Part shown: piece after piece, positions 1 through 64,000 of the stretch
Numbering within the stretch: position 1 is the stretch's first letter
Layout of the letters: each line of letters starts with the position of its first letter
Assembly: GCA_021018995.1 (NCBI GenBank)
Contig: CM037587.1
Coordinates: forward strand, 61,292,104-61,356,103
Direction of reading: 5' to 3'
Source: Chloranthus sessilifolius
Lineage: Eukaryota > Streptophyta > Magnoliopsida > Chloranthales > Chloranthaceae
Length of the DNA: 64,000 bases
Translations under genes and position numbers: made by a program
Notes under the pieces: model-generated
The model's input: the letters and a program-made list of their open reading frames with translations, nothing else
What the model was told of the DNA's origin: nothing
Database searches by the model: none

Positions 1-821
1 AGTTTGGAGATTGGGCCATGGGGCCTTGGGGTAAGTGGGTAATGGGGGTTTGGGTGGTGTGGGGGGTTGATGGGGATCATGGGGGAGTGAGGCATGGAGA
101 TTGGCTAGGGTATGGGATGGGTTCATGGGCATGGGGTGTGGAGGAGAGGGGGCGTTTTGAGAAGCCTTCTACATGAAATAGGCTTGGAACATCTCCTCCA
201 TCATAGCCATGGAAGGAGGATCGGATGTGGATGGTGGGTTTAAGGGGTGATTGGGTATAGATGGGGCAGAGGTGGCAGAAAAATTAGGCATGGCCCCAGT
301 ATAATCGGGCATGACCATGGTAGATGGGGGGTATGGGGTGGATGAGGGGATGTATTGGGTATGTTTTGGGATGATGGGGGGCATGATGAGGAGGGATGAG
401 GAAAGTTGGGCATGGCCCCGGTAAAAATGGGCATGACCCGAATGGATGGGAGATTTTACGGGGGGTTGGAAAGGGCGGAAGTGGTGTATGTGAATGTGGG
501 TGGATCGGGTTTATAGGGGGATGATGGGAATTGGGGCATGGATGTAGATTGGGAAAATGAGTTTGGGTTTTGTATGGATGTGGATGGGGGATGAGTTGGA
601 CTTGGCATGGCTTGGGTAAAAGATGGGGAATGGGGGGTTGGATTTTGGATATTTTGGGGGGTTGTGGTTGGGAAAATGGGGGTGCCAAATGGGCCGGAAA
701 TGGTAAAAGGGGGTTGGGTGAGGGGGATGGTTGAAAAGACTTCTCCCGAATGGGAGTGGGTGGGAGAATGTGGCAGGGATGAGTCGGGATCGGCGTAAGC
801 CGGGTCCACTACCCACGACAT
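1..821 (-). pseudogene. Proline/serine-rich reading frame of element A (probable gag or ORF1 N-terminus)
   Basis: The minus strand encodes proline-, serine- and threonine-rich protein, starting near an ATG at 819-821 (MSWVVDPAYADPDSS). The frame must shift near 430-470 to continue as similar P/H/S-rich sequence to the left edge. Such composition fits the N-terminal part of Tat-lineage gag or extra-ORF proteins, but there is no zinc knuckle or catalytic motif to confirm it. The plus strand is strongly G-rich (GGGG and TGGG runs), so composition alone yields long frames on both strands. Position downstream of LTR, PBS and leader supports coding on the minus strand. Confidence 0.4.
287..640 (-). 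repeat. Degenerate repeats of about 120 bp in the proline-rich frame
   Basis: The phrase GGCATGGCCCC followed by a GGTAAAA-like stretch and GGGCATGAC recurs at 287 and 409 (122 bp apart). Weaker copies lie near 534 and 602. The repeats give repeated proline-rich peptides on the minus strand and look like tandem expansion of a low-complexity segment. Confidence 0.5.
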
Positions 822-1292
822 TCTTCGGGAGCGGGTCGGGTAAGGGTGCCTTGGATAAGGCCCAAAAATCCTCCTCCTTCTTCCCCTATGGGACGACGGA
901 GGGCAAGATGATGCCGTTGTGCCGGCACCACAAACTAAATATTTTTTGGGTTTTGATTATATATATATATATTTTTGAATTTTATGAATTTTTTTTTTTT
1001 TTTGAAAAATAAAGGTTCCGAGGCCTTGGAATTCCCTTTTCGGGTGGCTCTCGTACCTTAATTCAAGACCCACAGCGACGGTTTCGATGCACATCGGAAG
1101 AATCGAAGGAGAACCTTCGATCTATTGAAGGCATGAAAATTGAGGCAAATGACCCACTCCCCCAAAATGAGCCTAAAAGAAGTTGCCTTCTCTCGACCGG
1201 CGGGGGCGTATTAGGTGTCGGAGATGGCGAGGGCTAAACAAGGCACTATGCACACTGATCGGGGAACTCGGGAGGTGGAAAGGGTAAGCAGA

Positions 1293-1412
1293 CCTGGCGC
1301 AACTAATACTTACGCCCAGGTTGCAGGGGAGGAATTTTACACTGGCGCAACTATTAGTTGCGCCAAGGTAAAATTTGGGCGTTTAAAGCTGGCGCAACTA
1401 ATACATGCACCA
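1293..1412. repeat. Palindromic GGCGCAACTA motif cluster, leader copy
   Basis: Three copies: 1293-1320 (right arm mutated), 1342-1368 (arms TGGCGCAACTA and TAGTTGCGCCA around one central base) and 1389-1412 (left arm intact, right arm decayed). The same motif occurs five times in the LTR of this element (3423-3677). Confidence 0.85.
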
Positions 1413-1930
1413 AGCAAAAACTGCCTCTCAAGAATAGAAAATAGCAGCCACTAATGCCCGAAATGAGTCTCCTTTTTTATTTTTTGTGGAAGCTAGGCTT
1501 CCGGGAACTGAGCTATTTTTTGGTGATCGATTCTCTCCTCAGCGCACCTAAAGGATTGGGTCCGCTGTAACTCACTAACGCGCTCCCCAAGGGTTTTAAG
1601 CTTCAGAATGGGAACCCACCCGATATACCTCCGGCACAAGCGCTTTCTCAGATACTAGGTGGGCTGGGACTTTTCTGGATCACCACCACTAGGGGCTGCC
1701 GCCATACTAAGACCCGAGTGTTTGTATGTGTGCCTAAACCAACCCCTTTGAAAAATCTACCCCGCAAAATAAATTAATTAAGCTCCCTAACTTGGTTCAA
1801 TTTTAATTTTTTTCAAAGCTTTTCTCTTTTTTTTGAAAGTTTTCTTTAGTTCAAAGACCGGGGGTGATTATCCCGTGCCGCCACCACGGGCCGACGTCCA
1901 CTGTTAGGATATGAATAAAAAAAAATGACG

Positions 1931-2280
1931 GGGCTAGTGAAGCGACTAGGCGGGAAATATAAAGTGCTGAAATTTAAAGCCGAATTGTAAAGGGAAGTAA
2001 GAAAGGTGCCAGTCAAGTGACTAGGCGAAAATTGCTGAAATTTAAAGTGGAAACATAGGGGTGAGTAAAAAAGGCGCTAGTCAAGCGACTAGGTAAAAAT
2101 TGCTGATATTTAAAGCGGAAACGTAGGGGTGAGTAAAAAAAGGTGCCAGTCAAGTGACTAGGCAAAAATTATTGAAATTTAAAGCTGAATCGTAAGGGTA
2201 AGTAAGAAAGGTGTCAGTCAAGTGACTAGGCGAAGATTGCTGAAATTTAAAGCGGAAACGTAGGGGTGAGTAAAATGACG
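1931..2280. repeat. 68-bp tandem repeat array in the leader of A
   Basis: Five copies of a unit containing a CAGTCAAGTGACTAGG-type core, TTGCTGAAATTTAAAGC and TAGGGGTGAGTAAAA. The cores start near 1936, 2011, 2079, 2148 and 2216, so the period is 68-69 bp except the first interval (75 bp, with an extra partial duplication). AGTCAAGTGACT is itself nearly palindromic. Long leader repeats are common in Tat/Ogre elements. Confidence 0.85.
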
Positions 2281-2388
2281 TAATCGGAGGGGTGAGTACA
2301 AAAAACAGCAAAAATAAAATAAAAAAATAGCAATCAAATGTTAGAAAAATAAAAAAGGCCTAGTTCAAGGGGAAGCTCTACTAGCTCT

Positions 2389-2406
2389 TCCCCAGCAGAG
2401 TCGCCA
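2389..2406 (-). other. Primer-binding site of element A (tRNA-Arg type)
   Basis: The minus strand reads TGGCGACTCTGCTGGGGA, two bases inside the LTR boundary. It starts with TGG, complementary to a tRNA CCA end. From memory it resembles the tRNA-Arg PBS described for Ogre/Tat elements; the tRNA was not checked by alignment. Confidence 0.7.
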
Positions 2407-3133
2407 TCTGTGCATTCGTGGGAATTGAGACGATCCCGTCGCGACGATGCGCTCTCTAACGATAAAGTATATAGAGTCGCCACCCGGAGCTTTCGGTGTC
2501 CCGAGATACCTAGTTCATTTTTATGAGTACCTAAGTGCTAAAAATATGACTCTGAATTTGATCCACACCAAAGGCTCTTAGGTAGGGGCTTCGGTTATCG
2601 ATCGGGAAGGTGTTAGGCACCCGATCAACCCGCTTAACGCGGTCTATACTAATGGCCAAAAATAAAATAAAATGAAAGAAAAGAAAATAGCTTCCTCCTG
2701 CCCAAAAGGGCTTAGAATCCTATTTGTGCCCCTCCGTTCCTACCAAAAAATCGGCAGTGTAACGACACAAATGGGAGGATGGAGGGAGCTAGAATGAGAT
2801 AGGAGGAGAAAGGGGAGAGCTGGAGCCCTCAGGCCCTTGTAGCACCATAGGAGAGCCTTGCGTGGCTTGCTTTGATGAGCTCTTGAAGGCTTTGTATGGT
2901 GGAAAATGGGGTTCTAACTCCTAAGTCTTAAAGCTTAGAGGTAGGGAAGGGAGGCTAGGGGATCACACACACTTAGGCTAAGGGTTTTGGATGCAAGAAC
3001 AAGCTTGAAATGAGGTTGGGAGATTCTGGAATTTGGGTGAAAATAGTGCACAAAAGGGAGGAAGAACTTCTCACTTTGAGCTCTTTCTCTCTTAAGCAAA
3101 TTTCTCAACCCCTAAACCAAGGGGTGGGGGGCT

Positions 3134-3142
3134 CTATTTATA
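3134..3142 (-). promoter_or_regulatory. TATA box in the LTR of A
   Basis: The minus strand reads TATAAATAG, followed by GAGCCCCCC. It is placed correctly to drive leftward transcription into the PBS and leader. Confidence 0.7.
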
Positions 3143-3422
3143 GGAAAAGAGTGGATTAGGAGGCTACTTAGATGCTAATTGAGGTTAGGAATTAGGTGAT
3201 CTCAAATCTAAGGTTTCCTAAGATTTTGAGAGCTTGGAAGGGTGTGAAGGTGGTTCTAATGGTGGATGATGGGGTGAGGCTTTAGGCCACTTGGAGGGTT
3301 GTAAATAGGTAAGGAATGGGTGCAATAGAACTATCAAAACACACTCCAAACGTCGGGGTGGTCAACAAGTCAAACCCCAAACAGGAAATTCGGGGCAAAA
3401 TCCCATAGTTACTGTTCATATG

Positions 3423-3677
3423 CCTGGCGCAACTAATAGTTGTGCCAGGCAAATGCACAGTAAAATAGTGAAGGTCATTGCCTGGAAGTTAGCTCACGGG
3501 GTGGGGGCCACCTTTTAACCTTGGCGCAACTAATAGTTGCGCCAGGCTTAAAATCAGGGAGGATTGGCCTGACGCAACTAATAGTTGCGCCAGGAAAAAT
3601 TTATACCTGGCGTAACTATTAGTTGCGCTAGGCCATTTCTGGGGAGAAATAGCCTGGCGCGACTAATAGTCGAGCCA
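3423..3677. repeat. Palindromic GGCGCAACTA motif cluster, LTR copy
   Basis: Five copies at 3423-3449, 3520-3546, 3568-3594, 3606-3632 and 3653-3677. Each has arms close to TGGCGCAACTA / TAGTTGCGCCA around a single A or T. Some substitutions are compensated on the other arm (CGCGACTAATAGTCGAG at 3653-3677) and others are not. The cluster lies about 280-540 bp upstream of the TATA box. Confidence 0.9.
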
Positions 3678-4071
3678 AATCCCTAGGGGGCCTACCAGAA
3701 ATTACCTTCGAGTTCGGACTGCCATATCTTCTGATATATACCTCTGATTGGGGAAATTCTTGGACCGTTGGAAAGTTGACGACCTCTACTCTTTAATGGT
3801 ATAAGAGTTGGTCACTTAGAGGGTCGTAGCCAGTTCTGGTGCAACCCTCCTCCTTATTGCCTGGGAAGGTTAGGTTAGGGTTCGAAAAGGGTTCTAAGGG
3901 TCGGGGTTGGTTTCTAACGGTTCGGGGTAGGTTGCTAGGGGATCTAGGGTGATTCCTAAGGGTTTAGGGTGATTCCTAAGAGTTCCATACATGCCATCAA
4001 AAGCTCAGAAATGTGCCTCTCTCGATATGTCTTTTGATCGGGCCTTGGGCCAAATTTGAGTGTCTACAACA

Positions 4072-5642
4072 CTATATTAGAATGGATGTTTGAAATAATA
4101 AATTGATCTAAACTACAAAATTTTAGACTATAGTTTCAAAATTATAAACCAGTGGGCTTTTGAGCCATATTTCCTCTTTTATTCAGAGAGACTGTTTCTT
4201 TTAGTCAAGTCCAAAAATTTATTTCAAGTACTATAATGAAATGAAATCTCATACTAATAAATGTCGAATCAAAATAATCTATGCTAACCCAATTTTTTGT
4301 CTAGAACTACCTATAGAAATATCAAAGCAATAAGGCATCTATGCTAGTAAATCATAAAGGTGATTAAAGGTCATCTTTTGTTAAACCATAGCCAAAAAGT
4401 TCAAATCCCATAATATTTTATCCATTGAACCCATATTAGAAGCCTAACCAAATTTCTTTGTACCAAAAATCAGATAAACCTTTAACCATATGTACTACCC
4501 AAAGCTTTCAACCTTTAACCCTTATATTTTATGAGATTTTATAATGTAAAAGAAGGGAAAAAGAGGGAGTGGAAGGAGGAAAAAGCAAAAATAGATAAAG
4601 GGAATGCTAAAAAGGGTACAACTGAAGAAAAAAAGAAACAAAAATGTGGGAAAGAATGGAAATTCGTGAAGACCAATTTTCGAAAAAGAAGATTACGATT
4701 TTCCAGTAAAAAGCTTTCAAAGAGAAGAAAAATAGTAAAATACGATTTTGTAATTGATTGAGAAAATGGGATTTATTTATAGAAAATAAAGAAAATGGGA
4801 AGAAGTTATCCAATTTATAGATACTTACTAAAGAAAAGAAGAAGAAACTAAAAAGATAGGAGAAAGAAGAGCTAAAATGCTCAGAAAAACTTTGAATCAT
4901 TTTCTACCTTTCTTTGACACCTTCTAAAAACCCAAAGCCCCATTACAAGCCGAAGGAAAGACCTTTTTAATTTACTATTAGTAAAAGTAAAAGCCTAGTA
5001 GAGATATGGATACTAGATACTATGGATTGTATAGGGATTCATATGAATAAAGTTGATTATCCTTTTCTATAAGATTGATAATTTTATCTTTGACGGAAGT
5101 TTTCTGAAAAATATACTGAGAGAACCCAAAAAGTTTCGATATCCTTTTGAGAGTATGTCAATAGTGAGTTTTGAATGAAAATATTTTTTAAATCTATAGT
5201 TTAGAAATATTTATGAAGAATTAGTTGTTCACTAATACATATATCACTCTGCTTATTATGAATTGAAATTGTTAGAGTTCTAATCAAGAATAACTGTTGT
5301 AATGGAAAGTAAGGATAGAAGATTGATAATTTTAGAAAATTGCAATAAACTATGTAGTGACCAATTTGGCCACTTAGGTAATTTAGTGTACAAAATTAGT
5401 ATAGAATTTTTTATATTTTATATTTTTGAAAAATCCAAAAATATTTTGAAGTTTGTAGGTAACTTCACTGAAAACCTTCAGGAGACTACAACTCCTCCAC
5501 TAGGGATCACCTAGGGGTTTTAAAGGCTTGTTGCATTTGCTAAATGAAATCGTGCTCCCTTCGAAAGTGGTAATTTAAATTTTTAATAAGATATTTTATG
5601 TTTCCTGGTTTGCTAGGGACTAGCAAAACATAAGTTTGGGGG
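4072..5642 (+). other. Noncoding 3' region of element B
   Basis: AT-rich and without a supportable gene. A stretch near 4905-4965 (ACCTTTC..., CATTACAAGCC..., AAAGACCT) aligns by eye with the 3' regions of F (near 41150-41205) and H (near 58570-58645). The small frames at 4531-4761 and 5302-5514 are not conserved in the relatives and I do not consider them genes. Confidence 0.55.
5471..5570 (+). other. Conserved pre-PPT block, copy in B
   Basis: About 100 bp, from AAAACCTTCAGGAG to CGAAAGTGG, shared with D, F, H and I. Two potential hairpins: AGGAG...CTCCT, and CTAGG-GATCA-CCTAG. B is otherwise much decayed, so its preservation is notable. Confidence 0.8.
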
Positions 5643-7128
5643 TGTAATCAGCCACATAATATACCATTTACTACTCTTAACTTAGTGATGCTAGGACTTA
5701 ATTTGCTACTAATAAGTTAATAATGTGTAGATATTAAGGAAAATCAGTAAAAGAGAGCCATAATATAAATCTTTATTAAAATGAACTCAAAAATAGTAGT
5801 AAAAGATGATTAGTCTTAAAAAGATGATTCACTATATACTGAAGGCTAGAAAATCATAAAAAGACGATAATGCACTGCTACTAAAGAGAGAAATGAGAAA
5901 TCAAAATTTACGATTCTCCAGAAGACGTTCAAAAGTAAAGGCGATATAGAAGAAAAAGCAATGAATCGTAATCTAGAGAATCGTCCAGAGGGAAAGCTAT
6001 GAAAGATAGAAAATCGTTATTTATAATTTTCCAGAGAAAGAGAAGAAAAGAGATAATTGTGATTTATGATTACGATTATAAAGCTTTCTTGTTACTATTA
6101 CTGCTGCTGATCATGTGCAGATTCCACCGTCATGAACAAAATTAGAATAACTCTTGAATTAGAAGTTTGGCTGATCACAGATTTGAGAAGATTGATAAAG
6201 ATAGACTCCAGAAGATCTCTACTACTGAACAATCTAGAAGTACATCAATTAAAGAAAGCAATGAATTATAAAAATAGAAGTAGAGTTATATTAGGGTAGT
6301 TTTATTTTTAGTTATTTCTTTTATTAAAATTAGAAGTCTTATAAACCGACTCCTTATGATCTATAAATAAGAGAGCCTAATATAGGAATAAGCATCGAAG
6401 AAATTCTCAGCATTAATTGACAACTGAGATTAGGTTTTTTTCCGATCAAATTTAGAGTATATTTTTATTGCTTTATAGATTAGATATCTAAGGTTTCTCA
6501 AGATAAATTGACGACTGCGATTTGGAGCTGAAGATTATAGTAGATATCTGTAGTTTCTCATAAGCAATTGACGACTGCGACTGAGGAGTGAAAGATATAA
6601 TTTTTATTGCTTTCTAGTTTAGATTTTATTTTCTTTTATTTTCTCCTTTGTAAACATCTTCATATTTTAATTTGAATTGATGACTCAAATTCAGGTTTGT
6701 AGATTAGTGTAACAGTTTTTACTTTTCCATCTTCAGTTTTTTAGAATTTGATTAACGCTCAAGTTTTAGAAGATTGTTGATTAGATTAAATCTGTATTGA
6801 TAGGATTTTAGTATTGATTAAAGACCAATGCTAGGAAACTTGATATATACTCTAACAGTACTATTTAAATTTATAAATATCCGATAGCTGAAGATTGTGA
6901 TTGACGACCATAATCTGAAGGAGGACTAAGATTTATTTTCTACAAACTTAGTTTAATAACAATTCTTTATTTATTTTTCTCTCGTAGTTTAGGAACTTAA
7001 AAGATAAATATAAGTTTTCATAAAAATTAAGTTAATATAATTTAACCTATCTCTGTGGGAACGATCCTGTGCGAGTACTATAATTTCCGTTGTGCACTTG
7101 CAATAGGTTAAGACTTAATTAGATACAC
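5643..7128 (+). repeat. LTR of element B
   Basis: Starts TGTAATCAGCC directly after the PPT. TATAAATA lies at 6362-6369. Near the end is CTCTGTGGGAACGATCC (about 7050), a phrase typical of the U5 end of Athila-type LTRs. Two similar segments beginning near 6500 and 6555 (TTGACGACTGCGA) suggest a short internal duplication. The right boundary is uncertain by up to about 100 bp because no PBS follows. Confidence 0.55.
6362..6369 (+). promoter_or_regulatory. TATA box in the LTR of B
   Basis: TATAAATA followed by AGAGAGCC, mid-LTR, in the same relative position as in H. Confidence 0.55.
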
Positions 7129-8569
7129 ATATAAGTAGCCCAATCAATACTTTCGAACACTGTTAGTTCTTGTTTCTTCATCTGACGGCACCTCATAGGG
7201 TTCCTCATTCACATCGTCTTAATGACTCTCAAGAAGTCGAGATATAATGTGGGCGTATGGGATGACAACAAGGGTTTGGGGTTGGTACTCAACATCTACT
7301 CGCTAGCATGAATGATACGTTCGTAGACTACCTGGGACGCATTAAGTCAAAGGTTTTCATGCATCGCAAACAAAGCCTTGAGAAGGGCGTCCCATCTTTC
7401 CCGTTTGTGCTGGAGGGGATATAGATTGCTTCAAAACCCGTCATCCAAAAACCACATTTCCATTGGTAATTGAGTCTGCATTATATATTGGCCAAAAGCT
7501 TGACAACCCCCGTCATCCTAGTGACAATCTAATTGAATTTCACCTCCTTGAGGTGAGGTGCTTGTAGGCCTTGGCTATTGTCATATTTCGCGTGATAGCC
7601 CATGGCAACGGCTATGCCATAGAGATTGATGTGTAAGGTTCATCCATCAATCTTTGTGGTCAGATTTCCTACAGTCTCTCCCTTTTTAAGGTTTTGAAAG
7701 AAGAGTATAACAAGGTGAGCGTAAAAGTGTGGATGAACGGGTTGGAGTAATGGTTTCAATCTGGCTCGCCTAAGGTAATCTACAGACCAGATGATCGTTT
7801 CATTGTTAACGAAAATATTCTAATCAAAGGACCACTCTAGTTCAAATACTTTTATGGCCCACCAATTTATGGGTTTTCATATCTACGGAGATTCAAAACT
7901 TGATGGGGCTTTACCCTTCAATTGTTTAGAGGGTTTTGGTCGTACAGTGGGAAGTTTAGATGCCGTTTTCTTCTTGGACTCCATAGAAATGGAAATGGAA
8001 TCGAAATGAAGAGATTCGAAGGTTTTACCTCGACGCAAAGTTCCAATCGTGAGAATCTTGTTGGATGAAGACACATGCACGCCGATCCTTGTAACTTTGG
8101 CTGATTTAGTTCATGAAATCGTGTGTTTTCAAATGAAAATAACCCTTGTTCTTCACCGGAGAGAAAACAAGAGAGGGATGTCGAAAATGACAAGATTGGG
8201 GGGTTTTTCGACCCCCTTGAAATCTCATTAGTTGTCGCGGTGACCACAAGTTCTCGCTGCGGTGAGCTCGGAGCTGAAGCTCTCCCCACGATGAGCTTCA
8301 ATCTTGCTACGGCGAGGTGTATAGAATTGAGGGTTCTGTATTCAGTCATGTGTTGTTTTGACTGCCCTTCATATTGGATTTTTTAACTTTGTATAGCATG
8401 GTATGGGCTCTCTAAACTTTGTAGATACTATCAACTAAGTACATCGACATCACATAGGCACCGATGATCTTTGAGTGTCACCCACTTTCTCTACATTGTT
8501 GTCATTAATTACACACACAGAGAATATAATATATCCATAGTATATCGGGACCCTAGAATGCGACTAACC
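7129..8569 (-). other. Degraded region, probably containing the 3' LTR of chromovirus C
   Basis: C is on the minus strand and its coding ends at 8570, so its 3' untranslated region and 3' LTR should follow leftwards. A purine stretch ending AGAGAAAGTGGG next to TGACACTC on the minus strand (boundary near 8480) is a plausible PPT/LTR junction. GC-rich motifs (TCGCGGTGA, GCTGCGGTGAG, CCACGATGAG, CTACGGCGAG) cluster at 8235-8315. The left LTR boundary was not found, because no intact opposite LTR is available. Confidence 0.35.
7203..7905 (+). pseudogene. Decayed open-frame fragments of unknown family
   Basis: Stop-interrupted stretches read like former coding sequence: from 7203 (MTLKKSRYNVGVWDDNKG...), near 7310-7425 (...NDTFVDYLGRIKSKV... 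to ...FPFVLEGI) and near 7780-7905 (...YRPDDRFIVNENILI..., then ...FYGPPIYGF...). Their amino-acid composition is more protein-like than the surrounding shadows, but I do not recognise a family. A short minus-strand frame at 7883-8080 (MESKKKTASKLP...) overlaps one end. This could be host gene debris or a transposon ORF. Confidence 0.25.
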
Positions 8570-8830
8570 TTAGTCGAACATGCACTTGTATTGATCATGG
8601 ATTTTGGCTTCACGTTCCCACGTCACTTCGGTGATAGAGTGATTTCACCATTAGACTAGGACAAGTGGAATCCGCTTTGTCCTCAAGATCTGCTCCTTGT
8701 GATTCAGTATTTTCATCGGTTCTTCGATCAGTTTTAAGTCCTCTTGGACTTCTATCGGCTCATAGTCCAATATGTGTGATGGGTCTCTCACATATTTCTG
8801 CAACATGGATTCATGGAACACGTTGTGGAC
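8570..8830 (-). pseudogene. Chromodomain C-terminus of chromovirus C
   Basis: The minus strand reads HNVFHESMLQKYV, DPSHILDYEPIEVQED, then ILNHKEQILRTKRIPLVLV, and after two stops a W...NHS segment and EVTWEREAKIHDQY, ending at a TAA (8570-8572). This is the usual end of chromovirus integrase plus chromodomain, which can target insertion to particular chromatin. The two stops fall within the chromodomain core. Confidence 0.8.
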
Positions 8831-8839
8831 ACTGGACAG

Positions 8840-9989
8840 TTGCAGAGGTAGAGCAATTTTGTACGCTACTTAGCCAACTCGAACAAAAATTTCAAAGGGT
8901 CCTATGTTGGAGAGATCTTGATGAGCACATGATCTCCAGTCTGACAAGAAGTGTGAGTGTTAGAATGATGCATGGTCAGTCGGAATCACACAACAATAAC
9001 TGATTGAAGTTTACCTAAACTCGATGTTGGTTCTTTTGAGATCGACATAGCTTTTCTATCGGCTCTGAGCAACTTTCATCCTTTCCCAGATGATTCGGAT
9101 TGTCTCATTCATGCTTTCAATTAATTCTGGGGCCCAACCATACCAGTTTTCCAACTTCCTCCCAATTGATCGAGAATTTGCATCAACGGCCATATAGTGC
9201 TTCGAAAGGAGCCATTATGATGCTTGTTTGGTAGCTATTGTTGTATGAAAATTTGATCAAGGGTAAGTGCTTATCCCATGATCTCTGGAAGTCTAGCATA
9301 CATGCCCTAAGCATATCTTCAATCACTTGATTTACCCTTTCGGTTTGCCCGTCGGTCAGAGGGTTAGATGCATAACTAAAATCTGACTTTGAACCCATCC
9401 CCACTTAGAAACACTAACAAAACTATGATGTATACAACGGGTCTCTATCTAACACAATGCTAACAGGTATACCGTGTAGTTAGACAATCTCTTTTAGGTA
9501 TAATTCTGCAAGTTTGCTGGCTGCATACCGCGTGCTGTAGGGTAGAAAGTGAGCAAACTTGGTTAGTCGGTCCACGATTACCAAAATAGCATTGTGTCTT
9601 TTCTGTGTCCTTGGCATTCCAAGTATAAAGTCCATGGAAATATTCTCCCATTTCCATTCAGGGATTGGTAAAGAATTCAAAATACCTGAAGGATGTCTAT
9701 GGTGACCTTCACTTTCTGGCAAACCAAGCATCTTGCTATGTATTCTACAACATCTCCCTTTACCCCTTTCCACCAAAAATTCTTCTTGAGATCATGATAC
9801 ATTTTTGTGCTGCTCGGATGAATAGCATACGTCAAGTTGTGGGCTTCATCTAGTATTGCATGTCTTAGGTCTACATCAGTCCGTACGCATAATCTATCTC
9901 TAAACAACAAGGAGTCGTCATCCTTGATAGAGAAATTTGGCTGATTTCCACTGATTACTTCTTGCCTGATAGCCATAAGTCCCACATCA
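8840..9989 (-). pseudogene. Integrase of chromovirus C
   Basis: The zinc-binding HHCC domain is visible at 9677-9985 (AHNLTYAIHPSSTKMYHDL, then ARCLVCQKVK). The catalytic core follows: WENISMDFILGMP (near 9640), a degraded second aspartate region near 9440, and TDGQTERVNQVIEDMLR with the glutamate (near 9310-9360), then FSYNNSYQTSI and APFEALYGR. Frameshifts occur near 9400-9480. The C-terminal part leads into the chromodomain. Confidence 0.85.
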
Positions 9990-10497
9990 GTTACTTGGAG
10001 TTATATGATCATATCGAAGAGTGTGGATCGTATCTTATTATTAGCTATCAAAGCTCTCGAATCTTTCACCTTGAATGTAGTGCCACATGAGGCTATGTCC
10101 TCAAGTAAACGCCATCTATGTATCCTTGTAACGAGATGTGATAGCTGAGCAGATGATTTTTGACTCAAAGCATCCACTACCACGTTTTCTTTTCTGGGAT
10201 GGTCTTGGACAGAGCAATCGCAATCCTTCAGGAATTCCATCGACCTCCACTGTCTCAGATTCAAATCTTTTTGGGTGAAGAGATGCTAGAGGCTTTTGTG
10301 ATCAGTAAATATTTTGAACGTTTCACTGTAGAGGTAGTGCCTCCAGATTTTCAATGCAAAAATAACCGCTGCTAGTTTCAAGTCATGTGTGGGATAATTC
10401 TTCTCATGGTCTATCAACTGCCTTGAACCATACGCGATGACCTACTCATGCTGGTTTAGCACACAGCCTAACCCACTGTGGGATGTGTCGCTAAACA
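9990..10497 (-). pseudogene. RNase H region of chromovirus C
   Basis: Between RT and integrase the minus strand carries degraded RNase H sequence. Recognisable pieces are the LRQWRSMEFLKDCDC and HPRKENVVVDALSQK stretches near 10150-10264, which match the end of the plant RNase H domain (…GKANVVADALSRK in relatives). Several stops. It would degrade RNA in the RNA/DNA hybrid. Confidence 0.7.
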
Positions 10498-11500
10498 CTA
10501 CGAATCCTTCACTCCTGATGGTATGGCAATCACTGGTGCGGAGGTCAGTCTTCCTTTGAGTTCTTGAAAACTATGTTCACATGACTCGATCCACTCGAAT
10601 TTGGCATTCTTTTGAGTGAGTTGTGTGAGTGGTCCAGTAATCTTTGAAAATCTCTCAACAAACTGTCTATAGTATCCGGCTAGTGTTAGGAAACTTCTTA
10701 TCTCGGTCACTCTTCTTTGTTGTTCCTACTTTACTACAGCCTCTATTTTTCTTGGGTCCACTGTGATACTAGCTTCTGAGATGAAGTGCCCCAGAAAGCT
10801 CACTTGCTTCAACCAAAATTTTCTCTTGCTTAGCTTTGCATACAACTAGTAGTCTCGAAGTGTCTGAAGTGCTAGGCGCAAGCGCTACTCATGTTCTTCT
10901 CTCGTCTTTGAATAGATTAGGATATCATCTGTAAAGACAACCACACATTGGTCTTAGTAAGGCTTGAACACCCGGTTCATAAGATCCATGAAAGACGCAG
11001 GTGCATTTTTCAGCCCAAATGGCATTACGAGAAGCTCATAGTGACCGTATCTTGTGCGAAAGGCAATTTTTGGAATGTTTTCAACATTCACCTTCATCTG
11101 ATGATACCCTGTGCTCAAGTCTATCTTAGAGAAGAATCTCACCTCTTATAATTGATCGAAGAGGTCATCAATCCTAGGAAATGGGTATTGATTCTTTATC
11201 GTCAGCTTATTCAATTGTCTATAATCAATGCAAAGACGCATAGAACCATCCTTCTTCTTGACAAACAATACGGGTACTCCCCATGGTGAAACAATTGTCC
11301 TAATAAACCCTTTGCCGAGAAGTTCTTACAACTTTTCCTTGAGTAATTTTAACTTGGCTGGTGCCATACGATACAGAGCTTTCGATACTGGCGTTGTTCC
11401 TAGAGATAATTCTACCTCGAACTCAACCTCTCTGTCTAGCGGTAACCCGATAACTCTTCAGGGAAAACATCAGGAAACTTGCACGCAATAGGGATATTAG
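10498..11500 (-). pseudogene. Reverse transcriptase of chromovirus C
   Basis: RT landmarks in order on the minus strand: FPDVFPEEL (near 11440), a [19 protein letters not shown] stretch (near 11260), [25 protein letters not shown] (about 10960-11142), the catalytic FTDD (aspartates at 10924-10929), then FLGHFIS and LAGYYRQFVERFSKI. Stops and shifts separate the blocks. The enzyme copies element RNA into DNA. Confidence 0.85.
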
Positions 11501-11559
11501 AAAATTTTACTTTCTCCTCCTTTTGGCCTAGAATGTGAGGTACTCGATACTACCATCCT

Positions 11560-12000
11560 CTATCAACCGCTTGGATCGAATAGCTGATATAAATGGTGCG
11601 ATGGTCCAGGGTATACCTTAAAATCTGACTAATTTGCCCTTTTTAGGTCGTAAGGTGACTATCTTTCTAAGACAGTCGACAGTCACATGCTGAGCTGATA
11701 ACCAATCCATTCCAAGGATTACATCAAATCCTTGAATCTCTAATACAATCAGATCAACTATCGTCTCATGACCTTCGATGGCAACGATGACTGACTGACA
11801 CACTGTGTCTGTACTCACTAACTTTCCGGTTGGAATCGATAATGACAAGATAAATTCCAATAGGTCAGGAATGTAGCACAGTTCTACTTCGAATTGTGGT
11901 GTCACAAAGGAGTGTGTACACCCTTGGTCTATCAATACTTGAACCCTGTGAAAACATATATCAGACCTCTTATACATAGGTAAGGTACCTAAATGTCACA
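11560..12000 (-). pseudogene. Aspartic protease of chromovirus C
   Basis: The best-preserved stretch is 11618-11977. It contains VLIDQGCTHSFV, where the family usually has D-S/T-G-A-T-H-S-F, and further on VILGMDWL, the conserved second half of retroviral-type proteases in plant Ty3/gypsy elements. The catalytic aspartate remains but the DSG serine is glutamine. It would release mature proteins from the polyprotein. Confidence 0.75.
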
Positions 12001-12213
12001 CACATTTATAATCAATTGAATGATGTACACACAAAAGGTTTCTAGCATGTAAGGAAAAGCAAATTCAAGACCTATTTTATTTTATGCACCTTCTTCATAA
12101 AAAATATGAGGAAATAGATTGACAATCCATAGGAAAGTGATACCTTGGATCACGTCATTGCTAGCTTGGGCATCTTGTGCTGACACATCATAAGCTCGGC
12201 CTTATACCATAGA

Positions 12214-13386
12214 TCATGGAGATCGCAGACTAGGTGTTGTTGTTGCAGCTATTTTCATTTTAGGGCATTCCCTAATCCGGTGCCCCATCTTTCCACATTT
12301 AAAACAAGCTCCCATGGTCTTTCGGCACTCCTTGGTCTTATGTGATTTTCCACACTGTGAGCATACATCGTTTGTTGTGGAGGAGGCAGTATGAGAAACA
12401 TTACGAGAGGTTGTTGGTTGTGCTCTCGATACACCCGTTGTTGTCGAGTTTGATGTATTGAAAGACCTTGGGGGCCTTGGAAGGAAAGCTGCAGAGTAAA
12501 GTTGTCCTGAAGATGTCATTGGATTAGGCTGTGATGGTGGCGACATCAACTATCTTGGCCTTTTACTGACCTGCTCCGAGTTATGTGTTTGCATCTGACT
12601 CTTCCTATTCCTTGCTAGTTCATCCCTTCTCTTAAACATATTGTCAACATCCTTCTCTGTGATAAGAGCTAATCACATAACTTGGGCTTACGTGGTTGCT
12701 TGAAACAGTGAAATCCTCTCTTTAATTATTGGCTTCCGACGATTTTCAAACTTTTGGGATTTCATCAGTTCAGTGACCACCAGTAATGGTGCAAAATGCA
12801 ATAGTTGAGTGACCTTAGACTCGTATTCATGTACACTCATTTGCCCTTACTCTAAAGTTGCAAACTTGATCTCCATTTGACGTCGCTCTGGTGCAGGGAA
12901 GTACTTTTCATTGAATACTTCAATGAATTCGGCTCATGTCCAAGGTGTCCCTGGAGTCCGAGTCCTTTCCACGGACTTCCACCATGGGTCCGCTTCACCC
13001 TCTAGTTGGAAGGAGGCCCAACTCACCTTTTCTTCCTCAGTGCACCGAACTCTTTGGAGCACTTTCTCTATCTGATTTAAGCACTTCTTGGCTTCCATAG
13101 GATCGGCCTACCCATAGAAAGTAGGTCTCATTCTCCTAAACACTTGGAAGTCAGACGACTGTCTTCTCTCTGCCAGCATTGCCATGGTATTCACCATGGT
13201 CTCTAACAACTGTTGGTTGTTTCCAGTGTTATCCCCGGCTCCTAACATATTGTTAAGGTTATTTCCAACTCCCGATGCATGATTGTTGTTGCCTAGAGGA
13301 GTTGCATTTGGGCTAATGCCTACCCTTTCACCACCCGTCACACGTTCGGTGTGCACTATCCTTGGTCTTCCTCGTCGTGGAGGCAT
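12214..13386 (-). pseudogene. Gag of chromovirus C
   Basis: The start ATG is at 13384-13386 (MPPRRGRPRIVHTERV). The central capsid-like domain spans about 12600-13150 and is interrupted by stops. Near 12250-12390 are two zinc knuckles: CSQCGKSHKTKEC (C-x2-C-x3-H-x4-C) and CFKCGKMGHRIREC (C-x2-C-x4-H-x4-C). Gag forms the cytoplasmic particle that packages element RNA; the knuckles bind RNA. The C-terminal part is serine/threonine-rich. Non-functional because of multiple breaks. Confidence 0.8.
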
Positions 13387-13623
13387 ATTAACCTATCGTG
13401 ATTAAGCCAAACCTTAATCCGGTTACTCGAGAAATCTAACCTAAAGTACGATGGTCTTCCTCATCGTGGAAGTGAAAAGGCATATACATGGCATTATAAG
13501 AAGAGATTTTCCATCATTTCTAAGTAATTAAAACTTTACAATCCACCAGTGAAGGCCGACCTTCACCTAAATAGTGGACAAAAAGAACTATACCAAACTG
13601 TATTCAAGTTCAAATAGTTTACT
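13387..13623 (-). other. Leader of chromovirus C, truncated
   Basis: Noncoding DNA upstream of C's gag ATG. A GGTCTTCCTC(A/G)TCGTGGA phrase occurs at the gag start and again near 13451, a small local duplication. No tRNA-Met-type PBS or LTR follows, because element D's LTR takes over near 13624. Confidence 0.5.
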
Positions 13624-14599
13624 GTACCAAGTATTGTATTGCTTACCTTGCAATTATTAAAGGGTGAAAATCAGCAAACAAAAAGGCAAAATCACAGAGA
13701 AATGGGATAAGGGTAAGCAATCAGGCCTGTAAGAACCAGGGCTGTTGCAACAAGCTTTAAGGGGTAAGTAAGGGTATGTCCATAGGAAAATATGCTTTAA
13801 AATAAGGTAAATCTCCATATCTATGATAGATCTAGCACTCTAGCCTATCTTAGTTTAAAACAAATCAAAACAAGAAAGAGGAGAGACTTTTTAAGAGTTG
13901 TCACATTACTAAAAACTACAAAAATAAAAATGCAAATGATCCAGAACTAATTAAAACACATATTTAGGGAGATGGAGAAAAGGATTAAAAAAAAAAAAAA
14001 AGTAGCAGCTAGGGCTTTTAGTCTTTTACTGAAAATTGATTGGTTCATAGGCAGTGTAGAAAACTGATTTACAATAATCCTTCATCTGGCTACAAACTCA
14101 GATGCAAGGTATAAGAATGCAACCTAAACCAGAGGATTGGAGTGATCCTAATGCTATGATCTGTCCACAGTAATGGCCATAGATCATCCTAGAGATTCCT
14201 CTAATTCAAGGGTCTTAATTGGAACAACTAAATCATTGTAGATGTTGTGGATGCAAGGCTACAAGCTCAGGAATCCACAGGGATATTAGATCCAGGGAAA
14301 ACAAATGGCAATCAAGAGATTTATGGATCCAAATTAACTTTACATTCAATAATTACTGAATTAATACAACTTACAATCCAATTGTTCTCAGATCTGCAAT
14401 CAATGCAACATCTAATCCCCCTACAAAGCTTTGAACCTCTCAATTTACAGCTCTCAACCTCACCCTAGCTACTAAAAGGGTTTAGCCAACCATGGTTGGT
14501 CTAAAGAGTGAATGGGGAAGAAGGAAGATGGAAGGAATTTTTGAATTTTAGTCCGAGCTCTCTCAATTTCAGGATGGTTCTTCTCTAAACTCCTCTTTC

Positions 14600-14606
14600 A
14601 TTTATA
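14600..14606 (-). promoter_or_regulatory. TATA box in the LTR of D
   Basis: The minus strand reads TATAAAT. It lies about 270 bp downstream of the TCGACAGGTT motif cluster. Confidence 0.55.
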
Positions 14607-14879
14607 GTCTTCCTCTTTGTCCTCAAATCAATTTTAGCCAATCAGAGTTGAAGAGAATAATTCTGTTATTTTGAGCTGCAGATGTGATTGATTTTACTTT
14701 TAGAAACTCTCCACTAATTGGTCTAAACTAGACATGCATACGTGAAGTGGCTAGAGAGTTGTCATTCGAGCCCAATTGGGTTCAAAAAATACCCCCAAGG
14801 GTTGTTAAAGTGCCTTGGAATGTGTGCATAGAGCACTGATGGGAGCTGCAGTCTCAGCAAGAACTGAGAAGTTCCCAAA

Positions 14880-15450
14880 TCGAGCTTTGATAGGTTCAGG
14901 GAACCTCTCGATAGGTTATGAGGCTTCTTGGTGCTTCATTCGATAGGTTGAAGTAGGCTTTCAACAGGTTGGATGGCTTCTCTATAGGATCTATTGCATT
15001 GTTCGACAGGATGACCTCAAAACCTCCCTACATCTTATATAACTCCAGTTGAGATTTTGACAAGTTCAGTACTGCTGTTTGACAGGTTGACTCAACCTCG
15101 CACGACTTCAGGTAAGTCCTCGCTAGGTTGGGTTTGTCTGCTCGCTAGGTTCAGGGGAACCTATCAACAGGTTCTTCTCTGCTATTCTGAACCTCACGAG
15201 ATCCCCTGCATCTCTAGGTAAGTCCTTAACAGGTTGCAACACACCACTCAACTGGTTCTTTCAACTTGTCGACCGCTTCATTTTTCTCTCTCAGAACCTA
15301 TCGATGAATTCTCATTCAGCTTTTAGGCATCTCGACATGATGCTTCCTTTGGTTTCCACTCCTCGACATGTTTTGGGAACTTGTCGATCTCTTCGTATTC
15401 AAGCATCCAAACCTATTGATAGGTTGAATTAACCTCTCGACAGGTTATAG
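14880..15450. repeat. TCGACAGGTT / AACCTGTCGA motif cluster, LTR of D
   Basis: More than a dozen copies of (T/C)CGA(C/T)AGGTT and its inverse, for example TTTGATAGGTTCAGGGAACC, TCTCGATAGGTT, TTCGATAGGTTGAA, TTTGACAGGTTGACTCAACC and ACCTCTCGACAGGTT. Copies are spaced about 20-50 bp, often as inverted pairs, and lie upstream of the TATA box. Confidence 0.85.
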
Positions 15451-15898
15451 CCTTTGCTTCCACAACTGGCACAGAGCTCTGGGGGTGTTGTTCTTCATCT
15501 GTTCAGCACTCAGCCCCTCTTTGAGGGGTTCATTCTTCATCTACTACAGCTGCTCTTGCTCCTAAGTGTACCCAATTGGACACACGACATTCCCATAGAC
15601 TTCTGAGGCTCTGTGGACTACTTGATTGGCTAGCCTTTTGGGCTGCATGGACACATGATGAGGCAAGAGATCTCTTCTTTGGCATTTTTAGATGGATGCC
15701 TGCATTATGACTATATTTTATTGCTTACCTATAAAAACACACTCAAAATACATTATTAGTCAACTCAGAGGTCCTTCAAAGTTCAGGTTAGGAGTTGAAA
15801 AATGATATTTTTCACTGCTCAACACACCCCCAAAACTAAGCTTTGCTAGTCCCTGGGCAAAGAAGAAATTAAAAACAATTATTGAAAATAGAAAAATG

Positions 15899-15998
15899 CC
15901 ACTTTTGTAGGGAGCACAGATGTATTTAACACATGCATCAAGCCTTTTAAACCCCTAGGTGACCCCTAGTGGAGGAGTGGAGTCTCCTGAGGGTTTTT
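15899..15998 (-). other. Conserved pre-PPT block, copy in D
   Basis: On the minus strand it runs from AAAACCCTCAGGAG to CAAAAGTGG. Both potential hairpins are intact: AGGAG/CTCCT and CTAGG-GGTCA-CCTAG. Confidence 0.85.
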
Positions 15999-17349
15999 AG
16001 TGAAGGTACCCACAAACTTCTCTAGTGAATCAGTTAATAACAATCAATCAGCTCATATCAAGGTATTGTGTGTGACAATTAGTGCAAAGCTCACCATCAA
16101 TTTGAGAATTCTTTTTGGATAATGCCCTAAACAAATTTAATTTCAGACCCTACACTCACCAGGGCTGTCACTCACAATAAGCAAGAAGGGTGCATCATTT
16201 CATACAGCTCAAGAGTAGTTATAGCCATCAAATAGGACTGTAAGCATGAGCATAGGCAATGTTCCAATTCCTAAAATCTTCTAGCTCTTTTCACCATAGA
16301 TTACACAAATCCTCATCTCCACATGACAGCTCAATCAATTTCAGATCAGTAGGGTCTTTTTATTGGGTTGTGATGTGGCTTATGGGTGAGGTTGATAAAG
16401 AATGAAAGGGTAAGGAGGGATTCCAAATTGAGAAATCAGTAAAGTAAGGAGGTGGCATCCACACCCTCATTTCGGCTCATCTTCATCTTCTTTGATATTT
16501 TCATATTTGAAGTGGCCATCTTCTCATCATCTTCTAATTTTCCAATGAAGTGACTTCTCTTTTTGTTTTGTTTTTCTATTTTTCTCTTTCTTCTTATATG
16601 CTTTTCTTTTGTATTTTTCCCAAATTTTATTTTATTTATTTATTTATTTTTATTTTTTATGGGCTGGAATGCCATAGCTATACATCTGATACACAGTTGC
16701 GTTCAAGTGTGCTTTCTTCTTCTTCCACCAATTGTCAAACCAGCTCTTCCTTCTTCAAATCCTTCACCTCTTCCTTCTGAAATCTTAGGATAAGGGTCAC
16801 GTTGCATCAGGTCACTGAATTTTGGGTTCAAATTCTCTGATTTTTATCAAAGAGAAGCTTGGATTTTTTTAAGGCTCAAATTGTGTGTATCAAAGGTAGT
16901 TCAAAGGTGGGAAATTTTAAGCTCAAAATGTCCAAACGATGGCCTTACTTCATTTCTTCAATGTCATGAATGTTGTCAAGCTATTCAATTTGGATTTGCC
17001 TAACTTCTAGTGAGCAAGAATAGGTTCAATCAGTCCTTAGAGTAGAAAAATTGCCAAAACACTCTTCAAAGAAAAAATTTTCAGGCTGAAATCTCACTGG
17101 GTATGGTCTTCCATCAAATTCTTGGGGTATATCCTCATATTTTTTTTTCTCTTTTCAAGTTCACTAAGCACCAATTTTTGAAAATTCTTGACATTTGCTT
17201 CATGAAAGTGCTAGAGCTACAACAAATTTCAGTTTTTAAAAAGTTTTTAATTTCCTCTTTTTCAAAACTCATGTGGGAGATCACTTTATTTTCAAAAATT
17301 TTATCCAACACTACTGCACTAGCATTAACCATTCCATTGGCACAACTTT

Positions 17350-17368
17350 CCATACCCCCAAACCTAGG
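17350..17368 (-). other. Second PPT-like tract of D
   Basis: The minus strand reads CCTAGGTTTGGGGGTATGG, about 1.53 kb before the 3' LTR and just after GAGGACAC. It nearly duplicates the PPT and is found at the same relative place in F, H and I. Confidence 0.75.
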
Positions 17369-17637
17369 AGGAGTAGTGTCCTCACTGCTTTGGAAGTATA
17401 ACAAAAGAACAGCAGGGTAAGCACAAGGACAGTAGAAAATGAAGCATAACAAACAAATGAGAACAAAAGTAAACATAAAGGAAAGCAAGAAACATAGTGG
17501 AACTGTCGAAACAAATATTTTATTTCACACAAGTAGATACAAAGCACAAAAGAAATAGTACATTCTAAACAAAAAGTTTATACAGCATAATCCTACATAC
17601 AAACTAATAACTTCAAAAATCTAAACACAATCTACAC

Positions 17638-20330
17638 CTAATCAAAATCTGAGTCAGAGCTTGATATGGTCATTGACCTAGTGCGGCCCTAGGTCATGGT
17701 GGGCTCCCTGATGGAAAGGGCTTTGGATTTTGAGGGACTAAGGGCAGAGTATAGGGAGAGGGTCTAAACTAACCTAGCCAGCATCTCAGATTTCTGCTTG
17801 TACATCTTGTAAAGGATATGAGGACCAGGGATATGAGGACCATTTTCCATAACTTCCACTCCTCTACCCTATGAGCTTCTAAAACAAGGTCAATCTCCTC
17901 CTGATGTGCTTACCGCAGTAACACCATGACTGCATCCACTAAAAATTGCACATCCTCTTTGACATATGGGCTGTTCTCAATGGCTTTGGTGACGGATGGC
18001 AGAGGTGAAAAGGTGTTGGTGCCATATGGGACAATGGCCCAATGGTGAGGGTCATACATGGAGGAGGGGGTGATGGGCAGCTTAGGAAGTGGTAGTGATG
18101 GTACAATGAGGGTCAATGGCAGCTCCTCTTCCACAACAATAGACTCAGGTGGGGTGGTGGGGTAGGTAAAAGGTAAAAAGGGTAAGTCAGCCTCCAAAGG
18201 ATCAGTTGGGGTTGTAGCATGGATAGGCAGAGCTTCTTCATCAAAATAAATTTGAGTTAAGGAGTCCCTGGTAGAAAGGGCAGGGATTAGTTCTGCTAAC
18301 TCAGTAGTGGAAACCACTACAAGAGGGGACAACTGAGGGGATGGAGGTGGAGTGGGTACTGAAATAGGTCTAGAAGTAGGAGTTATAAGAGGTTGACTGG
18401 TGGAGGTGGATGGGATTAGAGTGGAATGATTGGCCTGAAGGCAGGTGGCCATAGCAGACTGGTTGGTTTTGTTGGTTTGGAGCTGGGCTAGGATGGAGGT
18501 GAGAAGGGAAAGAATTTGGGTAAAGGCCTCAGGTAGGATTTGGGTTTGGGTAGAAGGGTGAATGGGTATAATGGGTTCTAAAGGAGATGTGGGAGCATGC
18601 TGGAAAAGTGAGGTGTGAGGAAGCTGGAATTGGGTAGGCTGTGGAGAGTCAGGTAAAGGGGAGTACTCTTGCCCAATGTTCTCCACAAGTGAGTCAATTA
18701 GGGATGAGTACTCCTCAGTGGTAAAATGCTCTAAATCTTGGGTATGTGGAGGTGACATAGAAGTAGTGAAGTCAATATCAGAGGGTAAGGAGGGTGGAGA
18801 GGAAGCGACTGGGTAAGCTGATGTCGATGGGGCTACTGGTTCAGGGCTTAATGATTTATCAGCAGGGATGGATGGATTAGCTGGAGGGGGTTTGCCTTGA
18901 TTTCTTTGGTAGGTGGTTGTGATGGGAAATGAAGGTAGGGTAGGAATTGGGTCTGTCGTAAGAGGAGTTGACATAGGGGTGATTGTGGTGATAATGGAAG
19001 GGATGACTGAGCTGCTGGGAGGTATGGGGACTGTAATGGAGGGTATGGAGGGTGATGAAATGGGAATGCTGGTAACATCAGAGCTGATAATAGGTAAAGG
19101 TACATCAGTGGAGGGAATCAGTGTGGGTGTAGAGGTCACAGGTGGAGGCTGTGAGCTAAGACCACCAGAGTTGAGTAGAGGCTCTGAGCTAGTAAATGTA
19201 GAGGTCCCAAATTGCAGCTGTGGGCGACAATGAGGAATCACAGTGTGATTCTTTGGTCACCGGAGGGGCTTCTTTGTCAGGACTCTCAACTGATTTCTTC
19301 TTGCTTTTCCCAATCAGGGTCCTACTAGTAGACCAGACCCTCTTCCCAAACACTTTTGGATTTAGTTTCTCCACTGGCTCATCCTTCTGTATCACAAATT
19401 TCCCTTTTCTTAGGAAATCAGTGATGAGTCTGCTATAGGGTAACCCTGGCAAGGCATGTCCTCTTTTGATTTTTTCATTCACATCTACCATGGCCTCAAA
19501 TATTAGTTGGGAGGCATTCAAGAACTGGCCCTTGAAGAAAAAGTAAAGGGCATCCACTATAGGGGTTCTTCTCTCTTGTAGATGTCCACTGACAAAAATG
19601 TTTTTCCTCAAGATTAAGTCTATGAAAAGCATGCTAGGGTGTAGATCTCTCCTCATTAATGATTCCCCAGAACCCACAATGCCTTGAGTCAGATGTCTGG
19701 CCATTACTCTAAAGGACACACTCTCAGGTGCTCCTAAACCATAAACTGAGTCAAAAACTGATGGGACCCCTAATGCCAACCCTATTTCACTGTAGGCCAC
19801 AACAAGCACCCAATTATCAATTAGGACCACAAGGGTAGGCTCTGTTGACCTTGGCTTCATCTTCTTCCTGATATTCTGATACCATAATTTGACAAGTCTA
19901 GGGTAGGATTTTTCTTGCAATGGGGTCAACAAAGGTGTCAGACCTGCCTTCACCAAATAGTCCAAGGTGCCCTTGCACTCCTCTACCTTAGAAAAATAAG
20001 GTAGGTAAAAAATTGTCTCAGGGATCAGGTCCTAAGGATCCACAAACTCATTGGGGGTAGCCAGGTTCACAGGTATCCCAGGTTCTGCCTCAGGGATAGG
20101 TTCAAGCACTGGCACATCCTCAACAATTTCTTTGGCAATTTCCTCAGTGATTTTGGCCTTCTTAGCTTTCTTTGCTTTCTTAGGTTTTTCCATGATGAGC
20201 TTCCTCTTAGCAGGTGGGGTCTCTTTGGGCTGGGTGGGTAGCCTACTAGATTTTCTGGTAGATTTCTGAACAGATTTGGAAGGGGCTCTGAACAGATAAG
20301 CTAAGGTATCCTCACGTCAGCCATTGGACA
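17638..20330 (-). pseudogene. ORF3 of element D (post-pol, Athila ORF/plant transposon protein-like)
   Basis: The likely start is an ATG near 20324 (MADV...), out of frame with the rest. A lysine-rich segment follows (EKPKKAKKAKKAK, near 20150). The globular part at 19220-19965 contains YPRLVKLWYQNI, LALGVPSVF, LLFIDLILRKNIF and SGHLQERRTPIVDA, closely matching F. Next is a long Pro/Ser/Thr-rich segment (about 17950-19200), then a broken tail ending SSDSDFD and a stop at 17638. This position is where Athila elements carry their so-called envelope-like ORF, but I see no signal peptide or convincing membrane segment. Function unknown. Confidence 0.65.
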
Positions 20331-21478
20331 AGCAATCCACACAATTAACTCTAAAAAATTCATAGTAATCTTCTTTGCCCAATCAAATTACAACACAAAC
20401 TAAAAATGGAAGTACAAAGCTTGGAAATCAGAGTGGAGGTTAAAGAGGAACTTACCCACAAAAAACCTAAGGTTTCTTAGAACTTGCTGTGCAGACACCA
20501 AACTGACAGAGACTAGGTGCAAAATGTAGCCCTTCTAAAATTGAAACACTTGGAACAATGGCAGGGTGAGTGGAGTTGGAACCAGTAAGGTGGAGGAGAG
20601 AGAACAAATTAGGAAATCGGGCATAAGAGGAATAGAGTTCTGAGCAAGAGATGCCGACTGGATAAAATGACCTCTCGACAAGTTTAGAATGAGTAAAAAG
20701 CTATTTTGATAGGTCAAGGAAGATTTCAATAGGTTGAAGCAACCTGTCGAAATGTTAAAGCAAGTGGATTGCCAGGTCTGTTAGGCTTAAGATCTCGATA
20801 GGTTCTTTCAACCTATCGACAGGTTACAGGCTTTAGAAAAAATCAAATCGATAGGTTCGACATCCTATCAACAAATACACGGCCTTCAAGGTCTAGCCTC
20901 TCGACAGGTTTAAAGTACTTAGCATTTAACATCTGGACATGTATTAGAACAAGTTGAGAACATAGCCTACAACTTCAGTACCTATTGACTTTCTCGCTCA
21001 ACATCTCGACAGGTTCATAGATCCTATCGAAATTCATATTTACACCTTCAGTACCTTTCGAACATCAATTCAAACCTCTCGACAGGTATCAGAACTTGTC
21101 GAAATACACATTGAGGACCTTTAGAACCTGTCGAAAATCAAGTTAGACCTCTCGACAGGTCTTTTTGACCAAACGTACCTGTTTCTCATCAGTTTCCTTG
21201 TCTCCATTCACATAGATTTTTCAATTATCCTTTGTTCCCATTGGATTTCTCATGCATTGGGGGCCTTCCTAACTTAATCAAGGTTGATTCAGTAACCTAA
21301 ATGAAACACTTAAATAAAAATGGCAGCATATATACAAGGCCAATAGTTTTAAAAATAGCAACAGACACAAAACCAACAGTTATGATCCATAGTATACATT
21401 GTTGAAAATCAGCCACACTGTGGAGGTTCTTAAAGGTGAATGGTCACCACAGGCTCTACTATATTTTCAACAAGGAGT
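20331..21478 (-). promoter_or_regulatory. Pol-ORF3 spacer of D with motif cluster
   Basis: No gene. From 20650 to 21180 it carries about a dozen TCGACAGGTT / AACCTGTCGA motifs, the same family as in D's LTR. Between the cluster and ORF3 the minus strand has a good splice-donor match (GTGGGTAAGTT near 20450) and an AAACCTTAGG leader-like stretch. This suggests ORF3 may come from its own promoter or a spliced RNA (inference). Confidence 0.55.
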
Positions 21479-22420
21479 TTGAGCCTTTAACCATTAACTT
21501 TTATGATCCTACCATCTTTTGAATCCATGATTTCAATAGCTCCAGATGGGGATACATGCATTACAATGTAAGGTCCCTCCCATCTAGATATCAACTTGCC
21601 TGAGAAAAATTTTAACTCAGAATTAAACAACCATACCTTGTTGCTAGTAGTAAACTCCTTACTCAGCAAATGCTTGTCACAAAAATCTTTGGCTTTTTCT
21701 TTGTAGATCCTTGTAGTGGAGTATGCCTCTAATCTCAGCTCTTCCAGCTCTGACAGCTGTAGCCTTCAACAAAAGTTAGATCAACACTCAATGATTTAAT
21801 AGCCCAATAGGCTTTGTGTTCTAACTCCACTGGTAAATGGTATGCCTTGCCATATACCAACCTAAAGGGAGACATCGCTATTGGGTCTTATAGGCAGTTC
21901 TATAAGCCCAAAGAGCATCAGTTAACTTCAGGTACCAATCAATCTTATCTCCGCTCACAGTTTTCTCTAAAATATGTTTGATCTCTATATTAGAAATTTT
22001 CACCTGCCCAGTGGTTTGTGGGTGGTATGGGGTGGCAACTCTGTGTGTCACAGAGTATTTTCTAAGTAGGTCCACAAACTGTCTATTGTAGAAATGGCTT
22101 CCCCCATCACTAATGATAGCTCAGGGGGTGCCAACCTAGAGAAAATGTTGTCCTTCAAGAACTTGAGGACAACTCTGTGATCATTGGTTCTTGTGGCTAT
22201 GGCCTCAGCCCATTTAGACACATAGTCCATAGCCACAAGAACAAAATTTTATCCATAAGAAAAAGGGAAAGGACTATGAAGTCAATCCCCCAAATGTCAA
22301 ATAGTTCAATAGTCAGTATAGGCTGTAAAGGCATGGAATTTTGTTTAGAGATACTTCCCATTTTCTGGTATCTTTCACAAGCTTTACAATGCTACCATGC
22401 ATCTTTGAAGATAATGGGCC
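21479..22420 (-). pseudogene. Integrase of element D
   Basis: Minus-strand blocks: zinc domain ([18 protein letters not shown], near 22440-22500, merging with the RNase H end), core with DYVSKWAEAIATRTND (22160-22236), ISDGGSHF (near 22100, after a stop), [13 protein letters not shown] (21990-22030) and the C-terminal WEGPYIVMHVSPSGAIEI (21487-21600). In relatives the catalytic glutamate is in QVE; here it is QVK (codon 21998-22000), so the DDE triad is broken. Confidence 0.85.
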
Positions 22421-23006
22421 AGTAAAATCCACTTTGGAGTATCTTTGCAACAGTCTTGTTTCCATTAAAATGGCCTCCACAAGCCTGTTCATGACACATG
22501 GTTAGTATGTTGTGAAATTCATTCTCAGGGACACACCTCCTTACAACTTGGTCTGCACAATGCTTGAAAAGGTATGGATCCTCCCACATGTAATGTCTGA
22601 TCTGAGAAAAGAACAACTCCCTATCCATTTTGTTCCAATGTGGGGGGATCTTACCCACTGCCAAGTAATTCACTATGTTTACAAACCAAGGTGCAAAAGT
22701 GCTGACAGTAAACAACTGTTCATCAGGAAATGAGTCATTGATAGGCAGCCTATCAAACTCAGCAGTTAGGATCCTAGATAGGTAGTCTGCAACTACATTT
22801 TCAACCCCTTTTTTGTCCTTAATCTCAAGATCAAACTCTTGTAATAGAAGGATCCATCTGATTAATCTTGGTTTGGCATCCTTTTTAGACAGAAGATACT
22901 TCAGGGTTGAGTGGTCTGTGAATGCCACAATCCTATATCCTAACACATAAGATCTAAAATTTTCCAAAGTATAAACAATGGACAGCAATTCCTTCTCAAT
23001 TGTGGT
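22392..23006 (-). pseudogene. RNase H and connection to integrase, element D
   Basis: The frame at 22392-22988 includes [47 protein letters not shown], then a linker and [20 protein letters not shown] leading into the integrase zinc domain. TDHS and ADYLSR are normal RNase H landmarks. A stop separates it from RT at 23007. Confidence 0.85.
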
Positions 23007-24060
23007 TTAATTTAACTGAGCATCTATCATTGTCTTGCTTGTATAAGCAATCACAGAAGGTAACTTGTCTGTTCTTTGCCCCAAAACTACACCAATAGCA
23101 AAATCTGATTTATCATGCATCAACTCAAATGGCAAAGAATAATCAGGTGCTTGTAGGATAGGTTCAGAGGTTAAACATCCTTTCAAAAGCTCAAAAGCAA
23201 TGAGACATTTATCATTAAATTTAAAAGAAACCTCTTGGAACAACAGGTGACAAAGAGGTTTTGAGATTTTACAGAAATCTTTGAGGAATCTCCTATAAAA
23301 ACCAACATGCCCCAAGAAAGATCTGACTTGTTTGATAGTTTTAGGTAGGGGCAAATGTGCAATCAAAACAATTTTAGCCTGGTCTACCTCTATGCCTATG
23401 TGGGAAACAACATGGCCAAGGACAATGCCTTGATTGACCATAAAATAACTCTTTTCCCAACTCAAAACCAAGTTGGTTTCCTCATATCTCTGCAGCACTA
23501 GGCTGAGATGGTATAGACATTGGTTAAAACTGTCCCCAAAGTCAGAGAAATAATACATGAATATCTCTAAAAATTGATCAATCATGTCAGAGAAGATGGC
23601 ATACATACACCTTTGGAAAGTTACAGGGGCATTGCATAATCCAAATGGCATCCTTCTATAGGCAAAGGTGCTAAAAGGACATGTGAAAGTTGCATTTTCC
23701 TAGTCTTGTAGATACACAAGGATTTGGTTATACCCAGAATATCCATCAAGAAAACAATAAAAAGTTTTGCCTGCCAACTTGTCCAAAATTTGGTCTATGA
23801 AGGGCAAAGGAAAGTGGTCTTTTCTGGTTTTTAAATTGAGCTTTCGATAATCAATGCACACCCTCCAACCTATGACTTTTCTAGTTAGAATTATCTCACC
23901 ATAATCAGATTTAACTACAGTGATTCCAGATTTCTTAGGTACCACCTGAGTAGGTGCCACCCATTCAGAATCTGAAATAGGATAGATGACTCCAGCATCT
24001 AATAATTTAACCACCTCATTCATCACTACCTCTTGCATGTGTGGATTCTCTGCATTTCTC
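23007..24060 (-). pseudogene. Reverse transcriptase of element D, catalytic aspartates lost
   Basis: Blocks on the minus strand: VVPKKSGITVVKSD, GWRVCIDYRKLNLKTRKDHF, LPFIDQILDKLAGKTFYCFL (23700-24038), MPFGLCNAPVTFQRCMYAIF and EIFMYYFSDFGDS (23007-23651), then FLGHVGFYRRFLKDF. The F/Y-x-D-D motif, FMDD in F and E, is FMYY here (codons 23550-23555). Without these metal-binding aspartates polymerase activity is not expected. A stop at 23698 splits the domain. Confidence 0.9.
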
Positions 24061-25024
24061 TAGAGCGTTTAGAACCCTCTTCCAAGTAGATCTTATGCAT
24101 ATAAATAGCAGGGTTGATGCCTCCATGATCAGCAATAGTCCAACCTATTTCTTTCTTATGCCTTTTTAACACACACAACAACTCTTCCTCTTGCTCATCA
24201 GTGAGGGGGAAAGAAATGATCACAAGAAACTTCTGATTAGCTCTCAAAAATACATATTTCAAAGACTTTGATAGCTGTTTCAACTTCACATCAGGTCGAC
24301 TTATGAGTGAAGGCAACAAAGGTGCCTTTGAAGGTAGTGGAAGAGGCAACACAACTGGTTTCCAAGGAGGATACCTTATTGCTGGCCCCATGTCAGAATA
24401 TAAGGCTTTGACCTCTCGAATCATAGGTGTGGGGGCCTTTTCTTCCAGAATTTCACTCCACATATTTTCAAAAATATCACACAAATCATCACAATGCAGC
24501 AGCTTGGGTAAAGTCTCTTCCACAAGCTCATCCAACACATTAGTTAAAAAGCAATCCTCACTATCCAAGTGAGGCTGACTTATTGCATTATAAACATTTA
24601 ATTTTACTTTCATATTGCCAAAAGATACCTCCATTACACCTGATATACATTATATACAAGCATTGACAGTGGCCAAGAAAGGCCTGTCCAAAATTACAGG
24701 AATGGAGGTAGTGCACTTGCTTGGTTCCATGTCAAGAACCAGAAAATCTGTTGGATAGAAAAACTTGTCAACCCCAACTAGCACATCTTCAATCATTCCC
24801 ACAGGTTTCCTTTTAGATATGTCAGCTAGCTGTAATACCACATGTGTGGGCTTCAATTCTTCCAAACTTAACTTCTCATAAACTGAATATGGAAGTAGGC
24901 TCACACTGGCTCCCAGATCCAACACGGTTTTTTCAATGGCGTGATTCCCAATGATGCAAGGGATTGTAGAAACTCCAGGGTCTTGGAGCTTTGTTGGGAT
25001 TGCAATGGGAAGCACTTGGCTCAC
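24026..25024 (-). pseudogene. Protease and PR-RT linker of element D
   Basis: The protease at 24650-25024 has IPCIIGNHAIEK, VLDLGASVSLLPYSVYEKL, LQLADIS and VILDRPFLAT. The active-site triplet is DLG, as usual in Athila relatives, instead of DSG/DTG. The linker 24026-24634 carries an acidic segment and TDEQEEELLCVLKRHKKEIG, the conserved entry to RT. One or two frame breaks near 24640. Confidence 0.85.
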
Positions 25025-26475
25025 TTTCTTAGCACAAAAGACCTTCTTGGATAGGTGTATCCTAGATTATCTTTTGTGTGTGCACAAATCTTTCAAAAAC
25101 TTTGCATAGGTTGGAACTTGCTTGATTGCATCATGTAAAGGCAAGTTGATCTTCACTTGCTTAAATGCTTCTATCATTTCCTCAATTTTAGCATTCTCCT
25201 TGTCAAAAGGAGAAGGTGCTTGAAGTGTATTGGGAAATGGCAAATGAGGGACTAATCTCTCATTTTCTACCTTGGCAGTCTCATCAATTTTTTCTTTATT
25301 TTTGTTTTTATTTTTCTATTGGGGCACATCAACACTCCCCGTATTTCTCATATGCTGCTCCTGCTGCATATCATCATGGGTTGTTTTTTCATTTCCTACA
25401 CTTTTCTCATCAAGCTCAACACCAACTTTGTTATCAATCCGCCTTCCACTACTCAAAGTGGTGACAGATTTGGCTTCTTCATGTGAAGAAGCCTCACCCA
25501 CCATATATTGTCCTTTAGGGTTGTTCATAGGCTGACTAGGTAGTCTTGCCTCCTCTCTCCTAGTCAAAGTATTGGATAGCTGACCAAGTTGGTCTTCTAT
25601 CTTTTTAGTACTTTGGCTATGGGAGTTAACAATTTGAGACAAAGAGCTCAAATTCTGTAATGAAGTCAGAACTTGCACTTCAAATGTAAGGGATCTAGAG
25701 GGTGTTGGGCTGGTACACTTTGATGCACAGGTTATGCCATTGGCTGGGCCATAGTCTATTAGTATTGAGGCCTTGGGAAGTAGTTCTGCTGGTATGGTTA
25801 GGCATTTTTATAAGGCATGGACTGCTGTGGTTGCTGGTGGTGGTGGTGGTTTTGGATGGTATATTGTCTCCACCTCAAGTTGGGGTGGTTTCTCCAAAGT
25901 TAACCAACAGTTGGCTATTGTCCAAAGGACTGAGCAGTGTTCACATGTTTCATAACAAGGTCTAGAAATTGGGCAGCAAAAGGACATTCTTCAAGGGAGT
26001 GAGTGGGGGACTGACATCTCACACATGCCTCCTCCACTTTGGTAGCCATTAGTGACTGCATTGCCCCCATGAACTTCTCAAATTTTTGAGTCAAGCTATC
26101 CACCTTCCTTTCCAAATCATTATACCCACTGACCTCATACATTTTCCCTCTTGTAGTATTCTCTCTCACCAATCTAACAGGAGTCTCAATGCCCCTTGAC
26201 AAAGTCTCCCTTCGTATGGAGTTTTCACTAATGATATCAAACAATTCCCAAGCCTCATTAGCTATCTTGTGGAGGTAGGTACCAACACATGAGGCATCAA
26301 CCATGTCCCTGCTCTTGGGATCAATTCCTTGATAGAAACTTTGAACAAGTTATCATTTAGGAATTTGGTGATAGGGACATTGCATAAAGAGCTCCTTAAA
26401 TCTCTCTTGCGCTTGGTGGAAGTCTCCAGTTGGGGCCTGAGCAAAGGATATTATGCTCTTCCTCAGCTGACTTGT
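25025..26475 (-). pseudogene. Gag of element D, N-terminus missing
   Basis: Starting at 26475 on the minus strand: SQLRKSIISFAQAPTGDFHQ, then DASCVGTYLHKIANEAWELF, a C-x2-C-x4-H-x4-C zinc knuckle (CVRCQSPTHSLEEC, near 26000), a Q-rich region, and a C-terminal helix KKIEDQLGQLSNTLTRREE (25316-25678). The first ~160 residues seen in E and F are absent, cut at the F insertion point. Several stops. Confidence 0.85.
26471..26475 (+). repeat. Target-site duplication of F, left copy (CTTGT)
   Basis: CTTGT directly before TGTTAAGACTTG. It reads ACAAG on the minus strand, in frame with D's gag (T-S-Q). Confidence 0.7.
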
Positions 26476-26759
26476 TGTTAAGACTTGAAAAGTACCACTT
26501 TTCACCCCTTAACTTAATCTCTGTTGGACCCTTAGTCATTTAATAAAAGTGTTTTAAGCTTGTTCTACAGATAATAAACAACAGCTGCCAATAAACCCCT
26601 AACCATGCTAAGAAGCTCACTGTTGCCCCAGAACTACCTCAACAGAACGAAGGATGAACCCAGACAGAGAGTTGGCTGAAGCATAGGCACATCCAAGCAT
26701 AAATACATCAAGAAGAATGCCTCACACAAATGTCGCAGGGTTCAATTGAACAAGAGATA

Positions 26760-27240
26760 ATGCCTTCGCGCAGTTGTCACGAGCCCCTGGAGGAAGAACA
26801 ATAACTGGTTGCACAGTTTACGCGTCGTTCTCCCACGGTTTGGTGCCAGAAAGAATTGAAAAGTAGGCTTCGCGAGGCTCAGTATAAAGCATTTGCGTAG
26901 TCTTGCGCAGCTCAAAAGAAGAACCGTTAAGCTTCGCGCGACTGACTCAGGAGAGAGAGCTTCAGGTATTCCTGCACGTAGTTGTCGCGCAGTGGCCATG
27001 AGATACAGACCTTCTGAGAAATGCTCACGCGACCAGGAAACTCATGAACACTGCTTCTTCAAGAGGATCTCTCGCGAGATTCACCAAGGGACGAACCACG
27101 CGAGTAATCCCCGCGCCATTCAAAGCTGAAAGAGCAATCTTGTGATAGCCATTTGTATTTCGCGATGACTAAACTACCAATCTCGCGACTGCATGAATTT
27201 CAAGTCAGTTCAACCCCGCAACTCCAATTCTACCACGCGG
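26760..27240. repeat. TCGCG(A/C)G motif cluster, 5' LTR of F
   Basis: About a dozen CGCG-containing sites, for example TTCGCGCAGTTGTC, TTCGCGAGGCTC, TTCGCGCGACTG, TGTCGCGCAGTGG, TCTCGCGAGATTC, CACGCGAG and TCTCGCGACTG. The 3' LTR has the matching cluster (42120-42600), with many CG sites changed to CA or TG as expected from methylation-driven decay. It lies about 220-700 bp upstream of the TATA box. Confidence 0.85.
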
Positions 27241-27456
27241 AAAGATCTGAAATTGTTTCTACCCAGCGAGGATCGAATTCTAAACTTCTCCCTACTTCCA
27301 CAAGGGCAATTTAGGAATCTCTAGCAATTAGGGCACGCACTCCAATGCTTTAATCTCTGTGCACATGCCTCGAGGCATCCAAGGGACAAGAATGGGCTGC
27401 AATTACATCAATAAATTAGGGTTTTTCTAACCCTAATTGGAGGGCAAGCCGACTAC

Positions 27457-27464
27457 TATATAAG
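27457..27464 (+). promoter_or_regulatory. TATA box, 5' LTR of F
   Basis: TATATAAG followed by CCTAAGCC; identical in the 3' LTR. Confidence 0.75.
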
Positions 27465-28960
27465 CCTAAGCCTAGCTTAGGTTTGAGGATCGACCCTCTT
27501 TGGGACTTAACTTATGTGCTTCTTCTCCAAAAAACTAACTGTAGAATTACAGTAGGTTAAGGTTAGGGTTTAAGAGTTTTCTTATTTTTCCTTTTTCTCT
27601 CTCTCCATAGTCCAGCACTTGCTGGCTATGCCTTTTGTATGATTATCTGATATAGATTTTAATGGAGTTTTTTGTAATAGGATTTGTTGCATGTATGGGA
27701 TGTTGTTTTTATTGTGAGTTGTTCTGTACAAGGCTGCTGCCTTGAGATCCTCTATTGCTAAGTTGTTTTGTAAGCAATGGAGGATTGCTTCTAAAGTACT
27801 ATTTAGATCTAAGTGATCTGTGTGTCCAGGTTAGGCACTTTGCAGGCCTTCCCCCTCCACAGGACCCACTAAATCTGAATCCCCATGGGAACTTGTGCTT
27901 GTAGCCTTGGGAACATGGTGGCGACAGCAATGTTCTTGTTCTGTCTTAGCCATTTGTGAGGAGGATAACCTCTGTGGATAGTCTGTGACCATTCAAGTGG
28001 ACAGATTATAGCCCTAGGGTGAGGCCAAGTCATGGAACTAAGATAGATTTTTCTTCTCTGCACTTGTGCTTGTAGCCTTGTGAGAGATTGTGCAGTGGCA
28101 AACTCCCCTATAGTGAATAGATCCACCATCAGATTGTAGATCTAAGTGGGCCGTAGAGATTATAGACTTGTGACTGGATAACTGCAGTCTTTCTAAAGCA
28201 GTGAACAGCCTTGCTTAAAACCTAGTACTCAAACTCTTGCTGGTCCTGTGTGTCCAGGCTTGTGCACTTTGTAGGCCTAGCCCCACACGCAAAACTTTAG
28301 AGGATGAGGTTCCTATTGATTCTTGAGCTTGTAGCCTGGATGAAATAGTGCCTACAATGATAAACTTGTTCTGACCCATCTCTGGATTGTGGTTCCCCTA
28401 TTGGATAGTCTATGACCATTTAAGTACACAGGTTATAGCCTTAAGGGATTGGATCATGGCACAGGGGTGAGTTGGATACTTTCTCCTCTTTGGTGATAAT
28501 GTAACCCTTGGATAGGATTTCTATAGCGACAGATCTGAGTTTGAGTTACAAGACCCATCAGATCTGTACCTAATAAAATACTTTTCACCCTTTTATATTT
28601 ATTCTCTCACTCCACCATCCTTCTTAACCCTTTCTGTAATCTAGACGTTAGGATACCTTAGAATTTAGATTATAGTGACCCTAAATCCCCTTCCACTTAG
28701 GATTGCCAGATCTATAGCCAGATCTGGAGAGCCTACTAAGGATAGCTCCCTTGGAGCTTGAGATCAACTTCCCTGTAGGACAAACTCTTACTTATCAAAA
28801 CTTGCTACAACAGGCCCTTTATCTTGCAGGACTGTGCATATTTTTGGCTTGCTACTACGTAATCATCACTCTACCTTTCACTCATTTTTCATTTACCCCA
28901 TTCTTATCACTGTCTTCAATAATGTCAGTAGCAGGCACTTAAAATATCTCAACAAGTTTT

Positions 28961-28978
28961 TGGCGCCGCTGCCTGGGA
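28961..28978 (+). other. Primer-binding site of F (tRNA-Asp type)
   Basis: TGGCGCCGCTGCCTGGGA, six bases after the LTR. It resembles the Athila PBS complementary to the tRNA-Asp 3' end (TGGCGCCGTTGCCGGGGA from memory) with two mismatches. Confidence 0.85.
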
Positions 28979-29277
28979 TATTAATCTTTTAGTAGACTCT
29001 AGATTTTTGATTCTTTATTCTTTGGTAGCTGTACTTGTGAATAATTGATACTGCTAATTTACATTTGGAATTTTTCTTGCAGATCTAGACCGTAGCAGAG
29101 AAGGAGACTGGAATTGCATTGAGAGTCTAGCTACCTCTGTTTGCACTTCCCTAACCTTCAAAATCTCTGTTTATTTCTCCTTTGAAGATTCCATAAGCAG
29201 TTGATTAGGATAGTTGTAATTTTTGTTGTTAGTGCAATGTGTTTGCGAATAGTTTTCCCTGTTGTTGGTGTGTGTGT
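28979..29277 (+). other. Leader between PBS and gag of F
   Basis: Noncoding, T-rich, about 300 bp; no distinct signal seen apart from a TGTTGGTGTGTGTGT stretch just before the gag ATG. Confidence 0.6.
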
Positions 29278-31200
29278 ATGTTAGGAAGGAGATCTCTCAG
29301 TCCTACGTTAGAGCCTGCAAACCCTGAGATTGAAAGGGATAGAAGACTAAGAAGGCACAGACACCCCACAGTTGAGCCCCCTATTGAAATGGAGATAGCA
29401 GTCATGGGTGAAGAACAACCTAGAACATTGAAGGAATTGAATGCTCCAGATGATTATAATTCTCCTTTCAGCATTCAATTCCCAGATGTTCAAGGAAACT
29501 ACGAAATCAAAACTTCCATCATCCAAATGCTTCCCTCTTTCCATGGGCTTAGCAAGGAAGACCCTTACAAGAACATTGACCAGTTCTTGGCCTTGTGCAC
29601 GACATTTTCCATTACTGGTTTGGGACCAGAAGCCACTAGGCTAAGGCTCTTTCCTTTCTCCCTATAGGACAGGGCCAACACCTGGTTGTCTACTCTCCCA
29701 AACAACAGCATCATTTCTTGCAAAAACCTCAAGACAAGATTTCTGTCTAAATTTTTCCCAGAGACCAAAACCAGCCAGTTGAGGAAAAACATACTTGCTT
29801 TTGCCCAGTCCCCAACTGATGATTTTAATCAAGCCTGGGACAGAGTTAAAGAGATGCTCAAACAATGTCCCCACCATAAGATCCCTGACTGGCAGCTTGT
29901 CCAGAGCTTCTACAATGGGATTGATGAGAAGAGCAGAGACATGATAGATGCCTCTTGTGGTGGAATGTATATGCATAAAATAGCTGATGAGGCATGGGAC
30001 TTGTTCAAGGTCATAAGTGAAAATGATTTCCAGAAGATGTCCTCATGTAGAACGGTTCAAGAGCCTCCTCCCAAGTTGGGGGTGGCTGAAACTTCTAAAG
30101 GAAAGATGTATGAAGTTAGAGGAAATGATGACCTGAGAATACAGATGGCCAATCTTACTAAAAGATTTAATAAACTTTTGACTGTGGTGCAGCCAAGAAT
30201 GGCTGCACAAGTGATGGAGGCATGTCTGATATGCCAATCTCCATAGCACATAGTGGAAGAGTGCCCATCTGCAGGGCAATACCCTGAGTATGTAATGGAA
30301 CAGGCTGCTGCTACCCAATCTTTTGGACAGCAATAATCTGGTGGCTACAATAAACAACCATATGGATACCAGCACCAGAATGCTGGTTACCAATGGAGAG
30401 ACCACCCAAATTTGAGGTGGAGGCAAGACAATTATATTCAACCACAACAGATGTTGGCCTTACATCAAAGGCCACAACAACAGTTTAACCAGGGTTATGC
30501 CCAAAGGTCGAATTTCCAGCAGCAACAGCAACCCCAGCAACAAAATTAATTGATAGTCCCCCCACCTCAGCCTCGAAGTGCTTCTTTCGAGGACTAGGTT
30601 TTGGCCCAATTGCAAAGCCTTGGATCCTTGAATCAGACTGTGACTTCTCACAGTCAAAGCATTAAGAAAATAGAAGAGTAGCTTGGCCAAATAACCAATG
30701 CTCTGGCTAAAAGAGAGGTGGGCAGGTTGCCAAGCCAACCAGTAGCCAACCCAAAGGGCCAGTATTCCATCGACAAAGGCTCCTCAAATTTTGAGGGGGC
30801 TAATGCCATCACAGCCTTAAGGTCTGGCAAGCTGGTAGACAACCAGGTGGGAAAAGAATAAGGAGAGGTCATTCGCAAGGAAATGTCAAATGAAAATGAT
30901 AAAGACTTTGTTAGAGCACAGAGTCAAGAACTGCCTGCTACCCTTCAACAAGGGAAAAATAAAGAGGTTGCAGATGAGCCTCATCAGGAGATAAAAATAG
31001 AAAAAAGATAAAAAGCAAAAGTTTAATCATAGGCTTGCAGCTGGGGAACCAGCAGTACCTCAGCTGCCTTTTCCTCAAGCTTTGAGTGGCCCTGCCCCTT
31101 TTCATAAGGGTCAGGCACAGATCGAGGAAATGATGGAGACCTTTAAGCAGGTCAAGATAAATTTACCCCTGCTTGATGCAATCTGACAGGTCCTAGCCTA
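29278..31200 (+). pseudogene. Gag of element F
   Basis: The ATG at 29278 is supported by E, whose gag starts with the same MLGRRSL. Capsid-like blocks: PRTLKELNAPDDYNSPFSIQ, IIQMLPSFHGLSKEDPYKNI, LRLFPFSL, WDRVKEML, FYNGIDEKSRDMIDASCGG. A zinc knuckle (CLIC-QSP-x-HIVEEC) near 30220-30262 has a TAG in its x position (30244-30246). Another TAG is at 29665-29667, where relatives have lysine. A Gln-rich tail follows to 30549, then the linker with LAKREVGRLPSQPV-like sequence. Builds the particle and binds RNA in intact relatives. Confidence 0.88.
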
Positions 31201-31252
31201 TGCGAAGTTTCTGAAAGACCTTTGTACTCAAAAAAGGAATGCCAGAGACCAT

Positions 31253-31795
31253 TTGTCTAAAAAGGTCTTTGCAACTAATATAGTTAATTCTGTATTAACC
31301 ATGACAATACCTGAGAATTTGCAAGACCCGGGGATACGCACTATTCCCTGTATTATTGGTGACCACACAATTGGAAGGGCCCTTTTGGACCTTGGAGCCA
31401 GTGTTAACCTGCTGCCATACAGTGTATATCAGCAGTTAGGTTTGGGGGAGTTGAAGCCCACCCCCATTGTTCTATTGATGGCTGATAGGTCTGAGAGGAG
31501 ACCCATGAGAGTGGTTGAGGATGTCCTAGTGGGGGTAAACAAGTTCTTCTACCCTGCAGACTTCCTTGTTTTGGACATGAGTTGTAACAAGAGTACATCC
31601 CCTATACCTGTCATTCTGGGTAGACCATTTTTGGCCACTGCCAATGTATGCATTCAATGCAGGTCTGGGATCATGGAGGTCACTTTCGGTCATATGAAAG
31701 TTGAGCTTAATGTGTACAACGGTGTAAAGTACCCTCAGCTGAACAATGAGGAATGCTTTGCAGTGGATGTACTAGAAGAAATTGTTGAAGAATAA
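31253..31795 (+). pseudogene. Aspartic protease of F
   Basis: An uninterrupted stretch of about 180 residues: IPENLQDPGIRTIPCII, ALLDLGASVNLLPYSVYQQL, VLVGVNKFFYPADFLVLDM, IPVILGRPFLATANVCI. The active site DLGAS is intact for this lineage. It is in a different frame from gag, so at least one frameshift separates them. It ends at a TAA before the RT linker. Confidence 0.9.
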
Positions 31796-33146
31796 CTGCC
31801 CACTCTGCTAGAGTGGAGCAACATTGTCATTGATTTAACTGAAGTTTGGAACATGGTGGAGGAAGGAAGCCTAGCTTTAATGCCAGAACACATACCCCTA
31901 GTGAGGTCTTCTGTGGGCTTAGTGCAGCATTCCAATTGAAAACCTACATTGCTGCCCCTTCCTCCAACCAACAATACACTAATCCTGCCATCCATCAAAC
32001 ACGCCCCTGATCTGGAGCTCAAGAAGCTGCCAGAGACATTGAAATATTCTTTCCTCGAGAAAGAAGAGAAACTTCCTGTAATTATCTCCTCTTCTCTAAC
32101 CAGTGAGCAAGAGGAGGAATTGCTAACAGTTCTAAGGAAGCACAAGAAAGCAATTGGCTGGACCATTCGATCCGGGAGGATTGATGCATCAATGCATGCA
32201 TAGGATTCATCTAGAGGAGGGCTCAACACCCTCCGAGAAATGCGAGAAATTGAATCCTCACATGCAAAAGTGGTTCTGAAGAAATCATTAAATTCTTTGG
32301 ATCTTTGGGGTAATTTACCCCGTCTCTGATTCTGAATAGGTGGCACCAATCTAGGTGGTACCCAAGAAGTCTGGCATCACAGTGATAACAACCGACTCTG
32401 GAGAGTTGAAACCAGCCAGGGAGACCACTGGCTGGAGAGTTTACATCGATTATCAAAAACTCAACTCCAAGACCAGAAAAGACTATTTCCCTCTCCCTTT
32501 TATTGATCAAATTTTGGATAAGTTGGCTGGGAAAGCTTTTCACTGTTTTCTTGATGGGTACTCAGGGTACAACCAGATCCCTGTGCACCCCCTTGATCAA
32601 GAGAAAACTATTTTTACTTATCCTTTCAGCACCTTTGCTTACAGAAGGATGACTTTTGGACTGTGTAATGCCCCAGCCACCTTTCAGATGTGTATGTATA
32701 CCATCTTTGCTGATATGATTGACAAATTCTTGGAAATTTTCATGGATGATTTTTCAGTTTATGGGGATAGCCTTGACCAATGTCTACAACACCTCCATTT
32801 CCTATAAAGATCTGAAGAGACCAATTTGGTCTTAAGTTGGGAGAAGAGCCACTTCATGGTAACACAAGGAATTGGGTTGGGCCATGTGGTCTCTAAAGAT
32901 GGAATTGAGGTAGACAAGGCCAAAGTTGACCTCATTGCAAATTTGCCCCCTTCAAGAATAGTCAAGCAAATTAGATCCTTCCTTGGGCATGCTGGATTCT
33001 ACAGGAGGTTTATCAATGACTTCAGCAAAATTGCTAAACCATTGTGCCACCTGCTCTGCCAGGATGTGCCCTTTGGTTGTTCTGCTGAATGTCTTGAGGC
33101 TTTTGAAAGGTTAAAAATCTGCCTCACCTCTGCTCCTGTACTATAA
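31796..33146 (+). pseudogene. PR-RT linker and reverse transcriptase of F
   Basis: The linker (31949-32203) ends SEQEEELLTVLRKHKKAIG. After frameshifts the RT runs 32355-33146: VPKKSGITVITTD, GWRVYIDYQKLNSKTRKDYF, LPFIDQILDKLAGKAFHCFL, FGLCNAPATFQMCMYTIF, FMDDFSVYGDS (catalytic aspartates 32745-32750), FLGHAGFYRRFINDF. Stops at 32805 and 33144. The key residues survive, unlike in D. Confidence 0.9.
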
Positions 33147-33690
33147 AGTTCTGACTATACCTTGCCCTTTGAGTTGATGTGTGATGCATCTGACTTGGCA
33201 ATAGGTGCTGTCTTGGGCCAGAGAAAGGATAAGCTGCCTGTGGTCATTGCATATCTCAGCAAATCACTTGCTGAAGCCCAGCTAAACTACACAACCACTG
33301 AGAAAGAGCTTCTGGCAGTGGTTTTTGCTGTGGACAAGTTTAGACCTTACCTACTTGGGTATAAAATTGTCATCTTCACTGACCACTCAGTATTAAAGTT
33401 CCTACTGTCCAAGAAGGATGCAAAGCCTAGATTGAATAGATGGATACTCCTGTTGCAGGAGTTTGACATTGAAATCAAGGACAAGAAGGGTGTAGAAAAT
33501 GTGGTGGCTGGCCACTTGTCCATAATTATATTGGAAAAAAGTGTTGATGACCTTGCTACAAATGATGTCTTCCCGGATGAGCAGCTGTTTGCCATCCAGT
33601 CTTTAGTTCTTTGGTATGCACATATTGTCAATTATCTAGTTAAAGGCAAGATCCCTTCTCATTGGACAAAAATGGATAAAGACCTTTTTT
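33147..33690 (+). pseudogene. RNase H of F
   Basis: [78 protein letters not shown]. The domain is largely open from 33162. The usual VVADHLSR is VVAGHLSI here, losing one conserved aspartate near the end. Confidence 0.9.
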
Positions 33691-34858
33691 CTCACAGGTC
33701 AAATTCTTCTTCTGGGAAGAACCTTGCTTGTACAAGTATTGTGCAGACCAAATCATTCGGAAATGTGTCCCTAAAAGTGATGTCCCCAGTATTCTGACCA
33801 TGTGCCATGAAAATGCTTGTGGGGGTCACTTTAGTGGGAGAAAAATAGCTGACAAAGTATTGCAGTGTGGGTTCTATTGGCCTTCTCTTTTTAGAGATGC
33901 CAATACACACTGCAAGACCAGTGAAAGATGTCAGAAACTAGGAGGGCTATCTAAAAGAAATTCACTGCCTTTACAGCCATCGTTGTTGTAGAATTGTTTG
34001 ATGTGTGGGGTATTGACTTTATGGGCCCCTTTCCTCCTTCAAATGGTTTTCATTTCATCTTAGTGGCAGTAGACTATGTTTCCAAATGGGTAGAAGCCAT
34101 TCCCACAAGAACTAATGATAATCAAGTTGTCCTCAAGTTCATAAAGTAGAATATCTTCTCCAGATTTGGTACACCTATAGCCATTATCAGTGATGGGGGG
34201 AGCCATTTTGGTAACAGAAATTTCGAGAGCTTGCTTAAGAAATATTCTGTCACCCATAGGATTGCTACTCCCTACCACCCACAAACCAGTGGGCAAGTTG
34301 AAATTTTAAATAGGAAAATCAAGCATGTCCTTGAGAAGACTATGAAAACTGATATGAAGGATTGAACTGACAAGCTTAATGATGCATCATGGGCTTATAG
34401 GATCGCCCCATTTAGGCGGTCTATGGCAAGGCTGTCATCTCAGTGGAGTTAGAACACAGGGGCCTATTGGGCCATCAAACATTTAAATCTAGATCTAACT
34501 TTGCTGGTCTTCACAGTGTCGTTGCGGAACTAAGGATGGATGCGTATGCCAATGCCGGGATCTACAAGGAAAGGTCCAAAACTTTCTTTGACAAAGGGTC
34601 ATTGAGAAAGAGTTTCATTCTTTGGTGATAAGGTTTGGTTGTTTAACTCCAAACTTAAATTTTTTCAACAAATTGAAATCCAGATGGGAAGGTCCTTACA
34701 TTGTCATGCATGTTTCCCCATCTGGTGCTGTGGAAATCAAGGATCCCAAGTCTGGGAGAACCATGAAAGTGAATGGTCAGAGGCTTAAGACTTGTTTTGA
34801 AAAACCTGTTGAACTCATGGACACCATTCACCTTCAAGAAGATCCTTCCTCAAATTGA
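33691..34858 (+). pseudogene. Integrase of F
   Basis: Zinc domain MCHENACGGHF ... HCKTSERC (33728-33930). Core: [16 protein letters not shown] (first Asp, near 34010), [10 protein letters not shown] (second Asp, near 34190) and TSGQVEILN (Glu, near 34300), so the DDE triad is intact. A TAG interrupts near 34147. After frameshifts around 34400-34620 the C-terminal part is WEGPYIVMHVSPSGAVEI to EDPSSN and a stop at 34858. Confidence 0.9.
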
Positions 34859-35953
34859 TCCACAGGTGTGTCATTACTGTATCATATATATGTTGTTTTT
34901 GGTTGATTTATCTTGCTTTCTTTTGTTTCTATTCTTTAGGATTTGTTCGTGGTCTTATCTGAATCTGGACCAATCTATTTTGAACTTTTGATGCATGGTT
35001 TTATTCTTACTATTTTTCAATTGATAGCTTCTATTGCATGCCTAATGTGGGAGGTTGTTTTTAAATTGATGATTGAGTTTACATGTGTCTAGAGATAGCC
35101 ATGGGAGAGAGTCATGCCTAGGATCCAACCACAGGCAAACAGGCAAAAGGGGCAGAACAGAGAGCACATGCTCTCTGTTTTATTCCTTACTGTCGCTAGG
35201 TCCAAAATGAAAGTCTGGGAGACTATCGCGAGATTCAAAAGCTATCGCGAGGTTAACAAGGAAGCCTGGGAGCATGTCGCGCAGTTTGCATAGAAACATT
35301 CAATGACTATCGCGAGATTCATGTGTACCTGACAACCTCTCGCGCGGTCCACATCGAGCTATTCAATAGTTATCATGAGATTATCAGGTTGTCACGAGGT
35401 TCACAAGGTAAACTGGGAGACTCTCGCGTAATTCAATAGAAATACTTCATTTACTGTCGCGAGATTCTAAGTCTGTCACAAGATTCAATATGAACCTCAG
35501 AGCTTTTCACGCAATCCAAAAGAGGCTTAGGAGCCGCTCGCACAATTCACATGAATTAATCTCACTCTATCGTGCGCTCCAAGGATAACTTGAGAGATTG
35601 TCGCGCAATCCAGATTTAATCAACACTTTCGCTAGGTTCATTTCCAAACCCGCGACCAGATGTTCCAAAGCACGTCGAGCTTCGCGATAAGTATTTCAAC
35701 CCCGCGCTTTGTCCCTTTTTCATTATTTTCTTCCTTCTTCCCTTTGCGAAACCCTAGCTTCTGGAGCTCTCCCCTCTCCCCTCCAGCATCACTCCTATAG
35801 CTCATCATTCACTTCACAATTCTATAGAGTTGTTCCTAACATCACCCCCATCCATTGCCCTCTGCTCAGAGATCTTGAGGTGTCTTATGCGTCAAATCAA
35901 ATTAAACCCTAGATTTCAGCCTCCGTTTCTCATATTATAGGATAGAGTTAGAT
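34859..35953 (+). promoter_or_regulatory. Pol-ORF3 spacer of F
   Basis: No gene. The first 240 bp are T-rich. A dense TCGCGAG motif cluster (35214-35700) is followed by a stretch resembling a plant 5' leader: pyrimidine-rich, with GCGAAACCCTAGC (35745-35757) and AAACCCTAG again near 35904, then CATATTATAG (splice-acceptor-like) 13 bp before the ORF3 ATG. This arrangement suggests internal transcription or splicing for ORF3 (inference). Confidence 0.5.
35214..35700. repeat. TCGCGAGATT motif cluster before ORF3 of F
   Basis: About 18 copies in fewer than 500 bp, such as CTATCGCGAGATTC (three near-identical), GCTATCGCGAGGTT, ATGTCGCGCAG, CTCTCGCGCGGTCC, TTGTCACGAGGTTC, CTGTCGCGAGATTC and TTGTCGCGCAATCC. 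Spacing is typically 20-35 bp. TCGCGA is itself a palindrome. The family is the same as in F's LTRs. Confidence 0.9.
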
Positions 35954-38900
35954 ATGACTCCAAAATCTGCACAGAAGAGAAAAGGGAAGGATAAGGACCC
36001 TGCAGAGACCACCCTTAAAATGGCCAAGACTTCAAAGTCCCCCAAAAAAGGAACGAAAGTGGTTGAGGAGGCGATGGTACCAACTACTAAGTTCTCTACT
36101 CCTTTTGAGCTCATGGAGTCAATTCCATTGGAGCCTGAAACAGCCTTTGATGTACCATTTTTTGAGAAAGAACTCTCTCTGCCCCTGTAGTATAATTTAT
36201 GAACAAAGCAGGCCTGATGCCATTGATGAGAGGAATTCCAGCTCTAGCCTACCCCAGGCTAGTGCAGCTATTTTATAGCACATCAAGGTCAAGAAGGACA
36301 ATGATGGACAAGGGTGCTTGCTGGTGCTAATTGCCGACTTTGATATGTTAGTGGGCCCCAAGATGATCGCTAAAGTGTTGGGCATCCCAGCAGCATTCAA
36401 TCCTAGCTGTGGATATGGCCCCCCTCTGAGTGCATCGATTGATACAATTGCACTAGCCCAAACTAGAGGACTAAAAGCCATCGGGGACTCAATTAGAAGG
36501 AGGGAACTCGAACCTGAACTGCTGTTCATTGACCAAGTCCTACGGAAGAACATATATTGCTCAGGACATCAGCAAGAGAGGAGAACCCCCATTGCGGATG
36601 CTGTCTACTCCTACCACATGGGCCATGGCTTCCATGCAGCCTGGCTAATTTTTGAGGCTATGAAAGACAAGTGGAGAAGTTAGGGTCAAACAAGAAGCCT
36701 CACACTCTACCCTATGCAAGAATCATTACCTTGCTGCTGATCAAGAGGGGATACAAGATAGGACAGACTGAGCAGACCACCACCCTTACCCGTACTACCT
36801 TTGCCAAGAGGCAATGGGGAATCAGCAGGAGCTTGATGGGGGGCCAGAAAAAGAAGAAAGCTGAGGCTCAGGTCCTGCCCAAGCAAACAGAAGCGGCAGC
36901 CGGATCAGGGTCTACCCCTGCTACAAAGGAGGTGCCTCCATAGATTATCACTTCCATCGCTGCAGCAACACCTATTACCCCTGCATCCACCACCCCTCTT
37001 GCATCCATCTCTCACCCCCCTCTATTTCCATTCTCCATGCCCACTACCCCTTCACCTGTGCTTGGTCCATGGGAGGACTCACCATCCCCTACCTTACCTC
37101 AGTACACAGCCACAATTCCCCCCTTATCTCCACCTAAGCCTACCAGCCCCCCACTCATCTCCTACAAAAAATGAAAGACCACTGAGACCATCCCAACCAT
37201 CTCCCAGACACCACCCTCAATCCCCTCTATCCCCATTGACACACCCCACCTTGAAGAAACTACCACCCCAGCCATATTTACTACATCCCCTCTCCCAGAC
37301 ATTGACTTAACCCTTAACACATCCATAGGCTTCCAAGCCTTCATCTCTACATTCCTTGAAACAATGCCTGCCTACTACACCCCTCTGCCAGACTCCCCAA
37401 CTACCTCCCAGCACCACTCCCCAGAACTCCACTCTTCCCCTCCCTCCACTTTCCATCATGCTCCTTCCTCCCCTTTCCAACCAATACCCTCTTCTTCTCA
37501 AACCCAACCTCCTAGCTTTGACACACTAACCCTCATCATACCCCTTATCCAAGATATACAAGCCCAGTTATCCACCAATAGCTAAAAATAGGACCAGATG
37601 CAGGCTGAACTCACCTCCATCCAATCCACCCTACACACCTTAACCACTCCACCCATCCCTCCACCATCCACTTCACCCCCCTGGTCCTGTCCACTGACAG
37701 ACAGACACAAATAGACTTCCCTCCTAACTCATTACCCCCGCCACCATCACCATTAACTCTTACCCACCCATTTCCTTTAATCCCTTTCACAATTCCCATT
37801 TTCCATCTCCCATCACCCCCAACTCCTATTGAGCCTACACTCTTTTCCTTTCCCCCTATACCCTCCATCCCCCCTTTTATCCTACCCCCCCCCACCTTCT
37901 CAACCAAATCTATACAAATCGACCCAGAACCTGACCCGATTCCCCCACCACTTGACTTCCCTATTATCTTCCCCCTTCTCCCCAGACCAAGCACACTTTC
38001 CTCCTTCCACCTCCCATCTGCCCATAGCTCTAAAATATCATTTTTACAGCCCTCCCTACCTCACTATCCTCCATCACATGAGGGATAATGCATACCTGAG
38101 GAAGGATGCCCTGAGGGGCATGGCCAAGTTCGCCAATCAATTGAGACCCCCCTGCTGGAGCAGATTGATAAAATGATGGAGGAATACCGACAGCAGCTTC
38201 TGGGCATCTCATTGGGGTGGATAAACATTTTGGATGCCTACCAAAAGGACAAGGCTACAGCTACTTATCATCAGATAAATTGGGAGTATGAGAAATCCAA
38301 TGCTGCTGCAACGAATGCCCGGGCAAGAATGCTTGAAAAATGACTTAACAATGCACAGGAAATCTAAAAAAATATAAAAGGAGGTTCATGAGACTGACAT
38401 CCTCAAATATCAAATCAAAATAGCCTCATTGGAATCCGCATTGGCTGCTACCCGAAATGAACCTTACCAGCCGACCCCATCTTTGTTCACATGCCTGAGC
38501 CTAAGCCAACTACTACTCCAGCTCCACCTGCCCAGTCTGAGGAGGCAACACTTAAGCCCCAGCAAGACAAAGGAAAAGCTCCTGCTTCACCTCCTACGGC
38601 GCAGCCTCAACTACTGAGCAACCTACTCCTACCATGGCCTCTGTTGAACCACCACAGAAGCAAACTTATCCTCAGAGGAGGAAAGTCACTGCCAAGAGGT
38701 CTGCTCCCAAAACTGTCCCTTTAAAATTTGGCAAAGAGCCTGCTGCCCAGTCTGAAGAGGCATAGTCCCCTGCCCAACTTGAGTCCACTGGAAAAGGAAA
38801 ATCCCCAGTGGTCCCCACTGAGGAACCTAAAGCTAAAGAAAAAGGAAAATCTGCAGTGGTCCCCACTGCAGAAGCAGAAGCCAAAGGCAAAGGCAAAGAA

Positions 38901-39139
38901 AAATCCCCTGCCACCCCCCTGCTAAGCGCAAAGGAAAAGCCCCTCAAGAACCCAAGGAACCAAAGGCTCCCAAGCCACCAAAAGTAAGGGTGAGGGCACC
39001 TAAAGCTCCAACTACAGCAAAAACAACAGCCGAAAAGAAAAAGGAGAGGGAGGAAAAGAAGAAACAGGATAGAGCTTCCCTTAAGGCACAGGCTAAAAAG
39101 ATGGGTTGGGATTTCCTTACAGATTCAGATTCAGATTAG
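35954..39139 (+). pseudogene. ORF3 of element F (post-pol protein, Lys-rich tail)
   Basis: ATG at 35954: a basic start (MTPKSAQKRKGKDKD, SPKKGTKVVEE). The globular part (36318-36890) contains LVGPKMIAKVLGIPAAF, LLFIDQVLRKNIYCSGH and QQERRTPIADAVYSY, matching D. A Pro/Ser/Thr-rich region (about 36940-38050) follows, then a helical segment (DKMMEEYRQQLLG, near 38170) and a Lys/Pro/Glu-rich tail with a KGKS-x-VVPT repeat (38791-38910). The frame ends DFLTDSDSD and a stop at 39137-39139. At least four frameshifts or stops. It occupies the Athila envelope-like slot, but no membrane segment or signal peptide is visible; it looks nuclear or nucleic-acid binding (inference). Confidence 0.65.
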
Positions 39140-39782
39140 ATCCTAGCATCTAGATTGTATATTAAGCTTTTCTTCTTGTAATTACATTTGTAACTATTTT
39201 TATTCCACTTTAATAGAATTTTTAGTTTTTGTCTATTGCTCTGTTCTATGTGCTTCTTTCTGTTTGTTTGCTACTTTTGATTTTGTTCTTTTTGCCATTC
39301 ATGGGAGATGAGTTGAGGGAGGCTATGTTTCTTTGCAATAGTAATCCGTGTGGAGGACAAATGGAGATGGTGGTTATATAAATTTGTGCAAATACCGGCC
39401 TCAGGGAGTTCAATGGCTTCTTCTTCAAATTGATGAACCATGTTAGGCTACCTCGCGAAGATCCCCAGCTCAGCTGCACGAGAAATGTCCTTTACTCATC
39501 ATTGATTGCTCTTCGTGAGGATCCCCGCGCGATACACTTACCTCTTTAAATACCATTCCTATCTTTGGACAATCAGTTAATGCTCCTTCTCTTTTCCAAA
39601 GAGCCAGTTGTGTGTTTCTTCTTTCCCCACACCACACTCATTTATTGCCAAGTTTGAAAAGGGGTGCAATTTCAATTCCGCCGATTCATGTTCCCTCGTC
39701 GCTCTCTTTTAAACCGGCCATCTGTCCCTTTTCATCTCATCCCTCCTCTTCTACCCCTAGAAGTCCATACCTCCTCACACAA
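39140..39782 (+). promoter_or_regulatory. Spacer after ORF3 with motifs and a TATA-like site
   Basis: The first ~110 bp resemble D's sequence after ORF3; most of the rest is absent from D. It contains CCTCGCGAAGATCCCC (39451-39466) and CTTCGTGAGGATCCCCGCGCG (39513-39533, one base changed from the other), followed by CTTTAAATACC (39543-39553) and a pyrimidine-rich leader before a small ORF. The order motif, TATA-like box, leader, ATG resembles a promoter. Confidence 0.4.
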
Positions 39783-40088
39783 ATGGCGGATGACACCCCC
39801 TTCGGGTTCCCAATCAAATTCTACCCCATCTGGGGAGATCCCCCACCGCCAAAGGAGCCGGAACCCTTGCAATTTCTATGGGATGAATTTGACGAGGTCC
39901 AGCGGATCCTCGCCAAGGAGGAAAAGAAAAAGAGAAAAAGAGAGAAGAGAGAAAAGAAGAAGAAGAAAACAATGGCAACACCTGCATCTCCCCCTCCATC
40001 TTCCTCAAACCCTCCCCCGCTACACATTGACCCCCCCATTTTGTCTTTTCTTTTTCCATCTTTTTGTCATATTTTCTTTTTATTTTAA
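39783..40088 (+). CDS. Small ORF with basic patch in F (hypothetical)
   Basis: 101 codons from an ATG in good context (CAAATGGCGG): MADDTPFGFPIKFYPIWGDP, then acidic EFDEVQRILAKEE, a strongly basic run of Lys/Arg/Glu (residues about 46-61), a Pro/Ser stretch, and a hydrophobic end. The frame is open 170 bp further upstream but without homologous support. It lies in a segment that D lacks. It may be a captured or degenerate fragment rather than a gene; I recognise no family. Confidence 0.3.
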   Translation: MADDTPFGFPIKFYPIWGDPPPPKEPEPLQFLWDEFDEVQRILAKEEKKKRKREKREKKKKKTMATPASPPPSSSNPPPLHIDPPILSFLFPSFCHIFFLF

Positions 40089-40225
40089 TGAAAGTTTCTT
40101 TTTGTTCCATACTGTGCAATTTGCATTCTCAGTTTCTCTATCTTCTTTTGTGTTTATTTTTGTCTGACTGCTTGAATTCTACTACTTTTTATCCCCTCTT
40201 AACCAGTGAGGACACTTCTCTGAAT

Positions 40226-40240
40226 GGTTTGGGGGTGTGG
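40226..40240 (+). other. Second PPT-like tract of F
   Basis: GGTTTGGGGGTGTGG, 1.6 kb upstream of the 3' LTR, preceded by GAGGACAC. It almost repeats the true PPT. Confidence 0.75.
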
Positions 40241-41689
40241 CAGCCTGCCAATAGAATAGTTAATTTTAGTGCAGTAATGGTGGGTTAATTGGGATGAATA
40301 AAGTTAATTTTCACTTAACTTGAAACAATGAGGAAACATGCAAAAATTTAAATATTTTGGCAGACTTTTGGAAACAGATAAAAGTTGATCTTGACACCAC
40401 CATAAAGCTAATATTAGAAATTTTTTTTGAGTTAAGTACTCAGTGAGCCTAAGAGGATAGAAACAGACGAAATTACAACCCATGAGTTAAAATTGAAGAC
40501 CATACCTAGTGAGATTTGGGCCAATCATTTTCTTTTAAAGAGTGTTTTTGGCATTATTTCTGCTCTAAGGACTGAGTGAATCAAGACTTTTTCACTAGAA
40601 GTTGTGCAACTCCAAATCAAAACTAATTGACAACACTCAAGAGACTAAGGAAATGATCCAAGGCCCTCATTTGGACAGTTTGAGCCTAAAAATCCAACCT
40701 TTTAAAATCTGCCCTTTTGCATACACTAGTTGAGTCTTAAAATCATATTTTTTCTTTCACAAGCACCAAAAAACTTACACCTTAACCTCATTACCTGAGT
40801 CAACCTTACCCTCACTCGGAGAATTCAGAAGGTAAAGGAGAAGGAGGTAAAGTTACTGAGAATGATCCAATATTCTGTGGAAGGTGAAGAAAAGCAACTT
40901 GTGAACAGCTGTGTATCAATGGAAATTGTGTGGCATTTTATCAAAAGAATGAATAAAGCAAATAAAAAGAGAAAAAGAAAGAGAAGTCTAGAGAACATCA
41001 TCGTCTGAAAATTGAAAAGAAGAGGAGAAGCTGGCCACTTTGTCTCTGAAATAGAAGAGGAAGATGAAGTTTTTACTGGAATGAAGGTTATGAAGTCATG
41101 AACCACTCCTTACCTTGCTGATTTCTCAATTTGGATTCCCTTTTTACCCCTTTTATTCTTTACACCCCTCATTACACATTTACAACCCATTCTAAAAGAC
41201 CTTGTGGATCCAAAGTTAAATGAGTTGTCAGGTGAAGATGAAGAGTTGCCCAATCTATGGTGAAAATCCTTGAAGATGTCAGAAATTAGAAGCTTGGCCT
41301 ATGCTCATGCTTGTAAACCCATTTGGGGTCTGCAACTTCTCTTGAGCTGTTGAGATTATGAACACCCTCAGTTTATTAATGTTGAGAGATAGCCCTAGTG
41401 AGAATTGGGTCTGAATTTTTACCTCTTTAGGGTGGTATCCAACCTGGATCTTGAATCAAAGGCAAGCTGGGTATTGATTTTCATACATTGAAATTCTAAT
41501 GTTAAATAAATGGTGGTCAGGCAAACATGTGTTAACTTTTAAGTTCTAAAAGGCCCGCAAACATTACTGCAGTTTCCTCTAAGTGTTAAATGGGTGTGGA
41601 ATGAAACTTTAAACATTGGAATCAGTGTTGTCATTATCTGCACTGCACTTAACTGATTTTAATGGTGAAGTTTGTGGGTGTCTTTACTA

Positions 41690-41789
41690 AAAACCCTCAG
41701 GAGACTTCACTCCTCCACTAGGGATCACCTAGGGGTTTAAAAGGCTTGGTACATATGCTAAATGTATCCGTGATCCCTACGAAAGTGGC
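41690..41789 (+). other. Conserved pre-PPT block, copy in F
   Basis: From AAAACCCTCAGGAG to CGAAAGTGG. Hairpins AGGAG/CTCCT and CTAGG-GATCA-CCTAG are present. Confidence 0.85.
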
Positions 41790-41835
41790 GTTTACAGCTT
41801 TGCTAAGGGACTAGCAAAGATTAGGTTTGGGGGTG

Positions 41836-44322
41836 TGTTAAGACCTGAAAAGTACCACTTTTCACCCCTTAACTTAATCTCTATTGGACCCTTAGTTATT
41901 TAATAAAAGTGTGTTAAGCCTGTTCTGCAGATAATAAATAGCAGCTGCCAATAAACCCCTAACCATGCCAAGAAGCTTACTATTTCCCTAGAACTACCTC
42001 AGCAGAACAAAGGATGAACCCAGATAGAGAGTTGGCTGAAACATAGGCACATCCAAGTAGAAATACATCAAGAAGAATGCCTCGCACAAATGTCACAGGG
42101 TTCAATTGAATCAGAGATAATGCCTTCGCGCAGTTGTCGCGAGCCCTTGGAGGAAGCACAACAACTGGTCGCACAGTTTGCGTGCCGTTCTTGTGCAGTT
42201 TGGTGCCAAAAAGAATTGAAAAATAGGCTTCGCGGGGTCCTTGCGAGGCTCAGTCTAAAGCATTCATGCAGTCTCACGCAGCTAAAAAGAAGAACCGTTA
42301 AGGTTAGCGCGACTCACTCAGGAGAGAGAGCTTCAGGTATTCCTGCACGCAGCTGTCACATAGTGGCCGCGAGATACAGACCTTCTGAGAAATGCTCACA
42401 CGACCTAGAAACTCATGAACACTGCTTCTTCGAGAGGATCTCTCACGAGATTCACCAAGGGACGAACCGCGCGAGCAATCCCCGCACCATTCAAAGCTGA
42501 AAGAGCAATCTTGCGATAGCCATTTGTATTTCGCGATGACTAAACTACTAATCCTGTGACAGCATGAATTTCAAGTCAGTTCAACTCCGCGACGCCAATT
42601 CTACCATGCGAAAAGATCTGAAATCATTTCTACCCAGTGAGGATCAAATTCTAAACTTCTCCCCACTTCTGCAAGGGCAATCTGAGAATCTTCAACAATT
42701 AGGGCACGCACTCCAATGCTTCAATCTTCATGCACATGCCTCGAGGCATCCAAGGGACAAGAATGAGCCGCAATTACATTAATAAATTAGGGTTTTCCTA
42801 ACCCTAATTGGAGGGGAAGCCGACTGCTATATAAGCCTAAGCCTAGCTTAGGTTTGAGGATCGACCCTCTTTGGGACTTAACTTCTGTGCTTCTCCAAAA
42901 AACCAACTGTAGAATTATAGTAGGTTAAGGTTAGGGTTTAGGAGTTTTCTTATTTTTCCTTTTTCTCTCTGTCCATAATCCAGCACTAGCTGGCTATGCC
43001 TTTTGTATGATTATCTGGTATAGATTTTAATGGAGTTTTTTGTGATAGGATATGTTGCATGTATGAGATGTTGTTTTTGTTGTGAGTTGTTCTGTACAAG
43101 GCTGCTACCTTGAGATCCTCTATTGCTAAGTTGTTTTGTAAGCAATGGAGGATTGCTTCTAAAGTACTATTTAGATCTAAGTGATCTGTGTGTCCAAGTT
43201 AGGCACTTTGCAGTCCTTGCCCCACCACAGGACCCAATAAATTGGAATCCCCATGGGAACTCGTGCTTGTAGCCTTGGGAACATAGTTGCGGCAGCAATG
43301 CTCTTATTATGTCTTAGCCATTTGTGAGGAGGATAACCTCTGTAGATAGTCTGTGACCATTCAAGTGGATAGATTATAGCCCTAGGGTGAGGCCAAGTCA
43401 TGGAACTAAGACAGATTCTTCTTCTCTGCACTTATGCTTGTAGCCTTGTGAGAGATTGTGCAGTGGCAGACTCCCCTATAGTGAATAGATCCACCATCAG
43501 ATTGCAGATCTGAGTTGGCCATAGAGATTGTAGGCTTGTGACTGGGTCACTGCAGTCTTTCTAAAGCAGTGAACAACCATGCTTAAAAGCTAGTACTCAA
43601 ACTCTTGCTGGTCCTGTGTGTCCAGGCTTGTGCACTTTGTAGGCCTAGCCCCACACACAGAACTTTAGAGGATGAGGTTCCTATGGATTCTTGAGCTTGT
43701 AGCCTGGATGAAGTAGTGCCTACAATGATAAACTTATTCTGACCCATCTCTGGATTGTGGTTCCCCTATTGGATAGTCTGTGACCATTTAAGTGGACAGG
43801 TTATAGCCTTAAGGGATTGGATCATGGCACAGGGGTGAGTTGGATTCTTTCTCCTCTTTGGTGATAATGTAACCATTGGATAGGATTTTTATAGCAACAG
43901 ATCTGAGTCTGAGTTACAAGACCCATCAAATCTGTACCTAATAACTTACTTCTCACCCTTTTATATTTATTTTCTCACTCCTCCATCATTCTTAACCCTT
44001 TCTGTAATCTAGACATTATGATACCTTAGAATTTAGATTATAGTGACCATAAATCTCCTTCCACTTAGGATTGCCAGATCTGTAGCCAGATCTGGAGAGC
44101 CTACTGAGGATAGCTCCCTTGGAGCTTGAGATCAACTTCCCTATGGGACAAACTCTTACTTATCAAAACTTGCTACTACAGGCCCTGTATCTTGCAGGAC
44201 TGTGCATATTTTAGGCTTGCTTCTCCGTAATCATCACTCTACCTTTCACTCATTTTTCATTTACTCCATTCTTATCACTGTCTTCAATAAAGTCAGTAGC
44301 AAGCACTTAAAATTTCTCAACA
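41836..44322 (+). repeat. 3' LTR of F (2,487 bp)
   Basis: TGTTAAGACCTG ... TTTCTCAACA, aligned with the 5' LTR along its length. TATATAAG at 42828-42835. Several CGCG sites of the 5' LTR are CACG or TGCG here. Confidence 0.95.
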
Positions 44323-45046
44323 CTTGTGACAGTCCGACTTTTCCCCTTCTTGTAAATGGGAAAGGTCGCGCCGTCGGATCACCTAACATGATCCTGTCAT
44401 ACAAGGGCATCGTGTACAAAGTGTTATATATGCTAAAGTGAATTGAATTAACTCTGATATGTAGAAATATGGCAACAACTGATATTCGTTCATTTATCTA
44501 AAGCAGGAAACTGAACAGAAATATAAACAGAAAACTATACACGAAGTAGTAAACTATCTTAAACCACACTGTTGTTTATACATGTTTAATGTTTTAAAAA
44601 AATCTCTCTCTCAAACCTCTCAAGGAAAGAAGTCCTCCGTAGAATCTTCCTCCTTGTCTCCCTCAACCTCCTCCTAATGGTAGGTAGGAACAGCCTCGTG
44701 CTCAGAGTCTTGAGCAATATCTGCAACTAAGACATAAAGTCGTAGGATAAGCTATCATCAAAGCTCAGTAGGGATAACTACACAACTAATTTATATGTTA
44801 GCTTTTTCATTCATGTCTAGAAACAAATAAAATAAAACACATGTCATCTTATCTTAGGTTTAGTCTAGCATTAATCTATTCTAGTAGCACATAATAGAAC
44901 AAACACTAAAACATGCAATTATTGTATCATGCTACCCTATGCATGCTGACATATTCATGCTGACATATTCATGTTGACAAGGAATCAGGCGAGATTAAGG
45001 AATCATGCTGAAACAAGACATGTACAAGAACAAGAAACAAGAAAAT

Positions 45047-45312
45047 CAAGCTCTCAAGTTAACGGGATCACTTGGACTAAGATAATCAAGCCCCTGGGCG
45101 AGGTTAACAGGGTCACTTGACTCAAGAAGTCAAGCCCTTGAGCTATGTTAGCAAGGTCACTTGACATGAGACTGGTCAAGCTCCTGAGCTAAGTTAGCAG
45201 GGTCACTTGGTTCAATAAGTCAAGCCCTTGAGCTTTATTAGCAAGGTCACTTGACACGAGATTGGTCAAGCCCCTGAGCTAAGTTAGCAGGGTCGCTTGG
45301 TTTAACATGAAG
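45047..45312. repeat. 45-bp tandem repeat array
   Basis: Six units start with TCAAGC(C/T)C near 45047, 45087, 45131, 45177, 45221 and 45267, and share GAGCTA-TTAGCA(A/G)GGTCACTTG. Later spacings alternate 44 and 46 bp, and alternate units are more alike, so there is a higher-order 90-bp period. Confidence 0.85.
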
Positions 45313-46314
45313 AAAACGAGTATCAGGAATCAAGAAGTGACCATGTACAAGATCAAGCATGTGAGAACATGATGAACATATTGTTTTCCATGTATGCGAT
45401 ATCATGCACACATATCTTAAAATCATATGAAAAACTTGTCCAGCATAACCAAACTTCACAGGCTTGTTTATCATGAAAACTAGCATACTGACATAGCATA
45501 TTCATATTTATTTTGTTAGTATGTTCATATGTATCAAAACTGGGCTAATAGTTTAACAAAACTGACTTATCAAAGCTGGAATAGCAAACTTGAGCTCTTC
45601 CCGACTGAAATTTCAAGGCTGAACTCAAAAATAGAACTACTACCTCTTACTTACACCAAGCTTATCATCCTCAAGTCAGGCTAAATCATTCTTAAACACC
45701 AAACTTATCATTCTTGGTTTATTGAACTTAATCTAGCATATCTATATATAAAATTCAGATAGCACATTGGCATTGGTAACCTCAAAACTGATTGAAACAT
45801 AGGCATGCAAAATATACGTGGCATATCTCAAAACTTAGGCATGCAAAACTTCATAACTGCTATAAATCATCCTTACGATAGTAAACATACGTGGCATATT
45901 CATGTTTTTGAAGGTACTAACATATGCATCTTGAATTACTTATGAAACCGCACTGATCTTCGAGTAACTTCTATATCACATGGCTAAATAAAACTGGTAT
46001 GTGTATCAATTTCGTACTTATTGCACATGGCTTGCTTATCTAAACAAAACTCAGAAAATGCAATATGAATGAGTATGGTACTTTCCCTACCTTTGATACT
46101 AGGTTTTCACGTAACTGATTTCCCGTGCACGCATGTCTTTACGCAAAACTCGTCATGTGCTCCACATACCTAGAATTTATGTCTATTGTTTTAGTATTTT
46201 TAATGGTTTATTGGGTTATTATAGACTCCAAATATGGACCATTTATGGTCACAAATCTTATGGTCAAACTCAGCAATTCAACCTAGTACAAACCCCTGAC
46301 AGAGGTGCCACCAA

Positions 46315-46620
46315 ATGCGTCAGATGCAGGGTTGTCGCGGCAAACTTTGCAGCTGAGCATATTTCCATAACTTGTCACCAATGTTTGAACCCATAAATGT
46401 TAGATTCAAAAAAAGTTTCCTTCATAAAAGTTGTAGGTCTCATTGTACCCTTTCAAATGCATCAAGAATCATACCAATCTTAGTTCGGGATCAAAAGTTA
46501 TGATCAAAATATTGACCAAAGGTCTCAGCACAATGCTTGCCACGGCAAGCCTGAGTACCTTGCTGCGGCAAGCCTGTAAGGTTGCCGCGGCAAGCCTATT
46601 AGGCTGGGCTTGCCGGGGTG
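46315..46620. repeat. TTGCCGCGGCAA palindrome cluster in G
   Basis: GTTGTCGCGGCAAAC (46332), TTGCCACGGCAAGCC (46536), TTGCTGCGGCAAGCC (46560), TTGCCGCGGCAAGCC (46582, a perfect 12-bp palindrome) and GCTTGCCGGGG (46607). Similar TCGCTGCGGTGAGC motifs occur near 8235-8315 beside chromovirus C. Confidence 0.75.
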
Positions 46621-46920
46621 TTTTATGCTCTACTGTGGCTTCTTTTATTTAGGCCTTTAGTTGGGTCTTTTGTATGATTATAAAGATCATATTTTCTTAT
46701 ATATATTACACAAAAAATTGGATTTTCTTATTTATTTTTGTGCGGAGATTTCGGTGTCTTTTTATTAACAATACGCGTTCATCTATATTAAGGTGTGAAT
46801 TAGTGTACCTTTTGGTGATCATGAGGTCTTGACAATGTGGTGTCGTGTCGAACATATATCGACGTCGCGTTCGCCAAACGTATGAACTACTAAGGACTCT
46901 CCGCGTCTGTGTCAAATTGG

Positions 46921-47555
46921 AGATACGATAGTGAAGAGAACATTGGTTTTACTAGATAACAGAGGTGTACTTAATGGCCATGGTTTAAACCCGAGATCTT
47001 CACACAATCATTTCAGGTGTCCTTCTGATTGCGTGGTGTATCTGCACGAGGGCCTCTTCCACTGTTTCTTTAGCTTCGCGAGGAAGCTCCTCAACTCTGT
47101 GAGGTCTATCTTTTGCTGCTTTAGTGCATTGTACTTGCTGCTGTCACAGTCTCCCTTCTCAGCTAACTTCATTCATCTGCTAGACTTTGGTCAGTGGTGA
47201 TTAGCAACAATGAGTCACCATTGTGAGCACTACCAAGGTTTCCATTAGGCATTGTCTCAACTATCATCTTTGAGTGTATTCTCTCTCTTTTGGGCCAAAA
47301 AGCAAGGAGTTTGTATTAAACTACACATTTTATTGCTAACTACAAAACACAGTTAACAAATGGTTATTAGTCTACTTCAAGGTTCAACAAAGCTAAGTTA
47401 AGAGGGGAAAGTTGTACTTTTCAGTGAATAACATGCACTAAGCTCTTATTTTCTTACTTTCTACAAAACACACTTAAAACACATTATTAATAAGCTCAAA
47501 GGTCCATCAAAGGTCAGGTTAAAAGGTGAAAAATGGTATATTTCAGAGAATAGCA
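46921..47555 (-). repeat. Two stacked Athila-type LTR starts (J and I)
   Basis: On the minus strand the 3' LTR of I starts TGCTATTCTCTGAAATATACC at 47555 after its PPT. About 110 bp further, another LTR-like start TGTTATTCACTGAAAAGTAC begins near 47445. The second continues left to about 46930 with U3-like sequence similar to F. Either one LTR inserted into or recombined with the other, or the start was duplicated. No coding sequence. Confidence 0.55.
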
Positions 47556-49690
47556 CACCCCCAAACCTAATCTTTGCTAGTCCTCGAGCAAAGAAAAAAT
47601 TAAAAATAATTATTCAAAACAGTAAATGTCACTTTCGTAGGGAGCACGGATGCATTTAGCATATGCACCAAGCCTTTTAAACCCCAGGTGATCCTTGTGG
47701 AGTGAAGTCTCCTGAGGGTTTTTACCGAAGATACCCACAAACTTCAATACTAAAATAGTTAAGTAGAGTGCAGCCAATGACAAAACAAATTACAATAAAT
47801 AAATCATCATTCCACACCCATTCTTTAAAAATCAAAGGAAATTAACAATTTAAAACACAAAATTAACATGTAGTTGCATCACCACCATTCAATTCACATC
47901 AGGAATACAATGTGGACAAATCAACACTAAGCTCCCTATTAAATTCAAAAATCAGGTTTAGATACAACCCCAATGAAATTAAATTTCAGATCCAATCCTC
48001 ACTAGGGCTATCTCTCAACAATGAAAATTCAAGGGTGTCCACATTTTCATCAGCTCAAGATCAATCACAGACCCCAAATGGGCCTGCAAGCAAGGGCATA
48101 GGCATTGCGTCTAAGTTCTGACATCCCCAATAACTTTCACCATAGATTAGACATCTCCTTATCTCCACATGGCAGCTCATTTTACTTTGGATCAATAAGG
48201 TCTTTTTCAATGGATTGTTATGTGGCTTATGGGTGAAGTTTATAAAGAATGAAGGGGTAAAAAGGATTCAAAAATTTGAGAAATCAACACGGTAAGGAGG
48301 TGATTTATAACTTCCCAACCTTCATTTCAGCACATCTTCATCTTCCTTGATATTTTTCAGATTCAAAGTGGCTAGCTTCTTATCTTCTTTTCAATTTTCC
48401 AATGAAGTGACTTCTCTTTCTTTTTCTTTTCCCTTTTTTTTTCATTTTTATTTTTCTATATATATATATATTTTATAATGGCTACCACACATCTGCAACT
48501 GATACATTATTGTTTATAGCTTTGCTTTTCCTCTTCTTTCATCAACTGTTGAACCCAGCCCACCTATCTTCAACACCTTATCCTCTACCTTCTGAATTCT
48601 CCAAGTGAGGGTAAGGCTAAATCAGGTCAATGAGGTTCAGGTTCATTCATTTTGGTGTATGTTAAAGAAATAAGAGATTTTAAGGCTCAAATAGCGTATA
48701 CAAAGGGCAGTTGAATAGGTAGGAAAGTCTAAGCTCAAACTATCCAAATGAAGGCCTTGCATCATCTCCTTAGTGCCATGAGTGCTGTCAACCAGTTTCA
48801 ACTTGAGGGTGCCTAACTTCTAGTGAAAAGAGATTGACTCAGTCAGTCCTTAGAACAAAAAAATCGCCAAAAATACTCTTCAAAAGATATTTTTGACAGG
48901 CCCAAATCTCACTGGGTATGGTCTTCCAATTAACTCATGGGGTGTACTTTTACCTTTTTTTCTCCTCTCTAGTTCACTAAGTACTAATTGAAAAACTTTT
49001 CCTGACGTTAGCTTCATGGTGGTGCTAAATTTTTAAAATTTTCAATTTTAAAGTGCCTGTAAAAAATTTTAAATTTCCTCATTTTCACATGGTTAGGTGA
49101 GAATTGACTTTATCTATCTCAATTCCACCAACACTGTTGCACTGAGATTTACTATTCTATTGGCCTACCTACCTGCCATACCCCCAAACCTAAGATAAAG
49201 AGTGTCCTCACTGTTTCACAAGACATGTATAGGGGCAGCAGGTTTGGTAAAAGAAGAACAACTAAACTACTATAGAAAATTAAAGAGAAAAATCGAACTA
49301 AAAGATTGCAAACAATTAGTCTAAAATAGAGAAAAGGAGAATATAAACAAATTGACAACTAAGAAAATAAAACATCTAGACACACTTATAAATCAGCAAC
49401 TATATAAAACAGAACTTACACTAAAACTAAACAGCAGGTGAACTAAAACAATAGGTATATGAAAGACATTAACTAAACTAAGCACTCCTAGAACAATAAA
49501 CTCAAAAGCAAAATTTCCTACAATGGTCTGAGTATGAATCTAGCAAAAAATATTAGATAATTACATCCACAGACAATAGTACATTAGTAGTTTTGGCACA
49601 CATTTTACTAAAGATTCATCAGAGCAGACCACCTAAACACAGTATATACAAAATTTTAAAACACTAAAAACATAAATGTTACATATAATA
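47556..49690 (-). other. Noncoding 3' region of I
   Basis: No gene. PPT at 47556-47570 (minus TTAGGTTTGGGGGTG), a T-rich run with (TA)n near 48460-48471, and the second PPT-like tract at 49176-49194 with AGTGTCCTCA beside it (49201). Confidence 0.7.
47628..47723 (-). other. Conserved pre-PPT block, copy in I
   Basis: Minus strand AAAACCCTCAGGAG to CGAAAGTGAC. The most decayed of the five: the CTAGG hairpin is changed to AAGG-ATCA-CCTGG. Confidence 0.75.
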
Positions 49691-50340
49691 CATAGCTGAG
49701 ATCAATTATAAATGGAAGGTCTTAAAAGTGTATGAATTTAGGGGCTCCATAGAATTTTCAAACAAAATATGAGTCTCTGCTCATTAACCTCATGATGCTT
49801 CCCAAAAATTAAGTACCATGATCTCAATAGTCCTAGATGGGGATTCATAAATGACATAAAACAATACATCCCATCTGGAATTCAGCTGAACTGAAAAGAA
49901 CTGTAATTAAGAAGTTAAAAGTCATACCATTGCAGATGCAGAGACATCAAGCCTTAGTTCTCCCACTTAGCAATAGCAGGTGCATGAGAGATACAGGGAG
50001 CTGCTCCACCTCCACATCAGGTGGGTAGTCAATAACAAGCAGCACAGGTGCCAATTATGGGTTAGGGAAGGGTAGTAGGGCAAGTGTCCAAATGGAATGG
50101 TGTACTAACCCCACTGAGAAGCCAAAAATGAGTGCATTTTCAGCACATGGGGGAGCCTCCTCAGCCCATACTTCAATAATTTCACCATATACCTTACCCC
50201 AAACTAGCAGTGTGGGCAAGGTATTCCACCATCTCATCAATGACTGTAACTATTTAACAAATGTCATTGCCTCCATCATAGCCCTCTCCTTAATAAAGGG
50301 AGAAGGCCCAATTAAAAGTTGAGGAAATGAAAGATGATTT
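49691..50340 (-). pseudogene. Pol remnants of element I
   Basis: The minus strand near 49780-49870 aligns with D's integrase C-terminus (the SPSGAIEI region, nucleotide phrase TCCTAGATGGGGATTCA). Near 50110 it matches the ELEH-AYWA region, and at 50215-50338 it jumps to D's gag-PR linker (GGGAGAAGG ... TTGAGGAAATG). No open frame remains. Confidence 0.5.
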
Positions 50341-51773
50341 ACTAAACACAGATTTAGGGAGATGGAGAAAAGGATCAAAATCAAAAGAAGGAGAGTAGCA
50401 GCTAGGGATTTTAGTCTTTTACTACAAATTGATTGGTTCATAGGTAGTGTAGGAAACTGATTTGCAACAATCCTTCATCTGACTACAACCTTAGATGCAA
50501 GGTATAAGAATCCAACCTAGACCAAAGCTCAAGGGAATAATTCTGTTATTCTGAGCTGCTGATGCGGCTGATTTTGCTTCTAAAAACTCTTCACTAATTG
50601 GTCAAAACTGGACAAGTATATGTGAAGTAGTTAGAGAGTTCCCATTCATGCCCATTTGTGTTCTAAAAATACCCCCAAGGGTTGTTAAAGGGCCTTAGAA
50701 TGTGTGCACAGAGCACTGAAGAGAGCAGCAATCTCAGTTAGAACTGAGAAGTTCCCAAATCGAGCTTCGATAGGTTCAGGGAACCTCTCGATAGGTTTTA
50801 AGGCTTCTTTATGCTTCATTCGACAGGTTGAAGTAGGCTTTCGACAGGCTGGATGGCTTCTCGATAGGATCTATTACATTATTCGATAAGATGACCTCAA
50901 AAACTCCCTGCTATCTTAGCTTCTACCAGACTATCGATCGGTTATAATTCAACCTGTCAACATCTTACACAGCTCTAGTTGAGCTTTTGACAAGTTCAAT
51001 ACTATAATTCGACAGGTTGACTCAGCCTCGCGCAGCTTTAGGTAAGTCCTCGCTAGGTTGGGTTTATTTGCTCGCTAGGTTAAGGGGAACCTATCGACAG
51101 GTTGACTTAGCCTCGCGCAGCTTCAGGTAAGTCCTCGCTAGGTTGGGTTTATCTGCTCGCTAGGTTAAGGGGAACCTATCGACAGGTTCTTCTCTACTGT
51201 TCTAAACCTCACAAGATCCCCTACATCTCTAGGTAAGTCCTCGACAAGTTGCAACACACCACTCGATAGGCTCCTTCAACTTGTTGACAACTTCATTTTC
51301 CTCTCTCAGAACCTATCGATGAGTTCTCATTCAGCTTTTAGGCACCTCGACAAGGTGCTTCCTTTAGTGTCCACTCCTTGATTGGTTCTGGGAACTTGTC
51401 AATCTCTTCATATCCAAGCATCCAAACCTGTCGACAAGTTGAATTAATCTCTCGACAGGTTATAGCCTTTGCTTCCACAGCTGACACATAGCTCTGGGGT
51501 GTTGTTCTTCATCTGCTCAGCACTCAACAACTTTTTGAGGGGTTCATTCTTCATCTACTGCAGCTGCTCTTGCTCTAAAGTGCACCCAATTGGACACATG
51601 GCATTCCCATAGACTTCTGAGGCTCTATGGACTGCTTGATTGGCTAGCCCTTTGGGTTGCATGAGCACATGATGAGGCAACAGGTCTCTTCTTTGGCATT
51701 TTTAGATGGATGTCTGTACTATGACTACATTTTTTTACTTAACTATAAAAATATATTCAAAACACATTTTTAG
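50341..51773 (-). repeat. LTR fragment of I (D-like)
   Basis: Matches D's 3' LTR from 13955 to about 15745, lacking the D interval of about 14133-14650 and the first ~80 bp of U3. An 85-bp segment is tandemly duplicated at 51011-51180 and single in D (about 15080-15165). The TCGACAGGTT cluster runs 50760-51470. The right edge joins directly to E's leader. Confidence 0.75.
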
Positions 51774-51862
51774 ATCTGCAGCAGTAGTTGTGTATTTTAA
51801 AAATTGTTTTGCTGAAATTTGTGCTGTAATTTTGTGTGCTGAACTTTATTTCTGCTGTGTGT

Positions 51863-53690
51863 ATGCTTGGTAGAAGATCTCTCAATCCTGAGATTGTTCC
51901 TTTAGATCTTGAAGTTGAGAGACTTCTCAGACCTAAGTAGTCCATACACACACCTATGGTTAATTATGATAGTTTTGCAATGGGTGAGCCACCTAGGACA
52001 TTGAAAGAATTCAATGCACCATGGGTGTACTACTCTCCCTTCTGCATTCAATTCCCTACTGTCCAAGGGAACTATCAGATTAAATCTTCCATCATACAGA
52101 TGCTACCCTCATATCATGACTTGAGTAAAGAAGACTCATACAAACACATTGATAAATTTCTAAGACTGTGGACTACTTTCAACATTACAAGTTTGGAGAA
52201 GGAAGCAACTACGTTGAGGCTCTTTCCTTTTCCCTTAAAGGATAGAGACAGAACTTAGTTGTCCATTCTCCCAACCAATAGTATTCAGTCTTGGAATGAC
52301 TTTTAATATCAATTTTTAGCCAAAATTTTCCTCATGTCCAAAATATGTCAGCTGAGGAAGAGCATAATCTCCTTTGCTTAGTCCCCAACGGAAGACTTCC
52401 ACCAAGCATGGGAGAGATTTAATGAGCTCTTAAAGCAATGTCTCCATCACTAAATTCCTAAATGGCAACTTGTTCAAAGTTTTTATCAAGGAAATGATCC
52501 CAAGAGCAGGGACATAGTTGATGCCTCATGTGGTGGTACCTACCTCCACAAGATAGCCAATGAGCATTGGGAGTTGTTTGATATCATTATTGAAAACTCC
52601 ATGCAATGGGAGACTTTGTCAAGGGACATTGAGACTCTTGTTAGATTTGTGAGAGAGAATACTACAATAGGAAAAATGTATGAGGTCAGTGGATACAATG
52701 ATTTGGAAAGGAAGGTGGATAGCTTGACTAAAAAATTTGAGAAGTTCATGAGAGCAATGCAGTCACCAATGGCTGCCAAAGTGGAGGAGGCATGTGTGAT
52801 ATGCCAGTCCCCCACTCACTCCCTTGAAGAATGTCCTTCTGGTGCCTAGCTTTCAGACCTTGTTATGGAACATGTGAATGCTACTCAGCCTTTTAGACCA
52901 CAGCCAACTGTTGGTTATCATTGGAGAAACCACCCCAACTTGAGGTGGAGACAAGATACCTTCCAAACTAGCAGTAGCAGCAACCACAGCAGTTCATGCC
53001 TTATAGAAATGCCCAATCATACCAGCAGAACTACTTCTCAAGACCCCAAGACTACCAGACTATGGCCCAGCCAATGGCACAACCTGTGCATCAAAGTGCA
53101 CCAGCCCCAACACCCTCTAGATCCCTCACATTTGAAGAGTAAGTTCTAACTTCATTATAGAATTTGGGCTCTTTGTCTCAAACTGTTAACTCCCATATCT
53201 AAAATATTAAGAAGATAGAAGACTACCTTGGTCAGTTATCTAATACTTTGACTAGGAGAGAGGAGGAAAGACTGCCTAGTCAACCTATGAACAACCCAAA
53301 AGGCAAGTATATGGTGGGTGAGACTTCTTCACATAAAGAAGTCAAATCTGTCACCACTTTGAGAAGTGGAAGGCTGGTTGATAATAAAGTTAGTGTTGAG
53401 CTTGATGTGAGAAGTGGAGGAAATGAAGGAATAGCCCATGATGATATGTAGTAGGAGTAGCATATGAAAAATAAGGGGAGTGTTGATAAGCCCCAACAGA
53501 AAAATGAAAACAAAAATAAAGATAAAACTGATGAGATTACTAAGGCAGCAAATAGGAGATCAGTCCCTCATTTATCATTTCCCAATGCACTTTAAGCACC
53601 TTCTCCTTTTGACAAGGGGAATGCAAAAGTTGAGGAAATGATGGAAACATTTAAACAAGTGAAGATCAACTTGCCTTTACATGATACAAT
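51863..53690 (+). pseudogene. Gag of element E
   Basis: Starts MLGRRSLNPEIV with an early TAG near 51938. Blocks: PPRTLKEFNAPWVYYSPFCIQ, IIQMLPSYHDLSKEDSYKHI, LRLFPFPLKDRDRT, DASCGGTYLHKIANEHWELF, zinc knuckle CVICQSPTHSLEEC (near 52790-52830), LTRREEERLPSQPMNNPKG. Several stops. Coding is split at 53690 by H, within the INLPLHDTI / KQVPAYAKFF linker before protease. Confidence 0.88.
53686..53690 (+). repeat. Target-site duplication of H, left copy (ACAAT)
   Basis: ACAAT before TGTTGAGCACTG; the second copy is at 61704-61708. E's reading continues across the pair, so this TSD is secure. Confidence 0.95.
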
Positions 53691-54455
53691 TGTTGAGCAC
53701 TGAAATATACCATTTTCTACCCCTTAACCTGACCTTTGATGGACCTTTGAGCATGTTAATAATGTCTTTTAAGTGTATTTTTATAGATAACAGTAAAATA
53801 AGAGCTTAATGCTACAATCCATACTTTTGAATGCAAGAAGAAGGAATTTTGTGTTTTGAAGGGGAGCAGATGGATTTATTGAAAAGGCACCATGGTGGTT
53901 CACACCATTAGGGCTTTTTAGAATGCTTTGGGGGCCTTTGAAGACCTGTTGAGAGAGAGTGGTGAAGCCAAAGTTTTATGGATTGCTGCTGCAACGAATT
54001 GAGCAAACCGGCAATTCAGTAATTTATATATTCAGCAGTGCAGCAGTTCAAGTTGCACTTGTGCAGCTTTGGTTAAAGCAATCTTTGAAGCATAAGAGCA
54101 GCTGATACCATTAAAGATGTGAGCACTTTAGTGCTGATGCGCCAAGCCATAAAATTGCAAAGCTAGCATGCATAGCTGCCTTGAAGAACTCAAATAGTTA
54201 GCTGAAGTGTCACTGCTACACTCAGCAGTTTTAGTGCTGCAAACCAAGACCTTCAAGCAGTTTTATTGCGGGAAAATGAGCCACATTAGTAGAACAACTG
54301 CTGTATTTGAAGGACTAGAGAAGATGTCAAAGCTAGAATGTGGATTGTAGAGCTGTTATGTACTGAAAATAGACTCCACGAAGGGTTGTTTTGAACCCCA
54401 CGAGCTGGTATGTGCTGAAATCAAGCTAAAGCGCTGAAAAAAGGCTAAAATTGAA

Positions 54456-54665
54456 CCTGCCGCAACCTATCAAATGGTTGTTTGAACTTGTCGAGAACTT
54501 GTCGAGAGGTTCTGATGCTAAAAATAAACCTATCGAGCATCCTGTCGAATGGTTGAATGAACCTGTCGAGATCCTGTCGAATGCACACCTGAAGCCCATC
54601 CAACCTATCGAACAGATGCATAAACCTGTCGAGATTGAAGTTCTGAAGCTCCAACCTATCGAGGC
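54456..54665. repeat. ACCTGTCGA motif cluster, 5' LTR of H
   Basis: About ten copies of (A/T)CCT(A/G)TCGA(G/A), for example GAACCTGTCGAGATCC, AACCTATCGAACAG, AAACCTATCGAGC and CTGTCGAATGG. The 3' LTR repeats it at 60060-60260. The long frames on both strands here (for example 54451-54696) are produced by the repeated motif. Confidence 0.85.
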
Positions 54666-54975
54666 ACAGGTTTCAGCCATCTATTTCACACTTTAGGGAC
54701 ATTTTGGGGATTCCAATGCTTCTAAGGCACACATCCCAATGTCCCACACATCTCAGGGATTTATCTTGGGTTCCATTAGAAAATATCAGTGGCCAACAGG
54801 GGCATTTTTGAGAGCTGCAAAACACATCAGCTGAGCACAAATTTCTGCACATGGGACAGCGGTCCACATGTGATTTTCCTTGGCCGAAATGAAGACACCT
54901 CAGCTGTGCATAACAGAATTGAGTCCTCTGCTCTCTGATTGGCTGCAACTCAAGGCACATGGATCGATGCATATG

Positions 54976-54983
54976 TATAAATA
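54976..54983 (+). promoter_or_regulatory. TATA box, 5' LTR of H
   Basis: TATAAATA; the matching box in the 3' LTR is 60571-60578. Confidence 0.75.
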
Positions 54984-56118
54984 CCCATCTATTCTGTTGT
55001 TTTTCTTCAGCAAGGAAAGTAGGAACAAAGGAATAGCCTAAGTTTCCCTTAGCTCATTTAGGTTTAGTTTAGGTTTTTATTTTTCTCTTCCCCCTTCTCT
55101 CTCTAATCCAGCCTTTTGGATTAGATCTAGATAGTAGCTCAGATCTATTTTATAATTGTAATTTCGGCATGAAGAAATGTGGATCGATGCACAGACTATA
55201 GATCTGGGAAAAATGTTATTGTAAGTTATTTTTATTGAAGCAATAAATTATTGTTCTTAATGCTTTAATTAGATCTAAAGATCTTGTGGCCCCATTAGAT
55301 TCTCGATCGGATTTGTGTAGAGGAGTTTGTTAATCAGCTCACTCGCTTAACTAGTTGATCTCTTCATAACCATCTGATTTTCCTGGATCTGATACTCCTG
55401 TAATTCCCTGAGTCTGTGACCTTGAAATTGCAACATCTGTAGTGGTTTTAATTGTTCTGATTGATGCTTTAGCTTTGGAGGAGATCCCTAGGATGGCTTG
55501 CGACCATTAAAGTGGACAGATTATAACCTTAAGATTAGTCTAAGCTCAGGCTCCAATTGGATTCGTCTGCTACAAATCCATGGATCAGATAAAGTCTATA
55601 GGATGGTCTGTGACCATTCAAGTGGGCAGATCATGGCCTAAAGACAAGGTGGATCCTGTGATTTGGAGTGGAGTCTTCTACCTTGCATTTGTGCTTGAAG
55701 TCAAATGAAGGATGGTTGCATATCCTCATATCTTGATCTGTTTTGTAATAAGAACTAGGTCCTGGCTGCCTATTTCTCACCATTTGATCTTTATTTGTCC
55801 ATCCATCTTCCTCCGTCTTTTAGTTTAGTTTTATTTCAATTTTGTAGAGTTTGATCTAGTGACACCCGAAAAGCTCTCTTTCTTCTTAGAATTGTCAGAT
55901 CTGTAGCTATATCTGGAGGTCTACTATACTCCTAGGTTTAGATCACTACTCCCTGTGGGACAAACTCTTACTTATTAAAACTTGCTACAAAGGACCCTGT
56001 ATCTTGCAGGTCTAGGATATTTTAGATGTGTTGAATCCATCCTCTGTTTTATTTTGATTTTATTTGGCTTTTACCATTACACAATAAATCAGTAGACTAG
56101 AAATCCCCAACAAGTTTT

Positions 56119-56136
56119 TGGCGCTGCTGCCGGGGA
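56119..56136 (+). other. Primer-binding site of H (tRNA-Asp type)
   Basis: TGGCGCTGCTGCCGGGGA, six bases after the LTR, two mismatches from the Athila tRNA-Asp PBS as I remember it. Confidence 0.85.
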
Positions 56137-57710
56137 GTTTTGATCTAGATAGTAGATCTGAGTTTTTGAATTTTGTAGATCTTATTTTTTTTAGTTTTTG
56201 CTTTAAACCTGCACTTTGCATTCCAAGTGCTTGATTAAATGTCTGTTGCAATTTTTTTTTTTTTTTTTGTATAGAAAATCTATTTTACTGTAGAAAATTT
56301 TTTGATTTTTCTGAGTTTTATTTTATGCCTTCTAGATGTTTGAATAAATACTGCTGTAGCCTTTGCATTTTTGTAGAAGTAAGGCTGCAGTCTGAGTTTC
56401 TCTGTTTGTTTTTGTCACTATACTTGAATAAGGTACTGCTGCAGTTTTTAAATTTTTGCAGATCTAGAGTAGCTACCAAATAAGGAGCAAATGGATTGCA
56501 GCAGGAGCAGATCTGCTTGAGTTTGCATCGCCTTCTCCTTTGCATTCATTTTCTATTTTTAAATTCTTTTGACCAGCAGTTTTGTTGTGTTTGCTGTCAT
56601 TCTAATTTTGTATAACTCAACAAAACCAAATAAAAAAATAAAAGAAAATGTAAATACAAATAGAAAATTTTTGCTTCTTATTATTTTTCAGCAGTAGTAA
56701 ATAAGGGCTCTTGTTGAGCCCGGGCTAATAAAAAACAAATAAAAAAAAAATAGAAATTTATAAAAACATTAAAATATCTTTCGGATGGGTTGTTCTTCTT
56801 TATTTTTATTCATTTTTCCCATCTGGACCTGCTGAGATCATGGTTTTTTATTTTGAGGAATCATGTAGGATAATGAGCAGTGGCTCATATGCTATTTGGA
56901 ATATTCAATGGAGCCACTGATTTTATTTTCCTTCAAGATTTCTTCACCATTAAATGGATCTCAGCTGTATGAATCTTGTTTTTAATGTGTGTTCCCATGC
57001 TTAATTATTTAGAAATTCTTTTTGATTCATACACATCATCAATATAGGGGTCAGTCTTATGAATCTTGCTTTTCACTATATTTTATTTCTGCTGGTCATT
57101 TTTATAATCACTTAGATTCATAAGTATTTGATTGCATCAGGCTTTTGGGCTTAGGGGAGTTATGATTTGGTATTAGGATTGTCTGTTTTAGGAATTTTAG
57201 TTTAAAATTATGTTTTTAGATTGTTGATTTTTCTTTCTTAGGTTAATGTGTCCTAGTTTTACTGATTCCTTGCATTCTTCCGCGATTATAGTTACTTCCT
57301 AACCTTGTCTTCCTGATTTTGTGTTTATAATTCCGTTTTTGTATCTGCATTTTTCTTTTTTTTGTAGCTTTATATTCAGTCCCTTACCTTGTTTTTACTG
57401 TATTTCTATTATTAGAATTAGTTTGCTATCATTTTCATAATAGTTCTTTTATTTTTCTATACATATAGTCAGTTGGTAGTTTGTATTTGGTAGCAGTTCT
57501 AGTTTGGTTTTGCTATTTTTTCTGTTTTATCAATAATTTCTTGCATTTATATAGCATTTTTTTTCCATTTTTCTGCTCATCTATTCAGTTTTGCTTTTTT
57601 TCTATTTTCTGCTACACATAGCTGCAATTTTTCTACTTAGTTTTTATTTCTTCTTTTACCTTGCTGCCCCTAGTTTCTCATTGTGTAGAACATTGAGGAC
57701 AATGTTCATC

Positions 57711-57727
57711 TTAGGTTTGGGGGTATT
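57711..57727 (+). other. Second PPT-like tract of H
   Basis: TTAGGTTTGGGGGTATT, 1.58 kb upstream of the 3' LTR, ten bases after GAGGACA. In H it sits where gag-pol-ORF3 has been lost, so it was kept while all coding sequence went. Confidence 0.75.
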
Positions 57728-59130
57728 GCAGGTGTGCCAATAAAATGAGTTAATGCTAGTGCAAGCTATGTTGAAAAAGTTTTTGAAAATAAAGTAATTT
57801 CCCACTTGATTTTTGAAAAAAAGAGGAAATTAAAAAAACTTTTAAAACTGAAATGAGCTATAGTTTTAACATTTTTCATGAAGCAAAAGTCAAGAATTTT
57901 CAAAAAATTGATGTTTAGTGAACTTGAAATGAGAGAAAAACTGTGAGGATTTGAACCTGAAAAATTTTCTTTGAAGATTGTCTTGGCAATTTTTCTACTC
58001 TAAGGACTGATTGGATCTACTTTTGATCACTAGAAGTTAGGCAAATCTAAGTTGAAATAGCTTGGCAACATTCTTGACATTGAGGACATGAAGTAAGGCC
58101 ATCCCTTGGACAGCTTAAGCTTAAAATTTTCCACCTTTGAACTGCCCTTGATACACACCATTTGAGCCTAAAAATCTCAGTTTTTCTTTGATGAAAACGA
58201 AAAAAAATGTAAACCCAAAACCTTTTGACCTGTTTCAGTTCACCCTCAATCTGAGAAATTAGGAAATAAGAGGACAAGTGAGGTTAGAAATGTAAGGTTC
58301 TATGTTTGGTTAAAAGAAGAAGAAAGTATATTTGAAGGCTAGTGTGAGGTATAGTTGTGGCATCCCAATCCATAAAAAAAAAAAAACAAAAAAAAAAAAA
58401 AAGCAAATAAAAAAGAAGAATGAGAAAGAGAAGTCATTTCATTGAAAAATTGAAAAGAGGATTAGAAACTGGTCACTTCAAATATAAAAATTCAAGAAGC
58501 AAATGAAATTGTGCTGAGATGAAGAAGGCTGAGTTGCAAATCACCTCCTTACCTTTACTTATTTCTCAATTAGAATCCTTTTTACCCCTTTATTTTTTTA
58601 TAAATTTCACCCATAAGCCACATTACAACCCAATAAAAAGACCTTACTGATCTGAAAATTGATTAAGCTGTCATGTGGAGATGAGGATTTGTTTGATCTA
58701 TGGTAAAGAGAGTTAGAAAGTTTCAGAAATTAGAGCACTGCTTCTGCTCATGATTGCAGTCCTATTTGAGGGCTTCAACTGCTCTTGAGCTGTATGGAAT
58801 GATGCACCCTTCGATTTTTGTTATGAGTGACAGCCCCGGTAAGAGTTGGGTTTGAAATTTGATTCGTTTGGGGCATTATCAAAATAGAATTCTTAAATTA
58901 AAAGTGAACTCTGCAAAAATTTTCGGGCACAATGCCTTGACATGAATTGATTGAGAATGAATGAATTATAGCAAAATTTTAGGTTTTGAATTGGTGATTT
59001 TTCTACTAAAAATCCTCTAGAATTGAATGGACATGGTGTGAAATTTATTTTATTTCACTTGAACTCTATTTTAGCATGTTACATGAGTATTAACTAATTT
59101 TATTGGAGATGTTTGGGGGTACCTTCACTG

Positions 59131-59230
59131 AAAACCCTCAGGAGACTCCACTCCTCCACTAGGGATCACCTAGGGGTTTAAAAGGCTTGGTGCATGTGCC
59201 AAATGCACCCGTGTTCCCTACGAAAGTGGC
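59131..59230 (+). other. Conserved pre-PPT block, copy in H
   Basis: AAAACCCTCAGGAG to CGAAAGTGGC with both hairpins (AGGAG/CTCCT; CTAGG-GATCA-CCTAG). Confidence 0.85.
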
Positions 59231-59302
59231 ATTTTATTTCATAGGTTAGTTGTTTTAAATTTCACTTTGCTCGAGGACTAGCAAAGGTTAGGTTTGGGGT
59301 TG

Positions 59303-61703
59303 TGTTGAGCACTGAAATATACCACTTTCTACCCCTTAACCTGACCTTTGATGGACCTTTGAGCATGTTAATAATGTCTTTTAAGTGTATTTTTATAGAT
59401 AACAGCAAAATAAGAGCTTAATGCTGCAATCCATGCTTTTGAATCCAAGAAGGAATTTTGTGTTTAGCAGTGGAGCTGATGGATTTATTGAAAAGTCACC
59501 ATGGTGGTTCACACCATTAGGGCTTTTTAGCATGCTTTGGGAGCCTTTGAAGACTTGTTGAGAGAGAGTGGTGAAGCCCAAGTTTTATGGACTGCTGCTG
59601 CAACGAATTGAGCAAACCGGCAATTCAGCAATTTATATATTCAGCAGTGCAACAATTCAAGTGGCACTTGTGCAGCTTGGTTAAAGCAATCTTTGCAGCA
59701 TAAGAGCAGCTGATACCATTAAAGATGTGAGCACTTTAGTGCTGATGCACCAAGCCATAAAACTACAAAGCCAACATGCATAGGCCTTGAAGAACTCGAA
59801 CAGTTAGCTAAAGTGTCACTGCTACACTCAGCAGTTTTAGTGCTGGAAACCAAGACCTTCAAGCAGTTTTATTGCTAGAAAATGAGCCACATTAGTAGAA
59901 CAACTGCTGTATTTGAAGGAATAGAGAAAATGTCAAAGCTGGAATGTGGATTGTAGAGTTGTTATGTGCTGAAAATAGACTCCACGAGGGGTTGTTTTGA
60001 ACCCCACGAGCTGGTATGTGCTAAAATCAAGCTAAAGTGCTGAAAAAAGGCTAAAATTGAACCTGTCGCAACCTTTCGAATGGTTGTTTGAACCTGTCGA
60101 GAGGTTCTGATGCTGAAAATAAACCTATCGAGCATCCTGTCGAATGGTTGAATGAACCTGTCGAGATCCCGTCGAATGCACACCTGAAGCCCATCCAACC
60201 TATTGAACAGATGCCTGAACCTGTCGAGATCGATGTTTTGAAGATCCAACCTATCGAGGCATGGGTTCCAGCCATCTATTTCACACTTTAGGGACATTTT
60301 GGGGATTCCAATGCTTCTAAGTCACACATCCCAATGTCCCACACATTCAGAGATTTATCTCGGGTTCCATTAGCAAATATCAGTGGCTGACAGGGGCATT
60401 TTTGAGAGCTGCAAAAACACATTAGCTGAGCACAAATTTTTGCACATGGGACAGCAGTCCACATGTGATTTTCCTTGACCGAAATGAAGACACCTCAGTT
60501 GTGGATAATAAAACTGAGTCCTCTGCTCTCTGATTGGCTGCAACTCAAGGCACATGGATCGATACATACGTATAAATACCCATCTATTATGCTATTTTTC
60601 TTGAGCAAGGAAAGTAGGAACAAAGGAATAGCCTGAGTTCACCTTAGCTCATTTAGGTTTAGTTTAGGTTTTTATTTTTCTCTTCCCCCTTCTCTCTCTA
60701 ATCCAGCCTGTTGGATTAGATCTAGATAACAGCTCAGATCTGTTTTATAATTGTAATTTCGACATGAAGAAATGTGGATCAATGCACAGACTACAGATCT
60801 GGGAACAATGTTATTGTAAGTTGTTTTGATTGAAGTAATAAATTGTTGTTCTTAATGCTTTAATTAGATCTAAAGATCTTGTGGTCCCATTAGATTCTCG
60901 ATCGGATTTGTATAGAGGAGTTTGCTAATCAGCTCACCCGCTTAACTGGTAGATCTCTTGATGACCATCGGATTTCCCTGGATCTGATACTCTTGTAATT
61001 CCCTGAGTCTGTGACCTTGGAATTGCAGCATCTGTAAAGGTTTTAATTGTTCTGATTGATGCTTTAGCTTTGGAGGAGATCCCTAGGATGGCCTGTGACA
61101 ATTAAAGTGGATAGATCATAACCTTAAGATTAGTCCAAGCTCAGGCTCCAATTGGATTCGTCTGCTACAAATCCATGGATCAGATAAAGTCTATAGGATG
61201 GTCTGTGACCATTCAAGTGGACAGATCATAGCCTTAAGACAAGGTGGATCCTGTGATTTGCAGTGGAGTCTTCTACCTTGCATTTGTGCTTGTAGCCAAA
61301 TGAAGGATGATTGCATATCCAAAGATCTTGATCTGTTTTGTAATTAGAACTAGGTCCTGGCTGCCTATTTCTCACCATTTGATCTTTATTTATCCATCCA
61401 TCTTCCTCCATCTTTTAGTTTAGTTTTATTTCAGTTTTATAGAGTTAGATCTAGTGACACCCAAAAATCTCTCTTTCTTCTTAGAATTGCCAGATTTGTA
61501 GCCATATCTGGAGGTCTATTATACTCCTAGGTTTAGATCACTACTCCCTGTGGAACAAACTCTTATTAAAACTTGCTACAAAGGACCCTGTGTCTTGTAG
61601 GTCTAGGATATTTTAGATGTGCTAAATCCATCCTCTATTTTATTTTGATTTTATTTGGCTTTTACCATTACACAATAAATCAGTACTCTAGAAATCCCCA
61701 ACA
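59303..61703 (+). repeat. 3' LTR of H (2,401 bp)
   Basis: TGTTGAGCACTG ... ATCCCCAACA, then ACAAT (61704-61708) and the continuation of E. TATAAATA at 60571-60578. Confidence 0.95.
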
Positions 61704-61708
61704 ACAAT

Positions 61709-62200
61709 CAAGCAAGTTCCAGCCTATGCAAAGTTTTTCAAAGATTTGTGTACACACAAAAGACAATCTAGGATACACCTATCTAAGAAGGTCTTTGGTG
61801 CTGAGAAAGTGAACCAAGTGTTGTCCATTGCAACCCCAACAATGCTCTAAGACCATGGAGTTCCCACAATCCCTTGCATCATTAGGGATCACACCATTGA
61901 AAAAGCCTTGTTAGGTCGGGGAGCTAGTGTGAACCTACTTCTATATTCAGTTTATGAAAAGTTAGGTTTGGGAGAATTGGAGCCCACACATATGGTATTA
62001 CAGCTGGCTAATAGATTTGAAAGGAAACCTGTGGGAATGATAGAAGATGTAAGATTGACAAGTTTTTCTATCCAACAGATTTTCTGGTTCTTGGCATGGA
62101 ACCAAGCAAATGCACTACCTCCATTCCTGAAATTTTGGGTAGGCCTTTCTTGGCCACTACTAATTCTTGTATACAATATAGATCAGGTGTAATGGAAGTA
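61709..62200 (+). pseudogene. Protease of element E, active-site aspartate lost
   Basis: Continues the linker (KQVPAYAKFFKDLCTHKRQS), then VPTIPCIIRDHTIEKALL. The active site is GRGAS where D and F have DLGAS (near 61914-61928). It continues VNLLLYSVYEKLGLGELEP, and after a frameshift MEPSKCTTSIPEILGRPFLA. Loss of the aspartate predicts an inactive protease. Confidence 0.85.
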
Positions 62201-63660
62201 TCTTTTTGCAATATGAAAGTAAAATTGAATGTCTACAATGCAACAAGTCAGCCTCACTTGGATAGTGAGGATTGCTTTTTGATTGATGTGTTGGATGGGC
62301 TTGTGGAAGAGACTTTGACGAAGCTATTGCATTGTGATGATTTGTGTGATATTTTTGAAAATGTGTGGAGTGAAATTGTGGAAGAAAATGTCCCCACACC
62401 TATTATTCAAGAGGTGAAAGCCTTAAATTCTGACATGGGACCAGCAACAAGGTATCCTCCTTGGAAACGAGCTGTGTTACCTCTTCCACCACCTTCAAAT
62501 GCACCTTTATTGCCTTCACTCATAAGTCCACCTGATGTGGAGTTGAAACAACTGCCCAAGTCTTTGAAATATACATTTTTGGGAGCAATTCAAAAGTTGC
62601 TTGTGCTCATTTCTTCCTCCCTCACTGATGAACAAGAGGAAGAGTTGTTGGGTGTGTTAAAAAGGCATAAGAGAGCAATAGGTTGGACTATTACTGATCT
62701 TGGAGGTACCAGCTCTGCTATTTGTATGAATAAGATCCACTTGGAAGAGGGTTCCAAACCCTCAAGAGAAATATAGAGAAAGTTAAACCCCTACATGCAA
62801 GAGGTAGTGACGAAGGAGGTGATCAAATTGTTAGATGCTGGAGTCATCTATCCCATTTCAGATTCTGAATGGGTGGCACCTACTCAGGTGGTACCTAAGA
62901 AATCTGGAATCACTATGGTTAAATCTGATTTTGGTGAGCTAATTTTAACTAGGGAAACCATAGGTTGGAGGGTGTGCATTGATGATCGAAAGCTCAATTT
63001 AAAAATAAGAAAAGACTACTTTCCTTCGCCCTTCATAGACCAGATTTTGGACAGGTTGACAGGCAAAGTTTTTTATTGCTTTTTTTATGAATATTCTGGG
63101 TATAACCAAATCCCTGTGTATCCACAAGAGTATGAAAAGACAACTTTCACATGTCCTTTTTGCACCTTTGCCTATAGAAGGATGCCATTTGGATTGTGCA
63201 ATGCCCCTGCAGCTTTTCGAAGGTGTATGTATGTCATCTTCTCTGACATGATTGATTAGTTTTTAGAGATATTCATGGATGATTTCTCTGTCTTTGGGGA
63301 CAGTTTTAGCCAATACCTACACCATCTCTGCCTAGTGCTGCGGAGATGTGAGGAAACCAAGTTGGTTTTGAGTTGAGAAAAGAGTCATTTTATGGTCAAT
63401 CAAGACATTTTCTGTGGCCATGTTGTTTCCCACAAAGGCATAGAGGTAGACCAGGCAAAATTTGATTTGATTGCACATTTGCCCCCACCTAAAACTGTTA
63501 AACAAGTTAGATCTTTCTTGGGGCTGCCGGTTTTTATTGGAGATTCATCAAGGATTTTAGTAAAATCTCAAAACCTCTTTGTCACCTGTTGTTCCAAGAG
63601 GTTCCTTTTGAATTTAATGATGAATGTCTCATTACTTTTGAGCTTTTGAAAGGTTGTTTA
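62096..63660 (+). pseudogene. PR-RT linker and reverse transcriptase of E
   Basis: The linker frame is long and open (62096-62776), ending TDEQEEELLGVLKRHKRAIG. RT from 62795: VVPKKSGITMVKSD, GWRVCIDDRKLNLKIRKDYF, MPFGLCNAPAAFRRCMYVIF, then EIFMDDFSVFGDS with intact aspartates (63278-63283). Stops at 62774, 63257 and about 63376; a frameshift near 63525 follows FLGL. Confidence 0.88.
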
Positions 63661-64000
63661 ACCTCTGCACCTGTCCTTCAAGCACCTGATTATTCTTTGT
63701 CATTTGAGCAGATGCGTGATACATCAGATATTTCTATTGGTGCAGTTTTGGGGCAAAGAAAGGACAGGTTACCTTCTTTGATTGTTTATGTAAGCAAGAC
63801 AATGATTGGTGCTCAGTTAAACTACACCCCAACTGAGAAGAAATTGTTGGCCACTGTCTATGATTTGAAAAAATTTAGATCTTATGTGTTAGGATCTAGG
63901 ATTGTGGTGTTCACAGATCACTCAGCCCTGAAGTACCTTTTGTCTAAAAAGGATGTTAAGCCAAGATTAATTAGATGGATCCTCCTATTACAGGAGTTTG
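63661..64000 (+). pseudogene. RNase H of E, cut by the window edge
   Basis: Frame pieces include [40 protein letters not shown] and [29 protein letters not shown]. The sequence ends in the middle of the domain, so integrase and ORF3 of E, if present, lie to the right. Confidence 0.85.

What the first reader, a model, noticed from the sequence alone, without database searches (positions are those of the whole stretch)
26760..39535. F repeats one CGCG motif family in front of every transcription unit
In F, TCGCG(A/C)G-type motifs cluster in U3 upstream of the LTR TATA box (26760-27240), directly before ORF3 (35214-35700, about 18 copies), and again as two sites before the small ORF, just upstream of TTTAAATA (39451-39533). 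The intervening coding DNA is not enriched by eye. Recurrence before separate ORFs argues for a cis-regulatory module that spread within the element. One model is a self-encoded DNA-binding factor (ORF3 is Lys-rich) acting on its own motif, comparable in logic to VANC proteins and their short motifs in VANDAL elements. That model is inference; the motif distribution is seen directly.
Basis: partly seen in the sequence, partly recalled or inferred. Interest (0 to 1): 0.88.

Follow-up and report, generated by a model that had tools for sequence, protein, structure and literature searches.

The report
Retroelement families with private promoter motifs
Several families of jumping genes in this plant each carry their own short DNA word, repeated many times in front of two of their promoter regions, which looks like a private binding site for a regulator that the element may make itself.

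Summary
In element F (Athila-like Ty3/gypsy, LTRs 26476-28954 and 41836-44322), CGCG occurs at 23.2, 22.2, 29.7 and 16.0 per kb in four clusters (5' U3, before ORF3, before the small ORF, 3' U3) and nowhere else in F. The finding is larger than reported. A related element in the window, D, has no CGCG but another word, the palindrome AACCTNTCGANAGGTT, at the same two places: U3 and directly before ORF3. Short element E, with no long ORF, carries D's word in its U3s only. Genome-wide D's palindrome occurs 7,059 times, its reversed control 21. D's ORF3 matches PF20167 weakly; strong PF20167 loci in this genome include Sirevirus-like Ty1/copia elements with a third palindrome in the same place. 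The architecture is published for Sireviruses (Bousios 2010); my searches found no report in Athila. Best reading: family-specific binding sites shared by the LTR promoter and an internal ORF3 promoter, possibly bound by the ORF3 protein, in the manner of foamy-virus Tas. Binding, promoter activity and the factor's identity are inferred, not shown.

The parts
26476..28954 (+). F 5' LTR; TATATAA at 27457
   Evidence: self-BLAST 92.2% to 41836-44322; termini TG..CA and flanking CTTGT; TATA
26767..27239 (+). F U3 cluster, 13 CGCG
28960..28977 (+). F primer-binding-site-like sequence
   Evidence: tRNA assignment is recalled, not tested
35227..35706 (+). F pre-ORF3 cluster, 12 CGCG, core TCGCG(A/C)G
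35954..39139 (+). F ORF3, broken by stops and frame changes
   Evidence: pieces align to D ORF3
39454..39531 (+). F third, small cluster (3 CGCG) before TTTAAATA and the small ORF
39783..40088 (+). F small ORF (Lys-rich stretch)
   Evidence: no Pfam family over its cut-off (Med19 14.8 bits, cut-off 25, is the only listed match)
41836..44322 (+). F 3' LTR; U3 cluster 42127-42591, 9 CGCG
14908..15444 (-). D 3' LTR U3 cluster, 5 CCTRTCGA; TATA at about 14606
20743..21159 (-). D pre-ORF3 cluster, 11 CCTRTCGA
17910..20031 (-). D ORF3, in pieces in two frames; piece 19192-20031 matches PF20167 at 25.5 bits (cut-off 45)
50767..51459 (-). D-type LTR fragment with U3 cluster, 14 CCTRTCGA, 2 CGCG
53691..56113 (+). 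E 5' LTR, U3 cluster 54529-54662; TATA at about 54976
59303..61704 (+). E 3' LTR, U3 cluster 60093-60257; E interior has 0 CCTRTCGA, and no ORF of 150 aa or more is listed in E

Best explanation
The clusters are family-specific arrays of binding sites for one sequence-specific factor. The factor acts at two promoters of the element: the LTR promoter, which makes genomic and gag-pol RNA, and an internal promoter just upstream of ORF3. The factor is most likely the ORF3 protein itself or a complex containing it, forming a self-encoded feedback or anti-silencing loop. Short derivatives such as E keep the U3 sites and would use the factor supplied by D-type elements. Shown: position, enrichment, family-matched words, absence from coding DNA, and association with ORF3. 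Inferred: binding, promoter activity, and the identity and sign of the factor.
For:: site density in clusters against zero elsewhere, and a near-clean split (CCTRTCGA 0 in F's four clusters; CGCG 0 in D and E clusters, 2 in the D-type LTR fragment); a model trained only on D's pre-ORF3 region gives 49 hits in the window: 13 in training, 31 in the D-type and E U3 clusters, 5 elsewhere, 0 in F's clusters. AACCTNTCGANAGGTT 7,059 against control 21; D arms on F's core, 1; three loci with ORF3 only 72-73% identical to D keep 8, 9 and 8 CCTRTCGA upstream; in nine of ten pairs of these clusters motif positions are 0.77-0.87 identical and spacers 0.52-0.76; the closest pair, D-G, shows no excess (0.88-0.89 against 0.88); of 20 PF20167 loci 15 carry a third word upstream of the domain, among them all 9 with a recognisable copia RNase H end. 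E has no internal sites.
Against: No binding, transcript-start or methylation data. No DNA-binding domain was recognised in ORF3; PDB sequence search gave nothing and structure prediction was off. D's PF20167 match is below the curated cut-off, three F pieces do not match it, and D against one Sirevirus-type ORF is marginal: BLAST E 0.002 for that single pair at 24% identity without composition correction, phmmer 1.4 bits, hhalign probability 1.6%. F's U3 sites share the CGCG core with the pre-ORF3 sites but not the ATTC flank, and the full F palindrome is rare genome-wide (6 against 2). Models trained on E's U3 or the D-type LTR also give 3 hits each in F's pre-ORF3 cluster. 5 of 20 PF20167 loci lack the third word's array. 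A host factor with a relaxed site would give similar arrays. Window DNA without a shown ORF3 (1-4080) also carries a palindrome cluster.
Confidence: 0.5

Rival explanations
1. The same arrays and the same two promoters, but read by a host transcription factor; families differ because their sites drifted.
For: CGCG-type boxes are bound by host CAMTA factors in plants (recalled). TCGCGMG and TCGANAGG share a TCG half. DNA with no shown ORF3 also carries a palindrome cluster. E keeps sites without ORF3.
Against: Words are kept distinct within one genome. The internal cluster accompanies ORF3 and is absent from E's interior. The third word, CGGACGTCCG, is unlike the others but sits at the same place relative to a PF20167 ORF.
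Confidence: 0.3
2. The pre-ORF3 clusters are not a promoter but serve another step, such as methylation, small-RNA targeting, RNA structure or splicing to ORF3.
For: CpG observed/expected is 1.0-1.26 in clusters against 0.11-0.23 elsewhere in F. PMC2829016 passages note predicted splice acceptors for Athila env. A pyrimidine-rich tract follows F's cluster (seen by eye). The 3' U3 cluster is in the genomic RNA's 3' end, so an RNA role cannot be excluded by position.
Against: The U3 cluster lies about 220-320 bp upstream of a TATA box in F, D and E, the usual place of promoter sites, and the same word recurs upstream of ORF3.
Confidence: 0.15
3. Functionless tandem-repeat growth in non-coding DNA.
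For: D and G show motif pairs at 73-bp steps (positions).
Against: The same word at two unlinked places without colinear spacers; better conservation than spacers between subfamilies despite CpG decay; genome-wide perfect palindromes.
Confidence: 0.05

Closest known systems
Sirevirus repeated motifs (RM), Bousios et al. 2010, PMC2829016
   Same: Symmetric, family-specific CpG words in the LTR upstream of TATA and upstream of the env-like ORF; the RM-bearing elements without that ORF have no linker copies (passages read).
   Different: Sireviruses are Ty1/copia; F and D have ORF3 after a gypsy-type RT/RNase H. The F and D words are TCG-based rather than CGG-CCG. F's word is one-sided outside its core. 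F adds a third, weaker cluster.
VANC / VANDAL anti-silencing (PMC5735166)
   Same: Short family-specific motifs in non-coding parts, tandemly repeated and diverging between relatives, read by an element-encoded protein (passages read).
   Different: DNA transposons; ORF3 was not compared with VANC by any tool; binding and demethylation are untested here.
Foamy-virus Tas/Bel1 with internal promoter (PMC517496)
   Same: Logic: an element-encoded factor acting at both LTR and internal promoters (abstract start in a listing).
   Different: Animal retroviruses; no homology tested or implied.
Sunflower Athila 3' aORF with Transposase_32 (PMC11728184)
   Same: 3' sense aORF of an Athila element with partial PF20167 similarity and a predicted nuclear signal (passages read).
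   Different: No upstream motif array in the passages seen.
Grande accessory gene with its own promoter (Gomez-Orte 2013, title seen as a reference in PMC11963269)
   Same: 3'-internal gene for a nuclear protein with its own promoter.
   Different: Another lineage (maize Grande); paper not read.

Membership tests
Ty3/gypsy LTR element (F) | Paired LTRs with TG..CA, target duplication, PBS-like site, RT_RNaseH domain | tested here: met
   that PF17917/PF17919 point to gypsy is recalled
Athila lineage (F, D) | RT phylogeny within Athila | not tested
   no tree built; assignment rests on PBS, 3' ORF and recall
Sirevirus RM architecture (works like) | Same word in LTR U3 and upstream of the 3' ORF | tested here: met
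   D. F: core only
Sirevirus RM architecture (works like) | Elements lacking the ORF lack internal copies | tested here: met
   E only, n = 1
Sirevirus (member) | Ty1/copia pol, multiple AGGGGGAG PPT | tested here: not met
   F and D carry PF17917/PF17919 (D also PF00078), not copia-type by recall; AGGGGGAG was not searched for in F or D
Sirevirus (the PF20167 loci elsewhere) | Copia RNase H end upstream; multiple AGGGGGAG PPT; RM in LTR | tested here: inconclusive
   RNase H end in 9 of 20 loci. Of the two loci extended by 10 kb, L032+L049 has AGGGGGAG three times and one CGGACGTCCG downstream; L031+L050 has no AGGGGGAG and two CGGACGTCCG downstream; LTR ends not delimited
PF20167 (Transposase_32) | Score over curated cut-off of 45 bits | tested here: not met
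   D piece 25.5 bits, E 1.4e-5; three F ORF3 pieces no match at E 0.1; D and F pieces align at 34-50% identity
VANC-type system (works like) | Encoded protein binds its own family's motif | not testable with these tools
   needs EMSA or DAP-seq
Foamy-virus Tas/IP (works like) | Internal promoter activity | not testable with these tools
   needs transcript-start data

The most novel reading that the evidence does not exclude
ORF3/PF20167 proteins are a family of self-encoded, sequence-specific regulators shared by Ty3/gypsy (Athila-like) and Ty1/copia (Sirevirus-like) elements of plants. Each element family evolves its own word at the LTR and internal promoters, so that one genome hosts several orthogonal protein-DNA codes, with short elements borrowing a code in trans.
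Probability: 0.4. Interest if true: 0.9.

Novelty: new variant of a known kind. Interest (0 to 1): 0.74.

Why it matters
The function of the env-like or accessory ORF of plant retroelements is a long-standing open question. If its protein reads the element's own word at both promoters, these ORFs would be regulators rather than envelopes, and their word-protein pairs could be tested directly. It would also tie two superfamilies together through one accessory module and explain how short non-coding derivatives are switched on with their parents.

Tried and rejected
Segmental duplication of U3 to the ORF3 region: rejected, no colinearity (E U3 against D pre-ORF3 is the nearest, 9 of 100). A fully palindromic F motif: suggested by the 20-copy model but not borne out genome-wide (6 against 2), so dropped. 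Relatives outside this genome: none for D's ORF3 piece in the protein database at E 0.001 or, for six peptide patterns, in viral contigs; no PDB sequence at E 1. Setting the pattern places against ORF3 hits: only the first places, all on C1 below 86 Mb, were listed and no listed D ORF3 hit lies there, so no test. Loci L029 and L034 (PF20167 without a cluster) show, read by eye, copia integrase/RT-like or gag-like sequence close upstream and look like internal deletions; L037, L044 and L046 also lack the CGGACG array, so 15 of 20 loci have 5 or more CGGACG. Genome counts for TGAATNTCGANATTCA, TATCGCGAGATTC, CACGGACGTCCGTG and GCGCAACTANTAGTTGCGC did not complete.

Literature searches: 20 of 24 listed; 15 of 24; 15 of 176; 12 of 20; 6 of 6; 14 of 14; 12 of 41. 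No title or abstract start listed reports this architecture in Athila. I read passages of PMC2829016, PMC12844716, PMC11728184, PMC11963269, PMC5735166, PMC1142308 and PMC7828637, and the first of three parts of PMC7264820. PMC517496: only the abstract start in a listing.
Full report
ANATOMY. F is an LTR element with LTRs 26476-28954 and 41836-44322 (92.2% identical), the flanking duplication CTTGT and TG..CA ends, a PBS-like site at 28960 and an RT_RNaseH domain. It sits in the gag part of D, a related element on the minus strand; D's pol region 21427-25216 is 68% identical to F's. Element E (LTRs 53691-56113 and 59303-61704, 93%) has a short interior and no listed ORF of 150 aa or more. I call the lineage Athila-like from PBS, 3' ORF and general knowledge; no RT tree was built.

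THE OBSERVATION. F's clusters hold 37 of the 55 CGCG in the window: 13 (5' U3), 12 (pre-ORF3), 3 (pre-small-ORF) and 9 (3' U3); none lies elsewhere in F. CpG observed/expected is 1.0-1.26 in clusters and 0.11-0.23 in the other F segments counted. In 1000 dinucleotide shuffles of F's interior the best 500-bp stretch never exceeded 2 CGCG (observed 12). Shuffling inside each cluster, which keeps its CpG content, reaches the observed count in 0, 0, 11 and 0 of 1000. The sites read TCGCG(A/C)G; before ORF3 they extend to T-N-TCGCG-M-N-ATTC. The LTR pair shows CpG decay: 87 of 105 substitutions over 1,142 aligned positions of the U3 side are transitions, and CGCG is present in both at 4 of 17 places.

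A SECOND WORD IN THE SAME PLACES. D has no CGCG. On its own strand it has CCTRTCGA 11 times in 511 bp before ORF3, 5 times in 631 bp of its 3' U3, and 0 times in gag-pol (5,172 bp), ORF3 (2,901 bp), linker (1,776 bp) or the next 1,550 bp of the LTR side. A D-type LTR fragment has 14 and E's two U3s have 7 and 6; together these are all 43 in the window, against 1.0 on average in 50 shuffles (maximum 5). Motif models, each thresholded at roughly 6 chance hits per window: trained on D's pre-ORF3 region, 49 hits: 13 in training, 8 D U3, 11 D-type LTR, 7 and 5 E U3s, 5 elsewhere, none in F's clusters. Trained on the D-type LTR, 66: 20 training, 14 D U3, 11 D pre-ORF3, 9 and 7 E U3s, 3 F pre-ORF3, 2 elsewhere. 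Trained on E's 5' U3, 77: 11 training, 9 E 3' U3, 15 D U3, 13 D pre-ORF3, 15 D-type LTR, 3 F pre-ORF3, 11 elsewhere. F's models are weaker. F pre-ORF3: 37 hits, 16 training, 4 and 4 in F's U3s, 8 in D/E clusters, 5 elsewhere. F 5' U3: 46, 14 training, 9 F 3' U3, 8 pre-ORF3, 2 small, 4 D/E, 9 elsewhere. The clusters were delimited by eye before modelling.

NOT A COPIED SEGMENT. Beyond the motif, U3 and pre-ORF3 clusters do not align better than block-permuted versions (28 and 19 of 100 reach the score for F and D; E U3 against D pre-ORF3, 9 of 100). In F, D and E the U3 cluster ends about 220-320 bp upstream of a TATA box.

COPIES IN THE GENOME. The window lies in a 2.17-Gb unnamed assembly; 2,428 candidates for F's pre-ORF3 region were seen and 40 scored. 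I fetched 20 of these. All 20 have 7-13 CGCG there (they were selected by this region); 15 with a U3 match over 400 bp have 6-16; the ORF3 domain stretch, found in 19, has 0 in 18 and 1 in one; the small-ORF region, matched over 261 bp in 12, has CGCG in 10. The 10-kb loci hold 14-38 CGCG in all, and those outside the named stretches (12 in L009, for instance) were not assigned. In 20 copies the pre-ORF3 model finds about 16 sites per copy; in 15 U3s only the core is shared (matrix correlation 0.80 over 11 positions). The palindrome AACCTNTCGANAGGTT occurs 7,059 times, its reversed control 21. D's arms on F's core occur once (control 0); this hybrid is two bases longer, so a lower count is expected by chance alone. 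The full F palindrome occurs 6 times (control 2): outside its core F's site is a one-sided word. Element G, running off the right end of the window, repeats D's arrangement with 13 CCTRTCGA at L051:1677-2158. Three loci whose ORF3 is only 72-73% identical to D keep 8, 9 and 8. In nine of the ten pairs of these clusters motif positions are more alike than spacers; the closest pair, D-G, shows no difference. The aligner may favour motifs, so this is supporting evidence only.

THE ORF3 LINK ACROSS SUPERFAMILIES. D's ORF3 piece matches PF20167 at 25.5 bits, below the cut-off of 45; three F pieces do not match it, but F pieces align to D's at 34-50% identity. PF20167 has 13,856 candidate places in this genome, of which 150 were scored and listed as over the cut-off. 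Of 20 fetched, 15 have 5 or more CGGACG, clustered upstream of the domain; 9 of the 20 also show the end of a copia RNase H, and all 9 have the cluster. Two were extended by 10 kb: one has three AGGGGGAG tracts, the Sirevirus PPT of PMC2829016 (passages), and one downstream CGGACGTCCG; the other has no AGGGGGAG and two downstream CGGACGTCCG. So the LTR side of this third family is only lightly tested. D against one such ORF gives a colinear BLAST match over about 190 residues at 24% (E 0.002 for one pair, no composition correction), but phmmer gives 1.4 bits and hhalign a probability of 1.6%. Three different words thus sit at the same place before ORFs that one Pfam profile joins, in two superfamilies; the relation is remote and rests mainly on that profile.

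MECHANISM. I take the clusters to be binding-site arrays shared by the LTR promoter and an internal ORF3 promoter. The factor is most likely ORF3 or a partner of it. For: the internal array accompanies ORF3 and is missing from ORF3-less E, while E's U3s keep D's word. Against: no recognised DNA-binding domain, no binding data, and a palindrome cluster also in window DNA where no ORF3 was shown. My rough odds: regulatory array 0.85, internal promoter 0.6, self-encoded factor 0.4-0.45.

KNOWN AND NEW. Bousios et al. 2010 described this architecture for Sireviruses, including its presence upstream of the env-like gene and an internal-promoter suggestion. New here as far as my searches go: the Ty3/gypsy case, two families with distinct matched words in one window, a short element carrying a matching word, and the PF20167-type ORF as the common neighbour. 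In some searches no listed title or abstract start reported it for Athila; those searches cover open-licence PMC papers and most lists were capped.

Noticed in passing
window 1290-1400 and 3420-3680: DNA of a probable minus-strand element (PBS-like TGGCGACTCTG near 2400, TATA near 3133) carries another palindrome, CTGGCGCAACTAATAGTTGCGCCAG, at two places: GCGCAACTA/TAGTTGCGC 9 in window against 0.07 in 30 shuffles. Tat/Ogre-like by recall.
   Followed up: partly
window 46543-46615: DNA right of F has CTTGCCG/CGGCAAG 4 times (shuffle mean 2.6), arranged as palindromes; weak evidence.
   Followed up: partly
window 45086-45305: Tandem repeat of about 90 bp, 88% identical.
   Followed up: no
window 47411-47577 (minus): A PPT-like site and two similar LTR-start-like stretches about 120 bp apart (72%), with a TCGCGA at 47076; another Athila-like 3' end.
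   Followed up: no
L037:545-665: A PF20167 locus with a variant word, ACGGAAGTCCGT, suggesting word drift among these families.
   Followed up: no
L051:6440-7113: Diverged F-like LTR right of the window keeps a CGCG cluster.
   Followed up: no
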